Assembly (NCBI GenBank): GCA_009746045.1
Contig: RPFO01000418.1
Coordinates: forward strand, 270,501-334,500
Reading direction: 5' to 3'
Source: Mesostigma viride
Taxonomy: Eukaryota > Streptophyta > Mesostigmatophyceae > Mesostigmatales > Mesostigmataceae
Length of the DNA: 64,000 bases
The number at the start of each line of letters is the position of its first letter. The first letter of the stretch is position 1. The notes below the pieces were generated by a model. That model saw nothing but the letters and a program-made list of their open reading frames with translations. It ran no database searches and was not told the origin of the DNA. Shown one piece after another: positions 1-64,000 of the stretch. The position numbers were made by a program, and so were the translations under genes.

Positions 1-676
1 ACTCCACGTTCACCGAGGTGGCGTGGGAGGGCAGCTCCACGCCCGGCGTGCAGGTCTGTCGACCCCCTTGCGCAGCTATGGCTTGCTCGCTGGTCAGCAG
101 GCCGCTCATAACCAAGCGGCCCATTGCTAAAGCTAGAGCGTCGCCATCCTCCCCTGCCTGCTGCCGGCCGCGCTGGGTTGAACGCGCCGTCTGGGGAGGC
201 TGGCGGCCCGCCCTGTCGCCAGATTTTCCCGCTTCCCCACCCGCCAAAAACTGGTCGACGCGTAGCCCCACCCCGGAGCTCACGCGTCGATTGTTCCCTG
301 ACTCCTCCCGGACTTCGTGCCGGGGCTCCTCCTCCTCCTCGTAATTTTCCTCCTCGCCCGGGTCCTGCAGCGCATCCCGCAGCATGGCAGCGATGGCGGA
401 CTGCATCGTCTCCCTGGGAAGGGGCTCGACGTAAAAACCACGTCGCCTCAAGTACTTCTCGAGGTTGTCGAGCCGACGACCGTCTGGTAGGACCAGGATG
501 CGATCCAGCCAGCGTGGGCCGCCCCCCAACAAGGCCCTCGCCCTGAGGGCGATGTCCTTTAGCGAGCCATCCATAGGGACAACCCGCATTCGGTTTAGCC
601 ACTCCGCTTCCGGTGGTCTCACCGCCGACGGAACCCCCGCGTCTGCCATTGCATCCTGAAAGACCTCCTCGGCCAT
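1..676 (-). CDS. PAT/DIRS-type gag-like protein, 3' part outside window
   Basis: An open frame starts at an ATG at 676 and runs without a stop to the window edge (225 codons). It has no ordinary cellular domain. A stretch around residues 45-85 (WLDRILVLPDGRRLDNLEKY, then RRRGF) aligns by eye with WLERIQKLTPGRAKNVMDVL, then EERGF, in the gag-like ORF of the intact PAT-like element at 40688-41791. Both are followed by an acidic low-complexity linker (EEEENYEEEEE-like). It is therefore probably the structural ORF of a second PAT-like tyrosine-recombinase retrotransposon whose RT/RNase H/recombinase ORF lies to the left. Family assignment is inference from this pairwise similarity. Confidence 0.6.
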   Translation of the reverse strand, partial: MAEEVFQDAMADAGVPSAVRPPEAEWLNRMRVVPMDGSLKDIALRARALLGGGPRWLDRILVLPDGRRLDNLEKYLRRRGFYVEPLPRETMQSAIAAMLRDALQDPGEEENYEEEEEPRHEVREESGNNRRVSSGVGLRVDQFLAGGEAGKSGDRAGRQPPQTARSTQRGRQQAGEDGDALALAMGRLVMSGLLTSEQAIAAQGGRQTCTPGVELPSHATSVNVE

Positions 677-930
677 TGGTGAGTTGTCTGATTGACGCCG
701 TTATTAGCTAGGCGTATAATGCTTCACGAGTTTCGAGTCAAGAAAAACGGGTAGGCTCACCGCCATCCCCCTCTCCCTTTATAGGAAAACCTCCCTAGCA
801 AGGGGGGGGGGGTTGACCTGTGCCAGAAATATATTTTTATAAATTCTTTCTAGAAGCTAGCGGCGAGTACCCTGACCCTAATGCACCATGTAGCACAAGA
901 TAATACGAGCATTAGCTCACCTAATCCATG
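677..930 (-). promoter_or_regulatory. Probable 5' terminal repeat/leader of the left-edge PAT-like element
   Basis: This AT-richer stretch lies just upstream (on the minus strand) of the gag-like ORF and holds a G12 run at about 802. It ends with a GCTCACCTAATCCATG-like sequence at 916-931. That resembles the GCTCACCAAATCCAT junction of split direct repeats in the element at 36741-42068, so this probably is the A1 repeat of a second element. The matching repeat is outside the window. Confidence 0.4.
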
Positions 931-1334
931 GGTGCCCTCATGTGGCTAATGCCTTTGGCCGCGAAAAGTTTTTTCAGGATGGTGCCGCGGCCGACGCTGA
1001 GACGGGGGCGGAAGAGCCCCAACTTTCTTTTGTTTGTGAGAGTAGCGAGAGTAGCGATGATGAGGAGGAGGAAGCATGGGAATGATGGGGAATGTGTGAA
1101 AGCTTCGATAGGAGTAAAGGCGTCTCTTTGTCCTGTCAAGCATGCTAGTCTTGTTGCAAGAAAGAAGCCCAACATGCCAACTGTCCATGCATGGTCATGT
1201 TGCATAATGGTGGGCATAAGATACATGTGTTTGCTAGTGGCCATGTTTTACACGGAAATGGATTTACGTTCAGTATGTGATTCAATGACATGTGATTATT
1301 TTGGTTGATGCATGCAATATACCCCATGATAACC

Positions 1335-1970
1335 AATGCACGTGCAAAGATGTGTGTTTATATGCAATTTGAGGTGCAACGGTGCAACGGTGCAACGGTG
1401 CAACGGTGCAACGGTGCAACGGTGCAACGGTGCAACGGTGCCACGGTGGCACGGTGTCATGAGCATCTAGGTAACCCTTGCATGACCCATCCACCTACAT
1501 AAAACCCATGGATAACAATTGCATGTGCAAAGGTGTGTGTTTATATGCAATTTGAGGTGCAACGGTGCAACGGTGCAACGGTGCAACGGTGCCACGGTGC
1601 CACGGTGGCACGGTGGCACGATGCCACGATGCAACGGTGTCATGAGCATGTCTAGGTAACCCTTGCATGACCCATTACCCTTGATAAATCCCAATGGATA
1701 ACCATTGTATGTGCAAAGGTGTGTGTTTATATGCAATTTGAGGAGCAACGGTGCAACGGTGCAACGGTGCAACGGTGCAACGGTGCAACGGTGCAACGGC
1801 GCCACAGTGGCACGGTGTCATGAGCATCTAGGTAACCCTTGCATGACCCATCCACCTACATAAATCCCATGGATAACAATTGCATGTGCAAAGGTGTGTG
1901 CATACATGCAATTTGAGGTGCAACGGTGCAACGGTGCAACGGTGCAACGGTGCAACGGTGCCACGGCCGC
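1335..1970. repeat. Two-level minisatellite: four ~180-bp units each holding an 8-bp tandem array
   Basis: The 8-mer GGTGCAAC (with GTGCCACG variants) is tandemly repeated in four blocks (about 1373-1450, 1556-1640, 1744-1805, 1916-1965). Each block is preceded by the same ~35-bp segment (GTGCAAAGGTGTGTGTTTAT) and followed by GAGCATCTAGGTAACCCTTG, so the whole ~175-186-bp unit is itself repeated four times. Apparent ORFs here are period-8 translations of the repeat. Confidence 0.95.
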
Positions 1971-2009
1971 CGACGAACTTTTTTTTCCTCAAAGACTTTA
2001 GTTGAAACT

Positions 2010-2943
2010 TTAAATGCATGAAAATGCAACTTTCAAAACTGAAGTACAATTTGAAAAATGTAGTACAATTCCAGGTGTGCCTAGGGTACCAGGAGTGTCC
2101 GTGGGGAGGGTGCCCTCCGTGAGATGAGCCCGAGGCGTGGAGCCCATGGGTGCCCTAGCGCGGCGCAAGGCGGGGTAGAGTTCCCAGCAATGGGACTCAA
2201 CATGTCCAGGACGCTTGCAGTGCTTGCAGAGGAGGTTCAACTTGGGCCTGGTTGCATATGCCACGCCAGAGTGGTCGACCGTGTCAGAGGTGCTGGCAGG
2301 TGGCGTGCTGCAGGAACCAGTGGAGGGCGTGCCAAGGGCAGCCTTCTGCATCTTGAGGCGATCTTCAGCAAGGAAGATGGCGGCTCGATAGTCGGCCAGA
2401 GAGCAGGTCTTGGGGAGACCGATGGCCGCCAGGATAGGATGCAGTTCAGGAAGAAGGCCATCCTGGTTGTTGTCTCTGAACACGCCAGCGGTCATCTCGC
2501 CGTTCAGGGACAAGTACTGCAACCACTTGGTGTGGTTGCCAGTCCAGTAGTCTCCTACTGATTGGCCCTGTTGCTGTTTCTGGGCTTGCAGTTGCCGGCG
2601 GAGATCATTGAGGAAAGAGACAGTGTGTTCTGGCTGCTCACAGTGGTCGCAGATCCACTTCCACGCGGCGCTGCAGGTGCGCTCCTCTAGTTGTGCGATT
2701 CCCAGGAGGAGCTCCCCATCAAAAATCAGGGTTAGCCCAGCATAGCCATGCAGCAGCTTCGCGTTCTGGATCCAGGGTGCCATTCCCCAGGAGGTCATCC
2801 AGCATGCCCAGTCCTGCAAACATGGCACACACTCTCACTTGAAGAGGTTTCCAGAGGCTGGGATTAGGTTGACCCAGCAGTTTGCAGACGTTGATAATCT
2901 GGGAATGCTTGACTTTGTTCACAGCTGCCACAGTGGCCGCCAT
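2010..2943 (-). pseudogene. Copia-type gag relic with CCHC zinc knuckle, frameshifted
   Basis: The reading frame opens at ATG 2943 (MAATVAAVNKVKHSQ) and must shift frame near 2760-2790 to join the longer downstream frame. That frame carries a gag capsid-like region and a CX2CX4HX4C knuckle (CKHCKRPGHVESHC) near 2210-2250. No protease, integrase or RT follows; the frame runs into unrelated sequence and the 8-bp minisatellite. The leader at 2944-3250 has a duplicated AGAAATTGCGGAATG motif. This is a 3'-truncated retrotransposon remnant. Confidence 0.8.
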
Positions 2944-3274
2944 GATATGGATGGTTTAAGAGATTGAAAGCTTGGAAAGAAATTGCGGAATGGGGAAGAA
3001 ATTGCGGAATGTGCCTTGTGGGACTCAAACGGACCACAAAACAACAAAGAAAACACAATATAAACACTTATACAATATAAACAAACGTGACACTCTAGAG
3101 GAGCGACCCCTGAACACACACTCTGCTAGCAAAACACACAATTGACACACAACAGTCCACGGAATGTATACACACAAAGGATTGCAGCAAAAGATGCAAA
3201 CACTGCAACCTGTAGGGCTGCAAAGTAAACAAGAAAACGGATTATAAAACACGTGACAATCAACACCAAAAGAA

Positions 3275-3691
3275 CTAGTTGTCCTCGTCAGATGGGTCGG
3301 CTGTATCCAGGTAATCCACCCAGCAACCGGTCAGTGCACGAAACCACTTACTGCAGTCTGAATCGTGCAACAACTTGCAGGTGCGGACCCAGATGTCGTC
3401 GTTGTATAGTTTAACACCAAAAGACGAATCCCGAAATGTAACAAAGGGGCGAAAACGCCACAGGTCCCTGTCTTCTCTAGCTCTGCTAAAAATCCGCTCA
3501 GAAGAACCCAGTAAAACTGAAACGACTCTAGTATACAAAGCTTCTGAGCCAGAGAAAAAAGACCTGCGATAATCCCCTTTTTCGAAATGGTAATAGGACA
3601 GTTCAATGTATGACGTTTCGGAATAAATCAGGTCACTTACGTAAATATAGCGTTGGTATTTGTTCATTGCGTTGGGAAGAAAAATCGACAA
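3275..3691 (-). CDS. Unrecognised 138-residue ORF
   Basis: The ORF starts at an ATG at 3691, is rich in Tyr, Ser and Arg, ends in an acidic tail (DTADPSDEDN), and shows no family motif I recognise. It lies directly upstream of the Copia gag relic in the same orientation, with low-complexity CACACA-rich sequence further upstream. It could be an exon of a host gene, an accessory TE ORF, or chance. Confidence 0.25.
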   Translation of the reverse strand: MSIFLPNAMNKYQRYIYVSDLIYSETSYIELSYYHFEKGDYRRSFFSGSEALYTRVVSVLLGSSERIFSRAREDRDLWRFRPFVTFRDSSFGVKLYNDDIWVRTCKLLHDSDCSKWFRALTGCWVDYLDTADPSDEDN

Positions 3692-5040
3692 CCTAGCGCA
3701 CTCGATACCATGTTAAAATAAAAAATTCAGCTGGAATCGGAGTGAAGTTACGGTCTTGAAGACCTTTACACACACAGTAAACACACAAAACGTACACGAC
3801 ACACAATGACCGACATTGAAGTGAGGACGGATGAGGTGTTGATGGCATGAATGGTACTTGGAATTAGAAAGTTAGTTTACTTTTATACTAAACGGAAGAT
3901 TCCGTGTTCGAATTCAGAGTTAACCTACGAGCTCCAGATGTCAACACACAAAGCACTATGTACGAATGAGCTCCAGGTGGCAAACACACAATAACTCAAC
4001 AAAAGAATCTATAACGCAACTAAAGAATCTAGACTAACAGTATTTACAGGTTGCCATTTGGCATATATACACTTGAGATTCTTGCGAGGAGATTCCTGCG
4101 AGGAACAGCTAGGGAATCTTGACGGATTGTACAAGTACAGATGTGATATGCTGATGTTTTGCCCACGATTCGGGTAACCTAATAGTAATATCCCATTACC
4201 GCCAACGGTACCCTATATAAAACACTAGTGCTAGACGCCTAATAGTAATTTCCCATTACCGCCAACGGCGTCCTATTCATGGGGTCAGTGTATGATTCAA
4301 AACAGTGGGTAACCAGCTGGTCGATACGTGGTACCTCTTAACCTAACGATATTCCTATTGGTTAATAAAAAAATACCCATTTACCCGGAAACGCGAGTTC
4401 CGGAAATGCACGACCTAGCCATGGCGGCTTGCGCCCATGCATGCAGTTTACGTTTGCGGACGATTTAGCTGGTAAAACTCAGGAAATAGATTTTATATGT
4501 CCTAAAGATGACACAAACCAATTTTTAGCTCGCGGGGATGCGATTTACCAGGTGTCGGCACTGCTCTTGCTGGAAAAAACTGCGACCAGGCAGGTTGACG
4601 GACTTGATGACTAAAATTGCTTTACGGTGCATGTCGAAGGGTTTATATGCTTCTTTCTACTTATTATCATGCATGTGTGTAGAATAAAGTCAGTGGCAGT
4701 AAAGATTTGATGATTTCGACCACTCTGTCATGTCATGGTTTGTGTGCCGCAAGTGTCACTTTTGCGGGCACCGCCTGGGCCAAGATAACGCCATCCGTGC
4801 ACGGTAAAGCTGAAATATCGTTACCTCATCGTTTTTTGATGTTCTTACATGAGTTTAAGCTTGCGAGGCGCTGTCAGTTTCGAATCGTGATGCGCTTTCT
4901 TGACCGTTGCCTGCCCCTCTCTAAACCCCCCTTTTTTGATGATGTTACCAGGCATTTGCCTTACCCTAGTGTACTTTTGCAGTTTTTTTGGCGCTTCATG
5001 GGTTTAAATACCTTCATAGATGTTAGTTATTCTTTTGCTA
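3692..5040. other. Non-coding stretch with a 31-bp direct repeat
   Basis: No convincing gene. A CACACA-rich segment (3760-3810) is followed by AT-rich DNA. The sequence CCTAATAGTAATNTCCCATT plus ACCGCCAACGG occurs twice, at about 4179 and 4240. Short ORFs at 4429-4614 and 4707-5054 lack family features. The region 4700-5040 borders the duplicated block at 5041 and may be part of the same unclassified element. Confidence 0.5.
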
Positions 5041-7180
5041 TCGGTTTTCTCTGAATATAGTTTAATTAACGCATGCGGGAAAGATAAGGCCGCCATGCCT
5101 TGGCCTGGATGTGGAAGGCTGTCTGCGACATGGGCTGACTAATTCGATCTGTACAAAGGGTTTCCTGCTCGCCCGAATTTTCCTTGGATGACCCGGTTGT
5201 TTATAAGGGTCGGTTGCTATTAATTAGCGGTCCGAGAAAATTAATTGTAGGTGTTATACGACTTGCGTGCAAAGATTCGTGTTTGGTTGCACCAGCTGAG
5301 GTTAGGTGGGGACCTGTAGGGTCGGCTGGTTGCTTAACGAATCTTTGGCTGATTTGGGTTCTTTAGTGAGTCGTGATTAATTATTGTATAGTGGATTCGG
5401 ACCGGCCCAAGGGGTCGATGGGCGAGTTTTATGTTTGTCAGTCTTGGGAACCTTGTACAACTACCTGTACGGTTAACGCACTAGCCTGGGGGTGCGTGGC
5501 CACGTTGTTTGTAGTGGCGTTTTCAGCACTGTTCAGGCCGGCGTGTGACGCATGCCGATGTTAATTAATTTAGGATGATGTCAGCTTGTGTGTCGGCGGG
5601 CCATGCCTTAAGCAAGCTAGGCAGGCAATGATCCGCAATTGTTTCTTTCCCCCCACCAAAGGATGGGGCGCTACTCCGGCGGTTTGGCCAGCTTCGGCGG
5701 AGCTGTTTATAAGTTTCTAAAACAGCTCTAGTGTCGCATCGCAGGCTTGCCACCTTGCAATGGTTCGTGGGACGTGACTCGGACTCAAAAGGTCCTGAAC
5801 CAGGTTCCTGTCAGCAACGGCCTGTTTTTTTCATAATTTATTTTTTGTGGCGGCAGGTCAGTTGTCCAGCTGCCCCTGCCGAGGGGGGGTGGTTGGGGAC
5901 AATAGGAGCCGCGCGAGAGTTGCGCTCCGAAGCTAGAAATTTCCCTATTGCGAGACTCGAGTTGGGGAGGGCGTCTTAGGGAGGCGAGGCTACGCCAGAC
6001 CTTTGTCGTTCCTTTTCGTCTCAGCACCTGCTGCGCGGCTCAGTCTATTATGGTGTCGTAAAACCTCTTTCCTTTTTGGACGGTTCCGGAATTGCGAAAT
6101 GCTGGCTCTTTTTGAGGGCTTGTTTTTGGGGTGGTCACCGGCTTGTGTCGCATTGTAAGCAGCGGGCCCCTGCGGGGATTAATATAGCCTAGCGCGGGCT
6201 GAGTCGCCATTTAAGATGTTGCGACACGCTCTTTCGCGCACGGTGGTCATGAGTTTAATCGGCGCAATGGGGTTGGCGCCAGGGGGGGGTAATTGGGTGG
6301 AGGCTTCTTGCTTCCGCGTGCGGATTGAGAAACCTTAAGGCCACTGTTAACTGCTGCATTTGTGGCAGGGCTCCACTTATTGCATTCAATCAAATGCTGG
6401 TCTTCTTGGGAGCTGAGTGATCTTAATCGGTTTTCTCTGAATATAGTTTAATTAACGCATGCGGGAAAGATAAGGCCGCCATGCCTTGGCCTGGATGTGG
6501 AAGGCTGTCTGCGACATGGGCTGACTAATTCGATCTGTACAAAGGGTTTCCTGCTCGCCCGAATTTTCCTTGGATGACCCGGTTGTTTATAAGGGTCGGT
6601 GGCTATTAATTAGCGGTCCGAGAAAATTAATTGTAGGTGTTATACGACTTGCGTGCAAAGATTCGTGTTTGGTTGCACCAGCTGAGGTTAGGTGGGGACC
6701 TGTAGGGTCGGCTGGTTGCGAATCTTTGGCTGATTTGGGTTCTTTAGTGAGTCGTGATTAATTATTGTATAGTGGATTCGGACCGGCCCAAGGGGTCGAT
6801 GGGCGAGTTTTATGTTTGTCAGTCTTGGGAACCTTGTACAACTACCTGTACGGTTAACGCACTAGCCTGGGGGTGCGTGGCCACGTTGTTTGTAGTGGCG
6901 TTTTTAGCACTGTTCAGGCCGGCGTGTGACGCATGCCGGTGTTAATTACTTTAGGATGATGTCAGCTTGTGTGTCGGCGGGCCATGCCTTAAGCAAGCTA
7001 GGCAGGCAATGATCCGCAATTGTTTCTTTCCCCTCCCTCCCACCCTGGAGGCTTCTTGCTTCCGTCCGCGTGCGGATTGAGAAACCTTAAGGCCACTGTT
7101 AACTGCTGCATTTGTGGCAGGGCTCCACTTATTGTACATATTCAATCAAATGCTGGTCTTCTTGGGAGCTGAGTGATCTT
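5041..7180. repeat. Tandem duplication of a 1386-bp non-coding unit, second copy internally deleted
   Basis: Unit A spans 5041-6426 and unit B 6427-7180. They are nearly identical from the shared TCGGTTTTCTCTGAATATAG start to a GCAATGATCCGCAATTG site (about 5640 and 7023), and again from GGAGGCTTCTTGCTTCC (6299 and 7047) to the end. Unit B lacks about 650 bp corresponding to 5655-6297. Small differences include a 5-bp indel at 5333. Only short ORFs with no recognisable products are present. The duplicated unit could be a structural RNA, an intron block or an unclassified non-autonomous TE. Confidence 0.9.
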
Positions 7181-8035
7181 AACGTTCATACTGCGTGATT
7201 GTATGGCCATGGGCTGCGTCAAGCGTGCTTTCAAGCTTATACGGGTGAGTGAAGAATCTTGGTGATAAACCACTGTCATCATGTGCCAGCAAGTATGTTG
7301 GCCATGCCATGGCAAGGCAAAACAGTGTTAGCCATCTCTATTCTTGCTAAAAACACTGAAATATGCTTAACCTACCCATTATATTGGTTGTTAAGGCTTA
7401 TAATAAAACCCTTTGTAGGTAGGTATCAATGCCCATTCCCTACGTGCGTGCATAGGCTCTCACACATATACTAAGGCAGAATATAACTGCAATATGATGA
7501 TGCAAGTATGTTGTCCTGTTATGCTAGAAGGGAAATGAGTTGATTGGCATGGTTGGTTGCCACGGTGGTGTGTAGTGTGACCGCACTTAACATGCTTGCA
7601 CATTGCTAGCAACCTCGAAACCCATTCTTAGGGCTGGTGGTTTTTGGTGAGTTTCAGGTAGAGGCTGTGGCCAAATCGAGCCCAGTTTTTCGCCATGTTT
7701 CAAGAACTATATTGTTTACACGCCTATATTTTCAACATGCATATGGATTTTATTGAATTTTCCCAACTCGTCCTTCCACAGAAAATTGCCAAATCGCGAG
7801 TATGGGTTGACACCCTTGTAAAATTTTACATGAGTTGGTCAACATATGGTTTTTTAGGCATATGCCCAAGCATTAGCATGAGTGCCATTATGCATATCAA
7901 ACATATGGTGACAATGGGGTACCCCCCTGCCCTTACCACTACTTGAGCTTGAAGTCAGTATACTCAGTCCTAAAAATAGGACTGAGTTTTGACGTACGAC
8001 GTGTTAACCCATTCCTCTACAGCCAATCTGAAGCC
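7181..8035. other. AT-rich sequence, no gene seen
   Basis: No family motif, tandem repeat or terminal repeat pair was recognised. Short ORFs (60-83 codons) at 7259-7474 and 7695-7946 have no support beyond being open. Confidence 0.5.
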
Positions 8036-8885
8036 ATCACCCATTTTAAGAACCCCGCCAGCGTTCTGCAATCCTTGACTATATCATCATATAGGACTTA
8101 GGTGACTGGGCTGCGATGTCAAACCTTTTTAGACCAAACGCTGCTAGGTGCTGTTGCTGATTATGGATGAGAGAGGATACACAAGGTACTTCCAGACCAG
8201 GAGGATATTCAGGGTTTACGCCAGCAATGTACGCATCTAACCCTGCTGTGATTTTGTCTGAGGGAATAGTGAAGTGATCCAGGTTCACCCCTCCTAGGCC
8301 TGCGACTTCCAACCTCTTGACTGGAGATCAGCACGCCTGGATAAGACACCAAGGGTTCCCCCAGTAAAAAAGCATTCCCCTGGTACCCTTGAACTACATG
8401 AAACGGTGTGGGTATTCCCATGATGGGTAGCATCACCATCCCCATGACTTTAAGTGTAATTTGCCTGAGAAATCTGATACCTAGCCCAATGATGGTGAGG
8501 GTAAAAGTTCTAGGCCAGGAAGGGCCTGACCTGTGCCTGTGTGTCCACTTGTTGCCAGTGTCTTAGGATCCTGGAGGTTTGTACTCACAGCTTTTACCAG
8601 TGCCTTCCCTGACGCCACCGCAGCCTTTAATTGGTGGGCTTTTATCAGTGCTTTCATCACCTCAGCCAACTTGTGCTCGGGGACCACAGGCACTGTTGGT
8701 AGGTTTGGTGGTAACTGTGCAGGATCGAGGTGGAGCGACCTGCCCCTCAGCCAGCGCATTTGCTGTTGTTGTTTCCATTGGGACCCCCCCCGCTGGACTT
8801 GAGTGTACCGGAGAGTGGTTGACTCTGGTAAAATATTGTACGGACCTTTGCCGCAGGTGGCAAAAGGTTTTCGCACAATATTTGT
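8036..8885 (-). pseudogene. Copia pol relic A, downstream half (integrase C-terminus, protease-like domain, start of RT)
   Basis: Minus-strand frames at 8481-8885 carry an integrase C-terminal segment (KPFATCGKGPYNILPE), and 8209-8445 carries a protease-like block (LPIMGIPTPFHVVQGYQGN). The latter aligns by eye with LIPILGVPTPFQVVEGYKGN at about 17700 and with SIPILGQDTAFCVLEGYQGP at about 46680. The upstream half of the same Copia copy is at 14698-14890; the RTE LINE at 8886-14697 splits it. A TACAT flank is seen on both sides (8882-8886 and about 14690), a likely TSD. Frames are broken. Confidence 0.75.
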
Positions 8886-9057
8886 ACATTAATTAATTAA
8901 TTAATTAGACTCGTGCTTCCGTTGGGGAGTCACGAAGCATTAACCCCGATAGATGGATGAATGGGTGCAAACAGTCCTACCAGTCTAATCTATCTACATC
9001 AGCTACCTACGACATCTATCTAACAGCACTCTAACTACAACATCTATCTAGACAGCC

Positions 9058-9664
9058 TCACGTTGCCCTAGGGGAGCTGTCTGGCGTGCCTCCCACGGGT
9101 TTGCACACGCGGGCGCTTCCCCACAGGGGGGGCTCGTTGTCCTCTATGACCTGGGCCCACTTGGCCTTGTCCATCATCTTCGTCCAAATCACGGAGAGGC
9201 CTAGGCCCCCCATGTCCTCTACTAGCTGTTCTTTGAAGGTGCGGGCCTTGCGGCGTCTAACATGACTGGGCCCGGCCCACGTCAGGAGGTGCCTGCCAGG
9301 CTGAGCTGGTCGCAGACCTGCGGGGGGGCCACGTGAGGTGTCTACCTGGTTGGTGCGAGCTAAGTGCCCTACTAGCTGCAGGCGCCGCTGCTTAATGGTG
9401 CTGGTGATATATGGCATGCCCTGGTACAGGTCCTCATTGCGGACATGAGCAGCATATCCTACTCGATCTGAAAATGGAACGCAGCATGTTGGTGACCGCG
9501 CCGTCCAGCTTGCGGGCCAGGTCGGCGGTGAGGGTCCATGTCTCGGCCCCATACGTGAGAACAGGAAGGACGAGGACCTTGAACAGGTCCTGTTTCTCGA
9601 TCTTGCCCAGGGGCTTGCGCCACAGGGCCCGGTACTGGCGTAAAGCGTGCCAGGCGAGGAACAC
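9058..9664 (-). pseudogene. Duplicated 3' part of the RTE reverse transcriptase gene
   Basis: This is the copy-1 counterpart of 10886-11483: the RT C-terminal region (FLAWHALRQYRALWRKP, then VLTYGAETWTLTADL) and the downstream GHLARTNQVDTS block in a second frame. One G fewer in the run near 9127 changes the carboxyl end relative to copy 2. It is a fragment created by the tandem duplication and lacks the catalytic palm; the MITE at 9662-10141 cuts it off. Confidence 0.85.
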
Positions 9665-10141
9665 TACAATACGCTTCCGCGGAGACCTTTTTCAGCGGGG
9701 AAAGTGCCCCCGGGCTTCCGGGGCAAATTCAGCAAGCGCTGCGGAACTTAGATACTAAAATTTCGTTTTTGGTTCGTACCGTACAGCCAATCATTTTGCT
9801 CCCGGATCAAATTGTGATCTGGGCACTGAACACGAAAATTTCAGCGGAACGCACGAAACACCAACGCAACTACAGAAAATTTTCAGTGACGAAACTGTAG
9901 TACCGTGTACCCAAGAAAAATGTAGTAGGACTTCGCTAAATTCACGTTCGGAATTTTTCCCCGCAAGATTCCCCCGCAAGATTCCACCGCATGATTCCCC
10001 CCGCTAGGTTCAGGCTCCAGTCGATGCTCGCCAAATGGCGCAAAAAAAGAAACATATGTTAAAATCAACGGTGCGAATCCTCGTTACCGCTCGGGTAACA
10101 TTCTCACTCATTTCGCGTCTCCTAAGAACCGTATTGTAGTG
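9662..10141. mobile_element. 480-bp CACTA-type MITE (copy in duplication unit 1)
   Basis: The ends are CACTACAATACGCTTCCGCG and, inverted, CACTACAATACGGTTCTTAG: a 12-bp perfect terminal inverted repeat extended imperfectly to about 25 bp and starting with the CACTA signature of En/Spm-type transposons. It is flanked by AA/AA, a 2-bp target duplication that leaves the RT gene in frame when removed. It has no transposase, so it is non-autonomous. This copy arose through the segmental duplication rather than a second insertion. Confidence 0.8.
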
Positions 10142-10885
10142 AAGACGCGATGGTCCACATCAACCTCGCAGCTGGGGAGCAGGCTGCCCAGCAGCTTGAC
10201 GCGGTCCCGATACAGGACTCGAGAGCCGTCGAGGAGATAGAGGGGTGGCGGTGAGTGGGTGAGCCCAACCGCCAGGGCCTCTGTCTTCTTGCTGACCTCA
10301 AGCCCCACTGCACGGGCCTCGATAGCCAGGCAGTCAAGCCATGTCTGCACGTGCCCAGTGTCCTCGAAGAGGGTGGTGTCGTCTGCGTGGATGATGTCTG
10401 CCAGGTGAGCCTTTGCAGTGCCTTCCCTGACGCCACCGCAGCCTTTAATTGGTGGGCTTTTATCAGTGCTTTCATCACCTCAGCCAACTTGTGCTCGGGG
10501 ACCACAGGCACTGTTGGTAGGTTTGGTGGTAACTGTGCAGGATCGAGGTGGAGCGACCTGCCCCTCAGCCAGCGCATTTGCTGTTGTTGTTTCCATTGGG
10601 ACCCCCCCCGCTGGACTTGAGTGTACCGGAGAGTGGTTGACTCTGGTAAAATATTGTACGGACCTTTGCCGCAGGTGGCAAAAGGTTTTCGCACAATATT
10701 TGTACATTAATTAATTAATTAATTAGACTCGTGCTTCCGTTGGGGAGTCACGAAGCATTAACCCCGATAGATGGATGAATGGGTGCAAACAGTCCTACCA
10801 GTCTAATCTATCTACATCAGCTACCTACGACATCTATCTAACAGCACTCTAACTACAACATCTATCTAGACAGCCTCACGTTGCC

Positions 10886-13736
10886 CTAGGGGAGCTGTCT
10901 GGCGTGCCTCCCACGGGTTTGCACACGCGGGCGCTTCCCCACAGGGGGGGGCTCGTTGTCCTCTATGACCTGGGCCCACTTGGCCTTGTCCATCATCTTC
11001 GTCCAAATCACGGAGAGGCCTAGGCCCCCCATGTCCTCTACTAGCTGTTCTTTGAAGGTGCGGGCCTTGCGGCGTCTAACATGACTGGGCCCGGCCCACG
11101 TCAGGAGGTGCCTGCCAGGCTGAGCTGGTCGCAGACCTGCGGGGGGGCCACGTGAGGTGTCTACCTGGTTGGTGCGAGCTAAGTGCCCTACTAGCTGCAG
11201 GCGCCGCTGCTTAATGGTGCTGGTGATATATGGCATGCCCTGGTACAGGTCCTCATTGCGGACATGAGCAGCATATCCTACTCGATCTGAAAATGGAACG
11301 CAGCATGTTGGTGACCGCGCCGTCCAGCTTGCGGGCCAGGTCGGCGGTGAGGGTCCATGTCTCGGCCCCATACGTGAGAACAGGAAGGACGAGGACCTTG
11401 AACAGGTCCTGTTTCTCGATCTTGCCCAGGGGCTTGCGCCACAGGGCCCGGTACTGGCGTAAAGCGTGCCAGGCGAGGAACACTACAATACGCTTCCGCG
11501 GAGACCTTTTTCAGCGGGGAAAGTGCCCCCGGGCTTCCGGGGCAAATTCAGCAAGCGCTGCGGAACTTAGATACTAAAATTTCGTTTTTGGTTCGTACCG
11601 TACAGCCAATCATTTTGCTCCCGGATCAAATTGTGATCTGGGCACTGAACACGAAAATTTCAGCGGAACGCACGAAACACCAACGCAACTACAGAAAATT
11701 TTCAGTGACGAAACTGTAGTACCGTGTACCCAAGAAAAATGTAGTAGGACTTCGCTAAATTCACGTTCGGAATTTTTCCCCGCAAGATTCCCCCGCAAGA
11801 TTCCACCGCATGATTCCCCCCGCTAGGTTCAGGCTCCAGTCGATGCTCGCCAAATGGCGCAAAAAAAGAAACATATGTTAAAATCAACGGTGCGAATCCT
11901 CGTTACCGCTCGGGTAACATTCTCACTCATTTCGCGTCTCCTAAGAACCGTATTGTAGTGAAGACGCGATGGTCCACATCAACCTCGCAGCTGGGGAGCA
12001 GGCTGCCCAGCAGCTTGACGCGGTCCCGATACAGGACTCGAGAGCCGTCGAGGAGATAGAGGGGTGGCGGTGAGTGGGTGAGCCCAACCGCCAGGGCCTC
12101 TGTCTTCTTGCTGACCTCAAGCCCCACTGCACGGGCCTCGATAGCCAGGCAGTCAAGCCATGTCTGCACGTGCCCAGTGTCCTCGAAGAGGGTGGTGTCG
12201 TCTGCGTGGATGATGTCTGCCAGCCGAATCTCCGTGTCCGCTCCTACATGCCAGTATTTGTTAGCGATCGACCTGCACCCCTGGTTCCCTATACCCACGA
12301 TGCGGGCAAATCGCTTGCGCGCCTGAATCATTACGTATTCGACCACAATAATGAACAGGTAGGGCGACAGCACGCAGCCCTGCCACACACCCTTCTGTAA
12401 AGGGCATGGTGGCGTGCATGGTCCCGTAAGAAGTGCGCACCGAAGTGGTGGACCCTTCATACAGGTTGCGGATGACAGCAATAAGGGGGCGGGGGATCCG
12501 GAACAACTCGAGGATGTCCCAAAGCGCAGGCCAGAAAACCGAATCGAAGGCTTTAATGAAGTCCACCAGCACAAGGTGCAAAGGGGACTCACCAGGCTGA
12601 AGGCGTTGCAGTTCCTCCACCAGGCGGCGAGTAGCGAAGAGCGCCTGTACTGTGTTGCGACCTGAACGGAAGCCGTGCTGAGTCTCGCTGAGGTGACCGT
12701 CCAGGGCCGTGCGCAGGCGGTTCAGGATGAGCTGCATAAGAAGCTTGAGGGGGGCACTTTGAATGCACACCCCTCTGTAGTTGCCGGGGTCGGCAGGCGA
12801 CCCCTTGTTCTTGTACAGCATCATGCGAAAACTGTGTTGCCAGGCCGCTGGAGGTGGTTGCGACGACAGCAGAAGGCGGTTGCAGATGTCCCGGAAGAGC
12901 AGCATAACACCTGTGTCCTCGAATTTGGCTGCAAGTTTTACAACTGCGGCAGGAATCTTGTCAGAGCCGGTGGCTGCGTCATAATGCAGGCGCTGGACCG
13001 CCTCCGTGACCTCGCGAGAGGTGAAAGGAGGCATGTCGGACAGGTCGCCAAGTGGGCCGACCAGCGGGGGGACTAGGTAGTCCGCCGCTGACCTAGGCGG
13101 GGCCGGGGGCCCAGCGGGGCCGGCCAGGGCGGCCGGGCGGGCGGCGGCGGCTGGGATCGAGCAGGGGCGGGGCCGGGCGGCGCAGCTGTCCCCACGACCT
13201 CGGCCGTGCATGGCCGTGGCCCAGGTACAAAGCCGCTTGGCTGGGGCGCCGGGGACGTCGTGGCGGTGGGGCCGGCCGAGGCCGCCGTCCGGGTGCCCGA
13301 GGCGCTTGTACCAGAACCAGGCCCCTTTGCCGTCGTGCTTCTGCTGGCAGCTGCGCAGGTCCTTGACCATCTGCTGAGCGTCTGCCTTCTCAGCCTGCTC
13401 GTAGGCAGCCCGCAAAGCCGCTTGCAGCCCAGGTTTGGCGATCGGATCCCTGTTGCGGCGGAGCATCTGCCTGGCGGCGACCACTGTCGGTGCGTGACGG
13501 TGGACAGCAAGCTGTCGGCGCGGAGGCAAGGTGGGGAGGGTGCGGGCAGCCAGGCGATACTTGGCAGCGACACCGCGGAGGATCACTGAAATATCACCCG
13601 GCGGCGGAATGGCGTGTAACTGCTGTCGGCTGCCCCGGGCGTCGAAGACGGCCAGGAAATCATCCCTGTGCGACATAGCAGCGGCCTGCTCTGCTGCTGA
13701 CATCTTGTCGGCATCCTTCAGCACAATCCGGAGCAT
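10886..13736 (-). pseudogene. RTE reverse transcriptase with C-terminal domain, interrupted by a CACTA-type MITE
   Basis: The 491-codon frame from 13736 carries RT palm motifs: SDKIPAAVVK, MLYKNKGSPADPGNYRGVCI, QHGFRSGRNTVQALFA and VLVDFIKAFDSVFWPAL. A frame change near 12430 leads into WQGCVLSPYLF and the catalytic box HADD at 12194-12208 (Tyr of YADD is His here). At 11961 the frame meets the 480-bp MITE and stops after DHRVFTTIRFLGDAK. It resumes beyond the MITE at 11478 with FLAWHALRQYRALWRKP and continues to the C-terminal part (YITSTIKQRRLQLVGHLAR). Removing the MITE plus one TSD copy gives a continuous DHRVFLAWHAL frame, matching the same site in the copy at 54787-56051. A broken gene. 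Confidence 0.85.
11481..11960. mobile_element. 480-bp CACTA-type MITE (copy in duplication unit 2)
   Basis: Same element as at 9662-10141, here in the full RTE gene, with AA target duplications at 11479-11480 and 11961-11962. It interrupts the codon series for RVF|LAW in the reverse transcriptase. Confidence 0.85.
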
Positions 13737-14612
13737 GCACCTTCAGATCGGGCTGAGGCGCCAGCTGTCGCGACGGTTTCACCCCAGGAAACCGCAATCT
13801 GATGCGAGCGAGCACGAGACGGTGATCAGATTCCACCGTGCTGACAGAATCTTGCAGGACGCGAGCATCGACAACTGAGGGGCGCTGAGCCCGACGTACG
13901 CAGATATAGTCAAGGCACACCACCCGTTCCGACGGCCCAAAAAAGGTGGCAAGCTGCTCAGCGGGGCGTGCGAAAGAAGCATTGCATGCAACCAGCGCAT
14001 GCAGATTCAGCCAGCAGATTCGCAAATAAAGGCGTGTTACCGTTGGCTGTCGTGTTGGTTGGGGAGTGCTGAGCGCCCCCATATGCAGTGCCAACTGGCA
14101 GCGTGGCGTTGGCGTCGAGCAGCATAACCAGGAAGTGCCGAGCTGGGATGTTGGCCTCCTCCTCCTTGAGGGCGTTGAAGAAGGCCTCACGTTCCGCCTG
14201 AGCTCGACCCGCATGACAGTGGTGCATATCCCACGATAACGGTGAGCGTGTGGTGTGAATGGCCCTCAGTGGCCGAAAAAGTGGCCACTAGCACACGCGG
14301 GGACCGCAGCACGATGGACTGGAGCTGCTCTGATGCTGCCGGCGAGCACAAGAGGCCCACACCACCTTGACCCGGCGCGTCGCCGCCACCATAGTGGAAC
14401 CGCCAGCCCGCACGCAGGTCGTCGACCAGCAGACCGTTGACCCCGTGCTGAGGGTCAACGGTGCGTCGGTGCTCCTGGACCCTGAGGACAGCGATCTTGT
14501 TGTCGGCGCACAAGGCGATCATGCAGCTCGTCGACGCGTTGGCGTGCTGGGGTGCCGCCGCTCGTAGAAGGATCTGCAGGGAGGGTGCGCACATTAAAGC
14601 TTGCAATACCAA
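13660..14612 (-). pseudogene. APE-type endonuclease domain of the RTE LINE, frameshifted
   Basis: Three overlapping minus frames together spell an apurinic/apyrimidinic-like endonuclease, the enzyme that nicks target DNA to prime reverse transcription. Visible landmarks in order are LRVQEHRR, GWRFHYGGGDAPGQGGVGLL, LVMLLDANATL, RVVCLDYICVR and the catalytic-type VESDHRLVLARIRL near 13800. Frame changes occur near 14215 and 13960. A G-rich tract at 14633-14664 lies in the 5' flank. Since the domain is split, no activity is expected unless the shifts are sequencing errors. Confidence 0.8.
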
Positions 14613-14632
14613 GAATGGGCCGTTGCCCTATT

Positions 14633-14664
14633 AGCGGGGGGGTGGGGGTGGGGGTGGGGGTGGA
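14633..14664 (+). other. G-quadruplex-type tract
   Basis: Five consecutive G-runs of five or more separated by single T residues (GGGGGTGGGGGTGGGGGT pattern) lie just upstream of the RTE endonuclease frame, on the strand opposite to it. The pattern meets the usual G4 rule; whether it folds is unknown. Confidence 0.6.
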
Positions 14665-14697
14665 GAAGGGTAGTGCTGGAGGTGGGGGATTTACCTA

Positions 14698-14890
14698 CAT
14701 AACTCGGTCCTTCTCCCGGCTCAGCTTGGCAGAAGAGACATGCATGTGCTGCTTAATTGCTTCCACCCCTCCAGCACATGTGCAGGATACACGCCATGAT
14801 ACAGACCCACTGGGCTGACAGCAACTCCATCAAAGTAGAAATTAACTCTGCTGTTCAGACGCAGCTCCACCACGTTCCTCAGCCATGCAA
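14698..14890 (-). pseudogene. Copia relic A, upstream half (integrase fragment)
   Basis: The plus-strand text CGGTCCTTCTCCCGGCTCAG and TGGGCTGACAGCAACTCCAT match, with few changes, 47360-47500 inside the Copia integrase gene of the large LTR element. It is the upstream neighbour of the fragment at 8036-8885, displaced by the RTE LINE. No open frame of useful length remains. Confidence 0.75.
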
Positions 14891-15829
14891 GTTATGCACT
14901 TGTTGCGATGTGAATGCGAACGTGTGTTTGATTATGCAATGGCTGGCATATATCAATCCATGCAAGCTTGCCAAGCTGCATGCATGGGCACATAGGTTAG
15001 GGTAACCTAGCAATCCTGCACTAGTGCTAACCAATGAGGTGCTGGCTCCGTCCAGCCAGATCTCCTCCAGCTAGGACTGATCCCGATGCCCACAGGCACG
15101 ACTGCCTAACAGCACTACGTGGATGGGTCCTGGACCTCTCCTAGGACCTCCATACAGGACTAGCTATGCAGCCCACCTTGTGGTCTGCCTCACAGCTCAT
15201 CACCCTACCACGTGCGTATCACGTGCGTGTGCCCTACAGATCTCTATGCAAATATCTAGCAGCCTCCCACGTGCCCAAGATAGCACGTGCAGATCTAAGT
15301 CTAGTAGTAGAGATCTGTCCAGTGTACTACACCACCGTCCAAGTCCGTACCCCACTTGGGAGACGGAGACAACGCCACGTATACAGATAGTCTAGGCCTA
15401 GCTGACTCCCTGGAATAACTCCCATTATTATTTTCTTTGGGGAGTGAGGGGAAGACTCTTCCCACAACCCACTCAAATGCCAACCTAATGCTTGGAGACA
15501 AGGCCCCCACAGGGACAAACCAGTACACTTGAAGAGATGCATTTTAAAAGCTCTTAAGTGTTGGAAAACACCCATACTGGCTGTATGCCTGCTTAGTAGG
15601 AGAACCAAGTCAGAGAAAAAGACCACACGTTTTATCGAAATAACAACATGAAGCCATCATGCCAGGAGGACCCTTCTGACCTCAATCTTTAATGATTTGA
15701 AGAGAGTCTACGGGTGGACACTTCAATCCTTGCCACCCCATGAACACCCTCCTATCTGGAGCTAGCTACCCTAGGCTGAGGCACTTCACCCTCTGCCGCC
15801 ATACGGGTTCATTAGCTTGTATAGAACTC
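14891..15829. other. No gene seen
   Basis: Sequence of mixed composition. Short ORFs at 15123-15395 and 15327-15626 have no family features. Some of it may be the 3' untranslated region and LTR of the Copia copy to its right, but no repeat pair was found. Confidence 0.4.
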
Positions 15830-18520
15830 TATACTGAGGCCCTGCAGCCTGTGGCATGCACTTTAGTCAGTGCGTCAGCTAGGCATTGTCCGGGTCCTTG
15901 ATGTGAGTCTTTGACTCCAGATAGGTGCGATCCTGCTTGAGGACATTCCAGTCCAGATCAGTGTGCACAGCCAAGGGGTTGTCCAGGAAAGAGAGAATGG
16001 ATTGACTGTCAGTCAGCAGATGAGATTTGACACCAGCATAACTACCAGCCTGATGCTGCAACCACACTGGTCAGGAGATGTTTCAAGTACCATGCAACAC
16101 AGAAGACACCACAGCTCGGCATTCTGCTACATTGCTGCTGACTGCCTTACGCTTGTGGAGCCTGCTGAACGTACCAGGAAACCATTGACTGCTTGCCATG
16201 CAGTGGGATTAGACACTGACATGAAGAGACCTGCCTCTCTGGCTTCAGTGGCTTGTACCTTGATGACTACCCGGGACTCGATCCATGGAAGTGTCCATCA
16301 TGCATGTGATGTGAATGGGTTGGAACAGATCCAAGGAATGCATGAAGAATAATAAGGGGAGGACCATCATGCAACACCTGTTTGATAGCCCTAGACCCAA
16401 CCATTGGAGGCTCCATGAGACATCATCATCCACCCTGCTGACCACTGCCAGATGAGGAGCACACGTGGCACACAGCCACCCTAGTTTAGCTCTAATGGTG
16501 GGATAGAGATCTGGAGTGATGTCTGAGGGAAGAACATCTTTACAAGACGTGACATATTCAGAGGATGCTTTGAGAGTCTGAACACGCCCTGGCACTCCTT
16601 CTGTTCCTTAAACAGGCTCAGAATGATGCCACAAAACTTGACAGTATCTTTCCCCAACTCCAGCTGCTTGCCTAGTTCAAAGCTAGCAGACACTTGAGCA
16701 ATGAAATCCTCCATGCACAGCTGCCCTGCTGGGACCGGTAATGAGTTGATCATGATCCCCATGCCACACAAACATCATCAAACCAGCAGGATGAGGAATG
16801 GTGAAGAAACAGGGATCAATATCATCATACTGGGCCCCCAGCTTAAGGAAGACCTCTTGGGCACTATACAGCCTAAAGATTTTAGGGGCTGACTGTAACC
16901 CTTTCACCCCCAGATTGGGTCTTAGGAGACCTGTACGTGAGGCTCCTTGATTGCCCCAGCCCAGACCTTGGGAGTGTTTACCACATAGACTTGCCCCCTC
17001 CACACTTTTTGAGCGATGTCAGGGTTGCCTTTTAGAAAGCTAGGCTCTGTGGCTTTACACACGTAGTCCTTGCCAGCATTCAGATGGTGAAGGAAAGTGG
17101 CCAGCAGACGTTTGCTGAATACCAGGGGTATACAGTTCAGCCGCTGTTAGCTCAGTGGAGCCCCTGAACTCCGTGACACAAGGTCTGGCATGAGAAATGG
17201 ATGGAGTCCCATCCGCCTGGGGCTTATGCTTGCAGACAAACTTCAGTCTGAGCTTCTTGGCCCCTTTTTTTGGCAGTGCCTCATGATTGGTGTTTAACAG
17301 GTGGTACCTGTGACTTACTACGTGGATCATGCAGGACACACCCATTCCTCTCTAGCCCTGTTAAAGGCCGCTTCCATCCACTTCAGAAAACCAATCTGCG
17401 TTTGACAGTCTTTGACCACATCATCATAGGACAAGGGAGACATGGACGCAATGTCCCATCTACCAAGCCCAAATGCAGAGGGGTGTAACTTCTGAGAGTG
17501 AATGAGGGATTCAACACAGGGTTCCTGACCTGGGAGGTATTTTGAGTTTACAGCATTGATGGCTGCTTCAAGTCCATATCTGATCTGTGTTATAATAGCA
17601 ATTTCAAATGGTCCAGGGTAATTACCTGCCCCACCCCTGTCACACTCAACCTCCCCGCTGAGATGACTACTCCAGGGTAAGAGACAAATGGTTCCCCCAG
17701 AAGTGCATTCCCCTTGTAGCCCTCTACTACCTGGAAGGGAGTGGGCACACCCAGAATGGGGATTAGCACTTGGCCTTTGACTGCCATTTTTGTTTTGCCT
17801 GAGAAATCTGACACTCTAGCCCATGGCGAGCGTTGCACTATAGACGTAGGCCAGATACAGCTTGTGCACTGATGATGCTCACCTGTGCCTGTGTGTTTAC
17901 TGCACCAGTATACTGGGATCCTGGCTATAGAGTCACCTACAGCATTGACTTTAGCTGCACCTGCTGCCACTTGTGCCTTGGCAGTATGTGCTCTGTGCAG
18001 AGCAGTTTTAGAACCTCAGCAAATTTATTCCTGGGGACCACAGGATCTGCTGCTATTAATTGTGGCTGTTCCTGGGATGAGGCCGGGAGGAGCTACCTGC
18101 TGCTCACCCAGTGCACGTTCCTCCTGCCCAGGTGGACTGTTGGGCTGTGGCGGGGCTTCACCACTGATCGAGGAATACAAGTGCGTCTATATGGTTGTAT
18201 TGCTTGCATCAGCTATGCCCCTGGCCAAATCACTGGGTGAGACCATCCCACCAGACTGAGCTAGGCTCTGAATCCATGTCCGAGAATTCTACCCCTGACA
18301 CGTCTGCCAATGGAGGGTAATGAAGCTTCAGCCTATGCTTGCCAACCATCCGGCCGCTCTCTGTGCGCATGATGCTGGATAGTCACTGTGTCACCTGTTT
18401 CTGACAGCTTCTTAGTGATTACAGCTGGACCATGCCATCTACCAGAGTGGGCTTTATTCCCTTCCCCCTCCCTGTAATAGAGCATGCACTTGATCCCCCA
18501 CTTCAGTGTTTTTTTTAGTG
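15830..18520 (-). pseudogene. Copia pol relic B (integrase C-terminus, protease-like domain, RT, RNase H)
   Basis: Right to left, broken minus frames show an integrase C-terminal segment (GRWHGPAVITKKLSETGDTV, about 18400-18500), a protease-like block (LIPILGVPTPFQVVEGYKGN plus ALLGEPFVSYPG, 17640-17840), and the RT start (KLRLKFVCKHKPQADGTPSI and ELTAAELYTPG, 17100-17260). Further along come RT palm pieces (GLQSAPKIFRLYSAQEVFLK and FVWHGDHDQLI, 16690-16900) and an RNase H tail (LAVHTDLDWNVLKQDRTYLE, about 15900-16000) ending in an ADALTK-like motif near 15860. Many frame changes: a dead copy, diverged from the pol at 44846-48336 but collinear with it. Confidence 0.8.
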
Positions 18521-18524
18521 GCGA

Positions 18525-18750
18525 TATGCCGCCAAATGTGGCGGTGTGGCACTTTTTTTGGCAAAATGTGGCGGTGCCACCCACTTTGACAGGGCTCCCA
18601 TGAAGCCACAATTTGGCCGTGCTGTTCTACTTTGTAGTTTCGTTTCGCCACAGGGTGGCCGTGCCTGAAGTTCACTCTAGTACAGGTTACGCCACAATTG
18701 GCGGTGTCAGCCGGTCTTCCGGCCGGCGTTCCGCCACAAGCCTCCCTAGT
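18525..18750. repeat. Cluster of GCCACA/TGTGGC palindromic motifs (left block)
   Basis: At least six copies of CGCCACANNTGGC-type half or full palindromes occur in 225 bp, alternating in orientation. The same motif family reappears at 23995-24115 on the other side of the RING-LINE and (CAA)n tract. They look like subterminal repeats of a DNA element split by the LINE insertion. Confidence 0.55.
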
Positions 18751-18923
18751 ACTAGAATACTACTATGAGTACTACTATGACTGACTGACTTACTGACTGC
18801 ATAGTGCATGTACGTAGAGCCCATCGGATACATCTTGCTGTGAACTCACGCATAGGTATCCGATGATGCAACCGTCCATGTCCCAGTGCCCCGACAGTAC
18901 CACCGATACTATATATATCCGGC

Positions 18924-21900
18924 GTGGAGTTCGGGGCCCCCATCGCGGTTCAGGGCGGCCAGGCCATCTTGGTGGACTCGGCCGGGCGCGCCCAGCCCCT
19001 AACCGCGGGGACGCCTGTTTCTGCCTTCCTCCACGACATCCTGGAGTTGGCAGGCATCCCGCACGAATGGCACCCCGCGGCTGACCAACCGGTCGGCATC
19101 CTCTCGCGCGCCCAGATTGCTGCTCTCCCGGGTTGCTGGGAGGCCGGCTGGGACCCGCCCCCCCCTCATGTCCGGTCCCTTCTGGAGGGGGACGACCCCG
19201 AGTCGGGCTCCTGTGCCATCTGCCTTGAGCCCTTCCGGCCGGGGGATGGCTTGTGTCGCCTGCCCGCGTGCGGCCACACATTCCATCAAGCGTGCATCGC
19301 GCGCAGCTTGCTCCACTCCGTGCCGCGCTGCCCGTTGTGCCGGGCTGTTGTGCCGCCCCCTGGGACTGCGCTTCCTCTCGGCCCGCCCCCGGTCTCGCTG
19401 GGTCCCCTGCCGGGTCCCCACCGGGCCCCGGGGCCAGCTGCCTCCCCGACCCCTCGGCCGCCGCCCCCGGCCTCGTTGCCGGGGCCTGGGGTGGTCGCGG
19501 GCGCGCTGGCGAGTCCCCCTGGGAGGGGCGCCGGCGTTCTCGATCCCCCTCCGCTGGGGGTCTCCCCGGTGGGCACTGCCTCCTCCGTGGCCCCGGCGGG
19601 CATGCCGGGCGCTGGTCGGGTCGTGGTGCGCGCGCCTGCCGGCCCGGCTGGGGAGACGCCGCAGGCCCCACGTCCTGCCTTTGCTGGCGCCGCTCCCCGC
19701 CACTCAGCGCCCGCCGACGGCCTTCACCGGTGTGCCGTGCTGCTTCCCACGGGGTCCCCGTGTGCTGGTGTGTTCCACAACCGTAACCTCCTCTGCCAGC
19801 ACCTTCGCGCTGTGCACCCCGATCTCGGCGCGGCGGATCTGCAGGCCATGAGCTGTTACCGGTGCCCGGAAGCTCACTGCCAGCGGGTGTACTCCATTCA
19901 CGGGCGCGCTCAGCACGCGCGCGCCTGTGTTGCTCAACGGCCCCTCAACCGGCCAGCAGTCCCGGCCCCCTCCCCCCCTCCCGCCTCGGCTCCCACCGGC
20001 TCCCAGCCCCCGCCGCCCGACTACTCGGCCAGTTGGCGTTGGCTTGACACGGTTCCCTGGGATGCATGCGCCATCAACCCGACGTCTACCCTGACCGACC
20101 TCCCCCACCGCGCGCGTAGCCTTTTCGCGCAATGTGCAATCGTTTCTCTCCGGCGCATGCACGCCGCTCCGGACGACCCGCTGGGCTTTAAACTGCACAT
20201 GGTGACCCCCCGCCTGCTCCTCACCCCTCTCGGGCGTGGTGTGCGCGGCCTCCAGGGTGCGGTTATTGCCCGTTGCCGACGCTTTCTGCAGGGGGACTGG
20301 GAGGGGCTGTTTGGCGTGCCGCCCCCGCGCACGGCCCGGCTGTCGGGGGAGGTCAACTTCGAGCGGGTGGCCGCCGACGTCATCCGCCTCGTCCGCGAGG
20401 GGCAGCTCAGCCGGGCCATGACCCGCTTGGAAATGGCCAAGCTGGCCCCCGCCAATGCGGCTACCCTGGCGGCCTTGGAGGCTCTTCACCCTGCGGAGCC
20501 CGGATTCCAGCTGCCCGTGCCGGACCCCCTGCCGGCCCCCCTCCGGCTGGACCGCGACTGCTTCCTGGAGGTGATGCGTGCGGTCCCGCGGGCTTCCTCT
20601 ACCGGGCCGTCGGGCTGGCGCTACGAGCACTTGGAGGTCCTGGTGGGGCATGGGGGCGAGGACATTCTCTTTGACACCCTCATTGACCTGGCGGCTGGTC
20701 GCGTTCCTCCCGCTGCGCGCGAGTGGTTAGCGGGCGCTCGCCTCCTCGCTCTGCTCAAGGGTGTCTTGCCCCCCCCGAGGGCAAGGTGCGCCCGATCGCC
20801 TGCGGTGAGGTGCTCCGCAAGCTCGTGGGCAAAGTGATCTGCCGCCAAAAGGCGCCCGAGCTCCGTGCCTTTTTCTGCCCGCCCCTCGCAGCGGGTGAGA
20901 CCTCGGTGGCGGCCCAGCTGGGGGTGACGACTCCAGGCGGGGCGGATATCCTCATCCATTCGGTGCAGGCCTACCTCGAGGCCCACCCCACCCACGCTGT
21001 CGTCAAGGTCGACTGCCACAACGCGTTCAACAGTCTGTCCCGCGCCAGCATGTTTGCGGCCGTCATGGAGTCCTTCGAGGACTTGTACGCTTGGACAGCC
21101 GTGTGCTACGGCCAGCCCGGCCAACTGGTTCACATCATGGAGGACGGCACTCGCGGCGGCCTGCTGTCGCGGTCGGGCACCCAGCAAGGGGACCCCCTGG
21201 GACCCCTGTACTTTGCCGCCCCCCTCCAGGGTTGCCTCCAAGCGGTCCATGCTGCCCACCCGGCGGTCGCTATTCAGGCCTACTTGGATGATATCTACCT
21301 TCTGGGCCCTGTGCCGGACACCACCGCGGCTCTGCTGGCACTGCAGACCGCGGTGGCCGACATCAACCTCCAGTTGACCCTGGCCAAGTGCGCGGTGTAC
21401 TCGCCCCAAGGTGATTGCTCCGGCTTTCCGCCCCAGCTCTTGGGCCGGGACGAGCGCCTCCATGGGTTGGATGTCCTCGGCGTTCCGGTTGGCGACCCCG
21501 CGTTTGTCATCGATGCTCTGCGGGCCGCCCTCGAGGCACGCACTGAGGTACTGCCCTTGATTGCGCGCCTTCATGATTCGCAGACCAAGGGTCTGCTTCT
21601 GTGGTTTTGCGCTCACCCTCGCGTCGTTCACTGGCTCCGGGGCGCTCTTCCGGCTCAGGTCCGGCTGGCCGCCGAGGGCCACGACGAACGCATCCAGTCG
21701 GCCTTGGCGCAGCTGGTCCCGGGCCCCGACCTCCCGCCACATGCTATTCGCATTGCCTCCCTGCCTGCACGGATGGGTGGCTGCGGTCTGACTCGTGCCG
21801 CCCGGCTGGCCCCAGCAGCATTTTTGGGCTCCGTCGCTCAGTCGTGGGCGGAAAGCTGCCGGCTCCTGCCCCTTTTGGCAACGGCAGCGCCTGACCTCCT

Positions 21901-22933
21901 GGACCCCAGCAGCCCTTTGCCCTTCGTCACCGCCATCCAGGAGGCCTATGCTGAGATCCAGCAGGCCTGTTCTCCCGTCCGTGCCGCTCAGGCGGTACAG
22001 CGCCACCTCCCTCGCGGCACTCCCTCGGTCGCCTCCGTTCAATCTCCCGCCGCATTCCCTGCTCGCGTCATCGATAAACACCAGAAAACCTACGCGGGTA
22101 TTCTGCACACGGCTGATTGGATTGCTCTTTTCGCGGACCTCAACGCCCAGGGACGTGCGTGGCTGTTCTCGCTTTCCTTGCGGAGTGTGGGCTCGGCGTA
22201 CCTTCGTGCTCTTCCCATGGCCCCCCCATTCGCCTTGGCTCCCAGCCACTACTCGGTGGCGCTCCGGCACCAGCTATTTGCCCCGCAGCCTCTTGTTCCG
22301 GCCGGGCGGCCTTGTGGTAGCTGTGGGCAGCCGCTGGATCCCACGGGGACTCACTACCTTGCCTGCATGGGGGGCCAACAGAATCAGAATTGGTATTTGT
22401 ATTTGCACACTGTCCTCCTGACGGTGGTGCTCGCCATGATTCGGTCGGTTTTCCCCCACGCGAACATCCGGTCCGAGGATGCGGATGGCGCTGCCTTCTA
22501 TTCCCCCAACCACCGGCCTGACATCGTGGTGCTGGACTTTGAGGGGGGTGGCCGGCATCTGCTTATTGACGTTTCGGTGGCGCGGCCCTTGGCTCTTAGC
22601 CACGTGGCTGGGGCCTCCCTCACGGCAGGTTACACGGCGGACCGGGCGGAGCGGGCCAAGCTCCTGGCCTACGGCGACGTCGGGCACCATCGTGTGGTGC
22701 CCTTTGTCCTGGAGGAGTTTGGGGCCATGGGGCCCCTGACCTCCGCCTTCTTCAAGGAGTGTTGCCGGCTCCGGGAGGACCGGCTGGACCTGGAGGGCCA
22801 GCGGGCCTCATGGTCGGCGCGGACCTGGACGTCATATTGGCGTCAGCGCTTGTCGGTGGCGCTGACTCGGGCCATGGCTGACATCATGCTCCGCCGTACG
22901 CGGGCTGATTTTGCGGTGCAGCAGGGCTATTAG
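18924..22933 (+). pseudogene. RING finger / C2H2 / reverse transcriptase / PD-(D/E)XK endonuclease polyprotein, one frameshift
   Basis: Domains in order: a RING-H2 finger at residues ~97-140 (CAICLEPFRPGDGLC, then CGHTFHQACIARSL and CPLC), a Pro-rich linker, and C2H2/C2HC-type fingers (CQHLRAVH; CYRCPEAHC). The RT N-terminus follows (SSTGPSGWRYEHLEVL), then the palm with YLDD at 21281-21292 and SGTQQGDPLGPLYF before it. A CCHC knuckle (CGSCGQPLDPTGTHYLAC, about 22312-22365) precedes a restriction-like endonuclease core (HRPDIVVLDF, LLIDVSVARP, 22513-22590). The layout matches R2-superclade LINEs except for the added RING. The first frame ends at 20837 and the second covers the rest; they join at a run of eight C (20769-20776), where one extra C would restore a single frame. 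No ATG start because of 5' truncation. Confidence 0.85.
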
Positions 22934-23067
22934 GTTCCTCCCGTTAGGCGTTTCCATTGGTCTTATCGTAGTATAGAGCTTTGACATGGCTCTGTATATA
23001 GGTTTATAGCTGGGCGTTTGCTTTGGTTTGAGTGATTTCACTCTGCTGTAAGTAATTATATTTTTAA
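18924..23067 (+). mobile_element. 5'-truncated LINE of the restriction-like-endonuclease class, with RING finger
   Basis: The element is bounded by a 14-bp target duplication, TATATATATCCGGC, at 18910-18923 and 23068-23081. The 3' end is a short A/T-rich tail (AATTATATTTTTAA). The coding frame begins at the left TSD with no in-frame ATG after the upstream stop at 18864. A homologue at 26147-28337 continues further 5', so this copy is 5'-truncated, the usual outcome of target-primed reverse transcription. Confidence 0.85.
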
Positions 23068-23135
23068 TATATATATCCGGCCCTCGGCCACTATAGATTC
23101 TCTGTTGCCCTTGGGCGGCGTGGGACACAACACTG

Positions 23136-23645
<510 letters not shown>

Positions 23646-23994
23646 GTAGAGCCCGGCCAAGTGCCAAGTGCCAAGTGGCAAGTGGCCCGCTGCCAGAGAC
23701 CAGAGCGGTGCACTGTGCAGACTGCCGCTTGTGTGCATTTTCACTTTTCAGCCTGGCTTCAGCTGGCTGGCGGCCTGGCGGCTGGCGCCTCAGTTATTAA
23801 GTCACTCGCCAGCCATACTGCATTGACTAATGTGTTTCGACTTTCGGCACTACAGTAATCGTTGTTGTTAATTTACCTACGCCCGGCGCCGATGCCTGAG
23901 ACGGAGACGCTCGCCCGCCTTGTGTACAGCCAGTACGGCGCCGCGCCGCGCTGACCCCGCTGCCGCATGCAGGGTCATTTGCTGCACCAAAAAG

Positions 23995-24115
23995 CCAGCC
24001 CGCCACACGTGGCCGTGCCAAGCCCAATTTTAATAAATAAAAAGGCCACACATTGGCCGAGTAAACTGAAGTTTTGATAGTTGGAAACGCCACAAGTGGC
24101 CTAGCGCTACTATTA
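23995..24115. repeat. Cluster of GCCACA/TGTGGC palindromic motifs (right block)
   Basis: CGCCACACGTGGCCGTG, AGGCCACACATTGGCC and CGCCACAAGTGGCC occur within 120 bp. They are the same motif family as at 18525-18750 and probably the other end of the same disrupted DNA element. Confidence 0.5.
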
Positions 24116-24840
24116 ACGAAAACCTTAAAAAAAACACTGCCTCACTTCAAACACAGGCCTGGCATTACTCTTATCCTTTTTTGCCAGCAACTTGGCCAAG
24201 TGCTTCCTTTGCGTGTTGTAGTGGTTAGGAATGATAATGCACGAACGCGGCAAGGCTGATTGCTTGAGAGCACAGGATATGATTGGCAATGAATTGCCTG
24301 CTCATTAGGAAATAGGTTTACCCTTTATCAACACGTTCCTCTCACTGCATGGCTGCGCCGCCCGGTGACCGGTGGGTGCAGACCGTTGGCCCGGCGAGGC
24401 CGCACGATGCATGACAGGTATAGCAGTCTAGTCACAGCATCCTGTGATCCCAGATCACTCCACTCTGCAGTATACGTTCCCTATCTACGATACTCTATAG
24501 TACCGTCCAATGTCAGGACACTGCGTATACTGGGTACTGACATCTAGCTGTCACGTACCCCAGTACCCAAAGTACTGACGTACCTACTATCTAGGGAAAC
24601 ATATGTGTGACTCGACTAGCCGTCCTATCTGAATAGCCCACGTGGTATTTATATTCACATACCAACGCAGGTTTACAAGGCTTATTCATACGCTGTATTC
24701 ACAGTGCCTTTCAGAGACTTCTGCAGCAAAGCATGGAGACTAACTCCAGTTTTATTTTATTCTTTATTAATTGTTATGCAGGTCTGCACCCGGCCCCAAC
24801 ATTATTGTTATTGTTTTTAAGTTGCATGATGAGGGGTACC
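24116..24840. other. No gene seen
   Basis: No long ORF, tandem array or recognisable TE fragment was noticed in this stretch. Confidence 0.5.
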
Positions 24841-24844
24841 AAAA

Positions 24845-25010
24845 TAAACATGGCTGTCTTGGCCAGTTTGGATACAGCTGGCTGTCTTGGCCAGTGATTG
24901 GATTACACATTAATTAAATAGAGTGTATACAGCTGGCTGTCTTGGCCAGGTATTGGATTACACATTATAAATAGAGTGTATACAGCTGACTGTCTTGGCC
25001 GGCTATTTTA
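24845..25010. repeat. Three to four ~65-bp tandem units
   Basis: The motif CAGCTGGCTGTCTTGGCCAG followed by ATTGGATTACACATTA and AAATAGAGTGTATA recurs at about 24850, 24883, 24931 and 24981 with slight decay. Confidence 0.85.
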
Positions 25011-25189
25011 TGACAGATAACACAAGGCTTTTGCCCTCAAGCTGAGATTGATGAGATACAGATGGCACTGTTCAGCACCCACACCCCACAGCAAAAGTGT
25101 TGAATTTAACAAGGCGCCCAGCAGCTATCGCTGTGGTTGTTGCGGTTGAGTGGGGTTGTTGCTGTTCAAGTACTGATCCAGAGCCATAA

Positions 25190-25750
25190 ATTTGTTCATA
25201 CACTGACTCTGATGGAATAGGGGTTCATGTTGTCAAAGAGTAACTGGTACGGTGTACTGAGGTCCAGCAGAATCCCTTAGCTTGGTCAGGGAGTCGGCCA
25301 GGTTATTGGCGTCTTCCACATGTAAGTAAGGACTTGCGTGTCATGCGCAAAGGCATGCCACGGAGTACTATGCTAATCTCATTAGAAAAAATCATTACAC
25401 AAAAGTTTAAACAAATATCGTCTGCATCATTCCCCAACCATTAAGCACTAGATGGGGATGTAATCCTCGTCCGAGCTGTCCTCTATACTGTAATGGCAGA
25501 CGAGGCGGTAGTGTAGCGCCTATCCTCAGGGCCAATAACCTCCACCTGCGGACTTCTACCCTGGCTAGCTAGCAACGGGCCGCGGGGGGCGTGGGGAGAA
25601 AACAGGAGCATACCCCTCAGGAAGGTGCTTATCGCAGATGGCAGCCCATTTCTCCTTGTCAATAATCTTCTACATGGGTCCAGCTGGAAAAATATGTGGC
25701 CTCCTGTTTGAGGATCACCCAACGATCCAAGTCAGTGTGGACACACTAGG
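25190..25750 (-). pseudogene. Copia RNase H/C-terminal relic C, split by ~320 bp
   Basis: Minus-strand text near 25250-25330 encodes HVEDANNLADSLTKL, equivalent to HIPGVDNPADALTKL at the end of the pol at 44846. The segment at 25680-25745 encodes VHTDLDRWVILKQEATYF, equivalent to VHTDLDWNVLKQDRTYLE in relic B. In an intact gene these would be nearly adjacent, so 25345-25675 is probably an insertion. No usable frame remains. Confidence 0.7.
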
Positions 25751-26140
25751 AACTCAGATTTTGAGATTTTTTCTCAAACCCCCTCAATTTTATCACCCTT
25801 TTGAGATTTTTGGTGAGAAAATTGAGAAAAATCTCAATTGTTTACCGCAAACACACTCAAGAAAATCTCACTCAGGTGAGATTTTGGTGAGAAAAAGGGG
25901 GTTGAAGATGAGAATGGGGTGAGAAAAAAGTTCCCTAAAGTGAGAAGAAAAGGTGAGAATGGGTGAGAAAAAGTGAGAAAAGGTGAGAAATTTCTCACCA
26001 AGAGTATAACGTACGAGAAAAATCGTGAGTCAACATGCATGGTGAGAAAATTCTCACCAAGAGTACAACACGAGAAAAATCGTGAGTCAACATGGTGAGA
26101 AATTTTTCACCAAGAGTATTACACGAGAAAAATCATGAGC
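25750..26140. repeat. GTGAGAAA-rich repeats with three hairpin-bearing tandem units
   Basis: The sequence is dominated by TGAGAAA/TTTCTCA words in both orientations. From 25980 three ~55-bp units each contain a GGTGAGAAATTTCTCACC-like hairpin, then AAGAGTAT, then ACGAGAAAAATCGTGAGTCA. This looks like the end of an unclassified foldback element. Confidence 0.75.
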
Positions 26141-26146
26141 TTTATT

Positions 26147-28337
26147 TTATTGAGTCCTTGACGTGAAATAAAACTCAGCACCACTAAGGTGCATTATAGG
26201 GTTATCATACAATATAGAACAGCAAATAATTCCATAAACAGTGATGTCATCGATCATGCCCATCTTCTTCAGAACTGCTGTCCGAGGGGTTGCTTGCATC
26301 AACATCTTCTGATGACATGTCATCCCAATGGGCTGCCGGGCAGCGGTAGCAGTCCATGGCGCGCATGGCTGCCTCCATGATGTGGGAGTGGGAAGCCCGA
26401 ATGTGCCGTGCACCAGCAACAAATTCCGGTACGTTGGGCAGGCGCGCGCCACACGGGTCACCAAGGGGACCATCGACTTGGCAATAAGGGAAGCCATCTG
26501 AGGGGGTGCGCCCACCCGGTCGGGTGGCCCCGGGCCGAGAGGGTGAGGGGTAGGGAGCACCCTCAGCCAGAGGAACGACAGCTGCAGGGGCCGCGGCCGC
26601 CGCGGAACCCAGGGCGGGGCCGGCCGCCGGGCGGTCAGTAGGGCTCGCGGCAGCCGAGGACAAGACCGGCCCGGGGACGGTCCCCACGTACGGGCCGCCG
26701 GGAGGGGGGCGCTGGAGGAGGTGCAGCCAAGCCGGCGCGCGACCCACGACCAGGCACAGGCCGGGGAGGCAGGTGCATGTCGGGGCATGCGCGTTGGGCT
26801 GGCGGCGCACGCCGGACACGGGCGAGGGCCCCAGCGGGATCGAACGCCAGGAGGCAAGGGGGAAAGGACCGCGGCCCGGTAAAGGGGGTAGGAGCTAGGC
26901 GGGTGTCGCGTGCAGGCTCGTGGCGATGCAAGCTTGATGGAAGACGTGGCTGCAAGCAGGGATCGAGGCGGCAGAGACCGTCACCCAGGCGATGCAGTTC
27001 CAAGCAGATGGGGCAGGAGGGGCCGCTGGCAGTGACATCCACCAAGTGGGCCGGCCCGTAGTGGGCGGGCGCCGCAGTCCCACCCCATGCAGCTCCCAGC
27101 TCGGCAGTCGTGCATGCGATCTCATCGGCGGAGAGAAGACGGCGGCACGGACCAGCAGGGTGCGCCAGAGATGGGGGATGGCAGCCCGCAAGCTCGAGCA
27201 CATGCATCGTGCAAGATGGCGGGCACCGTCGGCGGCACCAGGCTCAGCGGCGCTCAAGAACTGTCAGTGACCGGTGACGCCCCCCCCCCGCATCGTACAG
27301 AACCAGGTCGCGGGCGTGCACGGTGACAGGAGCCCCGGAGTCAACGCGGAGGCGGGCGGCTTGCGCTGGTGTGACCGCCGTATTCAAGCGCCCGTGCCGC
27401 CTGCGCAACAAGGCCGGCCGAGCCGGGCCTGGCAGAGGCCAGGAACGTGTGCAGCTGAGGGCAATCGAGCAGGGCGTGGTCGGTGGCCCCCCCAGCGAGA
27501 TATGTTGCGCGGGCGGCCTCTGTGCTGGGCCAGCCCGGCAAGCCCGGCTGTAGCAAAGAGCACCACCGCCTGCGCCTCTTGAGCGTCGAGATAATCAGGA
27601 GCCATTCTTGGCGCGTCGCGGGCAGCTAGGTGCCAAGGCAGACGGCCGCCGTCATGGTAGTTCTCGAGGACACCCCCCCAAAGCGTGGAGGCCAGGACAG
27701 GGGGGGAGGCTGCCTAGCTGCAGCATGTGCCGGACACGAACCACAAGGGCACTAAATTCAGGGGGCCGTGGGAGCGTAGGAAACGCCGCGTGCAAGCCGA
27801 CAGCGTCCAATAGCAAGGGGCAATACAGCCAAGAGAACGTCACTGGCGTGCCGGAGCGCGCTGGCGCCCGCAAATATGTTGGTGGAGGGCCAAACGGAGA
27901 AGTCATGGGACCCAAGCCCGGCCGACCAGGGGCCCACCACAGGAGTCGCCGCAGGGTGGCCCACAGCCTCAGGGAGGAGGGCCGCCAGGGACCCCTCAAG
28001 CACAGGAGGACGCAGGTCGGCCACCGCCGTGCTGCATGGCCGGAGCTAGGTGGATCCCCAGAGCTAGGCGGGGCAGGGCCATGCGGGAGAGCGGGAGCAC
28101 GGTGTGGAACCCTCCACGAGGTCCGCAAGGCCCAGGAGAGGGTCCAGCGAGGGGCTGCGGGAGGGGGCGAGGGCCGAATGGGATCCCCGGGTCGACACGG
28201 CCGCGCGTTGGGAGCCTAGGGAGTGGCCGAGGCGGGGCCACGCAGTGAGGGCACGCCCAAGGACCCGAGGGAGGCAGCCGGAAGAGGGGCGGGACCAAGA
28301 AGCGCGTGTGCCAGCCGCATTGGCACGAATCACACAC
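26147..28337 (-). pseudogene. Relic of a PHD- and RING-finger LINE, homologous to the element at 18924
   Basis: Right to left in shifting frames: a PHD-type finger at 28240-28337 (CDSCQCGWHTRFLVPPL, then GPWACPHC; the Cys after HT is Phe), an uncharacterised middle region, and VDSGAPVTVHARDLVLYDAG near 27300. That last block matches VEFGAPIAVQGGQAILVDSA at the 5' edge of the 18924 copy. A RING finger follows (CPICLELHRLGDGLCRL, then CSHVFHQACIATSL, 26930-27080), then a CYRCPAAHW block near 26350 matching CYRCPEAHC. The RT and endonuclease are missing. It shows what lies upstream of the truncation point of the other copy. Confidence 0.7.
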
Positions 28338-28600
28338 TACACTAGTAGGAGATGGGGGGCATCCTCACCACAGTCTGTGGTAGACCTCACGTGTATACTC
28401 AAGCGAGAGTGGCACAGGGGCGCCACGACCGCCGTCGTCCAGGTCTCCCATCTCGATCCTGCAGTTGCGCCGCGATGCGCAAGGACTGACGCAGCGCAGG
28501 GGCGCCACTAGGCATGCAGCGCATCCCGCGCCCGGGAGGTGCGGCGTCGTGAAGGAGGCATGGGGAAGGACAAGGACATCAATTGGGGTAATGAGGACCT
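28338..28600. other. No gene seen; target site of the half-LINE
   Basis: GC-rich sequence ending in GAGGACCT (28593-28600), one side of the target duplication of the ORF1-only element. Confidence 0.5.
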
Positions 28601-28808
28601 AACGAAAATGGCTGACGGCGGTATGGCTGACGGCGGAGTTCAGATCTTTTGCATCTGAGCCCCAAATTCGGTCAGACCACTTGCATTCGATGCACTTTTT
28701 TGAGACGCACACGCCAGTATAATCGGTTACGGCTGAAACGCAGTATTGCCAAAGTTACGCACGTGACAACTAGCAGCTATGACGTCCCCAAAAGCAAAAC
28801 GGGGTTAA

Positions 28809-30934
28809 TTGGAAAAGAAGCTTTCCGGCTCCCAGCCCAACCCACTCGCCATCGTCCTTGCCCAGCCGGCTGGGCTCGCAAATCCATCACCAGCAAACCC
28901 ATCGCCAAGCGCCTCGCCCGAGCTCAAGAAACCCTGCCACGAACACAAATGGCGACAGTACCTCCCAGATTACGACCGCTTTTCTTTCAGCAACTGGCTG
29001 CAGCTGACCACAGAAGAATGCGCCGAAATAGTGCGTTTTTTATCACAGGAACGCAAGCTCCATGGGCCCACACGGCCCATCCCCGACGAGAACCTGGAGG
29101 CGTTCTTTGCCAGGGGAGACCACCGCCTCGCTATCTTGTGCAGCTTCTTCCAGCTACCTCTGGACAAAATCGCTGCCAAGATCCGCGCCCCAGCCCAGCC
29201 TGCGCGGCCGACAGCCACATCGGCTTCCTCCCTCGGCAAGGATGACATCCGAGCAGTGCTGGAGGAGCACGTGACCTGGCCATTGGCCGAGAAGCTCATC
29301 AAGTTTCGTTTAAGTGGCCAGCCGGAGCGGCTGCTAAGGTTTAGCGGGCAAGTGTTCGAAGCGCGTCATTGGTGAATTACTGGGGAACTTGGGTTTCCCC
29401 GCGAAACTCCAACCGCACGTTCAGATTTCCAAATCTCAAGTAAAGTTCGGCGCAACTTTCTGAACGGGGGCAGTTGACGAGCAGCATTCCTCCGGACGAA
29501 TGAATTGCGTTCCATACTTGCGCAAAATTTTGAAAGGTGGCTTGCGTGCAGCCCTACTAAAATTTGCGCGGACGTTCAGATTTCCAAATCTCAAGTAAAT
29601 TTCGGCGGAACTTTCTGAACGGGGGTAGTTGGCGGGCAGCGTTCCTCCAGACGAATGAAATGCGTTCCATACTACCGCAAAGTTTTGAAAGGTAGCTTGC
29701 GTGCAGCCCTACTAAAATTTGCGCGAAGTGTGGGACTGAAAATTCGTAACGGAAACTTTTTGGTAGTTGCCGTCACTTCCTCTTGTGCAAACGTGTGGGA
29801 GTGAAAATTCGTAACGGAAACGTTTTGGTAGTTGCCGTCACTTCATTTTGCGCGAGTGTTGGGCTGAAAATTCGTAACGGAAACTTTTTGGTAGTTGCCG
29901 TCACTTCCTTTGGTTCGACTGAAAATTCGCTGAAATACGCTGAATTCGTACCGTAGCCTAATTTTTAGTACCTCGAACTGACGGGGCACCTAAAAATTTG
30001 CCCACAAGTACACTTGGCAGCGCGCTCACTGGGAAAAATTGTACAGCCGCTCCGGCGGGCCACTTGAACGAATTGTAATGGACCTCGCTGAACACGACGC
30101 TCAACACGGTGGAGGCCCGGGTCTCCAATGTGGAAACCAAGGTCGTCCACAAGCTCCAACCCCAGTTCACGGCGCTGCACACCGCGGCGCAGGCATCTGA
30201 GACGCACGCTGCACTTGTCTCTCGCCTCAACCAGCTAGGTGGAGGGCAAGTGCGGCGTGCTCATGAAGAAGCTTGATCGAAGCCACGCATCACCGCTCAC
30301 ACCGAGGCCCTGACCTCACAGGTCCCAAAGATAGCGGAGCAGACGGCCACCATCGCATCCCAGCCACCCCGGCTGGATGCTGGCGACCTCCCGCCGCTCT
30401 CCTAATAATGCGGACCTGCTGCGGTCAGCGACCGCCTCCACCACCGACGCCATCGCCACGAAGCTCCAGGAGCTGGAGGACCACCGCCAGGCCAACCAAC
30501 GGGAGGCCACGGACCGCGCTCGCCGCGAGTGCCGAGTGGTGCTGCGTCGTTTCCCCCAGAAGCCAGGTGAGACGTCAACCTCCCTTGCCGACGAGCTCAA
30601 GGACCAGCTCCTTACCCTCATGGGCCTGGTAGGTGAGGTAGAACTGCGTCCGTGTCACCGCCTTCCCCACTCACGGGACAAGGCGGCTCCCCCACCAGTT
30701 CTGCTCACCTTCCCCTCCCGTGAGGACAAGCAGCGGTTCCTCTCTCGTCGCAAGCAGTTGCACGACCTCACCTGGACGCTGGACGACGACCTGACCCCCG
30801 CTCAGCAGCAGCAGCGACGCGACCTGTGGCCGGAGTACCTCCGCCACAAGCAGGACCCCCAGAAGCCCAAGGTGTACTGGAGGGGCGGGGACCTGATGAT
30901 CAACCACAAGATGTGGACGCCCCCCGCGGGCTAG
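28809..30934 (+). pseudogene. LINE ORF1-like protein (coiled coil plus RRM-like nucleic-acid-binding domain), interrupted
   Basis: The N-terminal part (28809-29296) has SFSNWLQLTTEECAEIVRFL, equivalent to IFTLTKEQCDDVIKFL in number 2. After the MITE it continues with heptad-like TLNTVEARVSNVETKV (30090-30150), then suffers frame changes near 30240 and 30400. The C-terminal 185 codons are open: an RRM-like core (CRVVLRRF, PPPVLLTFPSREDKQRFLSR) and LDDDLTPAQQQQRRDLWPEY, ending NHKMWTPPAG at 30934. In LINEs, ORF1 proteins coat element RNA and act as chaperones. No upstream ATG is clear. Confidence 0.75.
29297..30077. mobile_element. 782-bp MITE 'X', copy 1
   Basis: Terminal inverted repeats contain CGTTTAAGTGGCCAGCCGG at the left and its near-complement at the right (about 27 bp plus imperfect outer bases). 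The interior holds two ~165-bp and four ~62-bp tandem units (TTCCGTTACGAATTTTCA). A near-identical inverted copy is at 49783-50564. No transposase. The host ORF1 can be read through in frame if it is removed, but no clean TSD was found for this copy. Confidence 0.85.
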
Positions 30935-31307
30935 ACTAGCTAATAGCCCTAGCTTGTATCCATTTGTAGTCACTGCAGCTATGGCAGCCATGCTTAGAAC
31001 GTTTGCCTAGCCGTGCCAACATACCTAGTCACGTGCACTGGTAACGCACGGTACACAACCAGCCATGTAGCCTTAGCTTAGTCCTTGTACAGCCATGCTA
31101 CGTCTTGGCTATGGTCAGTTTACTCGCCCACGCTCCTTGTTATGCCATGCTCACATGGGTCTTATTGAACCCACAGATTGCCGGATCGTTAGCGTGTCCG
31201 TTTAGCTAACGTGCCCGAATGCAGCTGTGGCATGCCTTAGGCATGAAGGAGACTCAGGGGGGGCTCTGCCCTTTCTCCTGTTGTGCACACACAGGGATTA
31301 AAGGCAC

Positions 31308-31380
31308 TTCGGTGCTCCGTGACTCCCCAACGGGAGCACGAGTTTAATTAATTAATTAATTAATTAATTAATTAATTAAT
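31308..31380 (+). terminator. 3' hairpin plus (TTAA)n tail of half-LINE 1
   Basis: The stem GTGCTCCGT pairs with ACGGGAGCAC around a GACTCCCCA loop and is followed by about 11 TTAA units. The LINE at 8886-14697 has the same loop with compensatory stem changes (GCTTC/GAAGC). This is the likely reverse-transcriptase recognition end. Confidence 0.7.
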
Positions 31381-31523
31381 GGGGGGAGGACCTGCGTAAA
31401 ACAACTGAACGGGAAGCGCGGGGTGGAGAGCGGGACGCGGACGCGGGGGGATTGGGGGGCGGCAGCCCCCCAACGCGGGGCGGCCGCGGCACCGCGAGCC
31501 GCGGCACAAAACCCAGCCGGGCT

Positions 31524-31735
31524 AGTTAGGTTAAATAGTGCCGGAACCTTTTGCCCACTGAGGCAAATCGGTCCGTCACACTATTTTGCCCGGAATAACC
31601 ACTTCCGAGCACCCAACTTAATTAATTCGGCCGAATTAACTTGGGTGTCCGGAAGTGGTTATTCCTGGCAACATAGTGTGACGGACCGATTTGCCTCAAA
31701 GGGCAAAAGGTTCCGGCACTATTTAACCTAACTAA
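31524..31735. mobile_element. Foldback MITE, near-perfect ~210-bp palindrome
   Basis: The arm starting TTAGGTTAAATAGTGCCGG (31525) is repeated inverted and ends CCGGCACTATTTAACCTAAC (31734). The two ~105-bp arms meet at AATTCGGCCGAATT near 31625. No coding capacity. It is inserted in the first tandem monomer. Confidence 0.9.
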
Positions 31736-31862
31736 AACCTGTGCACCTTGGAGGTCAGGGTTTCGAATCCTCACTGAGGCAGTTCCGGCGCAATATTATT
31801 TGCGTGCTCAGCGGCCCAGGCGGATGTCTCGGGCTCTTCGTCCCCCCTCCACGAGGCCAGGT

Positions 31863-32012
31863 TTTAGTTAGGTTAAATAGTGCCGGAACCTTTTGCCCAC
31901 TGAGGCAAATCGGTCCGTCACACTATTTTGCCCGGAATAACCACTTCCGAGCACCCAAGTTAATTCGGCCTGGGCAAAAGGTTCCGGCATGCACTATTTA
32001 ACCTAACTGGGC
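31863..32012. mobile_element. Second foldback MITE copy with shortened right arm
   Basis: The left arm is the same as at 31525-31620. The right arm keeps only GGGCAAAAGGTTCCGGCA and the terminal ACTATTTAACCTAACT. Between the two copies (31736-31862) lies unrelated sequence with a GGTTTCGAATCC box. Confidence 0.85.
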
Positions 32013-32411
32013 TCACTGCATTCGAATCCGCCTCTATCTATAAAATTCCAGCAGCCAACAGACCCGTTGCTCACCAAGAGCCGCGGCACAAAACCCAGCC
32101 GGGCTCACTGCATTCGAATCCGCCTCTATATAATTCCAGCTGCCGACAGACCCGTTGCTCATGCACCAAGAGCCGTGGCACAAAACCCAGCCGGGCTCAC
32201 TGCATTCGAATCCGCCTCTATAAAGTTACAGCTGCCGACAGACCCGTTGCTCACCATGCAAGAGCCGTGGCACAAAACCCAGCCGGGCTCACTGCATTCG
32301 AATCCGCCTCTATAAAATTCCAGCTGCCGACAGACCCATTGCTCACCAAGAGCCGCGGCACAAAACCCAGCCGGGCTCACCCCAGTATATATTCCTCCCA
32401 GTCCCGGCTAT

Positions 32412-33056
32412 TATGCGCCCCCCGGCCCGCCCGCCCCGCCGCCACGAAGGCCCACTGGCGCGGCCGCCCGGGCACCGGCGCCCGGCAGGCGTACCTGCAC
32501 CGCCCCCGCCGCCCGCCGCCAAGCAGGACTACACGTACCCGCCCCTGACCGAGCCCCTGGCCGACCACGACGAGCTACCGCCGTTCACCGAGGCCGAGCT
32601 GCGCACCGCCGCCAAACAACTCCGCTTCTATGCCGCCGTCGGACCTGACCAGCTCCCCTCGATCCGGACGGCCGGAGATTGAACTGGCGGCGCTCACAGG
32701 GTCCCTGCTGGACGTCTGCGACAGGATCCTACTCGCCGACGCACCTTCGATCCATGACTGGCAACACAGCTTGCGTGTCATGCTGTACGAAAACAAAGGT
32801 TCTCCTGACGACCCCGCCGGCCGCCAACAACCGAGTCCAGTCTGCATCCAGAGCGCCGCGCTCAAGCTGTTCACGCGCATGATCCGGCCCTTCGATCGTT
32901 CTGCACACCTTGGGGAGAGCCAAATGGGCTGGCCGGCTTAGGCACAGCACAGTCATCGCCATCTTCGTCGCCCGATCTTATCGAGCCGAGATCGCTCCTG
33001 CAGCCTGGTGAGTTTCCCGCCATCCTGATCTTCGTCGACTTCATCAAGGTTAAGTT
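32412..33056 (+). pseudogene. RTE LINE 'A', N-terminal part of RT (segment 1 of 3)
   Basis: Plus frames carry an N-terminal RT region (DELPPFTEAELRTAAKQLRF; DWQHSLRVMLYENKGSPDDP; CIQSAALKLF), collinear with the RT at 13736, and end in ILIFVDFIK at 33047. There the coding sequence is cut by half-LINE 2. The gene resumes at 52445 and again at 53905. Frame changes near 32640 and 32930. Confidence 0.8.
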
Positions 33057-33194
33057 GACATGGCTGACGGCGGAGCTCAGAACTTTTGCGTCTGAGCCCC
33101 AAATTCAGTCACTGAGGCTACTTGCATCAGATGCGTCTTCTCAAGACGCATCTGCTAGTATAATCGGTTACGGCTGTAACGCAGTATTTTGCAA

Positions 33195-34526
33195 ATGCCA
33201 CCAAAACGCAGCCTTGACAAACATTTTTAGCTGTCGTCGGCATTCCCGTCGACAGCAGCACGTGCGACATCAACTCCTGCGGACGCCAACCTTTTCGCGC
33301 TGATCGAAGCTCTCCCCCCCGGTCTGCCTCCCTCGACGCAGTGCTCTACGCCAAATTCGTCGCCCATTCCCAAGAAAACCCGAACTTCCCATACCAAATG
33401 GGACGTCCGCCGCTTCGGCGCCGGCCAGCGGGATTTTTGCATCTTGGAAATCTTTACGCTCACGAAGGAACAATGTGACGATGTTATCAAGTTCCTGGCC
33501 CGCCATGACGAACTTTTCCTGCCTACCCCTGGCGACAAGGTCAGCAAGCCCGCCTGGGAATGGCTGCTTCAAGAGCCGGAGGCGTACTTGAAGGCAGTCA
33601 TCATGTGCAGCTACCTGCGCTGCACCCAGGACATCACCCAGATTGGCTACGCTGGCCTCAGGAGCCTCCTGCATGAGCGCAGACGGGCAGCCACAGCAGC
33701 TGCAGCATCCCCGCAGAGCAGCACCTCCCCCAGCACGGACTCCACCCGAGCTGCAGTGGCGGAGCAGCTGGCGCCGATGGCTGAGCAGCTCGCCGCCCTG
33801 AACGCGCCCGACGGCCCACTCAACACTCTCTCGGCCAAGGTCAACAACATTGAAGCCAGAGTCGCCCAGCCTCAGTTTACTGCTACGCAAGAGCACATTG
33901 CCACCAAAGTTTCCGAGGCCACAGCCACTGTGACCACCCGCCTTAACCAGGTGGAAGGCCGAGTCGGCCAAGGCACCGTGAAACTTGAGGCAGTTGCTGC
34001 CAAGGTAGACGCCCTGGCCACGCAGGTCCCCGAGATCGCCGAGCGAACGGCCACCATCGCCGCCCAACCTGCTGGTAGGGCTAGCGATGACCCCTCGACT
34101 CGCGCCTCCTGGGCGGACCTGCTCAAGAGCCAGGCATCCTCTACTACGACCGCCATCACCACCAAGCTCCAGGAGCTGGAAGACACGCGCCGCGAGGCCG
34201 CTGACCGCGACCGTCGCCGCTGCCGGGTCATCCTCAGGCGCTTCGACATGCCGCCGGAGGAGACCCCAGACTCTCTTCTCGACGAGCTGAAGAAACAGCT
34301 CTTGGCGTGCATGCAGCTGCCAGGTGCGATACTGCAGGGCGCCTACCACCTGCCCCATCCACGGGCCAAGGCTGGGCCCCCTCCAGTGGTCCTCACCTTC
34401 AGCGACATCACAGCCCGAGTTCGGTTCCTCTCTCGCCGCAAGAAGCTGGTGGACACCTCCTGGTCGCTTGACGACGACCTGACGCCAGCCCAGCAGCAGC
34501 AACGCCGCGATCAGTGGCCCGACTAC
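33195..34526 (+). pseudogene. LINE ORF1-like protein, split by the Copia element; completed at 51927-52049
   Basis: The frame from ATG 33195 (MPPKRSLDKH) meets an in-frame TAG at 33228 and is then open to the insertion. It has an N-terminal globular part (EIFTLTKEQCDDVIKFLARH) and a long coiled-coil-like middle (LNTLSAKVNNIEARV; TTRLNQVEGRVGQGTVKLEA). The RRM-like domain follows (CRVILRRFDMPPEETPDS; PPPVVLTFSDITARVRFLSR), then LDDDLTPAQQQQRRDQWPDY. The last exon-like piece lies beyond the right LTR: YIRHKTNPEKPQVYWRGGDL and a stop at 52049. Removing the Copia element plus one ACTAC restores the frame exactly. Confidence 0.85.
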
Positions 34527-35140
34527 AGTTGTGAGAGAGTTGCCCTGAATTCCGCCATGGTTCTTGCAGGAATGTTGCCTTTATTAAGAATAAGGAACAC
34601 AGACGTAAGTCACGTCACTTCCAAGACTGCACGCAGCACAGGTGACAGGGTCGCAGTGCCAAGAGAACGTGCACGCAAGAACTAGCGTCCCGGTGCTACC
34701 AAGTCACACATATAGGTTGCTAGGGACGCGTCCAAGTATTCAGCTGCACTGTCACAGCTGAACTGTCAATCAATTGATTACACAGACTCTGGCACGCCTT
34801 TGGCGCGCAGATCTATCAATTGTCTATACGGCTAGTCCTGTGGACCTATCCGTACACTGCTCAGCATCAATTGTCCCATAGGTCCTGGTGCGCTACAGCG
34901 CGCCTACCTATCAATTGACTATCAAGTCCTGTACAAGTCCTGTCAACGTCCTGCGGACTATCAAAGTGACACTTGTACATCCTGTGTCCGTACGCGCCCA
35001 CAGTGGCGCGCCGGGTACTGTCGGCACAACCTAGGAAACGTCATAACTTTTACGTTCCTTAGCCAAATGAGGCGTTCAAGGTGCCGTTGGAAAGAGCGTA
35101 ACAATCTCTATCCATCCAACGTAAATCCTTTACGTTAACT
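34527..35140 (-). repeat. 3' LTR of the Copia element
   Basis: 614-bp direct repeat of 51308-51921. It carries the inner polypurine tract junction at 35141. Confidence 0.9.
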
Positions 35141-36168
35141 CCAATCCCTTCTTTTCTTTAGGGACCACATCCCCTGCCAGGGACCCTTGTAGTAGCTTGA
35201 AATGTCCTTCACTCCAGCTTGAAGCTTGAACAGATGTCTTTAATGGCCATTGCCATTCCCCCAGCCCTTTCTTTTAAGGAACTGGAAAAGAAACAGATCT
35301 GCCACAGGGAAAACCATTCCATGAGAAATGGATAAAAACCTATGGAAGTGGCATTACAGAGTACCACCAGATATTAGAAACACACAAAATTAAATACATA
35401 CAGGTTAATTCTATGAGGTCTTCTCCAGGAATTAATCCCATCACCTCGGTAGAGCCTCCAGTACAATGACCTTCTGGCGGTGAGTTACATTAATCCCAGA
35501 TACTAATCCCATAAAACCCAGTACATATTCAATATAAGTACAATAAATCCATGACAATTAAAATACCACTTGACAAAGTAAGGCGTATTACAATAGTTGC
35601 CTGTCATTCTCTCAACAGGGGTCTATTGGCGCCCGTCTTACGGCGCCCGTCTACAGGGGTCACCCGCAGTATCGCAACAAGAATCGCAACTACGCAACTT
35701 TCCAGGAGGACCAAAAAACACTTTTGTTGCGATTCTTGCGAGGACCGATTTGGACGAAAAGTTGCGAAACGGCAAACGCGTGGTATCGCAACTATAGATA
35801 CACCCCGACGTGAAGTATGTCACTCCTTGGCTGACCGGCGCGAAGAATCAACCGAACTGAAATGAGCGGCGTCAGAAAAATGCTATAGCCGCAGTCGCGC
35901 AACATCTAATGGCACAGATGCGCACATTATCTCGGGCTGGTTTTTACTGCGTCTACACGCGTTAACCATCACGGGGGTGACGATGAAAGGCAGCACTTGT
36001 TCTTAGCTTCTGTATCATTGAATTTTTCGCAACCAGTAGTTTTCGTATGATGTATTTCGCGTATTTCATCATCGTTCAGGGCCAGGAAAGTCTCGACGCC
36101 GTGATGAGATTGCCTTTCTGTCATGAGATTGCTAGCTTTCCGCTAGCCTTCTTTTTGCGGTTTCGGCA

Positions 36169-36740
36169 TGGCGCAGTTTAGTGTACCTGCGGACACCGTC
36201 AACAAGGTAAAGTCGTTATCTCATTCGGTAAGTAATCTCGGACACGTTGTTGAAGGTTTGTGGTGTTAAGTTCGCTAACTTACTACTCCTGTGTACTGGT
36301 TTGTGGTTGTGGTTTTGTACAACCGTCGTCGTAAGATTTTCATCAGTTTTGTTCATGATTAGCTGCGTCTGTACCTAATTTTCTAGAATGACGATTGATT
36401 TAACATCTAAAGGAGTTGTAGATGGTAGCACGATGGTTTCTATTGCCTAAATTCTTCAGGAAAGATGGTATCATGGCCAGTTTTTTGTCAGCCTTTTGGC
36501 TTTGCTAGTAAAGGACGCCTGTGCAGTTGCGCAGTCCGTGCAACATCTATGGAGGCCCCAGTGCCTTGCTGACGTAGAAAAGAAGTTCGATGCAGTGTTT
36601 GTATATTTTCATCCTAGGCATGCAAATGGAGGTCATTTCTCATGTTCTGGATGCATGGGTAACACCGCCCCTTGCACCCCCTTGCTACGTGTGCATTTGG
36701 GCCTTGGTTTGTGAAGACGTCCAATATTGCATTATCACTT
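36169..36740 (+). other. Possible exon remnants inside the Tc1-like element
   Basis: ATG at 36169 opens MAQFSVPADTVNK followed by AAG|GTAAAG, a plausible first exon. Further on, 36496-36714 encodes RPQCLADVEKKFDAVFVYFH with a Cys/His cluster. Either could derive from a transposase or captured gene. I do not recognise them. Confidence 0.25.
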
Positions 36741-36935
36741 CCATTTCTGGCCTTGCCTTGCTTTGCATGCATCACCACAAAACATCAAATTTATTACAAT
36801 ATGTGTGCTAGCTCTATACGGTGGAATAACACAGACATGTCTACCAGATGGCAACACGGCCATCTGTATGCTAGGGTGAGCACACTATGTGAATGTGCAG
36901 GGCCAGCCCACAGCAGCTGTGCCCCTGCTCTACCC
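36741..36935 (-). repeat. Split direct repeat B2
   Basis: Identical by eye to 37171-37365, from CCATTTCTGGCCTTGCC to GCCCCTGCTCTACCC. Confidence 0.9.
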
Positions 36936-36959
36936 CTTTTGCCAGGGTGGGCGGGTGGG

Positions 36960-37168
36960 AGGCAAAAGAAAACAACCTGCTTCCCTAGAATGGAAGCCCA
37001 CCCTTTATAGCAACCACCTCTCCAGCCAACCCCTACCTGGGTGGCTGGGGTACGGGTGCCAGCACAAAAAAATATTTTTTCTAAAATTATTTTTTCTTTT
37101 GGTGCTATACGGCGTTGCATTCTCCGCTCAGCAGGTTAGTCATAGATAAAATGAGCATAGCTCACCAA
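36960..37168 (-). repeat. Split direct repeat A2
   Basis: Identical by eye to A1 at 41860-42068, from AGGCAAAAGAAAACAACC to GAGCATAGCTCACCAA. Confidence 0.9.
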
Positions 37169-37170
37169 AT

Positions 37171-37365
37171 CCATTTCTGGCCTTGCCTTGCTTTGCATGC
37201 ATCACCACAAAACATCAAATTTATTACAATATGTGTGCTAGCTCTATACGGTGGAATAACACAGACATGTCTACCAGATGGCAACACGGCCATCTGTATG
37301 CTAGGGTGAGCACACTATGTGAATGTGCAGGGCCAGCCCACAGCAGCTGTGCCCCTGCTCTACCC
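37171..37365 (-). repeat. Split direct repeat B1
   Basis: Partner of B2 at 36741-36935. It lies about 195 bp downstream of the recombinase stop codon. Confidence 0.9.
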
Positions 37366-37560
37366 ACATCTCCTTACATGGCTAACAGCCGAAAATACGT
37401 AGGACATGCAAAAAAGAAAACTTAAACTACCTAGCTATGGGGGTACTTTGTCCCAACCCAGGTTCACCCTCGGGTTAGTTAAACCATTTCCCCCCTGACC
37501 TCCCACACAAGGGTGAGGTCAGTTGATAGCTAAAAGACGAGAGGTAAAAACAGGAGGACG

Positions 37561-40491
37561 TCAAAACTCGACGCCACCGAAGTGGCGCCGGAAAGCCGCT
37601 GGGTCAAAACCCAGGGCCTGAGCCCAGAGGGCGGGTGGGATGTCGCGCCCCAGGAGGCTGCGGTGGAGGCCAATGTAGCGCGTGACCGAGAGGGCCGAAG
37701 CCCACCGGCCGCGCAGCTGGATGGCCTCCGGCGACTCGCCAGCGATGGCGTCGTGCGTCGCCCCCCCATGCCGGAGGCTGTGAAAAGAAAACATCCCTGG
37801 GATGCTCATGCGGGCCTGCACAGCCTCCCACTGCTGCCTAGCCTGGCTGTACGTTAAGCCTCGAAAGAGGAGTGCATCCGGGGGCTGGCCAGCCGTCAGA
37901 CGTCGCAGGAGCCACAAAGAAAGTGGATCCCGGACGAGGACGTGCTGGGCCGCCCCCTGCGCAGTTTTGGGGTTGCGCAGCACAAGGGCACCGACCATGG
38001 GCCCTGGCTCGAGAAGGGGGTGGCCGGGATGAGCCACATCCCGAACCCGCAGCCCTAGCGCCTCGCTAATGCGTAAATACTGCTGGAAAGCAATAATAAT
38101 CAACGCACTCAAATGCACCTGTCGACGTGAAACTAGCAACAGGGCAGTGAAATAGCAAAGGCGCCAGGGCATAGGCGGAGGGCTGACAGCCGGAACAAGC
38201 CGCTGCCAACCTGCTAGCAGGCGGTCCGCCAGTACCCAATTCCGAACAATGTCGGGGTAGTACAGGTGCAGACAGGCCTTGGCATGCTGGCATAAGGTAC
38301 GCCCCCGCCCGCCTCTGGCATGGTAGACAGCAGAAATCCACTCACAGAAAATGGCTTCGGCGTCAGCTGGGTCGACAGGGCCAGGTGGCGCCCACGCCAC
38401 GTAGACAGCCGCCGCACGTCGGTACGCTGGCAAGGTAGACACAGGGTTGACTGTGCCCTCCAAAAGTGCCAAGTCCCGAGGGCGTCGCGCCCCCTCAGGC
38501 CCAGGGTTGGGATGCACGTCACCACACCGGGTCAAGTCAGGAACCCAAGCGCCACGCCGACTGGCCTTGTCAGCTGGGTTGTGGTCGGTAGCCACCCAGA
38601 CCCAGTGGCTCTGCATGTCGCCAGCCAGTGACAGAGCGCAGTAGCGTCGAACCAGCTGGTTGAGACGGTAGGAAGACGACCGCCCTCTGACAAACGCCCC
38701 CACCACAGCACTGGAGTCTACGAGCCGGACGACTCGCTTACCCCGACACGCCTTGGTCCGGCACGACCACTCGACCCCCTGTGTCGCAGCAATCGCCTCC
38801 TTGACGTTGATGTGGTTAGGCTGCCCCCGCCACCGGTAGGACAGTGCCGTACGCCAGTGGCCACTATCCAGCAGGCTGTAGTCCCCCTCCTCCATGCGCT
38901 CCAGGTCCCAGTCCTCCCCAGACGTTAAAGCTGTCGTCCGCCACCCCCGCGCTTCGCGCCGGGTCGCCAGCCGGGCACAATCGGCCCCAGGCAGGTCCCT
39001 GTAGACCACCCCACCGCCGGAGCCGCTCGCATCACTTGCGACGACCCGGTCAGAAAGGGGCCGGGCCCTGGCCGCCCTCAAAAAGGGGGCCAGGTCGATC
39101 GCCGCCTGAAGCTCCTGGCGGGCCCCCGCAGGGAGGCGCCAGCGGCGCCCAGGCAGGGAGGCATTCATGGCTGCTAGCAGCCGGTACGTCTCAGACCACA
39201 CCGAAAGCATGGGGCGGCACAGCAGATGCATCCACACCCACTTCCCAAGCACAGAACTAAGTTCGCGGTAGTATGTAAACCCGCGATCTAAGATTCTATG
39301 AGTAGCGGCGATAACTGCCACCACACGCTCAGGAACAGGCACCACGTCACCATCCCTTTGGTGAATGACCCCCACCGCCTGCACACCAGTCTGCTCTGCT
39401 GTCGCCCGTACCACCTTGTCAGACTTCTGCACCAGCCCAACAGCGGCGTAGGCAGCCTGAACACGATCTAGCTGCTGATTCACCCCATCCACCGACGCAC
39501 AGTGGGTGAAATGGAGGTCATCGATCGTCACAGCATGCATACCTTCCAGATCCTGCCGAGATTCGAAGCACGGCGAGGGCGCCAAGGGCGCAGCAGGGTC
39601 CTCCTCCAGCCTCAGCCGGACGGTCTCCCCCGCCTCGTTGGCCTCCGCCACCAGGATCAGCGCGGACATGTTGATGCTCAGCCCACGACTAGCCTCCAAC
39701 GGCGGCTTGGGGCCACAGCGGTACAACACAGACTGATGCACACACTGGGCCACCGCGACGGCCAGCTTGTTGCCCATTGGCCAGCACAACATCCACGGCC
39801 ACACCTTCCGACGAGCCCCACTCAGGCCCACCAGATCCGACCACACCGGCATCCACGCACAGTACCGCCGCATCCAAACTGGCAGGCGGAGTCTGTTGTA
39901 GTACGAATCCAAATCTGATACGCCCCCAAAAACATCCTCCCCAGCGCGCGTGGGCAAATCGCAAATCACGCCAAGGTGTGGTAAAAAAGCGGGCATAGGA
40001 TCAGGTAGTGGCATGTTGCCACGCCGGTTGTCCACAATCAGCCGTATACGGCCGTCGGGCTTTCCGACCCCAAAAGTACCGTTCACCATAGGCGGCTCCT
40101 CCTCAAAAAATCCACCCAAAATCCCCCTCTCCACACACACCGTGCAAACCCGCGCGAACTCCTCCATGCTACACCCCCGCGAGATCCGCATCGACTTCTG
40201 CAAGATCCGCTCTGCTGGGCTCAGCGTCCGTACCATCCTACTCTCATCATTCAAAATTGCTCCCCAAGAGGGGGGTAGTAAGTTCAGCACATCCACTTGG
40301 CCACCTTCCCCCGGACCAGGCAAAGCCAAGCGTGCGGCCACTAACGGTTCGTAAGGGGCTCCTTCAGCATATTCACCCCCATCCACTACAGATCCTGCCA
40401 TTGCCGCTACGGAACCACCGTTCCGGCGGACAAAGGACCTGCAAGCATCATCGATCCCATCTAGGGCCGCCTGCTGCAGAGGCCCGGGCAC
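37561..40491 (-). CDS. RT - RNase H - 2A-like motif - tyrosine recombinase polyprotein (976 aa)
   Basis: Intact ORF. Residues ~130-400 are reverse transcriptase: GKPDGRIRLIVDNRRGN, SDLDSYYNRLRLP, and the catalytic box TIDD with Asp324-Asp325. RNase H follows (VVASDASGSGGGVVY; NVKEAIAATQGVEW; VRLVDSSAVVGAFV; VATDHNPADKASR). At residues 657-665 is CGDVHPNPGP, a 2A-like motif, exactly between RNase H and the last domain. The C-terminal ~310 residues are a tyrosine recombinase: YLRISEALGLRVRDV, HSLRHGG (His904, Arg907), GRW and catalytic-type Tyr939 in VTRYIG. The protein copies the element's RNA and integrates a circular intermediate. ATG 40491 is the start; the preceding gag-like ORF ends at 40688. 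Confidence 0.9.
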   Translation of the reverse strand: MPGPLQQAALDGIDDACRSFVRRNGGSVAAMAGSVVDGGEYAEGAPYEPLVAARLALPGPGEGGQVDVLNLLPPSWGAILNDESRMVRTLSPAERILQKSMRISRGCSMEEFARVCTVCVERGILGGFFEEEPPMVNGTFGVGKPDGRIRLIVDNRRGNMPLPDPMPAFLPHLGVICDLPTRAGEDVFGGVSDLDSYYNRLRLPVWMRRYCAWMPVWSDLVGLSGARRKVWPWMLCWPMGNKLAVAVAQCVHQSVLYRCGPKPPLEASRGLSINMSALILVAEANEAGETVRLRLEEDPAAPLAPSPCFESRQDLEGMHAVTIDDLHFTHCASVDGVNQQLDRVQAAYAAVGLVQKSDKVVRATAEQTGVQAVGVIHQRDGDVVPVPERVVAVIAATHRILDRGFTYYRELSSVLGKWVWMHLLCRPMLSVWSETYRLLAAMNASLPGRRWRLPAGARQELQAAIDLAPFLRAARARPLSDRVVASDASGSGGGVVYRDLPGADCARLATRREARGWRTTALTSGEDWDLERMEEGDYSLLDSGHWRTALSYRWRGQPNHINVKEAIAATQGVEWSCRTKACRGKRVVRLVDSSAVVGAFVRGRSSSYRLNQLVRRYCALSLAGDMQSHWVWVATDHNPADKASRRGAWVPDLTRCGDVHPNPGPEGARRPRDLALLEGTVNPVSTLPAYRRAAAVYVAWAPPGPVDPADAEAIFCEWISAVYHARGGRGRTLCQHAKACLHLYYPDIVRNWVLADRLLAGWQRLVPAVSPPPMPWRLCYFTALLLVSRRQVHLSALIIIAFQQYLRISEALGLRVRDVAHPGHPLLEPGPMVGALVLRNPKTAQGAAQHVLVRDPLSLWLLRRLTAGQPPDALLFRGLTYSQARQQWEAVQARMSIPGMFSFHSLRHGGATHDAIAGESPEAIQLRGRWASALSVTRYIGLHRSLLGRDIPPALWAQALGFDPAAFRRHFGGVEF

Positions 40492-40687
40492 ACGGGCTGA
40501 ATCTACAGCAGGCGGGTCTCGCCCCCCCCCCCCATCCAGTTTAACGCCCTAACCGTCTGACAGGCTAGTGTGCGAGCATTAAAAGCCCGACTCATCCTAT
40601 CGCGCCTACGGCCTGAGCGTACCTGCTGCCACCAGTCACGAGGTGGCAGGGGTGCTGGAAGAGGTAGTGGAAGAAGGCACCGCTCCC

Positions 40688-41791
40688 TCACTTGTTGTTG
40701 TTGGACGGGCCGCCCTGCCCCTTCTTGCCGGGACCCTGCTCCAGCTTGTGCTGCAGCTTCCCCATGCTCATCGCCGCCCGCACCGCCGGAGACGCCAGCA
40801 TTGCTCCACCCTCCTGGAATGGCAGCATTGCCGACGGCGTCCCCTTCCAACCCGTCGACCCCACATCCACCAGCTGGCATGCCGTGATCAGCTTTGCCAG
40901 GTACTCGGCTGCTGCCAGCTCCAGAATTACTTCGGAGCGTGGCGTGGCCCAGTAGCCAAATTCTGTCACCATCGTGTCCAGAATTCCTGCCATCTGCAGG
41001 AGCAGCATCCGCCTCTCCCCGCTGGCTGAGCTGCCGTGCATCGTCAGCATTAACGATGCACGGATGGACTTCCCCCCCACGCTCTCCGCGTAGTCCAGCA
41101 TTCCTGGCAGCACCGCCTCCAGCATGTTGCTCACCAGCACCGGCACTGCATGCCCACTCAGCGCCACCCCCTTCGTGCGCGCCAGTCTGCCAGCAGCCGT
41201 CGCTGCGGCTGGGCTTGCAGCTGCTGGAGTCTTTGCCTGGTCCAGCAGCTTCGACATAGCCGATATTAGGTCGCCAATATCTCCGCCAGTGCGGGCGTTG
41301 CCCGGCCGGGATGGAAGCCCTCCAGCTGGCGTTGCATAGCCCGTCTCGGTCCCCAGCAGCCGACCTAGGTTTCGGTCCAGGTCCGCCACAGCCTGGTCGA
41401 TCGCCCCAGGAGCGCCATCGTCCTCCCCAGCGCCCGCTCCACCATGCCCCGCCCCTCCGCTTCCACCTGCCGAAGGGGGAACACCCCCCGTTCCCACCGC
41501 ACCTGCTGACACTGGTGGGTCCGGCTCTGCAATAGCCTCCCCCAGTTGCGCTGCTAGCACATCGGCCAGGGCCTCCTCCCCATCCCAGTCGCTGACAAAC
41601 CCCCGTTCCTCCAGGACGTCCATGACGTTCTTGGCACGCCCCGGAGTGAGCTTCTGGATCCGCTCTAGCCAGTTCCCCTCCCCTAGGATCTTCTGAACCG
41701 CAGTGGCGGCCTCCTTTGGGGTGCATCCCTCCTTGGCTGCTTGCTTGAGTTTCGCTAGGAAATTCCGGTCTGGGGCTGTCACTGTGGACAT
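40688..41791 (-). CDS. Gag-like ORF1 of the PAT-like element (367 aa)
   Basis: Starts at ATG 41791 (MSTVTAPDRNFLAKLKQAAK), 69 bp inside the A1 repeat. It has an N-terminal helical region with WLERIQKLTPGRAKNVMDVL, an acidic Gly/Ala-rich linker, and a C-terminal helical domain (AVPVLVSNMLEAVLPGMLDY; AEYLAKLITACQLVDVG), ending in a basic Gly/Asn tail. There is no zinc knuckle. The position and similarity to the ORF at 1-676 mark it as the structural protein that packages element RNA. A longer overlapping frame (40503-42020) is an out-of-frame shadow. Confidence 0.8.
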   Translation of the reverse strand: MSTVTAPDRNFLAKLKQAAKEGCTPKEAATAVQKILGEGNWLERIQKLTPGRAKNVMDVLEERGFVSDWDGEEALADVLAAQLGEAIAEPDPPVSAGAVGTGGVPPSAGGSGGAGHGGAGAGEDDGAPGAIDQAVADLDRNLGRLLGTETGYATPAGGLPSRPGNARTGGDIGDLISAMSKLLDQAKTPAAASPAAATAAGRLARTKGVALSGHAVPVLVSNMLEAVLPGMLDYAESVGGKSIRASLMLTMHGSSASGERRMLLLQMAGILDTMVTEFGYWATPRSEVILELAAAEYLAKLITACQLVDVGSTGWKGTPSAMLPFQEGGAMLASPAVRAAMSMGKLQHKLEQGPGKKGQGGPSNNNK

Positions 41792-41859
41792 GGTAGGTTA
41801 TACTGCTTGATGTGTTATCTTGCGTTTTGTTTTTTGTGTTGTGGTCACGTGAGGTTCTC

Positions 41860-42068
41860 AGGCAAAAGAAAACAACCTGCTTCCCTAGAATGGAAGCCCA
41901 CCCTTTATAGCAACCACCTCTCCAGCCAACCCCTACCTGGGTGGCTGGGGTACGGGTGCCAGCACAAAAAAATATTTTTTCTAAAATTATTTTTTCTTTT
42001 GGTGCTATACGGCGTTGCATTCTCCGCTCAGCAGGTTAGTCATAGATAAAATGAGCATAGCTCACCAA
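41860..42068 (-). repeat. Split direct repeat A1 (5' end, probable promoter)
   Basis: Copy of A2. It is the leftward transcription start side of the element and contains AT-rich AAAAAAATATTTTTTCTAAAA-like sequence. Confidence 0.85.
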
Positions 42069-42729
42069 TTAACATTGCATTGTAAGTGTCTTTTTTATCG
42101 CACCCGTGCACCCCCCTGAGATTAGTGCTGTATTTAGCACCCATAGGACATATAGGACATTGCAACATGACTAATGACATGACCCCGAAGTAACTCCCTA
42201 TATGCGTGTGCTTTGGTCCCAGTATGGACACTAGATTGTTATCAGGCTGGTTTCTGGACATTATCATGCAAGGTGCAACCAGCCATAATTAGGGGTAGAG
42301 TTACACACTGGTCATCCAAGGGCTAAGTGCAGGCCAGCACGCGGTAAAATGGTGACTGTGCATTAATATTTAAAAATTAAATTACAACACGCAGACGCTA
42401 CGCGTTGATCAGGCGTCGCGTGACCGCCATGCGAACATTAATAGTTGTCGCGTATATTACATCCTCAATGATGTGGAGGCGGAGATGGAATGAGTATCTA
42501 TAATGTAACCTTGAGTGACACGGTTGCTGACACCACGGCCCGAATCACTGTTATTACACTTGTACTGAATTGGGTCACATGCATACCCCCACCGACTTGG
42601 GGTTGGTATCCTTTATATATCCTGCCATGGACTGGAATCGTTGTCTCCTTGAATACATGTATAACTCACATGGGTCAGGGGGCCTGCCCATATTCACCAC
42701 TATATTAATCCCTAAAAGGTGCTTACACT
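42069..42729. other. Interior of the Tc1-like element, no gene seen
   Basis: Mixed sequence between the PAT-like element and the minisatellite. Short ORFs only. Confidence 0.4.
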
Positions 42730-43470
42730 GTCCTCGGTCGCATTCATGCATGCATTCGCGTATCCATGCATGCAATCACTTCCATCCCTGCAAGCATTCA
42801 CGCATCCATGCATGCAAACACCATCCATCCACGCAAGCATTCACGTATCCATGCATGCAAACACCATCCACCCCAAGCATTCACACATTCATGCATGCAA
42901 ACACCATCCATCCATGCTAGCATTCACGTATCCATGCATGCAAACACCACCCATCCGTGCAAGCATTCACGTATCCATGCATGCAAACACCATCCACCCA
43001 GGCAAGCATTCACGTATCCATGCATGCAAACACCACCCATCCGTGCAAGCATTCACGCATCCATGCATGCAAACGCCATCCACCCATGCAAGCATTCACG
43101 TATCCATGCATGCAAACACCATCCACCCCAAGCTTTCAGGTATCCATGCATGCAAACACCACCCATCCATGCATGCAAACACCATCCACCCATGCAAGCA
43201 TTCACACATTCATGCATGCAAACACCATCCATCCCTGCAAGCATTTACGTATCAATGCATGCAAACACCACCCATCCCTGCAAGCATTCACGTATCCATG
43301 CATGCAAACACCATCCATCCCTGCAAGCATTCACGTATCCACGCATGCAAACACCATCCATCCCTGCAAGCATTAATGCAATATCGATTCGTGTAATTAG
43401 CACCCATCCTGCGAGCATCCATGCAATTACCACCCATCCTGCGAACATTCACGTGCAATCCATGCATGCA
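42730..43470. repeat. Minisatellite of ~40-45-bp units with CATGCATG cores
   Basis: About 16 units of AAGCATTCACGTATCCATGC, ATGCAAACACCATCCA plus a short spacer. Long Thr/His/Cys-rich ORFs in several frames are translations of the repeat. Confidence 0.95.
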
Positions 43471-44372
43471 GACACCGCCATCCATTCGATGCAAGCATTC
43501 ACGTTTCCATGCAGCCACCCATCCTCGGCCCGCAGCATCATGGTGAACACAGCATTTCCCTTGCCCGGCCTGCGGCCGGACTGTAACACTGGACTGTCTC
43601 ACCGCTTTAACAAAGACGGTTCAGGGCGATATATGTAGTCGCCTCAAAGTTGCACCCGCACGGCCAGCAAATGCTGGGCCGCTGCCATCCCCACTTCACA
43701 AACACACCCTCTTTCAGAATCTGTCCAGTATTGTTGCCTAATGCATCCCCGTTCGAAAGAGCGACATAATGAAACCACACTATGAATGAAACAACGCAGT
43801 TTGTTTAACATGCCACGGCGCCGACTATACCTCAAGACCATAGCTGTGTAATGTCGGCGGGACAATGACGGGGTAATGACGCGCAATGACGAGACAATGA
43901 CGCGCGTGATGATTAGGGAACTGTTTGATAACGAAAGGTTAGTGGTTGTAGACTAATTATAGGTCGTTGATTATTCAATGAAGAGGCGGCACACTTTTGT
44001 TTTTGTCCATTATTGCACTGACTTCCGCGCGATGAATCCCACTGAACTGAACTGAACACCGCGCGGCCAATCAATCGTCAACGGCGGTAACTATTGCAAG
44101 TACATATCGGATCCTGCACGCCGATTGGCGACAATTTATTCCTTTCGGCGCACGTGTACGGCGTACATTTGGTATACTTGCCAGGTTTGTTGCGATTCTG
44201 TTGCATTGCGGAACTCTAGAATTGGTGGGTTTTCAGTTGCGGAACTAGGTGTTGCGATACTCGAGCACGCTCCCATTTTTCATCCAAACATCACTTTTGA
44301 AAAGTGAAGGTGCCATGGTGTGCCCATACCTGCCCTTAATCGAAGTGGATGATAAAATTTTTTTTTTTGAGT
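43471..44372. other. Right interior of the Tc1-like element, no gene seen
   Basis: Contains CTGAACTGAACTGAAC and GTTGCG-type subterminal words and a T10 run just inside the right inverted repeat (44359-44368). No family-typical ORF. Confidence 0.4.
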
Positions 44373-44409
44373 TGCGATTCTTGTTGCGATACTGCGGGTG
44401 ACCCCTGTA

Positions 44410-44845
44410 CTTGCCAGATGGTAAACTGCCACAGCATACAAATGACAAAATGAAACACATAGGCAACAATTAATTCCTGCCCTGGGGAACTAGGGAAGTC
44501 TGAACAGGCAAACACCTGAACAGGCCAGCTTGTAGAAACATAATACCAGGGAATCGAACCCCGCCCTATAAACCCCAGTATGAAGGTTCCCAGACCATTG
44601 TGAGAAGTATGTACATATATACATTTCTTTTAAAATAGAATACATGGTCTGTAATGGACCTGTCAACCTTGTGTAGTCAACAGCATGAACCCCAGCCAAA
44701 ACCTGGCTGTATCCTGAATAAAATCAGAGTGAGTGTACCATGGTCCATGAGCCTTAGTACAGACTAAAATACAGGTATTATGCCAGTCACAATGCTGACA
44801 CTACCACACAATCTGCTCTCTAATGCCCTATAACCAGGCACCAGC
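44410..44845 (-). other. 3' untranslated region of the Copia element (continues at 35141-35651)
   Basis: It lies between the pol stop and the Tc1-like insertion; the remaining part sits left of that insertion and ends in the polypurine tract. A perfect B-box-like GGTTCGATTCC (minus strand, about 44551-44561) sits in a T-arm-like hairpin, but no tRNA could be built around it. Confidence 0.5.
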
Positions 44846-47800
44846 TTAGACAGCTTGCTGAGATGGGTCCATCAGAGACTGAAGAACCTTGTATTGCACT
44901 GCTGCCTTCTGCACTAGCTTGGTCAAAGCATCAGCAGGATTGTCAACCCCAGGGATATGCTCAATATTGGCCAAGGAGGACAATTCCTTAAGAAGGAGAT
45001 AATCCAAGTCCCTACTTCTGGCCACTATGGCATCTGCCTGTGCACAAACTGCACCATCCCCATGGAGTCTGTTTTGAGAAGAGTGGTGACCTGAAGTGGC
45101 CAAGGAGTGTTAGAAGTCATCTGATGAAGCAACTCCTTCAGATAAAGGCTTGTGTGAATGCCTTCACAAATAGCCCTGCATTCTGCCACATCACTGCTGA
45201 CAGCCACCCGTTTGTGCAGGCGACTAAACCAGCTCACCAAACTCCCCAGGCCTTCCTGTCTGAGCACAAAGAGCCCTGCAGCCCTGCCCCTGACCTTGGA
45301 GACCTGCCTGCTGTCCATTGAGCTATCCACATACAGCTCCATGCAAATGGGTTGTGATAAATCCACTGCAGACAACAGAATGCCGGATGAAGCCCTGACC
45401 TGATCAGCCACCTTGGCAGACCCTAGCTCCATCAGCATGTCATCAGGCAACCTGGCTATGACCATAAGGTCTGGCCTGGAAATGCCTGCCACCCAAGCAA
45501 CCATGCCCCTCACCATGGGACACAGTGCCTGTGTGATGACTGGAGGAAGCTTGCTAATGAGGGTCTCTTGATAATCATTGCCCCCACCAGCAGCATACGC
45601 CACTCCCCCCCTTCTTCACCAGTGTGGCCTCCATGCCCACAAACAGCAGAGGCTCATTCTCCACCTGCCATTGCTCCCTACCCAGAGGAAACTTGGACTT
45701 AATGATGGAGATCAGCTCCTTAAGCCACGACGTGGGAGCCAGCAGATGTAGGTCATCCCCGTGCAGCGAAGCATACACTGGTAGGCCTTCCCATTGCCCC
45801 AGAAACAGACAGGGGTCTACAGGAGAGACCTTCAAGTTGCAATGCTCCTTCAGGAAACGGTTGAGAGTCTCCCTCCAGATTATTGGACTTGACCTCAGGC
45901 CCTCCAGGCCCTTGAGGATTTTAAGGAACTCAGTGTGAATGTCCCTTTTCCATACAGCAGGCACCCTGACATAGAAAGGCGTCTTGCCCTCCCACTTTTC
46001 CTGTGCCACATCTGCATCCCCTCCAGAAATGCCCTCTTGAAGTCTACCACCACTGAGCCATAGTCCAAGCCCTTGTTGAGAAGGCCTAGAAATACACACA
46101 GCAGCAGCCTCCAAGTGTCATGCAGCATGCCAGGGGTATACAACTCCTCAGCAGTGCACTCACCAGTACCCTTGAACTCATTCAGCACTGGCCTGACATG
46201 TGGTACCTTGACCCCGTCCACCTCCTTCATCTTGATGACAAACTTGAGCTTGAGTAGACGTCGTGCAGGAGGCAGGTCATTGACAGGTTCCACGCATTTC
46301 TTGGAGATCCAGTCCTCCCCAGATTTAATCAGACCCAGTGTGACCTGGGGACACATAATGGGAGAGGACATGAGCTTCACCAGGCCTTGGTAGTTGATAG
46401 GGCTGTGTCCAGCAAGTGAGTGAGGACCAATGCCCAAACTGCTTGGATGACTAGCAGCTGGCAATATGAGGTCATCAACCAAGGGCTCCTGCCCCTGGCA
46501 CACTTGCACACGCTTAACCGTCCTGGTTACTGCACGTGATAGGTGAGTGGTCCTGAAATTAATCAGTGGGACCTGACCAGCCCCTTCCTTAGTCAGGAGA
46601 GAGGACGTGATCACTACCCCATCCTGGCATAGGAAATTCTGCCCCAGAAGAGCAGGTCCCTGATAGCCCTCCAAGACACAAAAAGCAGTGTCCTGTCCAA
46701 GGATAGGAATAGATACCTCACCCAGTACCTTCACGTGTACCCCGCCACTGAAGTCAGACACAAACTGATAGCTGGGTTCAGTCATGCTGTACCCTGCTGC
46801 AGCTCTGGTCCCAATGATGGAAACCTGAGAATTAGTGTCTACCTCTAAGGCAGTGTCCAGCCCCAGATTGCCATGCCACCTGAGCTTGGCTACCTTGGGC
46901 TGCTTCTTGGCTCTTTGCAGAGCCCCAATCAATCCAGCCAAACTTGTCCCCCTGGGCTTGGTTAGAGCCTTGGGCTTGACAGTTGACTCCCCAGCTGTTG
47001 ACCTTGCAGCCTGTTCAACAGGTACCTCTGCAACCTGGCCAGGGCTGACAGATTCCCCTGCAACAGATGTGGTCGTTGCATCAGTGATGTCACTTGGGAC
47101 CTGAAAATCCTGCAGATCCTGTGAGCCTTGTGCCTGACTGCCCTCATTCATCAGGTTAGGCTTGACATATGACCAACTCAGCCGGTGTACATGCTTTGGT
47201 TCGTCCTCCATGCTGACCAAGCATGCGTGGCTAGCTTCATCAACCTGGGTAACCACCCCAGGACTCCAGCTACCACGTTTGCCATAAAGGCTAGGTTCCT
47301 TCCAAGCTAGGACCTTCTGACCCACTTGTGGCTCCAGCATCTTCCAACCCCGGTCCTTCTCCCTCAGCTTGGCAAAGGTGACATGTGCAGCATGTTTCCA
47401 GCCCTCCAGCACATGTGGTGGGCACAGGCCATGATATAGACCCATTGGGCTGACAGCAACTCCATCATAGTAGAAGTTAACCCTGCTGTTCAGCTGCTGC
47501 TCCACGTTCCTCAGCCATGCACTCCTGACAAGTGCAGGTGCAGACAAGGGTACCCAGTCTTCAGAGATGATCAATTTCTTGACCTCCTGGATTGCCCTCT
47601 CTATAGCACCCTGCTGCCCATGAGCCTCCCTAGGTGTAACCAGCAACTCAGGAAGGGTGGGATCACCCTTGAGATGCTGAAACTGCATGTCCACCTGGAT
47701 CCTTGTGGTAGGAAACTTGGCTCTTACATTCTGCAGGGCAGCCAGCAAGTACCTGTTCTTCATAGAAGGTAAATGCTCTAGCACCTTGTACTTTGTGTAC

Positions 47801-48336
47801 CTGTCCACGCACACCAACAGTTGCATGCCCCTGATGTGTTGGATATCACACTGCAGATCACCAATGCTCTGAGGTAGAGCTTTGGCATGTGATTTCCTGG
47901 GCTTGTTGGAGGACAACTGGCACTTACACCGTGAGGCAGCTTGCTGACACGCCTTGAGAAGGGGTGCCCTGCCCATACGGAAGGCAAAGTTGTTTGACAG
48001 AGAAGTGGCATGCCCAAACATGTTGTGGATTCGGGCACCCAACTCCTGGTACACAGAGGAAGCAGTCCCTGGCACAGTCAGGACTGTGCTGTCAGGTTGT
48101 CCAGCATCACCATGCTGTCTTCCATCCTGTTCTGACTCAGAGCCTGAGTCACCCTGCTCATGCCCAACACCTGGACCGCCAGCAGGGACCACATGCATAC
48201 CACCAGAGGCCTTCACACCCCTCTGTGGTTGTACATTGGTTTCTCTCAAAATGAGAGGTCCACCCTCGTGCCCAGCACGAGGATGCATGGGGTCAGACAT
48301 TCTTACAGCTGCACCAGCTGTCAAGGACGTCTTCAT
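44846..48336 (-). pseudogene. Copia pol: integrase - retropepsin-like - reverse transcriptase - RNase H, with three homopolymer frameshifts
   Basis: The frame from ATG 48336 has an HHCC-like zinc region (HNMFGH ... CKC), an integrase core (DIQHIRGMQLLVCVDRYTKY with Asp164; RIQVD with Asp216; AHGQQGAIERAIQEV with Glu246), and a C-terminal SH3-like part (SWSPGVVTQVDEASHACLVS). A retropepsin-like domain follows: VDTNSQVSIIG, with Asp500 and Asn where Gly is usual, and ALLGQNFL. Then come RT (KLKFVIKMKEVDGVKVPHVR; VVVDFKRAFLEG; LHGDDLHLLA) and RNase H (ELYVDSSMDSRQVSK; VAVSSDVAECRAICEG; HIPGVDNPADALTK). Frames change at C4 46018-46021, C7 45605-45611 and C4 45058-45061; a one-base length change in each run restores the frame. 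Protease after integrase is not the textbook Copia order. Confidence 0.85.
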
Positions 48337-48475
48337 AGGAACCTGTACCTCTCCAGGTGACCTGGGGCCACCTGAACCTGGAGATCACCCTCTTGTTGCC
48401 CAGATATAAAATCTGCATTGGAGCACCTGGCCTCCCCTTGGGTGAATTAAGGTGTGTAGGGGTTGCCTCAGACAG

Positions 48476-49583
48476 TCACTGCTCCTTGTTGTCTTCTTGC
48501 TGACTGCCCTTTGAAGGCTGGCCTGCCTGGGACTTGTTCTTGTTGTTGTTTTTGTTGTTGTTATTCTTGTTGCTGCCCTGGCCCTGGGTCTTCTTGAAGC
48601 TGGGACACTCCTTCTTGATGTGCCCCCACCCCTTGCACAGGTAGCACTGGATCTTTGCCCTGGCCTCCTCCCCCGTTGTCAGGCGCGTTACCCTGCCTGG
48701 GCTTGCCACCCACCCTCCTGAACACCGACTTGGCATGTGATTGCCCGTCAGGGTCGGGTGAATGGTTGGCCTTCCGCTTGTTGTGGTTGCCCCCGCGTCC
48801 TCCTTGGCTTCTGTCAGCCTCAGGCGCCTTGGAGCCCCCCTGGGCACGCCCACCTGCGTGGGTAGCCTTCACAGCTGGCACTCCACCCTCAAACAGCTCC
48901 TCTGCTTCGAGTGCTTGTTTGATTATGACCTTGTAGGCCTTGAGGGTAGAATGTGGGGCACACATGACCTTTAAAGAGCCACGTGTAGCCTTGTCCAGCC
49001 CAGAAACCTTGAGCCAGTTTGTCAGGGCTATGTTGTCAGCAACATTGAAGCCATGAGCCCTGCCCTCCTCAACCATTTTACAATAGTTAAGGAAGTTCTG
49101 GATAAGGTCTCCTTTCACCTCCCACCCCTGGTATTTATCCTGCCAATGGATCCCCACTTTCTTCCGTTGATCCTCTAGCAGCTCCCTTAGTTCTGCCACG
49201 TAGAGTGCCCAGGCCTTGTTGGCCTTCTTGCACTCCCTAGTGAGGTCCTTTATCTGATCTGTACACTTGCCAAAAGTCTGGCTACCTATCCAGATCTGAT
49301 AATAGTTTGTACCACCGTACAAGCTTGGAAACCCCTCTAGCCCCTCCACAAACTCCTCAGCCTGCTTGGGCTTTGAGTCTGACGTGACAGGTTGCAGTTG
49401 ATTAACAATAAGCAGACCCTGGGTGGTGAGATCATATCCAGAGACAGCATGTGTATTATTATTAATAGGTACGTTGGTAATCTCGCCGGTAACCCCCACG
49501 TCATCTACGTGGGCGGTTCCACTACCTGCACCTCCATTATTACCACTGGCTGGAGCACCCTTGCTACGGCGCCCGTCCGCCAT
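48476..49583 (-). pseudogene. Copia gag with CCHC zinc knuckle, one frameshift
   Basis: Starts at ATG 49583 (MADGRRSKGAPASG). It has a capsid-like helical region (EEFVEGLEGFPSLYGGTNYY; LRELLEDQRKKVGIHWQDKY; HSTLKAYKVIIKQALEAEEL) and a basic Gly-rich segment. After a frame change near 48680-48720 it has the knuckle CYLCKGWGHIKKEC (48620-48665) and an Asn/Lys-rich tail ending at 48476. No protease lies between the knuckle and the gag stop, and pol opens 140 bp later at its own ATG. The frame break sits in G-rich sequence and may be an assembly error. Confidence 0.8.
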
Positions 49584-49747
49584 GATGTACAACAAGCTGC
49601 CTTAGCAAACACCTGAGTAAAGCAGCAAAAGAAAGTATGTACAACTGTCGACTAATGCCGCTTGCACCGGTGTCGCCGCCGCCCCCGCGAAACGCCGCTG
49701 AAAAGTCGACTAAACGCCGACGAGCACTGGAAGAATGGCCGACTTAT

Positions 49748-51283
49748 TCAGTAGTCGAGGCCGCGAAAATCACAGTACTCATTACAATTCGTTCAAGTGG
49801 CCCGCCGGAGCGGCTGTACAATTTTTCCCAGTGAGCGCGCTGCCAAGTGTACTTGTGGGCAAATTTTTAGGTGCCCCGTCACTTCGAGGTACTAAAAATT
49901 AGGCTACGGTACGAATTCAGCGAATTTCAGCGAATTTTCAGTCGAACCAAAGGAAGTGACGCCAACTACCAAAAAGTTTCCGTTACGAATTTTCAGCCCA
50001 ACACTCGCGCAAAATGAAGTGACGGCAACTACCAAAAAGTTTCCGTTACGAATTTTCACTCCCACACGTTTGCACAAGAGGAAGTGACGGCAACTACCAA
50101 GCAGTTTCCGTTACGAATTTTCAGTCCCACACTTCGCGCAAATTTTAGTAGGGCTGCACGCAAGCTACCTTTCAAAATTTTGCGCTAGTATGGAACGCAT
50201 TTCATTCGTCTGGAGGAACGCTGCCCGCCAACTACCCCCGTTCAGAATGTTCCGCCGAAATTTACTTGAGATTTGGAAATCTGAACGTGCGCGCAAATTT
50301 TAGTAGGGCTGCACGCAAGCTACCTTTCAAAATTTTGCGCAAGTATGGAACGCAATTCATTCGTCCGGAGGAATGCTGCTCGTCAACTGCCCCCGTTCAG
50401 AAAGTTGCGCCGAACTTTACTTGAGATTTGGAAATCTGAACGTGCGGCTGGAGTTTCGCGGGGAAACCCAAGTTCCCTAGTAATTCACCAATGACGCGCT
50501 TCGAACACTTGTCCGCTAAAACCTAAGCAGCCGCTCCGGCTGGCCACTTAAACGAAACTTGATGTCATATGCGAACTCAGGATCCTCCATTTCCGGCGTG
50601 TGAGCCGGACCTGCACCGGTATGGATCAAAACCGGCGTATTCGCCGAGTTTTGCGTCGGATCGAAAATTGCGATACGCCGACGCGCGACGAGGCGCAGAG
50701 GATGAGTAAAAATGGAAAGAAGTTCCCAGCCCGCTGGGATCCACTCTCGCAAGGCTGCGAGAAATGCGACCAGGTTGATGAGGACCTGTCGCTCTCGAGT
50801 ACGAACGCCGCGTGTAAGCAGCGACAGCAATGCGAGGTCTTGAAACAAATTTGTAGTGACCACCGGCGCGCCCCCCGTGCGCGTCGAGGCCCAGTTTTGC
50901 AAGTTGCGCTGGTACCCGGTGAGCGAGGAAATTGCGTTGTCCACCTCCTCAATGGCGGTGGTGACTTCGTTCACCGAACGCAGGCCGCCTCGGACCTGAA
51001 CCGTAAAAGCCGAAAGAATATTTCGGATTTGGTCTAATGGCCCACGAATGGCCGGCACCAGCTGCGGCAGGCGGGGGTCCTCGGGAAAATCGCCGAGCAA
51101 TGGGAGTGCTGCTCGCTGACGACGATGTAATTCGTCGAGGGAAATCGTGACTTCGTCAAGCAAAGCTTGCCACGATGGAGCAGCCGGCGTTGGCTCACGC
51201 CGACGCGGAGTCGGTAACGGATCAGCCGGCGGAGCAGCTACCTCCTCATCCCGGGGAATGCGGAATTCTTCGGAATTTGGCAT
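49748..51283 (-). CDS. Extra 5' ORF of the Copia element, unknown function, split by MITE X
   Basis: The ORF starts at ATG 51283, 25 bp inside the 5' LTR (MPNSEEFRIPRDEEVAAPPA), and is open to the MITE boundary at 50569. If the 782-bp MITE and one TCAT copy are removed, the frame reads EFAYEYCDFRGLDY and stops at 49748. The protein would be about 250 residues: an acidic Pro-rich start, then amphipathic helices (LDQIRNILSAFTVQVRGGLR; VNEVTTAIEEVDNAISSLTG; LINLVAFLAALREWIPAGWE). There is no zinc knuckle, protease or nuclease motif and I know no match. It lies where gag would be expected, while a normal gag follows. It could be an extra structural or chaperone protein, or a captured gene. Confidence 0.6.
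49783..50564. mobile_element. 782-bp MITE 'X', copy 2 (inverted relative to copy 1)
   Basis: Same terminal inverted repeats and interior tandem units as 29297-30077, opposite orientation. A TCAT duplication at 49779-49782 and 50565-50568 fits restoration of the interrupted ORF. Confidence 0.9.
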
Positions 51284-51307
51284 GTTCGTGAAAAGGCGAG
51301 TAATACG

Positions 51308-51921
51308 AGTTGTGAGAGAGTTGCCCTGAACTCCGCCATGGTTCTTGCAGGAATGTTGCCTTTATTAAGAATAAGGAACACAGACGTAAGTCACGTCACT
51401 TCCAAGACTGCACGCAGCACAGGCGACAGGGTCGCAGTGCCAAGAGAACGTGCACGCAAGAACTAGCGTCCCGGTGCTACCAAGTCACACATATAGGTTG
51501 CTAGGGACGCGTCCAAGTATTCAGCTGCACTGTCACAGCTGAACTGTCAATCAATTGATTACACAGACTCTGGCACGCCTTTGGCGCGCAGATCTATCAA
51601 TTGTCTATACGGCTAGTCCTGTGGACCTATCCGTACACTGCTCAGCATCAATTGTCCCATAGGTCCTGGTGCGCTACAGCGCGCCTACCTATCAATTGAC
51701 TATCAAGTCCTGTACAAGTCCTGTCAACGTCCTGCGGACTATCAAAGTGACACTTGTACATCCTGTGTCCGTACGCGCCCACAGTGGCGCGCCGGGTACT
51801 GTCGGCACAACCTAGGAAACGTCATAACTTTTACGTTCCTTAGCCAAATGAGGCGTTCAAGGTGCCGTTGGAAAGAGCGTAACAATCTCTATCCATCCAA
51901 CGTAAATCCTTTACGTTAACT
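51308..51921 (-). repeat. 5' LTR of the Copia element
   Basis: 614-bp direct repeat of 34527-35140, followed on its outer side by the ACTAC duplication and the remainder of the interrupted ORF1. Confidence 0.9.
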
Positions 51922-51926
51922 ACTAC

Positions 51927-52049
51927 ATCCGCCACAAGACCAACCCCGAGAAGCCCCAAGTGTACTGGCGGGGCGGGGACCTCTATGTCAACAAGAAACA
52001 GTCTGTGGAAGGCCCCCCGGGCTTCCCCGGGATAGAGCACTCCAGCTAG
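51927..52049 (+). pseudogene. C-terminal piece of the LINE ORF1-like protein from 33195
   Basis: Encodes IRHKTNPEKPQVYWRGGDLY, then VNKKQSVEGPPGFPGIEHSS and a stop at 52049. It matches LRHKQDPQKPKVYWRGGDLM in half-LINE 1 and continues WPDY from 34526. Confidence 0.85.
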
Positions 52050-52444
52050 TTGTCTAGATGGGGGCAATCGATTATGGGATAGCTTAGGCATTACAGCACT
52101 TGAAACGATATTAGCGCACAGCGTTATAGTCCCTTCAATTAGCTCTGGCACCTTGTGGCCATCAGCTTGCGCCTTAATTAGCCGACGTCTTGAGCCCACC
52201 TCACATTTGTAGCATAAGCTATGCGTCAGCCTACCTATGGTATTGCACTGGTTGTATTGCACCCACAGTGTTGCGCCCCGGCACCATGCCGTGGAGAGAG
52301 CGCGCTGTGGCCTGCCCACCTGCGGCAGTGAGAGAAGCTAGGGCGCCCTCCCTCCTTCTCGCTGTGTATATAGGGTTGAAGGTTCCTTTACTCTGTATTG
52401 GCACCCACGTGACGCAGTCACGTGCTTATTAATTAATTAATTAG
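52050..52444 (+). terminator. 3' UTR, hairpin and (TTAA)n end of half-LINE 2
   Basis: The perfect stem CACGTGAC/GTCACGTG with a GCA loop at 52406-52424 is followed by TTATTAATTAATTAATTAG. The RTE copy ending at 56142 has the identical hairpin (56107-56125). Confidence 0.8.
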
Positions 52445-52676
52445 TCAAGGTCAAGTTATGTGATTTTGTCCGCTGGGACGTTCTATGGGCCGTCATTGCT
52501 CGCGCTCTCGTACCCATCCCCCTGATTGCTGTCATCCACCAGCTGTATGAGGGGTCGACCACCTCGGTGGGTACTCAACACGGCATTACCCTGCTGTGTC
52601 CACAGCAGACAGGCGCCTGGCAAGGCTGCGTCCTGTCACCGTACCTGTGTCATTATTTTAGTGGACTATGTTATGA
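52445..52676 (+). pseudogene. RTE LINE 'A', RT segment 2 of 3
   Basis: Continues the gene cut at 33056: WDVLWAVIARALVPIPLIAV, QLYEGSTTSVGTQHGIT, TGAWQGCVLSPYL. It is interrupted near 52676 within the codons for VDYVM by a GC-rich repeat insertion. Confidence 0.8.
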
Positions 52677-53904
52677 CTAGGGTGACCCGCTGGCTTCGCC
52701 CAGCCAAAAAAAGTGACTTTGTGGCGGTAGAGAGACCATGGAGGGACTGCCCGCTGCCCGCTGCCTTCTGATTGGTTGGAATTCCTTCCGCTCGCTTCGC
52801 TCGCTTGGCGCTTCGATCGGGCGTATTGGCGGTCAGTAGGTCCGCTTCTGTCGTATTGGCGGCCAGCCTTTCCTCCCCTCTTTGTATTGGTCGGGAAGTC
52901 GCGATGCCCTGAAACTTAAGTGTCGGATGACTACTCATTGCGAAATTAGTGAATAGGACTAGTGGCACCCGCTGGCTTCGCCCAGCCAAAAAAAGCACTT
53001 TGGGGCAGTTCAGGGCCTGCCCGCTGCCCGCTCACTGCGTAGTACGGGATGACTAGCTTACTACATCGCAGTAGTTACTGAAGTACTTGCGTTGTAGTGT
53101 GTTGCCCTTTGCCCGCTGGCCGCTACTCCCGCTTCCTTGGGTCTGCCCGCTGCTCGCTGCCCGCTGCCCGCTGCCCGCTGCCCGCTGCCCGCTGCCCGCT
53201 GCCCGCTGCCCGCTGCCCGCTGCCCGCTGCCCGCTGCCCGCTGGAATAATACGGTGCTCGCTTCGCTGGCGGATTGGTGCGCAGTACGCTGCCCGCTGCC
53301 CGCTGGAATATGTAGTACGGTGCTCGCTTCGCTGGCGGATTGGTGCGCAGTCCGCTTCCCGCTGCCCGCTGGAATAGTACGGTGCTCGCTTCGCTCGCGG
53401 ATTGGTGCGGAGTACGCTGCCCGCTGCCCGCTGGAATAGTACGGTGCTCGCTTCGCTCGCGGATTGGTGCGCAGTCCGCTTCCCGCTGCCCGCTGGAATA
53501 GTACGGTGCTCGCTTCGCTCGCGGATTGGTGCGGAGTACGCTGCCCGCTGCCCGCTGGAATAGTACGGTGCTCGCTTCGCTCGCGGATTGGTGCGCAGTA
53601 CGCTTCCCGCTGCCCGCTGGAATAGTACGGTGCTCGCTTCGCTCGCGGATTGGTGCGCAGTACGGTGCTCGCTCGCTTCGCTCGCTCGCGGTAGGGTGCT
53701 CGCTCGCTTCGCTCGCTCGCCGCGCGCAGCGCACAGCTCGCTGCGCTCGCCGTGCGCTGCGCGCAGGCCGCTTTCAGCGGCCGCTCGCTCGCTTCGCTCG
53801 CTCGCTGGGATTGGTGGTTAGTGATTCCGGTTGTTTTGGATTGGCGGGGAAGTCGCGATGCCCTGGATAGTGCGGGATTACCTTACATTGCCAAATTAGT
53901 ATAT
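52677..53904. repeat. Dimeric GC-rich insertion with CCCGCTG and ~70-bp tandem arrays
   Basis: Two diverged units both begin near ACCCGCTGGCTTCGCCCAGCC, then AAAAAAAG, at 52684 and 52968. Both include GGGAAGTCGCGATGCCCTG (52888 and 53849) and end in AAATTAGTNNATAGGA. The second unit is expanded by a CCCGCTG 7-mer array (53150-53240) and six ~70-bp repeats (GGAATAGTACGGTGCTCGC, TTCGCTCGCGGATTGGTGCG) to 53660. It sits in RTE 'A' with TATG-like sequence on both sides. An unclassified element. Confidence 0.8.
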
Positions 53905-54243
53905 AGGATATGCGTCAGGCACGTGCCTGCTTTGCTAGCATCGCTGGCCGCGAACGTGGCCTAGCATAATTAAGAATGAGCCTGGGGAGGTGGGACCGAC
54001 CAATACACAGAATTTACTCGCTGAACTCATTTATGCCGACGACATCATGCTCATTGAGCAGCCGGCGTCTGCCCAGCTCTGGCTGGACTGCCTGGCACAC
54101 GAGGCCCGTGCTGTCAGTCTAGAAATTGGCCCCAAAATGGAGGCCATGGCCCTCGGCCTGGCGGGACCCCTGCCCCAGCTCCGCCTCGTAGACGACACCA
54201 CAGTACCCTACCCTGCTTCAGGCCGCTTCAAGCTGCTCATAAT
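53905..54243 (+). pseudogene. RTE LINE 'A', RT segment 3 of 3
   Basis: Resumes at ATATGCGTCAGGCACGTGCC and encodes NLLAELIYADDIMLIEQPAS and LWLDCLAHEARAVSLEIGPK, to GRFKLL at 54239. There it is cut by a hairpin-ended insertion. The catalytic YADD is intact here. Confidence 0.8.
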
Positions 54244-54783
54244 AAACTTAGTTGTCCCGTGTTTTTTAAATTAGAACGCGATATATCGCGTTGTAAGCTT
54301 TTTTTAGAACGCGTATAGCACCTAAGGAATTTTTTTTTTCATGGTCATGTATATACTTTCCTTAAAGCCCATAAAGCAAAGAATTTTTTGAGCTACTCAG
54401 ACCTACAAAATGCTAATTCATTAGAGAGATACACTGGTTTGAATACAGGGGGGTCTGACCATGACCGCGATTTCTTGACCCTAGGTCACAAGTCATGTGC
54501 TTATTCACAAATGGTTCATGAAAAAAATCTGGCTTCTTGCACGAGCTATGGGCAACATATGCAGGCTCTGTGAAACAAAACTCAGGCCCATTGGGCCACT
54601 GGAGCTATTTTTCATTAGCATCACAATTACAACGCAGTACAACGCAGTGGGAAACATGAGAGCCCTTCACAACATGACGCAACGACCCGAGCCCCATAAA
54701 CGGGGCCAGAGTGAGCTTGGATGGTCAAAACGTTGAAAATAGGTGTTGTATAAGTTATACAGCATCAAACATGCATCAAACAT

Positions 54784-56142
54784 GCATCCTGATCTTCGTC
54801 GACTTCATCAAGGCTTTTGATTCTGTCCTCTGGGACGCTCTATGGGCTGTACTTGCTCGCGCTCGCGTCCCCACTCCCCTGATTACCGTCATCCGCACGC
54901 TGTATGAGGGGTCGACCACTTCGGTGCGCACTCAACACGGCATTACCCCGCCCTGCCCACTGCAGACCGGCGTCTGGCAGGGTTGCGTCCTGTCGCCGTA
55001 CCTGTTTATTATTGTAGTGGATTATGTTATGCGCCAGGCACGTGCTCGCTTTGCTAGCATTGCAGGCCGTTCCCCTGGCCTAGCGATCACGAACGAGCTT
55101 GGGGAAGGGGGGCCGACTAACAAGCAGAATTTACTAGCTGACCTCATTTATGCCGACGACATCACGCTCATCGAGAAGCCGGAGTCTGCCCAACTTTGGC
55201 TGGACTGCCTGGCGCTCGAGGCTCGGGCGGTTGGTCTAGAAATCAGCCCCAAAACGGAGGCCCTGGCCCTCGGCATGGCAGGGCCCCCACCCACACTCCG
55301 CCTCTTAGACGATGCCGAGGTCAACTACCCTACTTCAGGCCGCTTCAAGCTGCTCGGCAGTTGGCTTCCCGACTGCGAGGACGACATGACGACACGGATC
55401 GGCATGGCGTGGGCGCACCTCCATGACCACCGCCGCTGGTGGAGCAACCCCACCCTACCCCGGATCGTCAAGCGTGACCTCTTCAAGGTCATCATTCTGA
55501 CGATCCTGACCTACGGCGCCGAGACGTGGACACTGATGCAGGAGCTGGAGCAACGACTCGACGGCGCCGTCACCAAGATGCTGCGCAAGGCCCTTAACAT
55601 CCCCTTTGGTTTGCACATTAGTAATGAGGATTTGTACGCTGATTTGCCCTATGTTTCCCACATTATTAGGCACAGGCGCCTGGGCCTAGCCGGGCACCTG
55701 GCCCGCACAGATCAGGTAGATACATCAGATAGACTAGCTGGCACCAAGCCGGCCCAGCCTGGGCGATATGTCCTAACCTGGCGTGCCCCCGGCCGCGCGC
55801 GGCAGGGCCGCCACCCGTGGACATTTCGTGATAGACTCGGCATGGACATGTGCTACACTAGACGTGACGGGCTCACCCCCGGGCACCCTCCTGGTTTGTC
55901 TGTAATATGGAGGCAGATGGTGCGCAAGGATAGATGGCAAGTAGTGATGAAGGAGACCACCCCCAAGCCTGTGGGGGCTCCGCGTGTGACCAAGTATGGC
56001 ATTCATAGCGATTCGGGCCGCGGTGCCCACACCCCTGTAACTAGGACCTAGATAGCTTATACCATCCATTCCATCCCATGTTCCGCTCCCACTGAGGGCT
56101 TATGCTCACGTGACGCAGTCACGTGTCTATTAATTAATTAAT
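54784..56142 (+). mobile_element. 5'-truncated RTE LINE 'B'
   Basis: The target duplication GCATCAAACAT at 54773-54783 and 56143-56153 bounds it (a further copy at 54762 suggests a pre-existing repeat). It begins at the same RT region that reads ILIFVDFIK and ends in the CACGTGACGCAGTCACGTG hairpin and an ATTAATTAATTA tail. Confidence 0.9.
54787..56051 (+). CDS. RTE reverse transcriptase C-terminal two-thirds, open frame
   Basis: An uninterrupted frame from the truncation point to a stop at 56051 (about 420 codons; 446 if read from 54711, upstream of the element). It has palm motifs ILIFVDFIKAFDSVLWDALW, TGVWQGCVLSPYLFIIVVDY and YADD (55149-55160). It continues through KLLGSWLPDCEDDM, ILTYGAETWTLMQELEQRLD, and the C-terminal HIIRHRRLGLAGHLARTDQV. 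This intact copy is the reference showing where the MITE and frameshifts fall in the RTE gene at 10886-13736. The fingers and endonuclease are absent, so it cannot act alone. Confidence 0.85.
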
Positions 56143-56153
56143 GCATCAAACAT

Positions 56154-57308
56154 CATGACTGGATGACCTAATATGACTGAATCAGGCAGCCATAGCCAAA
56201 GCATCATCCACTCTCACAACGTGTTGAGCACATGCCTCGTGGGAACGGAGGTGCTGGGTTTTCATTCCATAACGCGTGCAATACTGAAAGAAAGAGGCAC
56301 GTGTAATGCAAGGCTTGGATCGGTTGAGTGATCCATGAGCTTACATGCAGGCAAAGATGACGCTGGAATGCATGCTAGCAAATGGTGGCAAGATGCTAAC
56401 AACACATGATTATACACCATGATTATGGGCACCTAGCTGATCTTCTTGCACAATCAACGCAGTATAAACCATCAACATCCAATCCTCACGATATATGCAC
56501 GGCTTGACGACGTATACAGCACCTAAATACTGCACAACTGCAACCTGCTATGGCTGACATGCAAGCAACGTCGAGTAGGATGGCGGTCTTAGAGAGGCTG
56601 GGCAGAGGTCGGTAGAAATAAGTGGAAAACTGGCAGAAACTAGGTAGAAACACGATATACTTACGCCTGCAAGCACTAATGAGCCGGTGACAGAGGCCAT
56701 TTCCAGGAAAATACAGCATACCGTAGCAATAGCCACGGTCACGCCTTACGCTATTTGCAGGCACCATCATGCCCGGAGCTACCCAATAAAAGTCTGCACA
56801 AATCTCGGTTTAGCCGAGAGTCCGGGCGTTCGGAATGACTAAACATGTGTTAAGAAGTCGAAACACCATGGAAATACCAAGCATGGTGCCGCAGCAGACC
56901 GGAGTCTTGACGTAATCATATGTATGATCAGAATATGTATGCCGGTTTCCAGGGTTTCCGCATGAAAGTTGGGTGAGAAACTGGAAAAAACTACGTTTCC
57001 TTTGCCCCAGTACCTCAACAAACTCGTAGAAACCTAATTATCAACCTTTGAACGCATCATCATGGTCGTGCCACCCAACAGCCACTGAAATTTGCGCGAA
57101 AACTGGCGAGATCTACCTGCCGCCATCGCCGTCGTCTTCACCTTCGTCCCGCGAAAATGCCTGATTTCAGTGGTACATATTTGTTTGCAGCTGTCACAAA
57201 AAAAAAACCAAAAATACCAGGATTTTTTCTTGAAATCTATGAGATGTTTCTGACCTATGTTGAAAGTTTCAGACCAAAAATCGCATGTTTAATAGGTTTG
57301 CCACGTGT
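56154..57308. other. No gene seen (interior of hairpin-ended element)
   Basis: Short ORFs at 56486-56770 and 56839-57021 have no family features. Confidence 0.4.
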
Positions 57309-57378
57309 CAGATTACAACGCGATACATCGCGTTCTAACCCTACAACGCGATGTATCGCGTTGTAAAAAAACACGGGT

Positions 57379-57425
57379 TAATACATAATTAATTAATTAC
57401 TTAATAGACACGTGACTGCGTCTAT
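57379..57425 (-). repeat. Inverted LINE 3' end fragment
   Basis: On the minus strand GACGCAGTCACGTGTCTATT precedes AAGTAATTAATTAATTAT, the same hairpin half and tail as at 56112-56142. It is a tiny 3'-end remnant of an oppositely oriented LINE or half-LINE. Confidence 0.6.
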
Positions 57426-57834
57426 TTCACTTAATACATTGTTCTATTATGTCCATAATCCATTATGTACATAATATATGCTCATAGCTGCATTTCATAA
57501 ATGCAGCAAATGAAGGTTACTGACTGACACTACTAGTCAGCATGTGACATGTTGACTCGTCCAAGTTACTCACTGCAAGAACAACCAGGGTCCTGCTTGC
57601 TGCGATGTCCTCACATAAGCCTGCTGCAAAGAAAGACGCGGAACTCCAACAAAACTGCTTACAACTACTTTTGTGAACCAGAAGCAGACCCTGTGAGCTG
57701 GCACGGCATCGCCAGGAAAGCCTAGCCGGCCAGAGCAAATTTCTTAAAAATTCAAAATTTCGCAAAACGAAGGTATCACTACTCAAAGTACATCGACTTA
57801 AATACGATGATTTGTAAAGACAGCGCCACCATGA

Positions 57835-60800
57835 TTACGGGGATGCCAAGTTCGACCCGGATAGCCCCCCCGTGTCCTCCCCGCTGATGGGCAGCATGCG
57901 TAAGTCCATCCGGCATACGCACTGCTGCAGCCGAGGCCACGCACGCGTCACCTCTTCCATGCCCTCGCACGCGCTCAGACGCTGCCAGTTGGCGGTTGAC
58001 CCCCACTCGCGGTCGTCGTGCATGTGCGCGCACGCGCTGGACTCCTGGAACGCCTTGCACTTGCGCCCACAGCAACCGCCGCAGCACAGCCGGTGGACCA
58101 GCAGCCCCGCGCGCCCCGCCAGCTGCTCGTTCCCGTGGCCCGCGTGTGCGGATGCCAGCAGGGCCATGAGCGCCGGGATGAGGTCCGAGTCGCCCAGCTT
58201 GTCCAGCACGGGCAGACGGCTTGTGTTGGTCAGAGACTCAAGCAGCATCACCGCAGCACTAGCGAGAGCCAGGGACTGCTGGCGCGGGGCCTCGGGCGCT
58301 TCCCGCGTCTCTGCACGGTCGGTGGGTGGGTGGGGGAGAGACAGGGAAGCGGGGCCGGGGGATCGGGAGGAGGGGGGGCGACAGGGGATGAGGGCCGGGG
58401 GATGGGGAGGACGGGGTTGGGGAGGCAGTACCGCGGTAGCACTCAGTTTCCAAACTATGAAAACTACTTAAGGACCATAACTAGAATACACCGCCCGCAT
58501 TGTTTGTTTTAATGCAGGGTCACCCAGCCGCCCTTTGGGCATTAAAATGAAGTGCCTTTTTGTTGGTTGAAAGTGCTCCAGGGAGTGCCTTTTTGCATTA
58601 AATTTGGTTGGTTTGTTTGTTCGTTGAACAACCGTTCTGCTGGCGGCGAGATATAAAATTCTTTGTTTGAATGATTAACCCAGCCGACAGCACTGTTCGT
58701 CACCACCAGTGAGGTACATTTGTCAGCCAAAGAATGTTTACCTTAATTTCTTTGTTTGATTGGTAGTTAGAAAGCAGCCAGTCGAGCACACCAGGGCATC
58801 AGTTGACGCGAATTATCTTCTTATATTTAGCGTTTTCAGGTGGTGTACCGTCCGGAACTAATCTTTTTATTAAAACTAGCAATGCGGGTGGTGTAATACA
58901 TAAAAAGTAGGCAATGTTAGGTGATGGACATGACAACATGAGAAGCGATGAGGTGCATACAGTAACATTCTCACAAAGATACATAGTGGTACCATGTCCA
59001 AAGAACCCCCAATCACACGGTTCCCATCCCCTGTCCGCGCTTGCTTCACAAGTAATGCGCGATCTTAACTCCGCCTTCACGCTCCAATTCGGTGCTAACT
59101 TGCGGTCACATACACGATAGATTGATAGGAAAAGATCGACTACCGAACTGAATTGGGCAACACGAAGAAAGCACAAGTATTAAACGCTAGATAAATTCAA
59201 GAAGTTACAATTAGAGTAAATCAACTTGCCCTCAATGCTTTTCCCACTTACCTTGGACGGTGGCAATAGCGCGGGCGCAAGCAGGAGCCGCCGCCGCGCT
59301 GACCAATGAGCGACACGTGGCCTCCGCCAGCGCCGCCAGGTGGCATGCCTGCGGCGCACAATAACAGCAAAGCACAGCCCGTGATTTCCTGTGCTCCGTT
59401 AGAATGGGACCTAGCTGGAGCGCGACATAGAAGGGAGAGCGCAGGTAGGGTGGTGTCCAAGTCCTCATAGTGTTGTGTGGAGAGCATTATGGGGGAGATA
59501 CGGTGCCCGTAATGCACACCAAACCAACTCACCCAACCCACCCAACTCATGAAGCACACGTGTGGCTCCGCCCTGCCCATACGTCACATAACCACTATTC
59601 TATTAAGCAGCACAGTCAACCAAGCAGCGCAGTATATCGTTAGCACTTCTATCAAGCCGCACAAGGCCACACGCCGTCTCCGGCCCCACCAGCAGGATAC
59701 CCTACCTCACGTCCCAACTTCTATCATTAGCACAGAGCTGCCTATTATTAGCCCACCGGGGACACTTACCGCCTCCAGCCCCACCAGCAGGATCTCTGGC
59801 TGCGTCGAGCCAAACGCGCCCGAAGAAATCAGCTCCACCGCGCCTTCCTGTCCGTGCAGGCGGGGGGGACCGAAGAAGGCAGATGGAGGAAAGGAGGCAG
59901 AGAAAGCGTTCCCGGTAAACGACATGAGATGGAAAGGAGTGATCACAAGCGCAACAGTGAACGCCTGCAGAGGGGTAATGGAGTGTTCATAAGCGCAACG
60001 TATGGACAACATATTTTCCACAACCACTTCTGAAGAGTAATTCCTGAGGCCAGGGGAAGCGAGCATGTGGAGCATGGAACACATATGGGTCAAACATAGG
60101 GTAAGTGGCCATCCAACTAGTACTTTGTCCCAACTTGTATTTCGTCCCAAGTAGTACTTCGTCCCATGACCAAAGGCAGATGGCAGGGCTAATGCATATA
60201 TTAGCGGCAGAGCCAGTACAAGTGCTAGCAGCAGAACTAGTACTTGAACCAGAAGCCGGGTGTGTACAGACGCCAATAGCAGAGCAAGGAATGAGCACGA
60301 GGACCGCCCGTCGAATGGGTGTGCGGTCCATGGCCGAATAGCAGGTGGGCGGATCGCTGTCATCATACTTTAAACTTGTTAAGAGAATGATTGCTGAGAG
60401 AATGATAACTTGTTGACGGATGGTCATTAAGCGAATGATCCTTAAGAGACTGGCATTGTGCCTGACTGACATCAGAGACTGACATAAGCGAATGATTTTT
60501 AAGAATGTGATAACTCGTTAAGCCAATTATTACCTGCTAAGAGAATGGTACCTTGTTAAAAGAGCGATACCTTGTTAAGAGGATGATTGTTAAGAGAGTG
60601 ATAGCTTGAACCTGTCAAGAGGATGATCGATAAGAATGATTGTTCATGGAATTATCGTTAAGAGAATTATAACTTGAACTTACTATTGATTGTTAAGAGA
60701 ATGATAGCGTGAACCGGTTAACAGAGTGACTACGCGTGGGCGTGAGTCATCGCCCCCACAGGTCATGCAGATGGGCGGCATGCGCAGTGGTGGGCGTGCG

Positions 60801-62716
60801 CTCAGCCTTTGTCGGAGCAAGCATGCGCCCCGGGCAATCATTCTCAGCTTACGCTTCTCTTTCATCATCTCCTGCTCACGGCTCACAATCTCGCCAGAGC
60901 TCCTGGCAGCAAGGCCCCGTTCGCTCATTCTTTGTTGAAACAGACAATTGAAGGCCTTTAGTCCTTCTTACTGCACACTGCAGGTTGCGAACTCCAGAAG
61001 AGAAACGGTCGTCCTCGTGCCCCCTGCGGGCGGCCGTACCATACAAGACCTACGACCAACAAGTTGTTTATCTGTTCGTACTCCTATTACCTAGTGCCTC
61101 CCTGGTACTAGCTGGTAGTATCTGCTTTGATTGCTGATTTCACGCGATTTGTAGATGCGCCTTCCATAAAGAAGGCAACAACGCACCTTCTCAAACGCGC
61201 GGCAGTTGTCCGGGTCGCCTGCCCACTTGCGGCACACCTCCAGCCCATGCAGCCTGCGGGTACGGGGGACAAGGGGAGGAGCCGGCCCGGGGATGAAGGC
61301 AGCACCGCAACGCAGGTCAGGGCAGCGAAACATGCGAGGGAAAAAAAAAGGGCGAGGGCGCGGGGAGTGCGAGTGCGAGTGCGAGTGCGAGCGCGTATCC
61401 AATCTTACAGTGACCCCCCCCAATCACACCGTGTGGCAGTGTCGCAGCTCGCACACAGCAACATCTAGATGGAGTCGTACAGAGACCCTGTATACACTCC
61501 CGTGACCGGCCCCGTACCGCGTGCGCGTGTCGGAGCTCTCCACGCACGTGCGCAGTGCCGCAAACGCGCCTGACCATCGCAGCGCGGTGACGCCGCCAGG
61601 GAGATCCGAGATGCCGCGGAAAGCGGCCGCCAGCCCCCGCGAGAGTTGCAGCTGATGTGTGCCCATGGTGGTCAGGTGGGAGAGTGACGTGTAACGTGTG
61701 AGCATGAGTGCGTGTGGGTGTATGTATGTGTGTGTTTTCCAGGGCGCAGAGGAGGCAAATAATAAATAGATAAGTGTGTGTGTTTGTTCCAGGAAACAAA
61801 GGAAACAAAGGAAACAAATAATGAATAGATAAGTGTGTGGGTGTTTGTTCCACAGCACCCACCTGCTGCGTGCGTCGCCAGCACAAAACAATGCATCCAC
61901 AGGACTCACCTGCTGCGTGTCGCCGTCCCCCCCCGAGCCAAGCACGCTGCGCGCAGCCCCCAGCCACGCGGCACTGCTTGCTGTTGCCACAAAGTGCTCC
62001 AACAGGCCCGCCTTGAGTGCGTGCGCGGCGCACGGCGTGTGCAGGCATAGATGGCCCAGGCCGGTGGTCGCCAGCAGCTTGATCTGGGGGGGTACGGTAA
62101 AGGTTGGATACAGGGGAGGGTATGGTACAAAAGAGCGCTGGTATAATTGCTGTGTGTACGATCCCAGGCCGGTGGTCGCCAGCAGCTTGATGTGGGGTGT
62201 GTGATGGATAACGTAGGTGGTATGCACACAGCAACACATCGTTCATTCGGATGCCATTGCTAATTTGGCAGCCCATGGTCTATTTGGCGTGCCACTTGGC
62301 AACCAAGGGAAGCAAACCAGGGGAAAACAAACCAGTAGTCTCACATTTTTGTCAGACCGCACGTCCATAGGATCACAGTTGACAGTAGCTTGCCATCGAG
62401 CACACATACGAAAGACGTAGAGGAGGGAAAGAGATGGACTCAATTCTTGTTATGTTACACGCGCATGCTGTTATTGCTGTGTGCATCACAGGTCCACAGA
62501 ATGAGCAAGAGAGCCCGCAATATATCTGTTACGCTGGGTTGTTGCTCTTGTAGGTGGCAGCCAATGTATTTATACTACCTACGAACATACCTTTTGTGCT
62601 GTCGGGTTTGTGCTCTTGTTTGTTGCGTGGCCGATGAGCAGGTCGGCCGCGCCGCCGTCGAACAGCGGCGGCCGCAACTCAGGAAACTCGGCCATGATGG
62701 CCATGCCACGCAGGCC
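57835..62716 (-). CDS. Spliced host gene, ARM/HEAT-like alpha-solenoid protein (5' end not resolved)
   Basis: Seven minus-strand exons with consensus splice sites and matching phases: 62716-62591 (donor AAAG|GTATGT), 62083-61910 (CAG|GTGAGT), 61651-61518, 61253-61187 (GAAG|GTGCGT), 59847-59770 (GGCG|GTAAGT), 59348-59252 (CAAG|GTAAGT) and 58310-57835 (stop TAA). They sum to 1152 bp, 383 residues. Hydrophobic helical repeats recur: IKLLATTGLGHLCLHTPCAA, ALKAGLLEHFVATASSAAWL, AVELISSGAFGSTQPEILLV, HLAALAEATCRSLVSAAAAP, DLIPALMALLASAHAGHGNE. This suggests a scaffold or adaptor. A Cys-rich patch (CCGGCCGRKC) lies near the end. Another exon may lie between 61187 and 59847 (for example near 60000-60060 or 60700-60930). 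Exon 1 is probably to the right of the minisatellite. Function unknown. Confidence 0.7.
60365..60725. repeat. Degenerate TTAAGAGAATGAT repeat in an intron
   Basis: About ten copies of GTTAAGAGAATGATNNCTTG-like units, 25-40 bp apart, within the intron between the 61187 and 59847 exon boundaries. Confidence 0.75.
62060..62200. repeat. Duplicated exon-intron boundary fragment
   Basis: AGGCCGGTGGTCGCCAGCAG plus CTTGAT, the 5' edge of the exon starting at 62083, recurs in the upstream intron at 62166-62193. The duplicate lacks the AG acceptor: CAT replaces CAG before the exon sequence. Confidence 0.8.
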
Positions 62717-62964
62717 CTGCGATCCGGATGCGAGCAACGTTAACAATTTGCACCCAGTTTGCAGTCGTTCAATATGCGCTCAACTTGCAGCCATTTTTCT
62801 CACGTACTTTGCATTCCGTTTTGCATTCCGTTTTGCATGCAGTCCGCATTGTAGCTGGCGGAGTCTCACAAGCCGGTACATGACAGCTTTGATTCGGTAC
62901 CCTTATTACCAACCAAGTGCACGCACGCAGGTGCTTGAGGGCCCGGCAAGGGGCTTGCAGCCAG

Positions 62965-64000
62965 CTTGTGTTCAGCTCGCATTCAGCTCGCATGCAGCTT
63001 CCATTCAGCTCGCATTCAGCTTCCATTCAGCTTGCATTCAGCTCGCATACAGCTCGCATTCAGCTCGCATTCAGCTCGCATTCAGCTCGCGTGCAGCTTG
63101 CATTCAGCTTGCATTCAGCTCGCATTCAGCTTGCATGCAGCTCGCATTCAGCTTGCATGCAGCTTCCATTCAGCTCGCATGCAGCTTCCATTCAGCTCGC
63201 ATTCAGCTCGCATGCAGCTCGCATTCAGCTCGCATTCAGCTCGCATGCAGCTCGCATTCAGCTCGCATTCAGCTCGCATTCAGCTTCCATTCAGCTCGCA
63301 TTCAGCTCGCATGCAGCTCGCATTCAGCTCGCATTCAGCTCGCATGCAGCTTGCATTCAGCTTGCATGCAGCTCGCATTCAGCTCGCATTCAGCTTGCAT
63401 TCAGCTTGCATTCAGCTCGCATTCAGCTCGCATTCAGCTCGCATTCAGCTCGCATGCAGGCTCGCATTCAGCTCGCATTCAGCTCGCATTCAGCTCGCAT
63501 TCAGCTTGCATTCAGCTCGCATTCAGCTCGCATTCAGCTCGCATTCAGCTCGCATTCAGCTCGCATGCAGGCTCGCATCCAGCTCGCATTCAGCTTGCAT
63601 TCAGCTCGCATGCAGGCTCGCATTCAGCTCGCATGCAGCTCGCATTCAGCTTGCATTCAGCTCGCATGCAGGCTCGCATTCAGCTCGCATTCAGCTCGCA
63701 TTCAGCTTGCATTCAGCTTGCATTCAGCTCGCATTCAGCTTGCATTCAGCTCGCATTCAGCTCGCATTCAGCTCGCATTCAGCTCGCATTCAGCTCGCAT
63801 GCAGCTTGCATTCAGCTCGCATTCAGCTCGCATGCAGCTTGCATTCAGCTCGCATTCAGCTCGCATTCAGCTCGCATTCAGCTCGCATTCAGCTCGCATT
63901 CAGCTCGCATTCAGCTCGCATTCAGCTCGCATTCAGCTTGCATTCAGCTTGCATGCAGCTTGCATTCAGCTTGCATGCAGCTCGCATTCAGCTCGCATTC
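62965..64000. repeat. 11-bp minisatellite (CATTCAGCTCG), ~94 units, continues past the window
   Basis: Tandem units CATTCAGCTCG with CATGCAGCTCG, CATTCAGCTTG, CATTCAGCTTC and a 12-bp CATGCAGGCTCG variant run to the window edge. The array lies upstream of the first resolved exon of the host gene, so it is in its first intron or promoter side. Confidence 0.97.

Follow-up and report, generated by a model that had tools for sequence, protein, structure and literature searches.

A Copia-type retrotransposon clade of Mesostigma viride with a putative Gypsy-type retropepsin between integrase and reverse transcriptase

Has a Copia-type element in the genome of Mesostigma viride lost the protease that is expected between Gag and integrase, and does a retropepsin-like domain behind the integrase stand in its place? 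The question arises from a sequence-only reading of a 64,000-nucleotide window (the whole stretch of DNA that was analysed), which had placed a block with the motifs VDTNSQVSIIG and ALLGQNFL after the integrase C-terminus and before the reverse transcriptase (RT). Reading of the pol frame bore out this placement. We consider it probable, at roughly two in three, that the element belongs to a Copia clade without the usual protease, in which a retropepsin of the Gypsy/retroviral type with a DT(Q/N) site lies between integrase and RT and is the putative enzyme of Gag and pol cleavage.

The window copy and its family

The element in the window belongs to a young LTR family, here family A, and is both truncated and frame-damaged (Table 1). 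The natural form of its gag is seen in another copy, L033, where gag is 371 aa long and holds the zinc knuckle in frame (zf-CCHC E 0.0052, below the cut-off). In window pol the acidic residues of the integrase core fall at about D180, D232 and E262. RVT_2 matched the second part of the window RT at E 0.0014 and a further copy, L031, at E 5.1e-6, in both cases below the cut-off. RT and RNase H continue in open reading frames of other frames (45575-46117, 45025-45615 and 44846-45109), which marks the window copy as frame-damaged, and the match to L031 ends at about window position 44402, so that the 3’ end and the 3’ LTR are absent from it.

Table 1. Features of the family-A element and of two relics, in window coordinates.
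Feature	Position	Strand	Basis
5’ LTR (extent partial)	51336..51921	-	blastn match to the L031 LTR stretch
gag ORF, 346 aa; frame differs from that of the knuckle at its 3’ end	48561..49601	-	ORF reading
Gag CCHC zinc knuckle CYLCKGWGHIKKEC	48605..48646	-	zf-CCHC E 0.00074, below cut-off
Gag stop UGA, followed by CUG UCU	48476..48478	-	context TGACTGTCT
pol ORF, 829 aa: integrase, block, start of RT	45895..48384	-	ORF reading
Integrase HHCC zinc-binding region, from pol residue 120	47920..48027	-	sequence
Integrase catalytic core D..D..E	47599..47853	-	rve (PF00665) E 0.026, sub-threshold; alignment with families B and E
Integrase C-terminal region, end LSWSYVKP, to about residue 409 (upper limit approximate)	47158..47382	-	alignment to families B and E
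Retropepsin-like block	46552..46890	-	kept in seven aligned members; retropepsin matches of relatives
VDTNSQVSIIG, putative catalytic loop; DTG position is DTN, pol residue 515	46810..46842	-	sequence
ALLGQNFL, hydrophobic-hydrophobic-Gly motif, pol residue 578	46630..46653	-	sequence
Reverse transcriptase, from about pol residue 711; frame break near 46040	45593..46254	-	RVT_2; tblastn with family B
RT catalytic box LHGDD	45752-45766	-	sequence
RNase H, split over two frames	44864..45549	-	tblastn with family B
Relic B, family-B element: integrase C-terminus, block, RT, RNase H	15789..18485	-	tblastn/sequence comparison
Relic A: block and following linker only	7963..8720	-	sequence comparison

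In a search of the 440 Mb genome (2243 contigs), the window pol protein was matched at 96-100% identity at at least 55 places (55 scored of 8454 candidates), some of which may be duplicate contigs, since the flanks of L033 and L034 are identical. The pol of L031 is uninterrupted over 1197 codons and reads integrase, block, RT and RNase H. Twelve loci of about 9.9 kb each were surveyed for LTRs. Six had pairs that matched over 526-625 bp at 97.0-99.8% identity, with an LTR length of about 617 bp in most paired loci and 526 bp in L041; short partial pairs were seen in L036 (98.0% over 200 bp) and L042 (100% over 183 bp), and no pair was found in four of the loci surveyed. Four distinct sites showed, on inspection by eye, target duplications of 5 bp (CTACC, GAACG, TTAAC and TATAC), CTACC being common to L033 and L034, and the LTR termini at the four sites read were AGTT...AACT, outside the TG...CA convention. 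The near-identical LTR pairs together with the target duplications indicate recent movement of the family with the block already in its present state.

Domain order from Gag to RNase H

Two relics elsewhere in the window had been thought to have the same domain order as the element. This holds for relic B, in which the integrase C-terminus (18485-18257) is followed by the block (17903-17623) and then, as the sequence-only reading had also stated, by RT, here together with RNase H (17282-15789). Relic A consists of the block and linker, with no integrase C-terminus found at E <= 0.01, and is therefore no independent witness of domain order.

Outside the window, three diverged families (A, B and E) gave the order Gag-integrase-block-RT-RNase H. 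In L043, of family B, the integrase is followed by the block (VDTQAQVSIIS...ALLGEPF) and then by RT-RNase H, the frames overlapping one another. For family E the order was pieced together, across frame breaks, from overlapping pieces of one place, which hold the integrase core and C-terminal region (L057), the block (L051) and RT (L056). Family D2 was read from the block (L052) downstream and continues into RT (L058); behind a family-D block, in L055, no RT was seen by eye in any frame, and this copy does not count for or against the order. Integrase lies upstream of RT in L031, in L043 and in the L057-L051-L056 place, and RVT_2 matched family B at 34.2 bits, above the cut-off of 31.6, and family A at 26.7 bits, below it. 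The position of integrase before RT and the RVT_2 match thus point to a Copia-type lineage, and the readings support an unusual domain order that is lineage-wide. Viral contigs scanned with L031 pol, A2, A3 and A8 as queries gave pattern stretches only and no relative, the same was true of genome contigs scanned with A2, and no relative was found among phages by tblastn.

The knuckle stands 560-582 nt from the HHCC region in 41 family-A loci and about 115 aa from it in L043. No protease model matched at E <= 10 in the gag and pre-integrase pieces scanned from families A and B, and the Pol_BBD/Copia protease model PF22936 matched none of their gag, knuckle-to-integrase or pol pieces at that threshold. 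PF22936 is plentiful elsewhere in the genome (150 scored of 490 candidates, up to 62 bits), and when these 150 matches were compared by eye with the 100 of 1485 block-motif matches listed, no PF22936 match stood 8 kb or less from a same-strand block. The Gln-rich gag piece of L043 gave low-complexity chance matches, one of them to a peptidase propeptide domain (E 1.2), which were set aside. A hidden upstream protease was rejected because the knuckle-integrase stretch is without a protease model match in both families, in agreement with the sequence-only reading, and a search of families A and B for a protease in gag or anywhere before the integrase found none.

At the Gag-Pol junction of family A, the UGA stop of Gag is followed by CUG UCU in 39 of 41 knuckle-bearing loci, or in 34 of 36 distinct places after the merging of five places that had been fetched twice; L031 is one further locus, with no knuckle shown. 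Directly behind the stop and in the same frame, pol runs on for over 300 codons without a stop in 18 of the 41 loci (16 of the 36 distinct places), and the remaining loci, the window copy included, have an earlier further stop in that frame. This arrangement suggests readthrough of the Gag UGA.

Identity of the block and its active site

The block is very probably homologous to retropepsins, with a putative retropepsin fold. Pfam aspartic-protease families were matched by members of a set of seven blocks (PF13975 by four, PF12382 by two and PF13650 by one; best E 0.0024), all below the curated cut-offs where these are shown; the L043 block gave PF13975 at E 0.0083 and PF12382 at E 0.28. FBA_2 (E 0.19) and DUF1858 (E 0.25) were matched by one member each, and NCBIfam and PHROGs returned nothing for the seven. 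Profiles were searched against 177,635 PDB sequences at a listing threshold of E <= 10. With profile A5, built from three sequences (families A, B and B2), the best of 11 matches had E 0.037, and all 11 carried the name HIV-1 protease, protease or tethered-dimer protease. Profile A8, built from the seven members, returned four matches, namely DDI1, DDI2 and two tethered-dimer proteases (best E 0.31), and in its alignment the DTQ loop of the block falls on the DSG of DDI1. When the complete pol was the PDB query, seven chance matches and no protease came back. A comparison of the block with retropepsin profiles, as the sequence-only reading had proposed, gave weak matches for the relatives; the window block alone matched no Pfam family.

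The replacement of the catalytic glycine by asparagine had raised the possibility that the domain is degenerate, and this was not supported. The pattern D-T-x-x-Q-V-x-I-I matched 1485 times in the genome and once in a control, many of the 1485 being near-identical copies and hence non-independent. Among these D-T-x matches 830 were DTQ, 650 DTN and none DTG; one of the remaining five is a DTE, in L054. A pattern without the aspartate, T-Q-A-Q-V-x-I-I, gave 833 matches, hardly above the 830 for DTQxQVxII (the two patterns also differ at the fourth residue), so that the aspartate is nearly constant. Five of eight block pairs from different subfamilies or copies had dS above 0.9, and their dN/dS was 0.07-0.13, with two of the five near saturation (dS > 2) and sequences shared between pairs; three close pairs gave 0.03, 0.13 and 0.32 from few changes each. 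Block identity was 46-51% against 29-38% for RT in the A-B, A-D2 and B-D2 comparisons, 46% against 44% in A-E and 61% against 73% in B-E, so that the block was clearly more conserved than RT in three of five comparisons; the RT pieces of E and D2 are short and frame-broken, and their figures may read low. The low dN/dS and these identities mark the block as one of the more constrained regions of pol and argue against a decaying remnant. Across the subfamilies seen, the change from glycine to glutamine or asparagine is a fixed state in a domain under purifying selection, and catalysis by this site is putative.

The main rival to our reading is a pseudoprotease, that is, a retropepsin fold that has lost catalysis and serves RT or integrase as a structural or dimerisation module, while a host protease does the processing or none is needed. 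The DTG glycine is replaced in every match and the block lies directly upstream of RT in four families (A, B, E and D2), as this rival would have it. We nevertheless regard it as unlikely, since all seven aligned members keep the putative catalytic aspartate and threonine, the aspartate is hardly ever missing from the genomic pattern, and no other protease model was matched in the element. The near-invariant aspartate and the lack of another protease match thus favour proteolytic activity, which the lost glycine speaks against. The stronger statement, that a major clade has lost its original protease, taken a Gypsy-like retropepsin into the integrase-RT junction and uses the glycine-less Asp-Thr-Gln/Asn site as an active enzyme, is tentative, and we would give it somewhat less than even odds. 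The odds given to the rivals overlap with one another and with those of the preferred reading, and do not sum to one.

A second rival holds that the Copia protease itself was relocated from before to behind the integrase, and a single internal rearrangement would then cover both the loss and the gain. This appears improbable, as PF22936 matched none of the seven block members and their retropepsin matches go to other models. In addition, the block carries ALLG in all seven aligned members, which is of the ILG type, and according to PMC2642776 Copia proteases usually have ILS and nearly all others of clan AA have ILG. The sequence-only reading had left open whether the protease was transposed or independently acquired; the ALLG motif and the matches to Gypsy-type models in place of PF22936 favour acquisition, and transposition is disfavoured.

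We think it quite improbable that the block has no kinship with retropepsins and is some other conserved domain, such as a linker or a nucleic-acid-binding beta domain, with a likeness to them in two short motifs only. The matches are all weak, no retropepsin came up with three of the five PDB profiles (A7 and A9 had no match, and A10 drew a single unrelated protein, at E 1.3), and the AlphaFold pLDDT, at 34.8 for the single sequence and 35.7 for a four-row alignment of window fragments, was too low to inform on the fold. However, the other two profiles retrieved proteases only, three Pfam aspartic-protease families were matched, and the Asp of the window block stands 65 residues from the Gly of ALLG. 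A single rearranged or misassembled copy, to which the frame damage and truncation in the window might point, has next to no probability and was rejected, as was chance, because the block recurs at the 55 scored places, in the 1485 motif matches and in the same order in diverged families, in agreement with the earlier statement that this is not a single rearrangement.

Known systems, mechanism and significance

The clade shares with canonical Ty1/Copia elements (Pseudoviridae) the integrase before RT, an RVT_2-type RT, a terminal RNase H, a CCHC Gag and LTRs with 5-bp target duplications. Canonical Copia elements have the RT box YVDD and LTR ends TG...CA, whereas the clade has HGDD and AGTT...AACT, and it differs further in having no protease between Gag and integrase and a Gypsy-type protease-like domain after the integrase. 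It is filed as a Copia variant: the place of the protease and the LTR ends deviate, but the RT type, the integrase-RT order and the 5-bp duplication conform.

With the retropepsins of Ty3/Gypsy elements and retroviruses (PF13975 and PF12382; clan AA, A2) the block shares the D-T-x-[AS]-Q-V-x-I-I loop, the hydrophobic-hydrophobic-Gly motif and a similar length; it differs in having Gln or Asn for the DTG glycine and in its position behind the integrase of a Copia-type pol. The retroviral-like protease domains of DDI1 and DDI2, the top PDB matches of A8, align their VDSGAQ with VDTQAQ, but these are cellular proteins with DSG, and the match is weak. Goodwin and Poulter reportedly described, in 2002, Gypsy elements with a Copia-like pol order in which integrase lies upstream of RT. 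Those are likewise rearrangements of pol domains, and the clade differs from them in having the protease between integrase and RT.

Foamy viruses are retroviruses and have their integrase downstream of RT. Their protease lies directly N-terminal to RT and is retained on it, according to PMC6669543 and PMC8402755, and a PR-RT product of the clade might be analogous. The foamy virus active site given there is DSG, and no DSQ site was found. Among human ERV-K proteases, PMC6058741 tabulates glycine-less sites such as DTR, DTE, DTD and DTV and classes some as potentially active; these are scattered variants in an otherwise DTG family, whereas in the clade DTQ/DTN is nearly the sole state and no DTG was found. 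In searches of the open PMC literature, no report was seen of a Gag-integrase-protease-RT-RNase H order or of a DTQ/DTN retropepsin. We know of no LTR element with this order together with a lineage-wide glycine-less retropepsin site.

On the preferred reading, a Copia clade with a retropepsin behind its integrase, Gag would be made alone and Gag-Pol would arise from leaky reading of the UGA, which has C as its next nucleotide. Two Gag-Pol chains would then pair, and their two blocks would associate into an aspartic protease dimer with Asp-Thr-Gln/Asn loops. The enzyme would cut Gag and free the integrase on one side; on the other side, RT-RNase H might be released, or a PR-RT fusion might be kept as it is in foamy viruses (PMC6669543). 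With the protease behind the integrase, every chain that carries it would also carry the complete integrase, and a short Gag-PR product could not arise, unlike in canonical Copia elements.

The order of pol domains defines the superfamilies of LTR elements, and the DTG triad serves to recognise retropepsins. If our reading is true, a young and successful clade breaks both rules, and a protease module that has been lost can return at another place in pol. Annotation pipelines would probably label such elements as protease-less. The clade would also make the need for glycine as the third residue of the triad directly testable.

Integrase core and RT catalytic box

Whereas Copia RTs usually carry YVDD at their catalytic box, the pols of L031 (a family A copy elsewhere in the genome with an uninterrupted reading frame) and L043 (a copy of the diverged family B) both have HGDD at the same position, preceded by Leu in family A (LHGDD; window copy at 45752-45766) and by Trp in family B (WHGDD, L043 pol). 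The integrase cores of both families also differ from the familiar pattern: 29 residues separate the second Asp from the Glu (window 47599-47691; L043), a gap shorter than the DD35E spacing. Short relics of the clade, comprising integrase of both families and RNase H, were also seen at window 14705-14889, 24143-24283 and 25236-25742.

Repeats and other coding regions of the window

An inverted pair, 98% identical, occupies 29360-30080 and 49780-50500, with one copy 5' of gag; each copy is at least 721 bp, a lower bound since the query stopped at 50500. Among the remaining features, the tyrosine-recombinase ORF perhaps belongs to a DIRS-like or Crypton-like element, and the RING-finger ORF is a possible host gene.

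Repeats and coding regions in the window
Feature	Position	Strand	Match
Tandem array, 43-bp period	42796-43460		
Tandem array, 62-bp period	53185-53735		
995-aa ORF	37564-40548	-	Tyrosine recombinase PF00589, E 2.8e-6
Reverse transcriptase	54678-56048	+	RVT_1, E 1.4e-17
Reverse transcriptase	12264-13742	-	RVT_1, E 1.6e-13
656-aa ORF	18867-20834	+	RING finger, E 4.5e-11

LTR termini and the Gag-Pol junction

In five genomic copies (L032, L033, L034, L037 and L038; four distinct sites, as L033 and L034 share flanks), the LTRs begin and end with AGTT...AACT rather than TG...CA, and 5-bp target duplications flank each copy. Across L001-L042, loci of family A, the stop context UGA CUG UCU is conserved at the end of Gag, and Pol often follows directly in frame behind the UGA. 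Together, this conservation and the shared frame suggest that the Gag UGA is a putative site of stop-codon readthrough into Pol.
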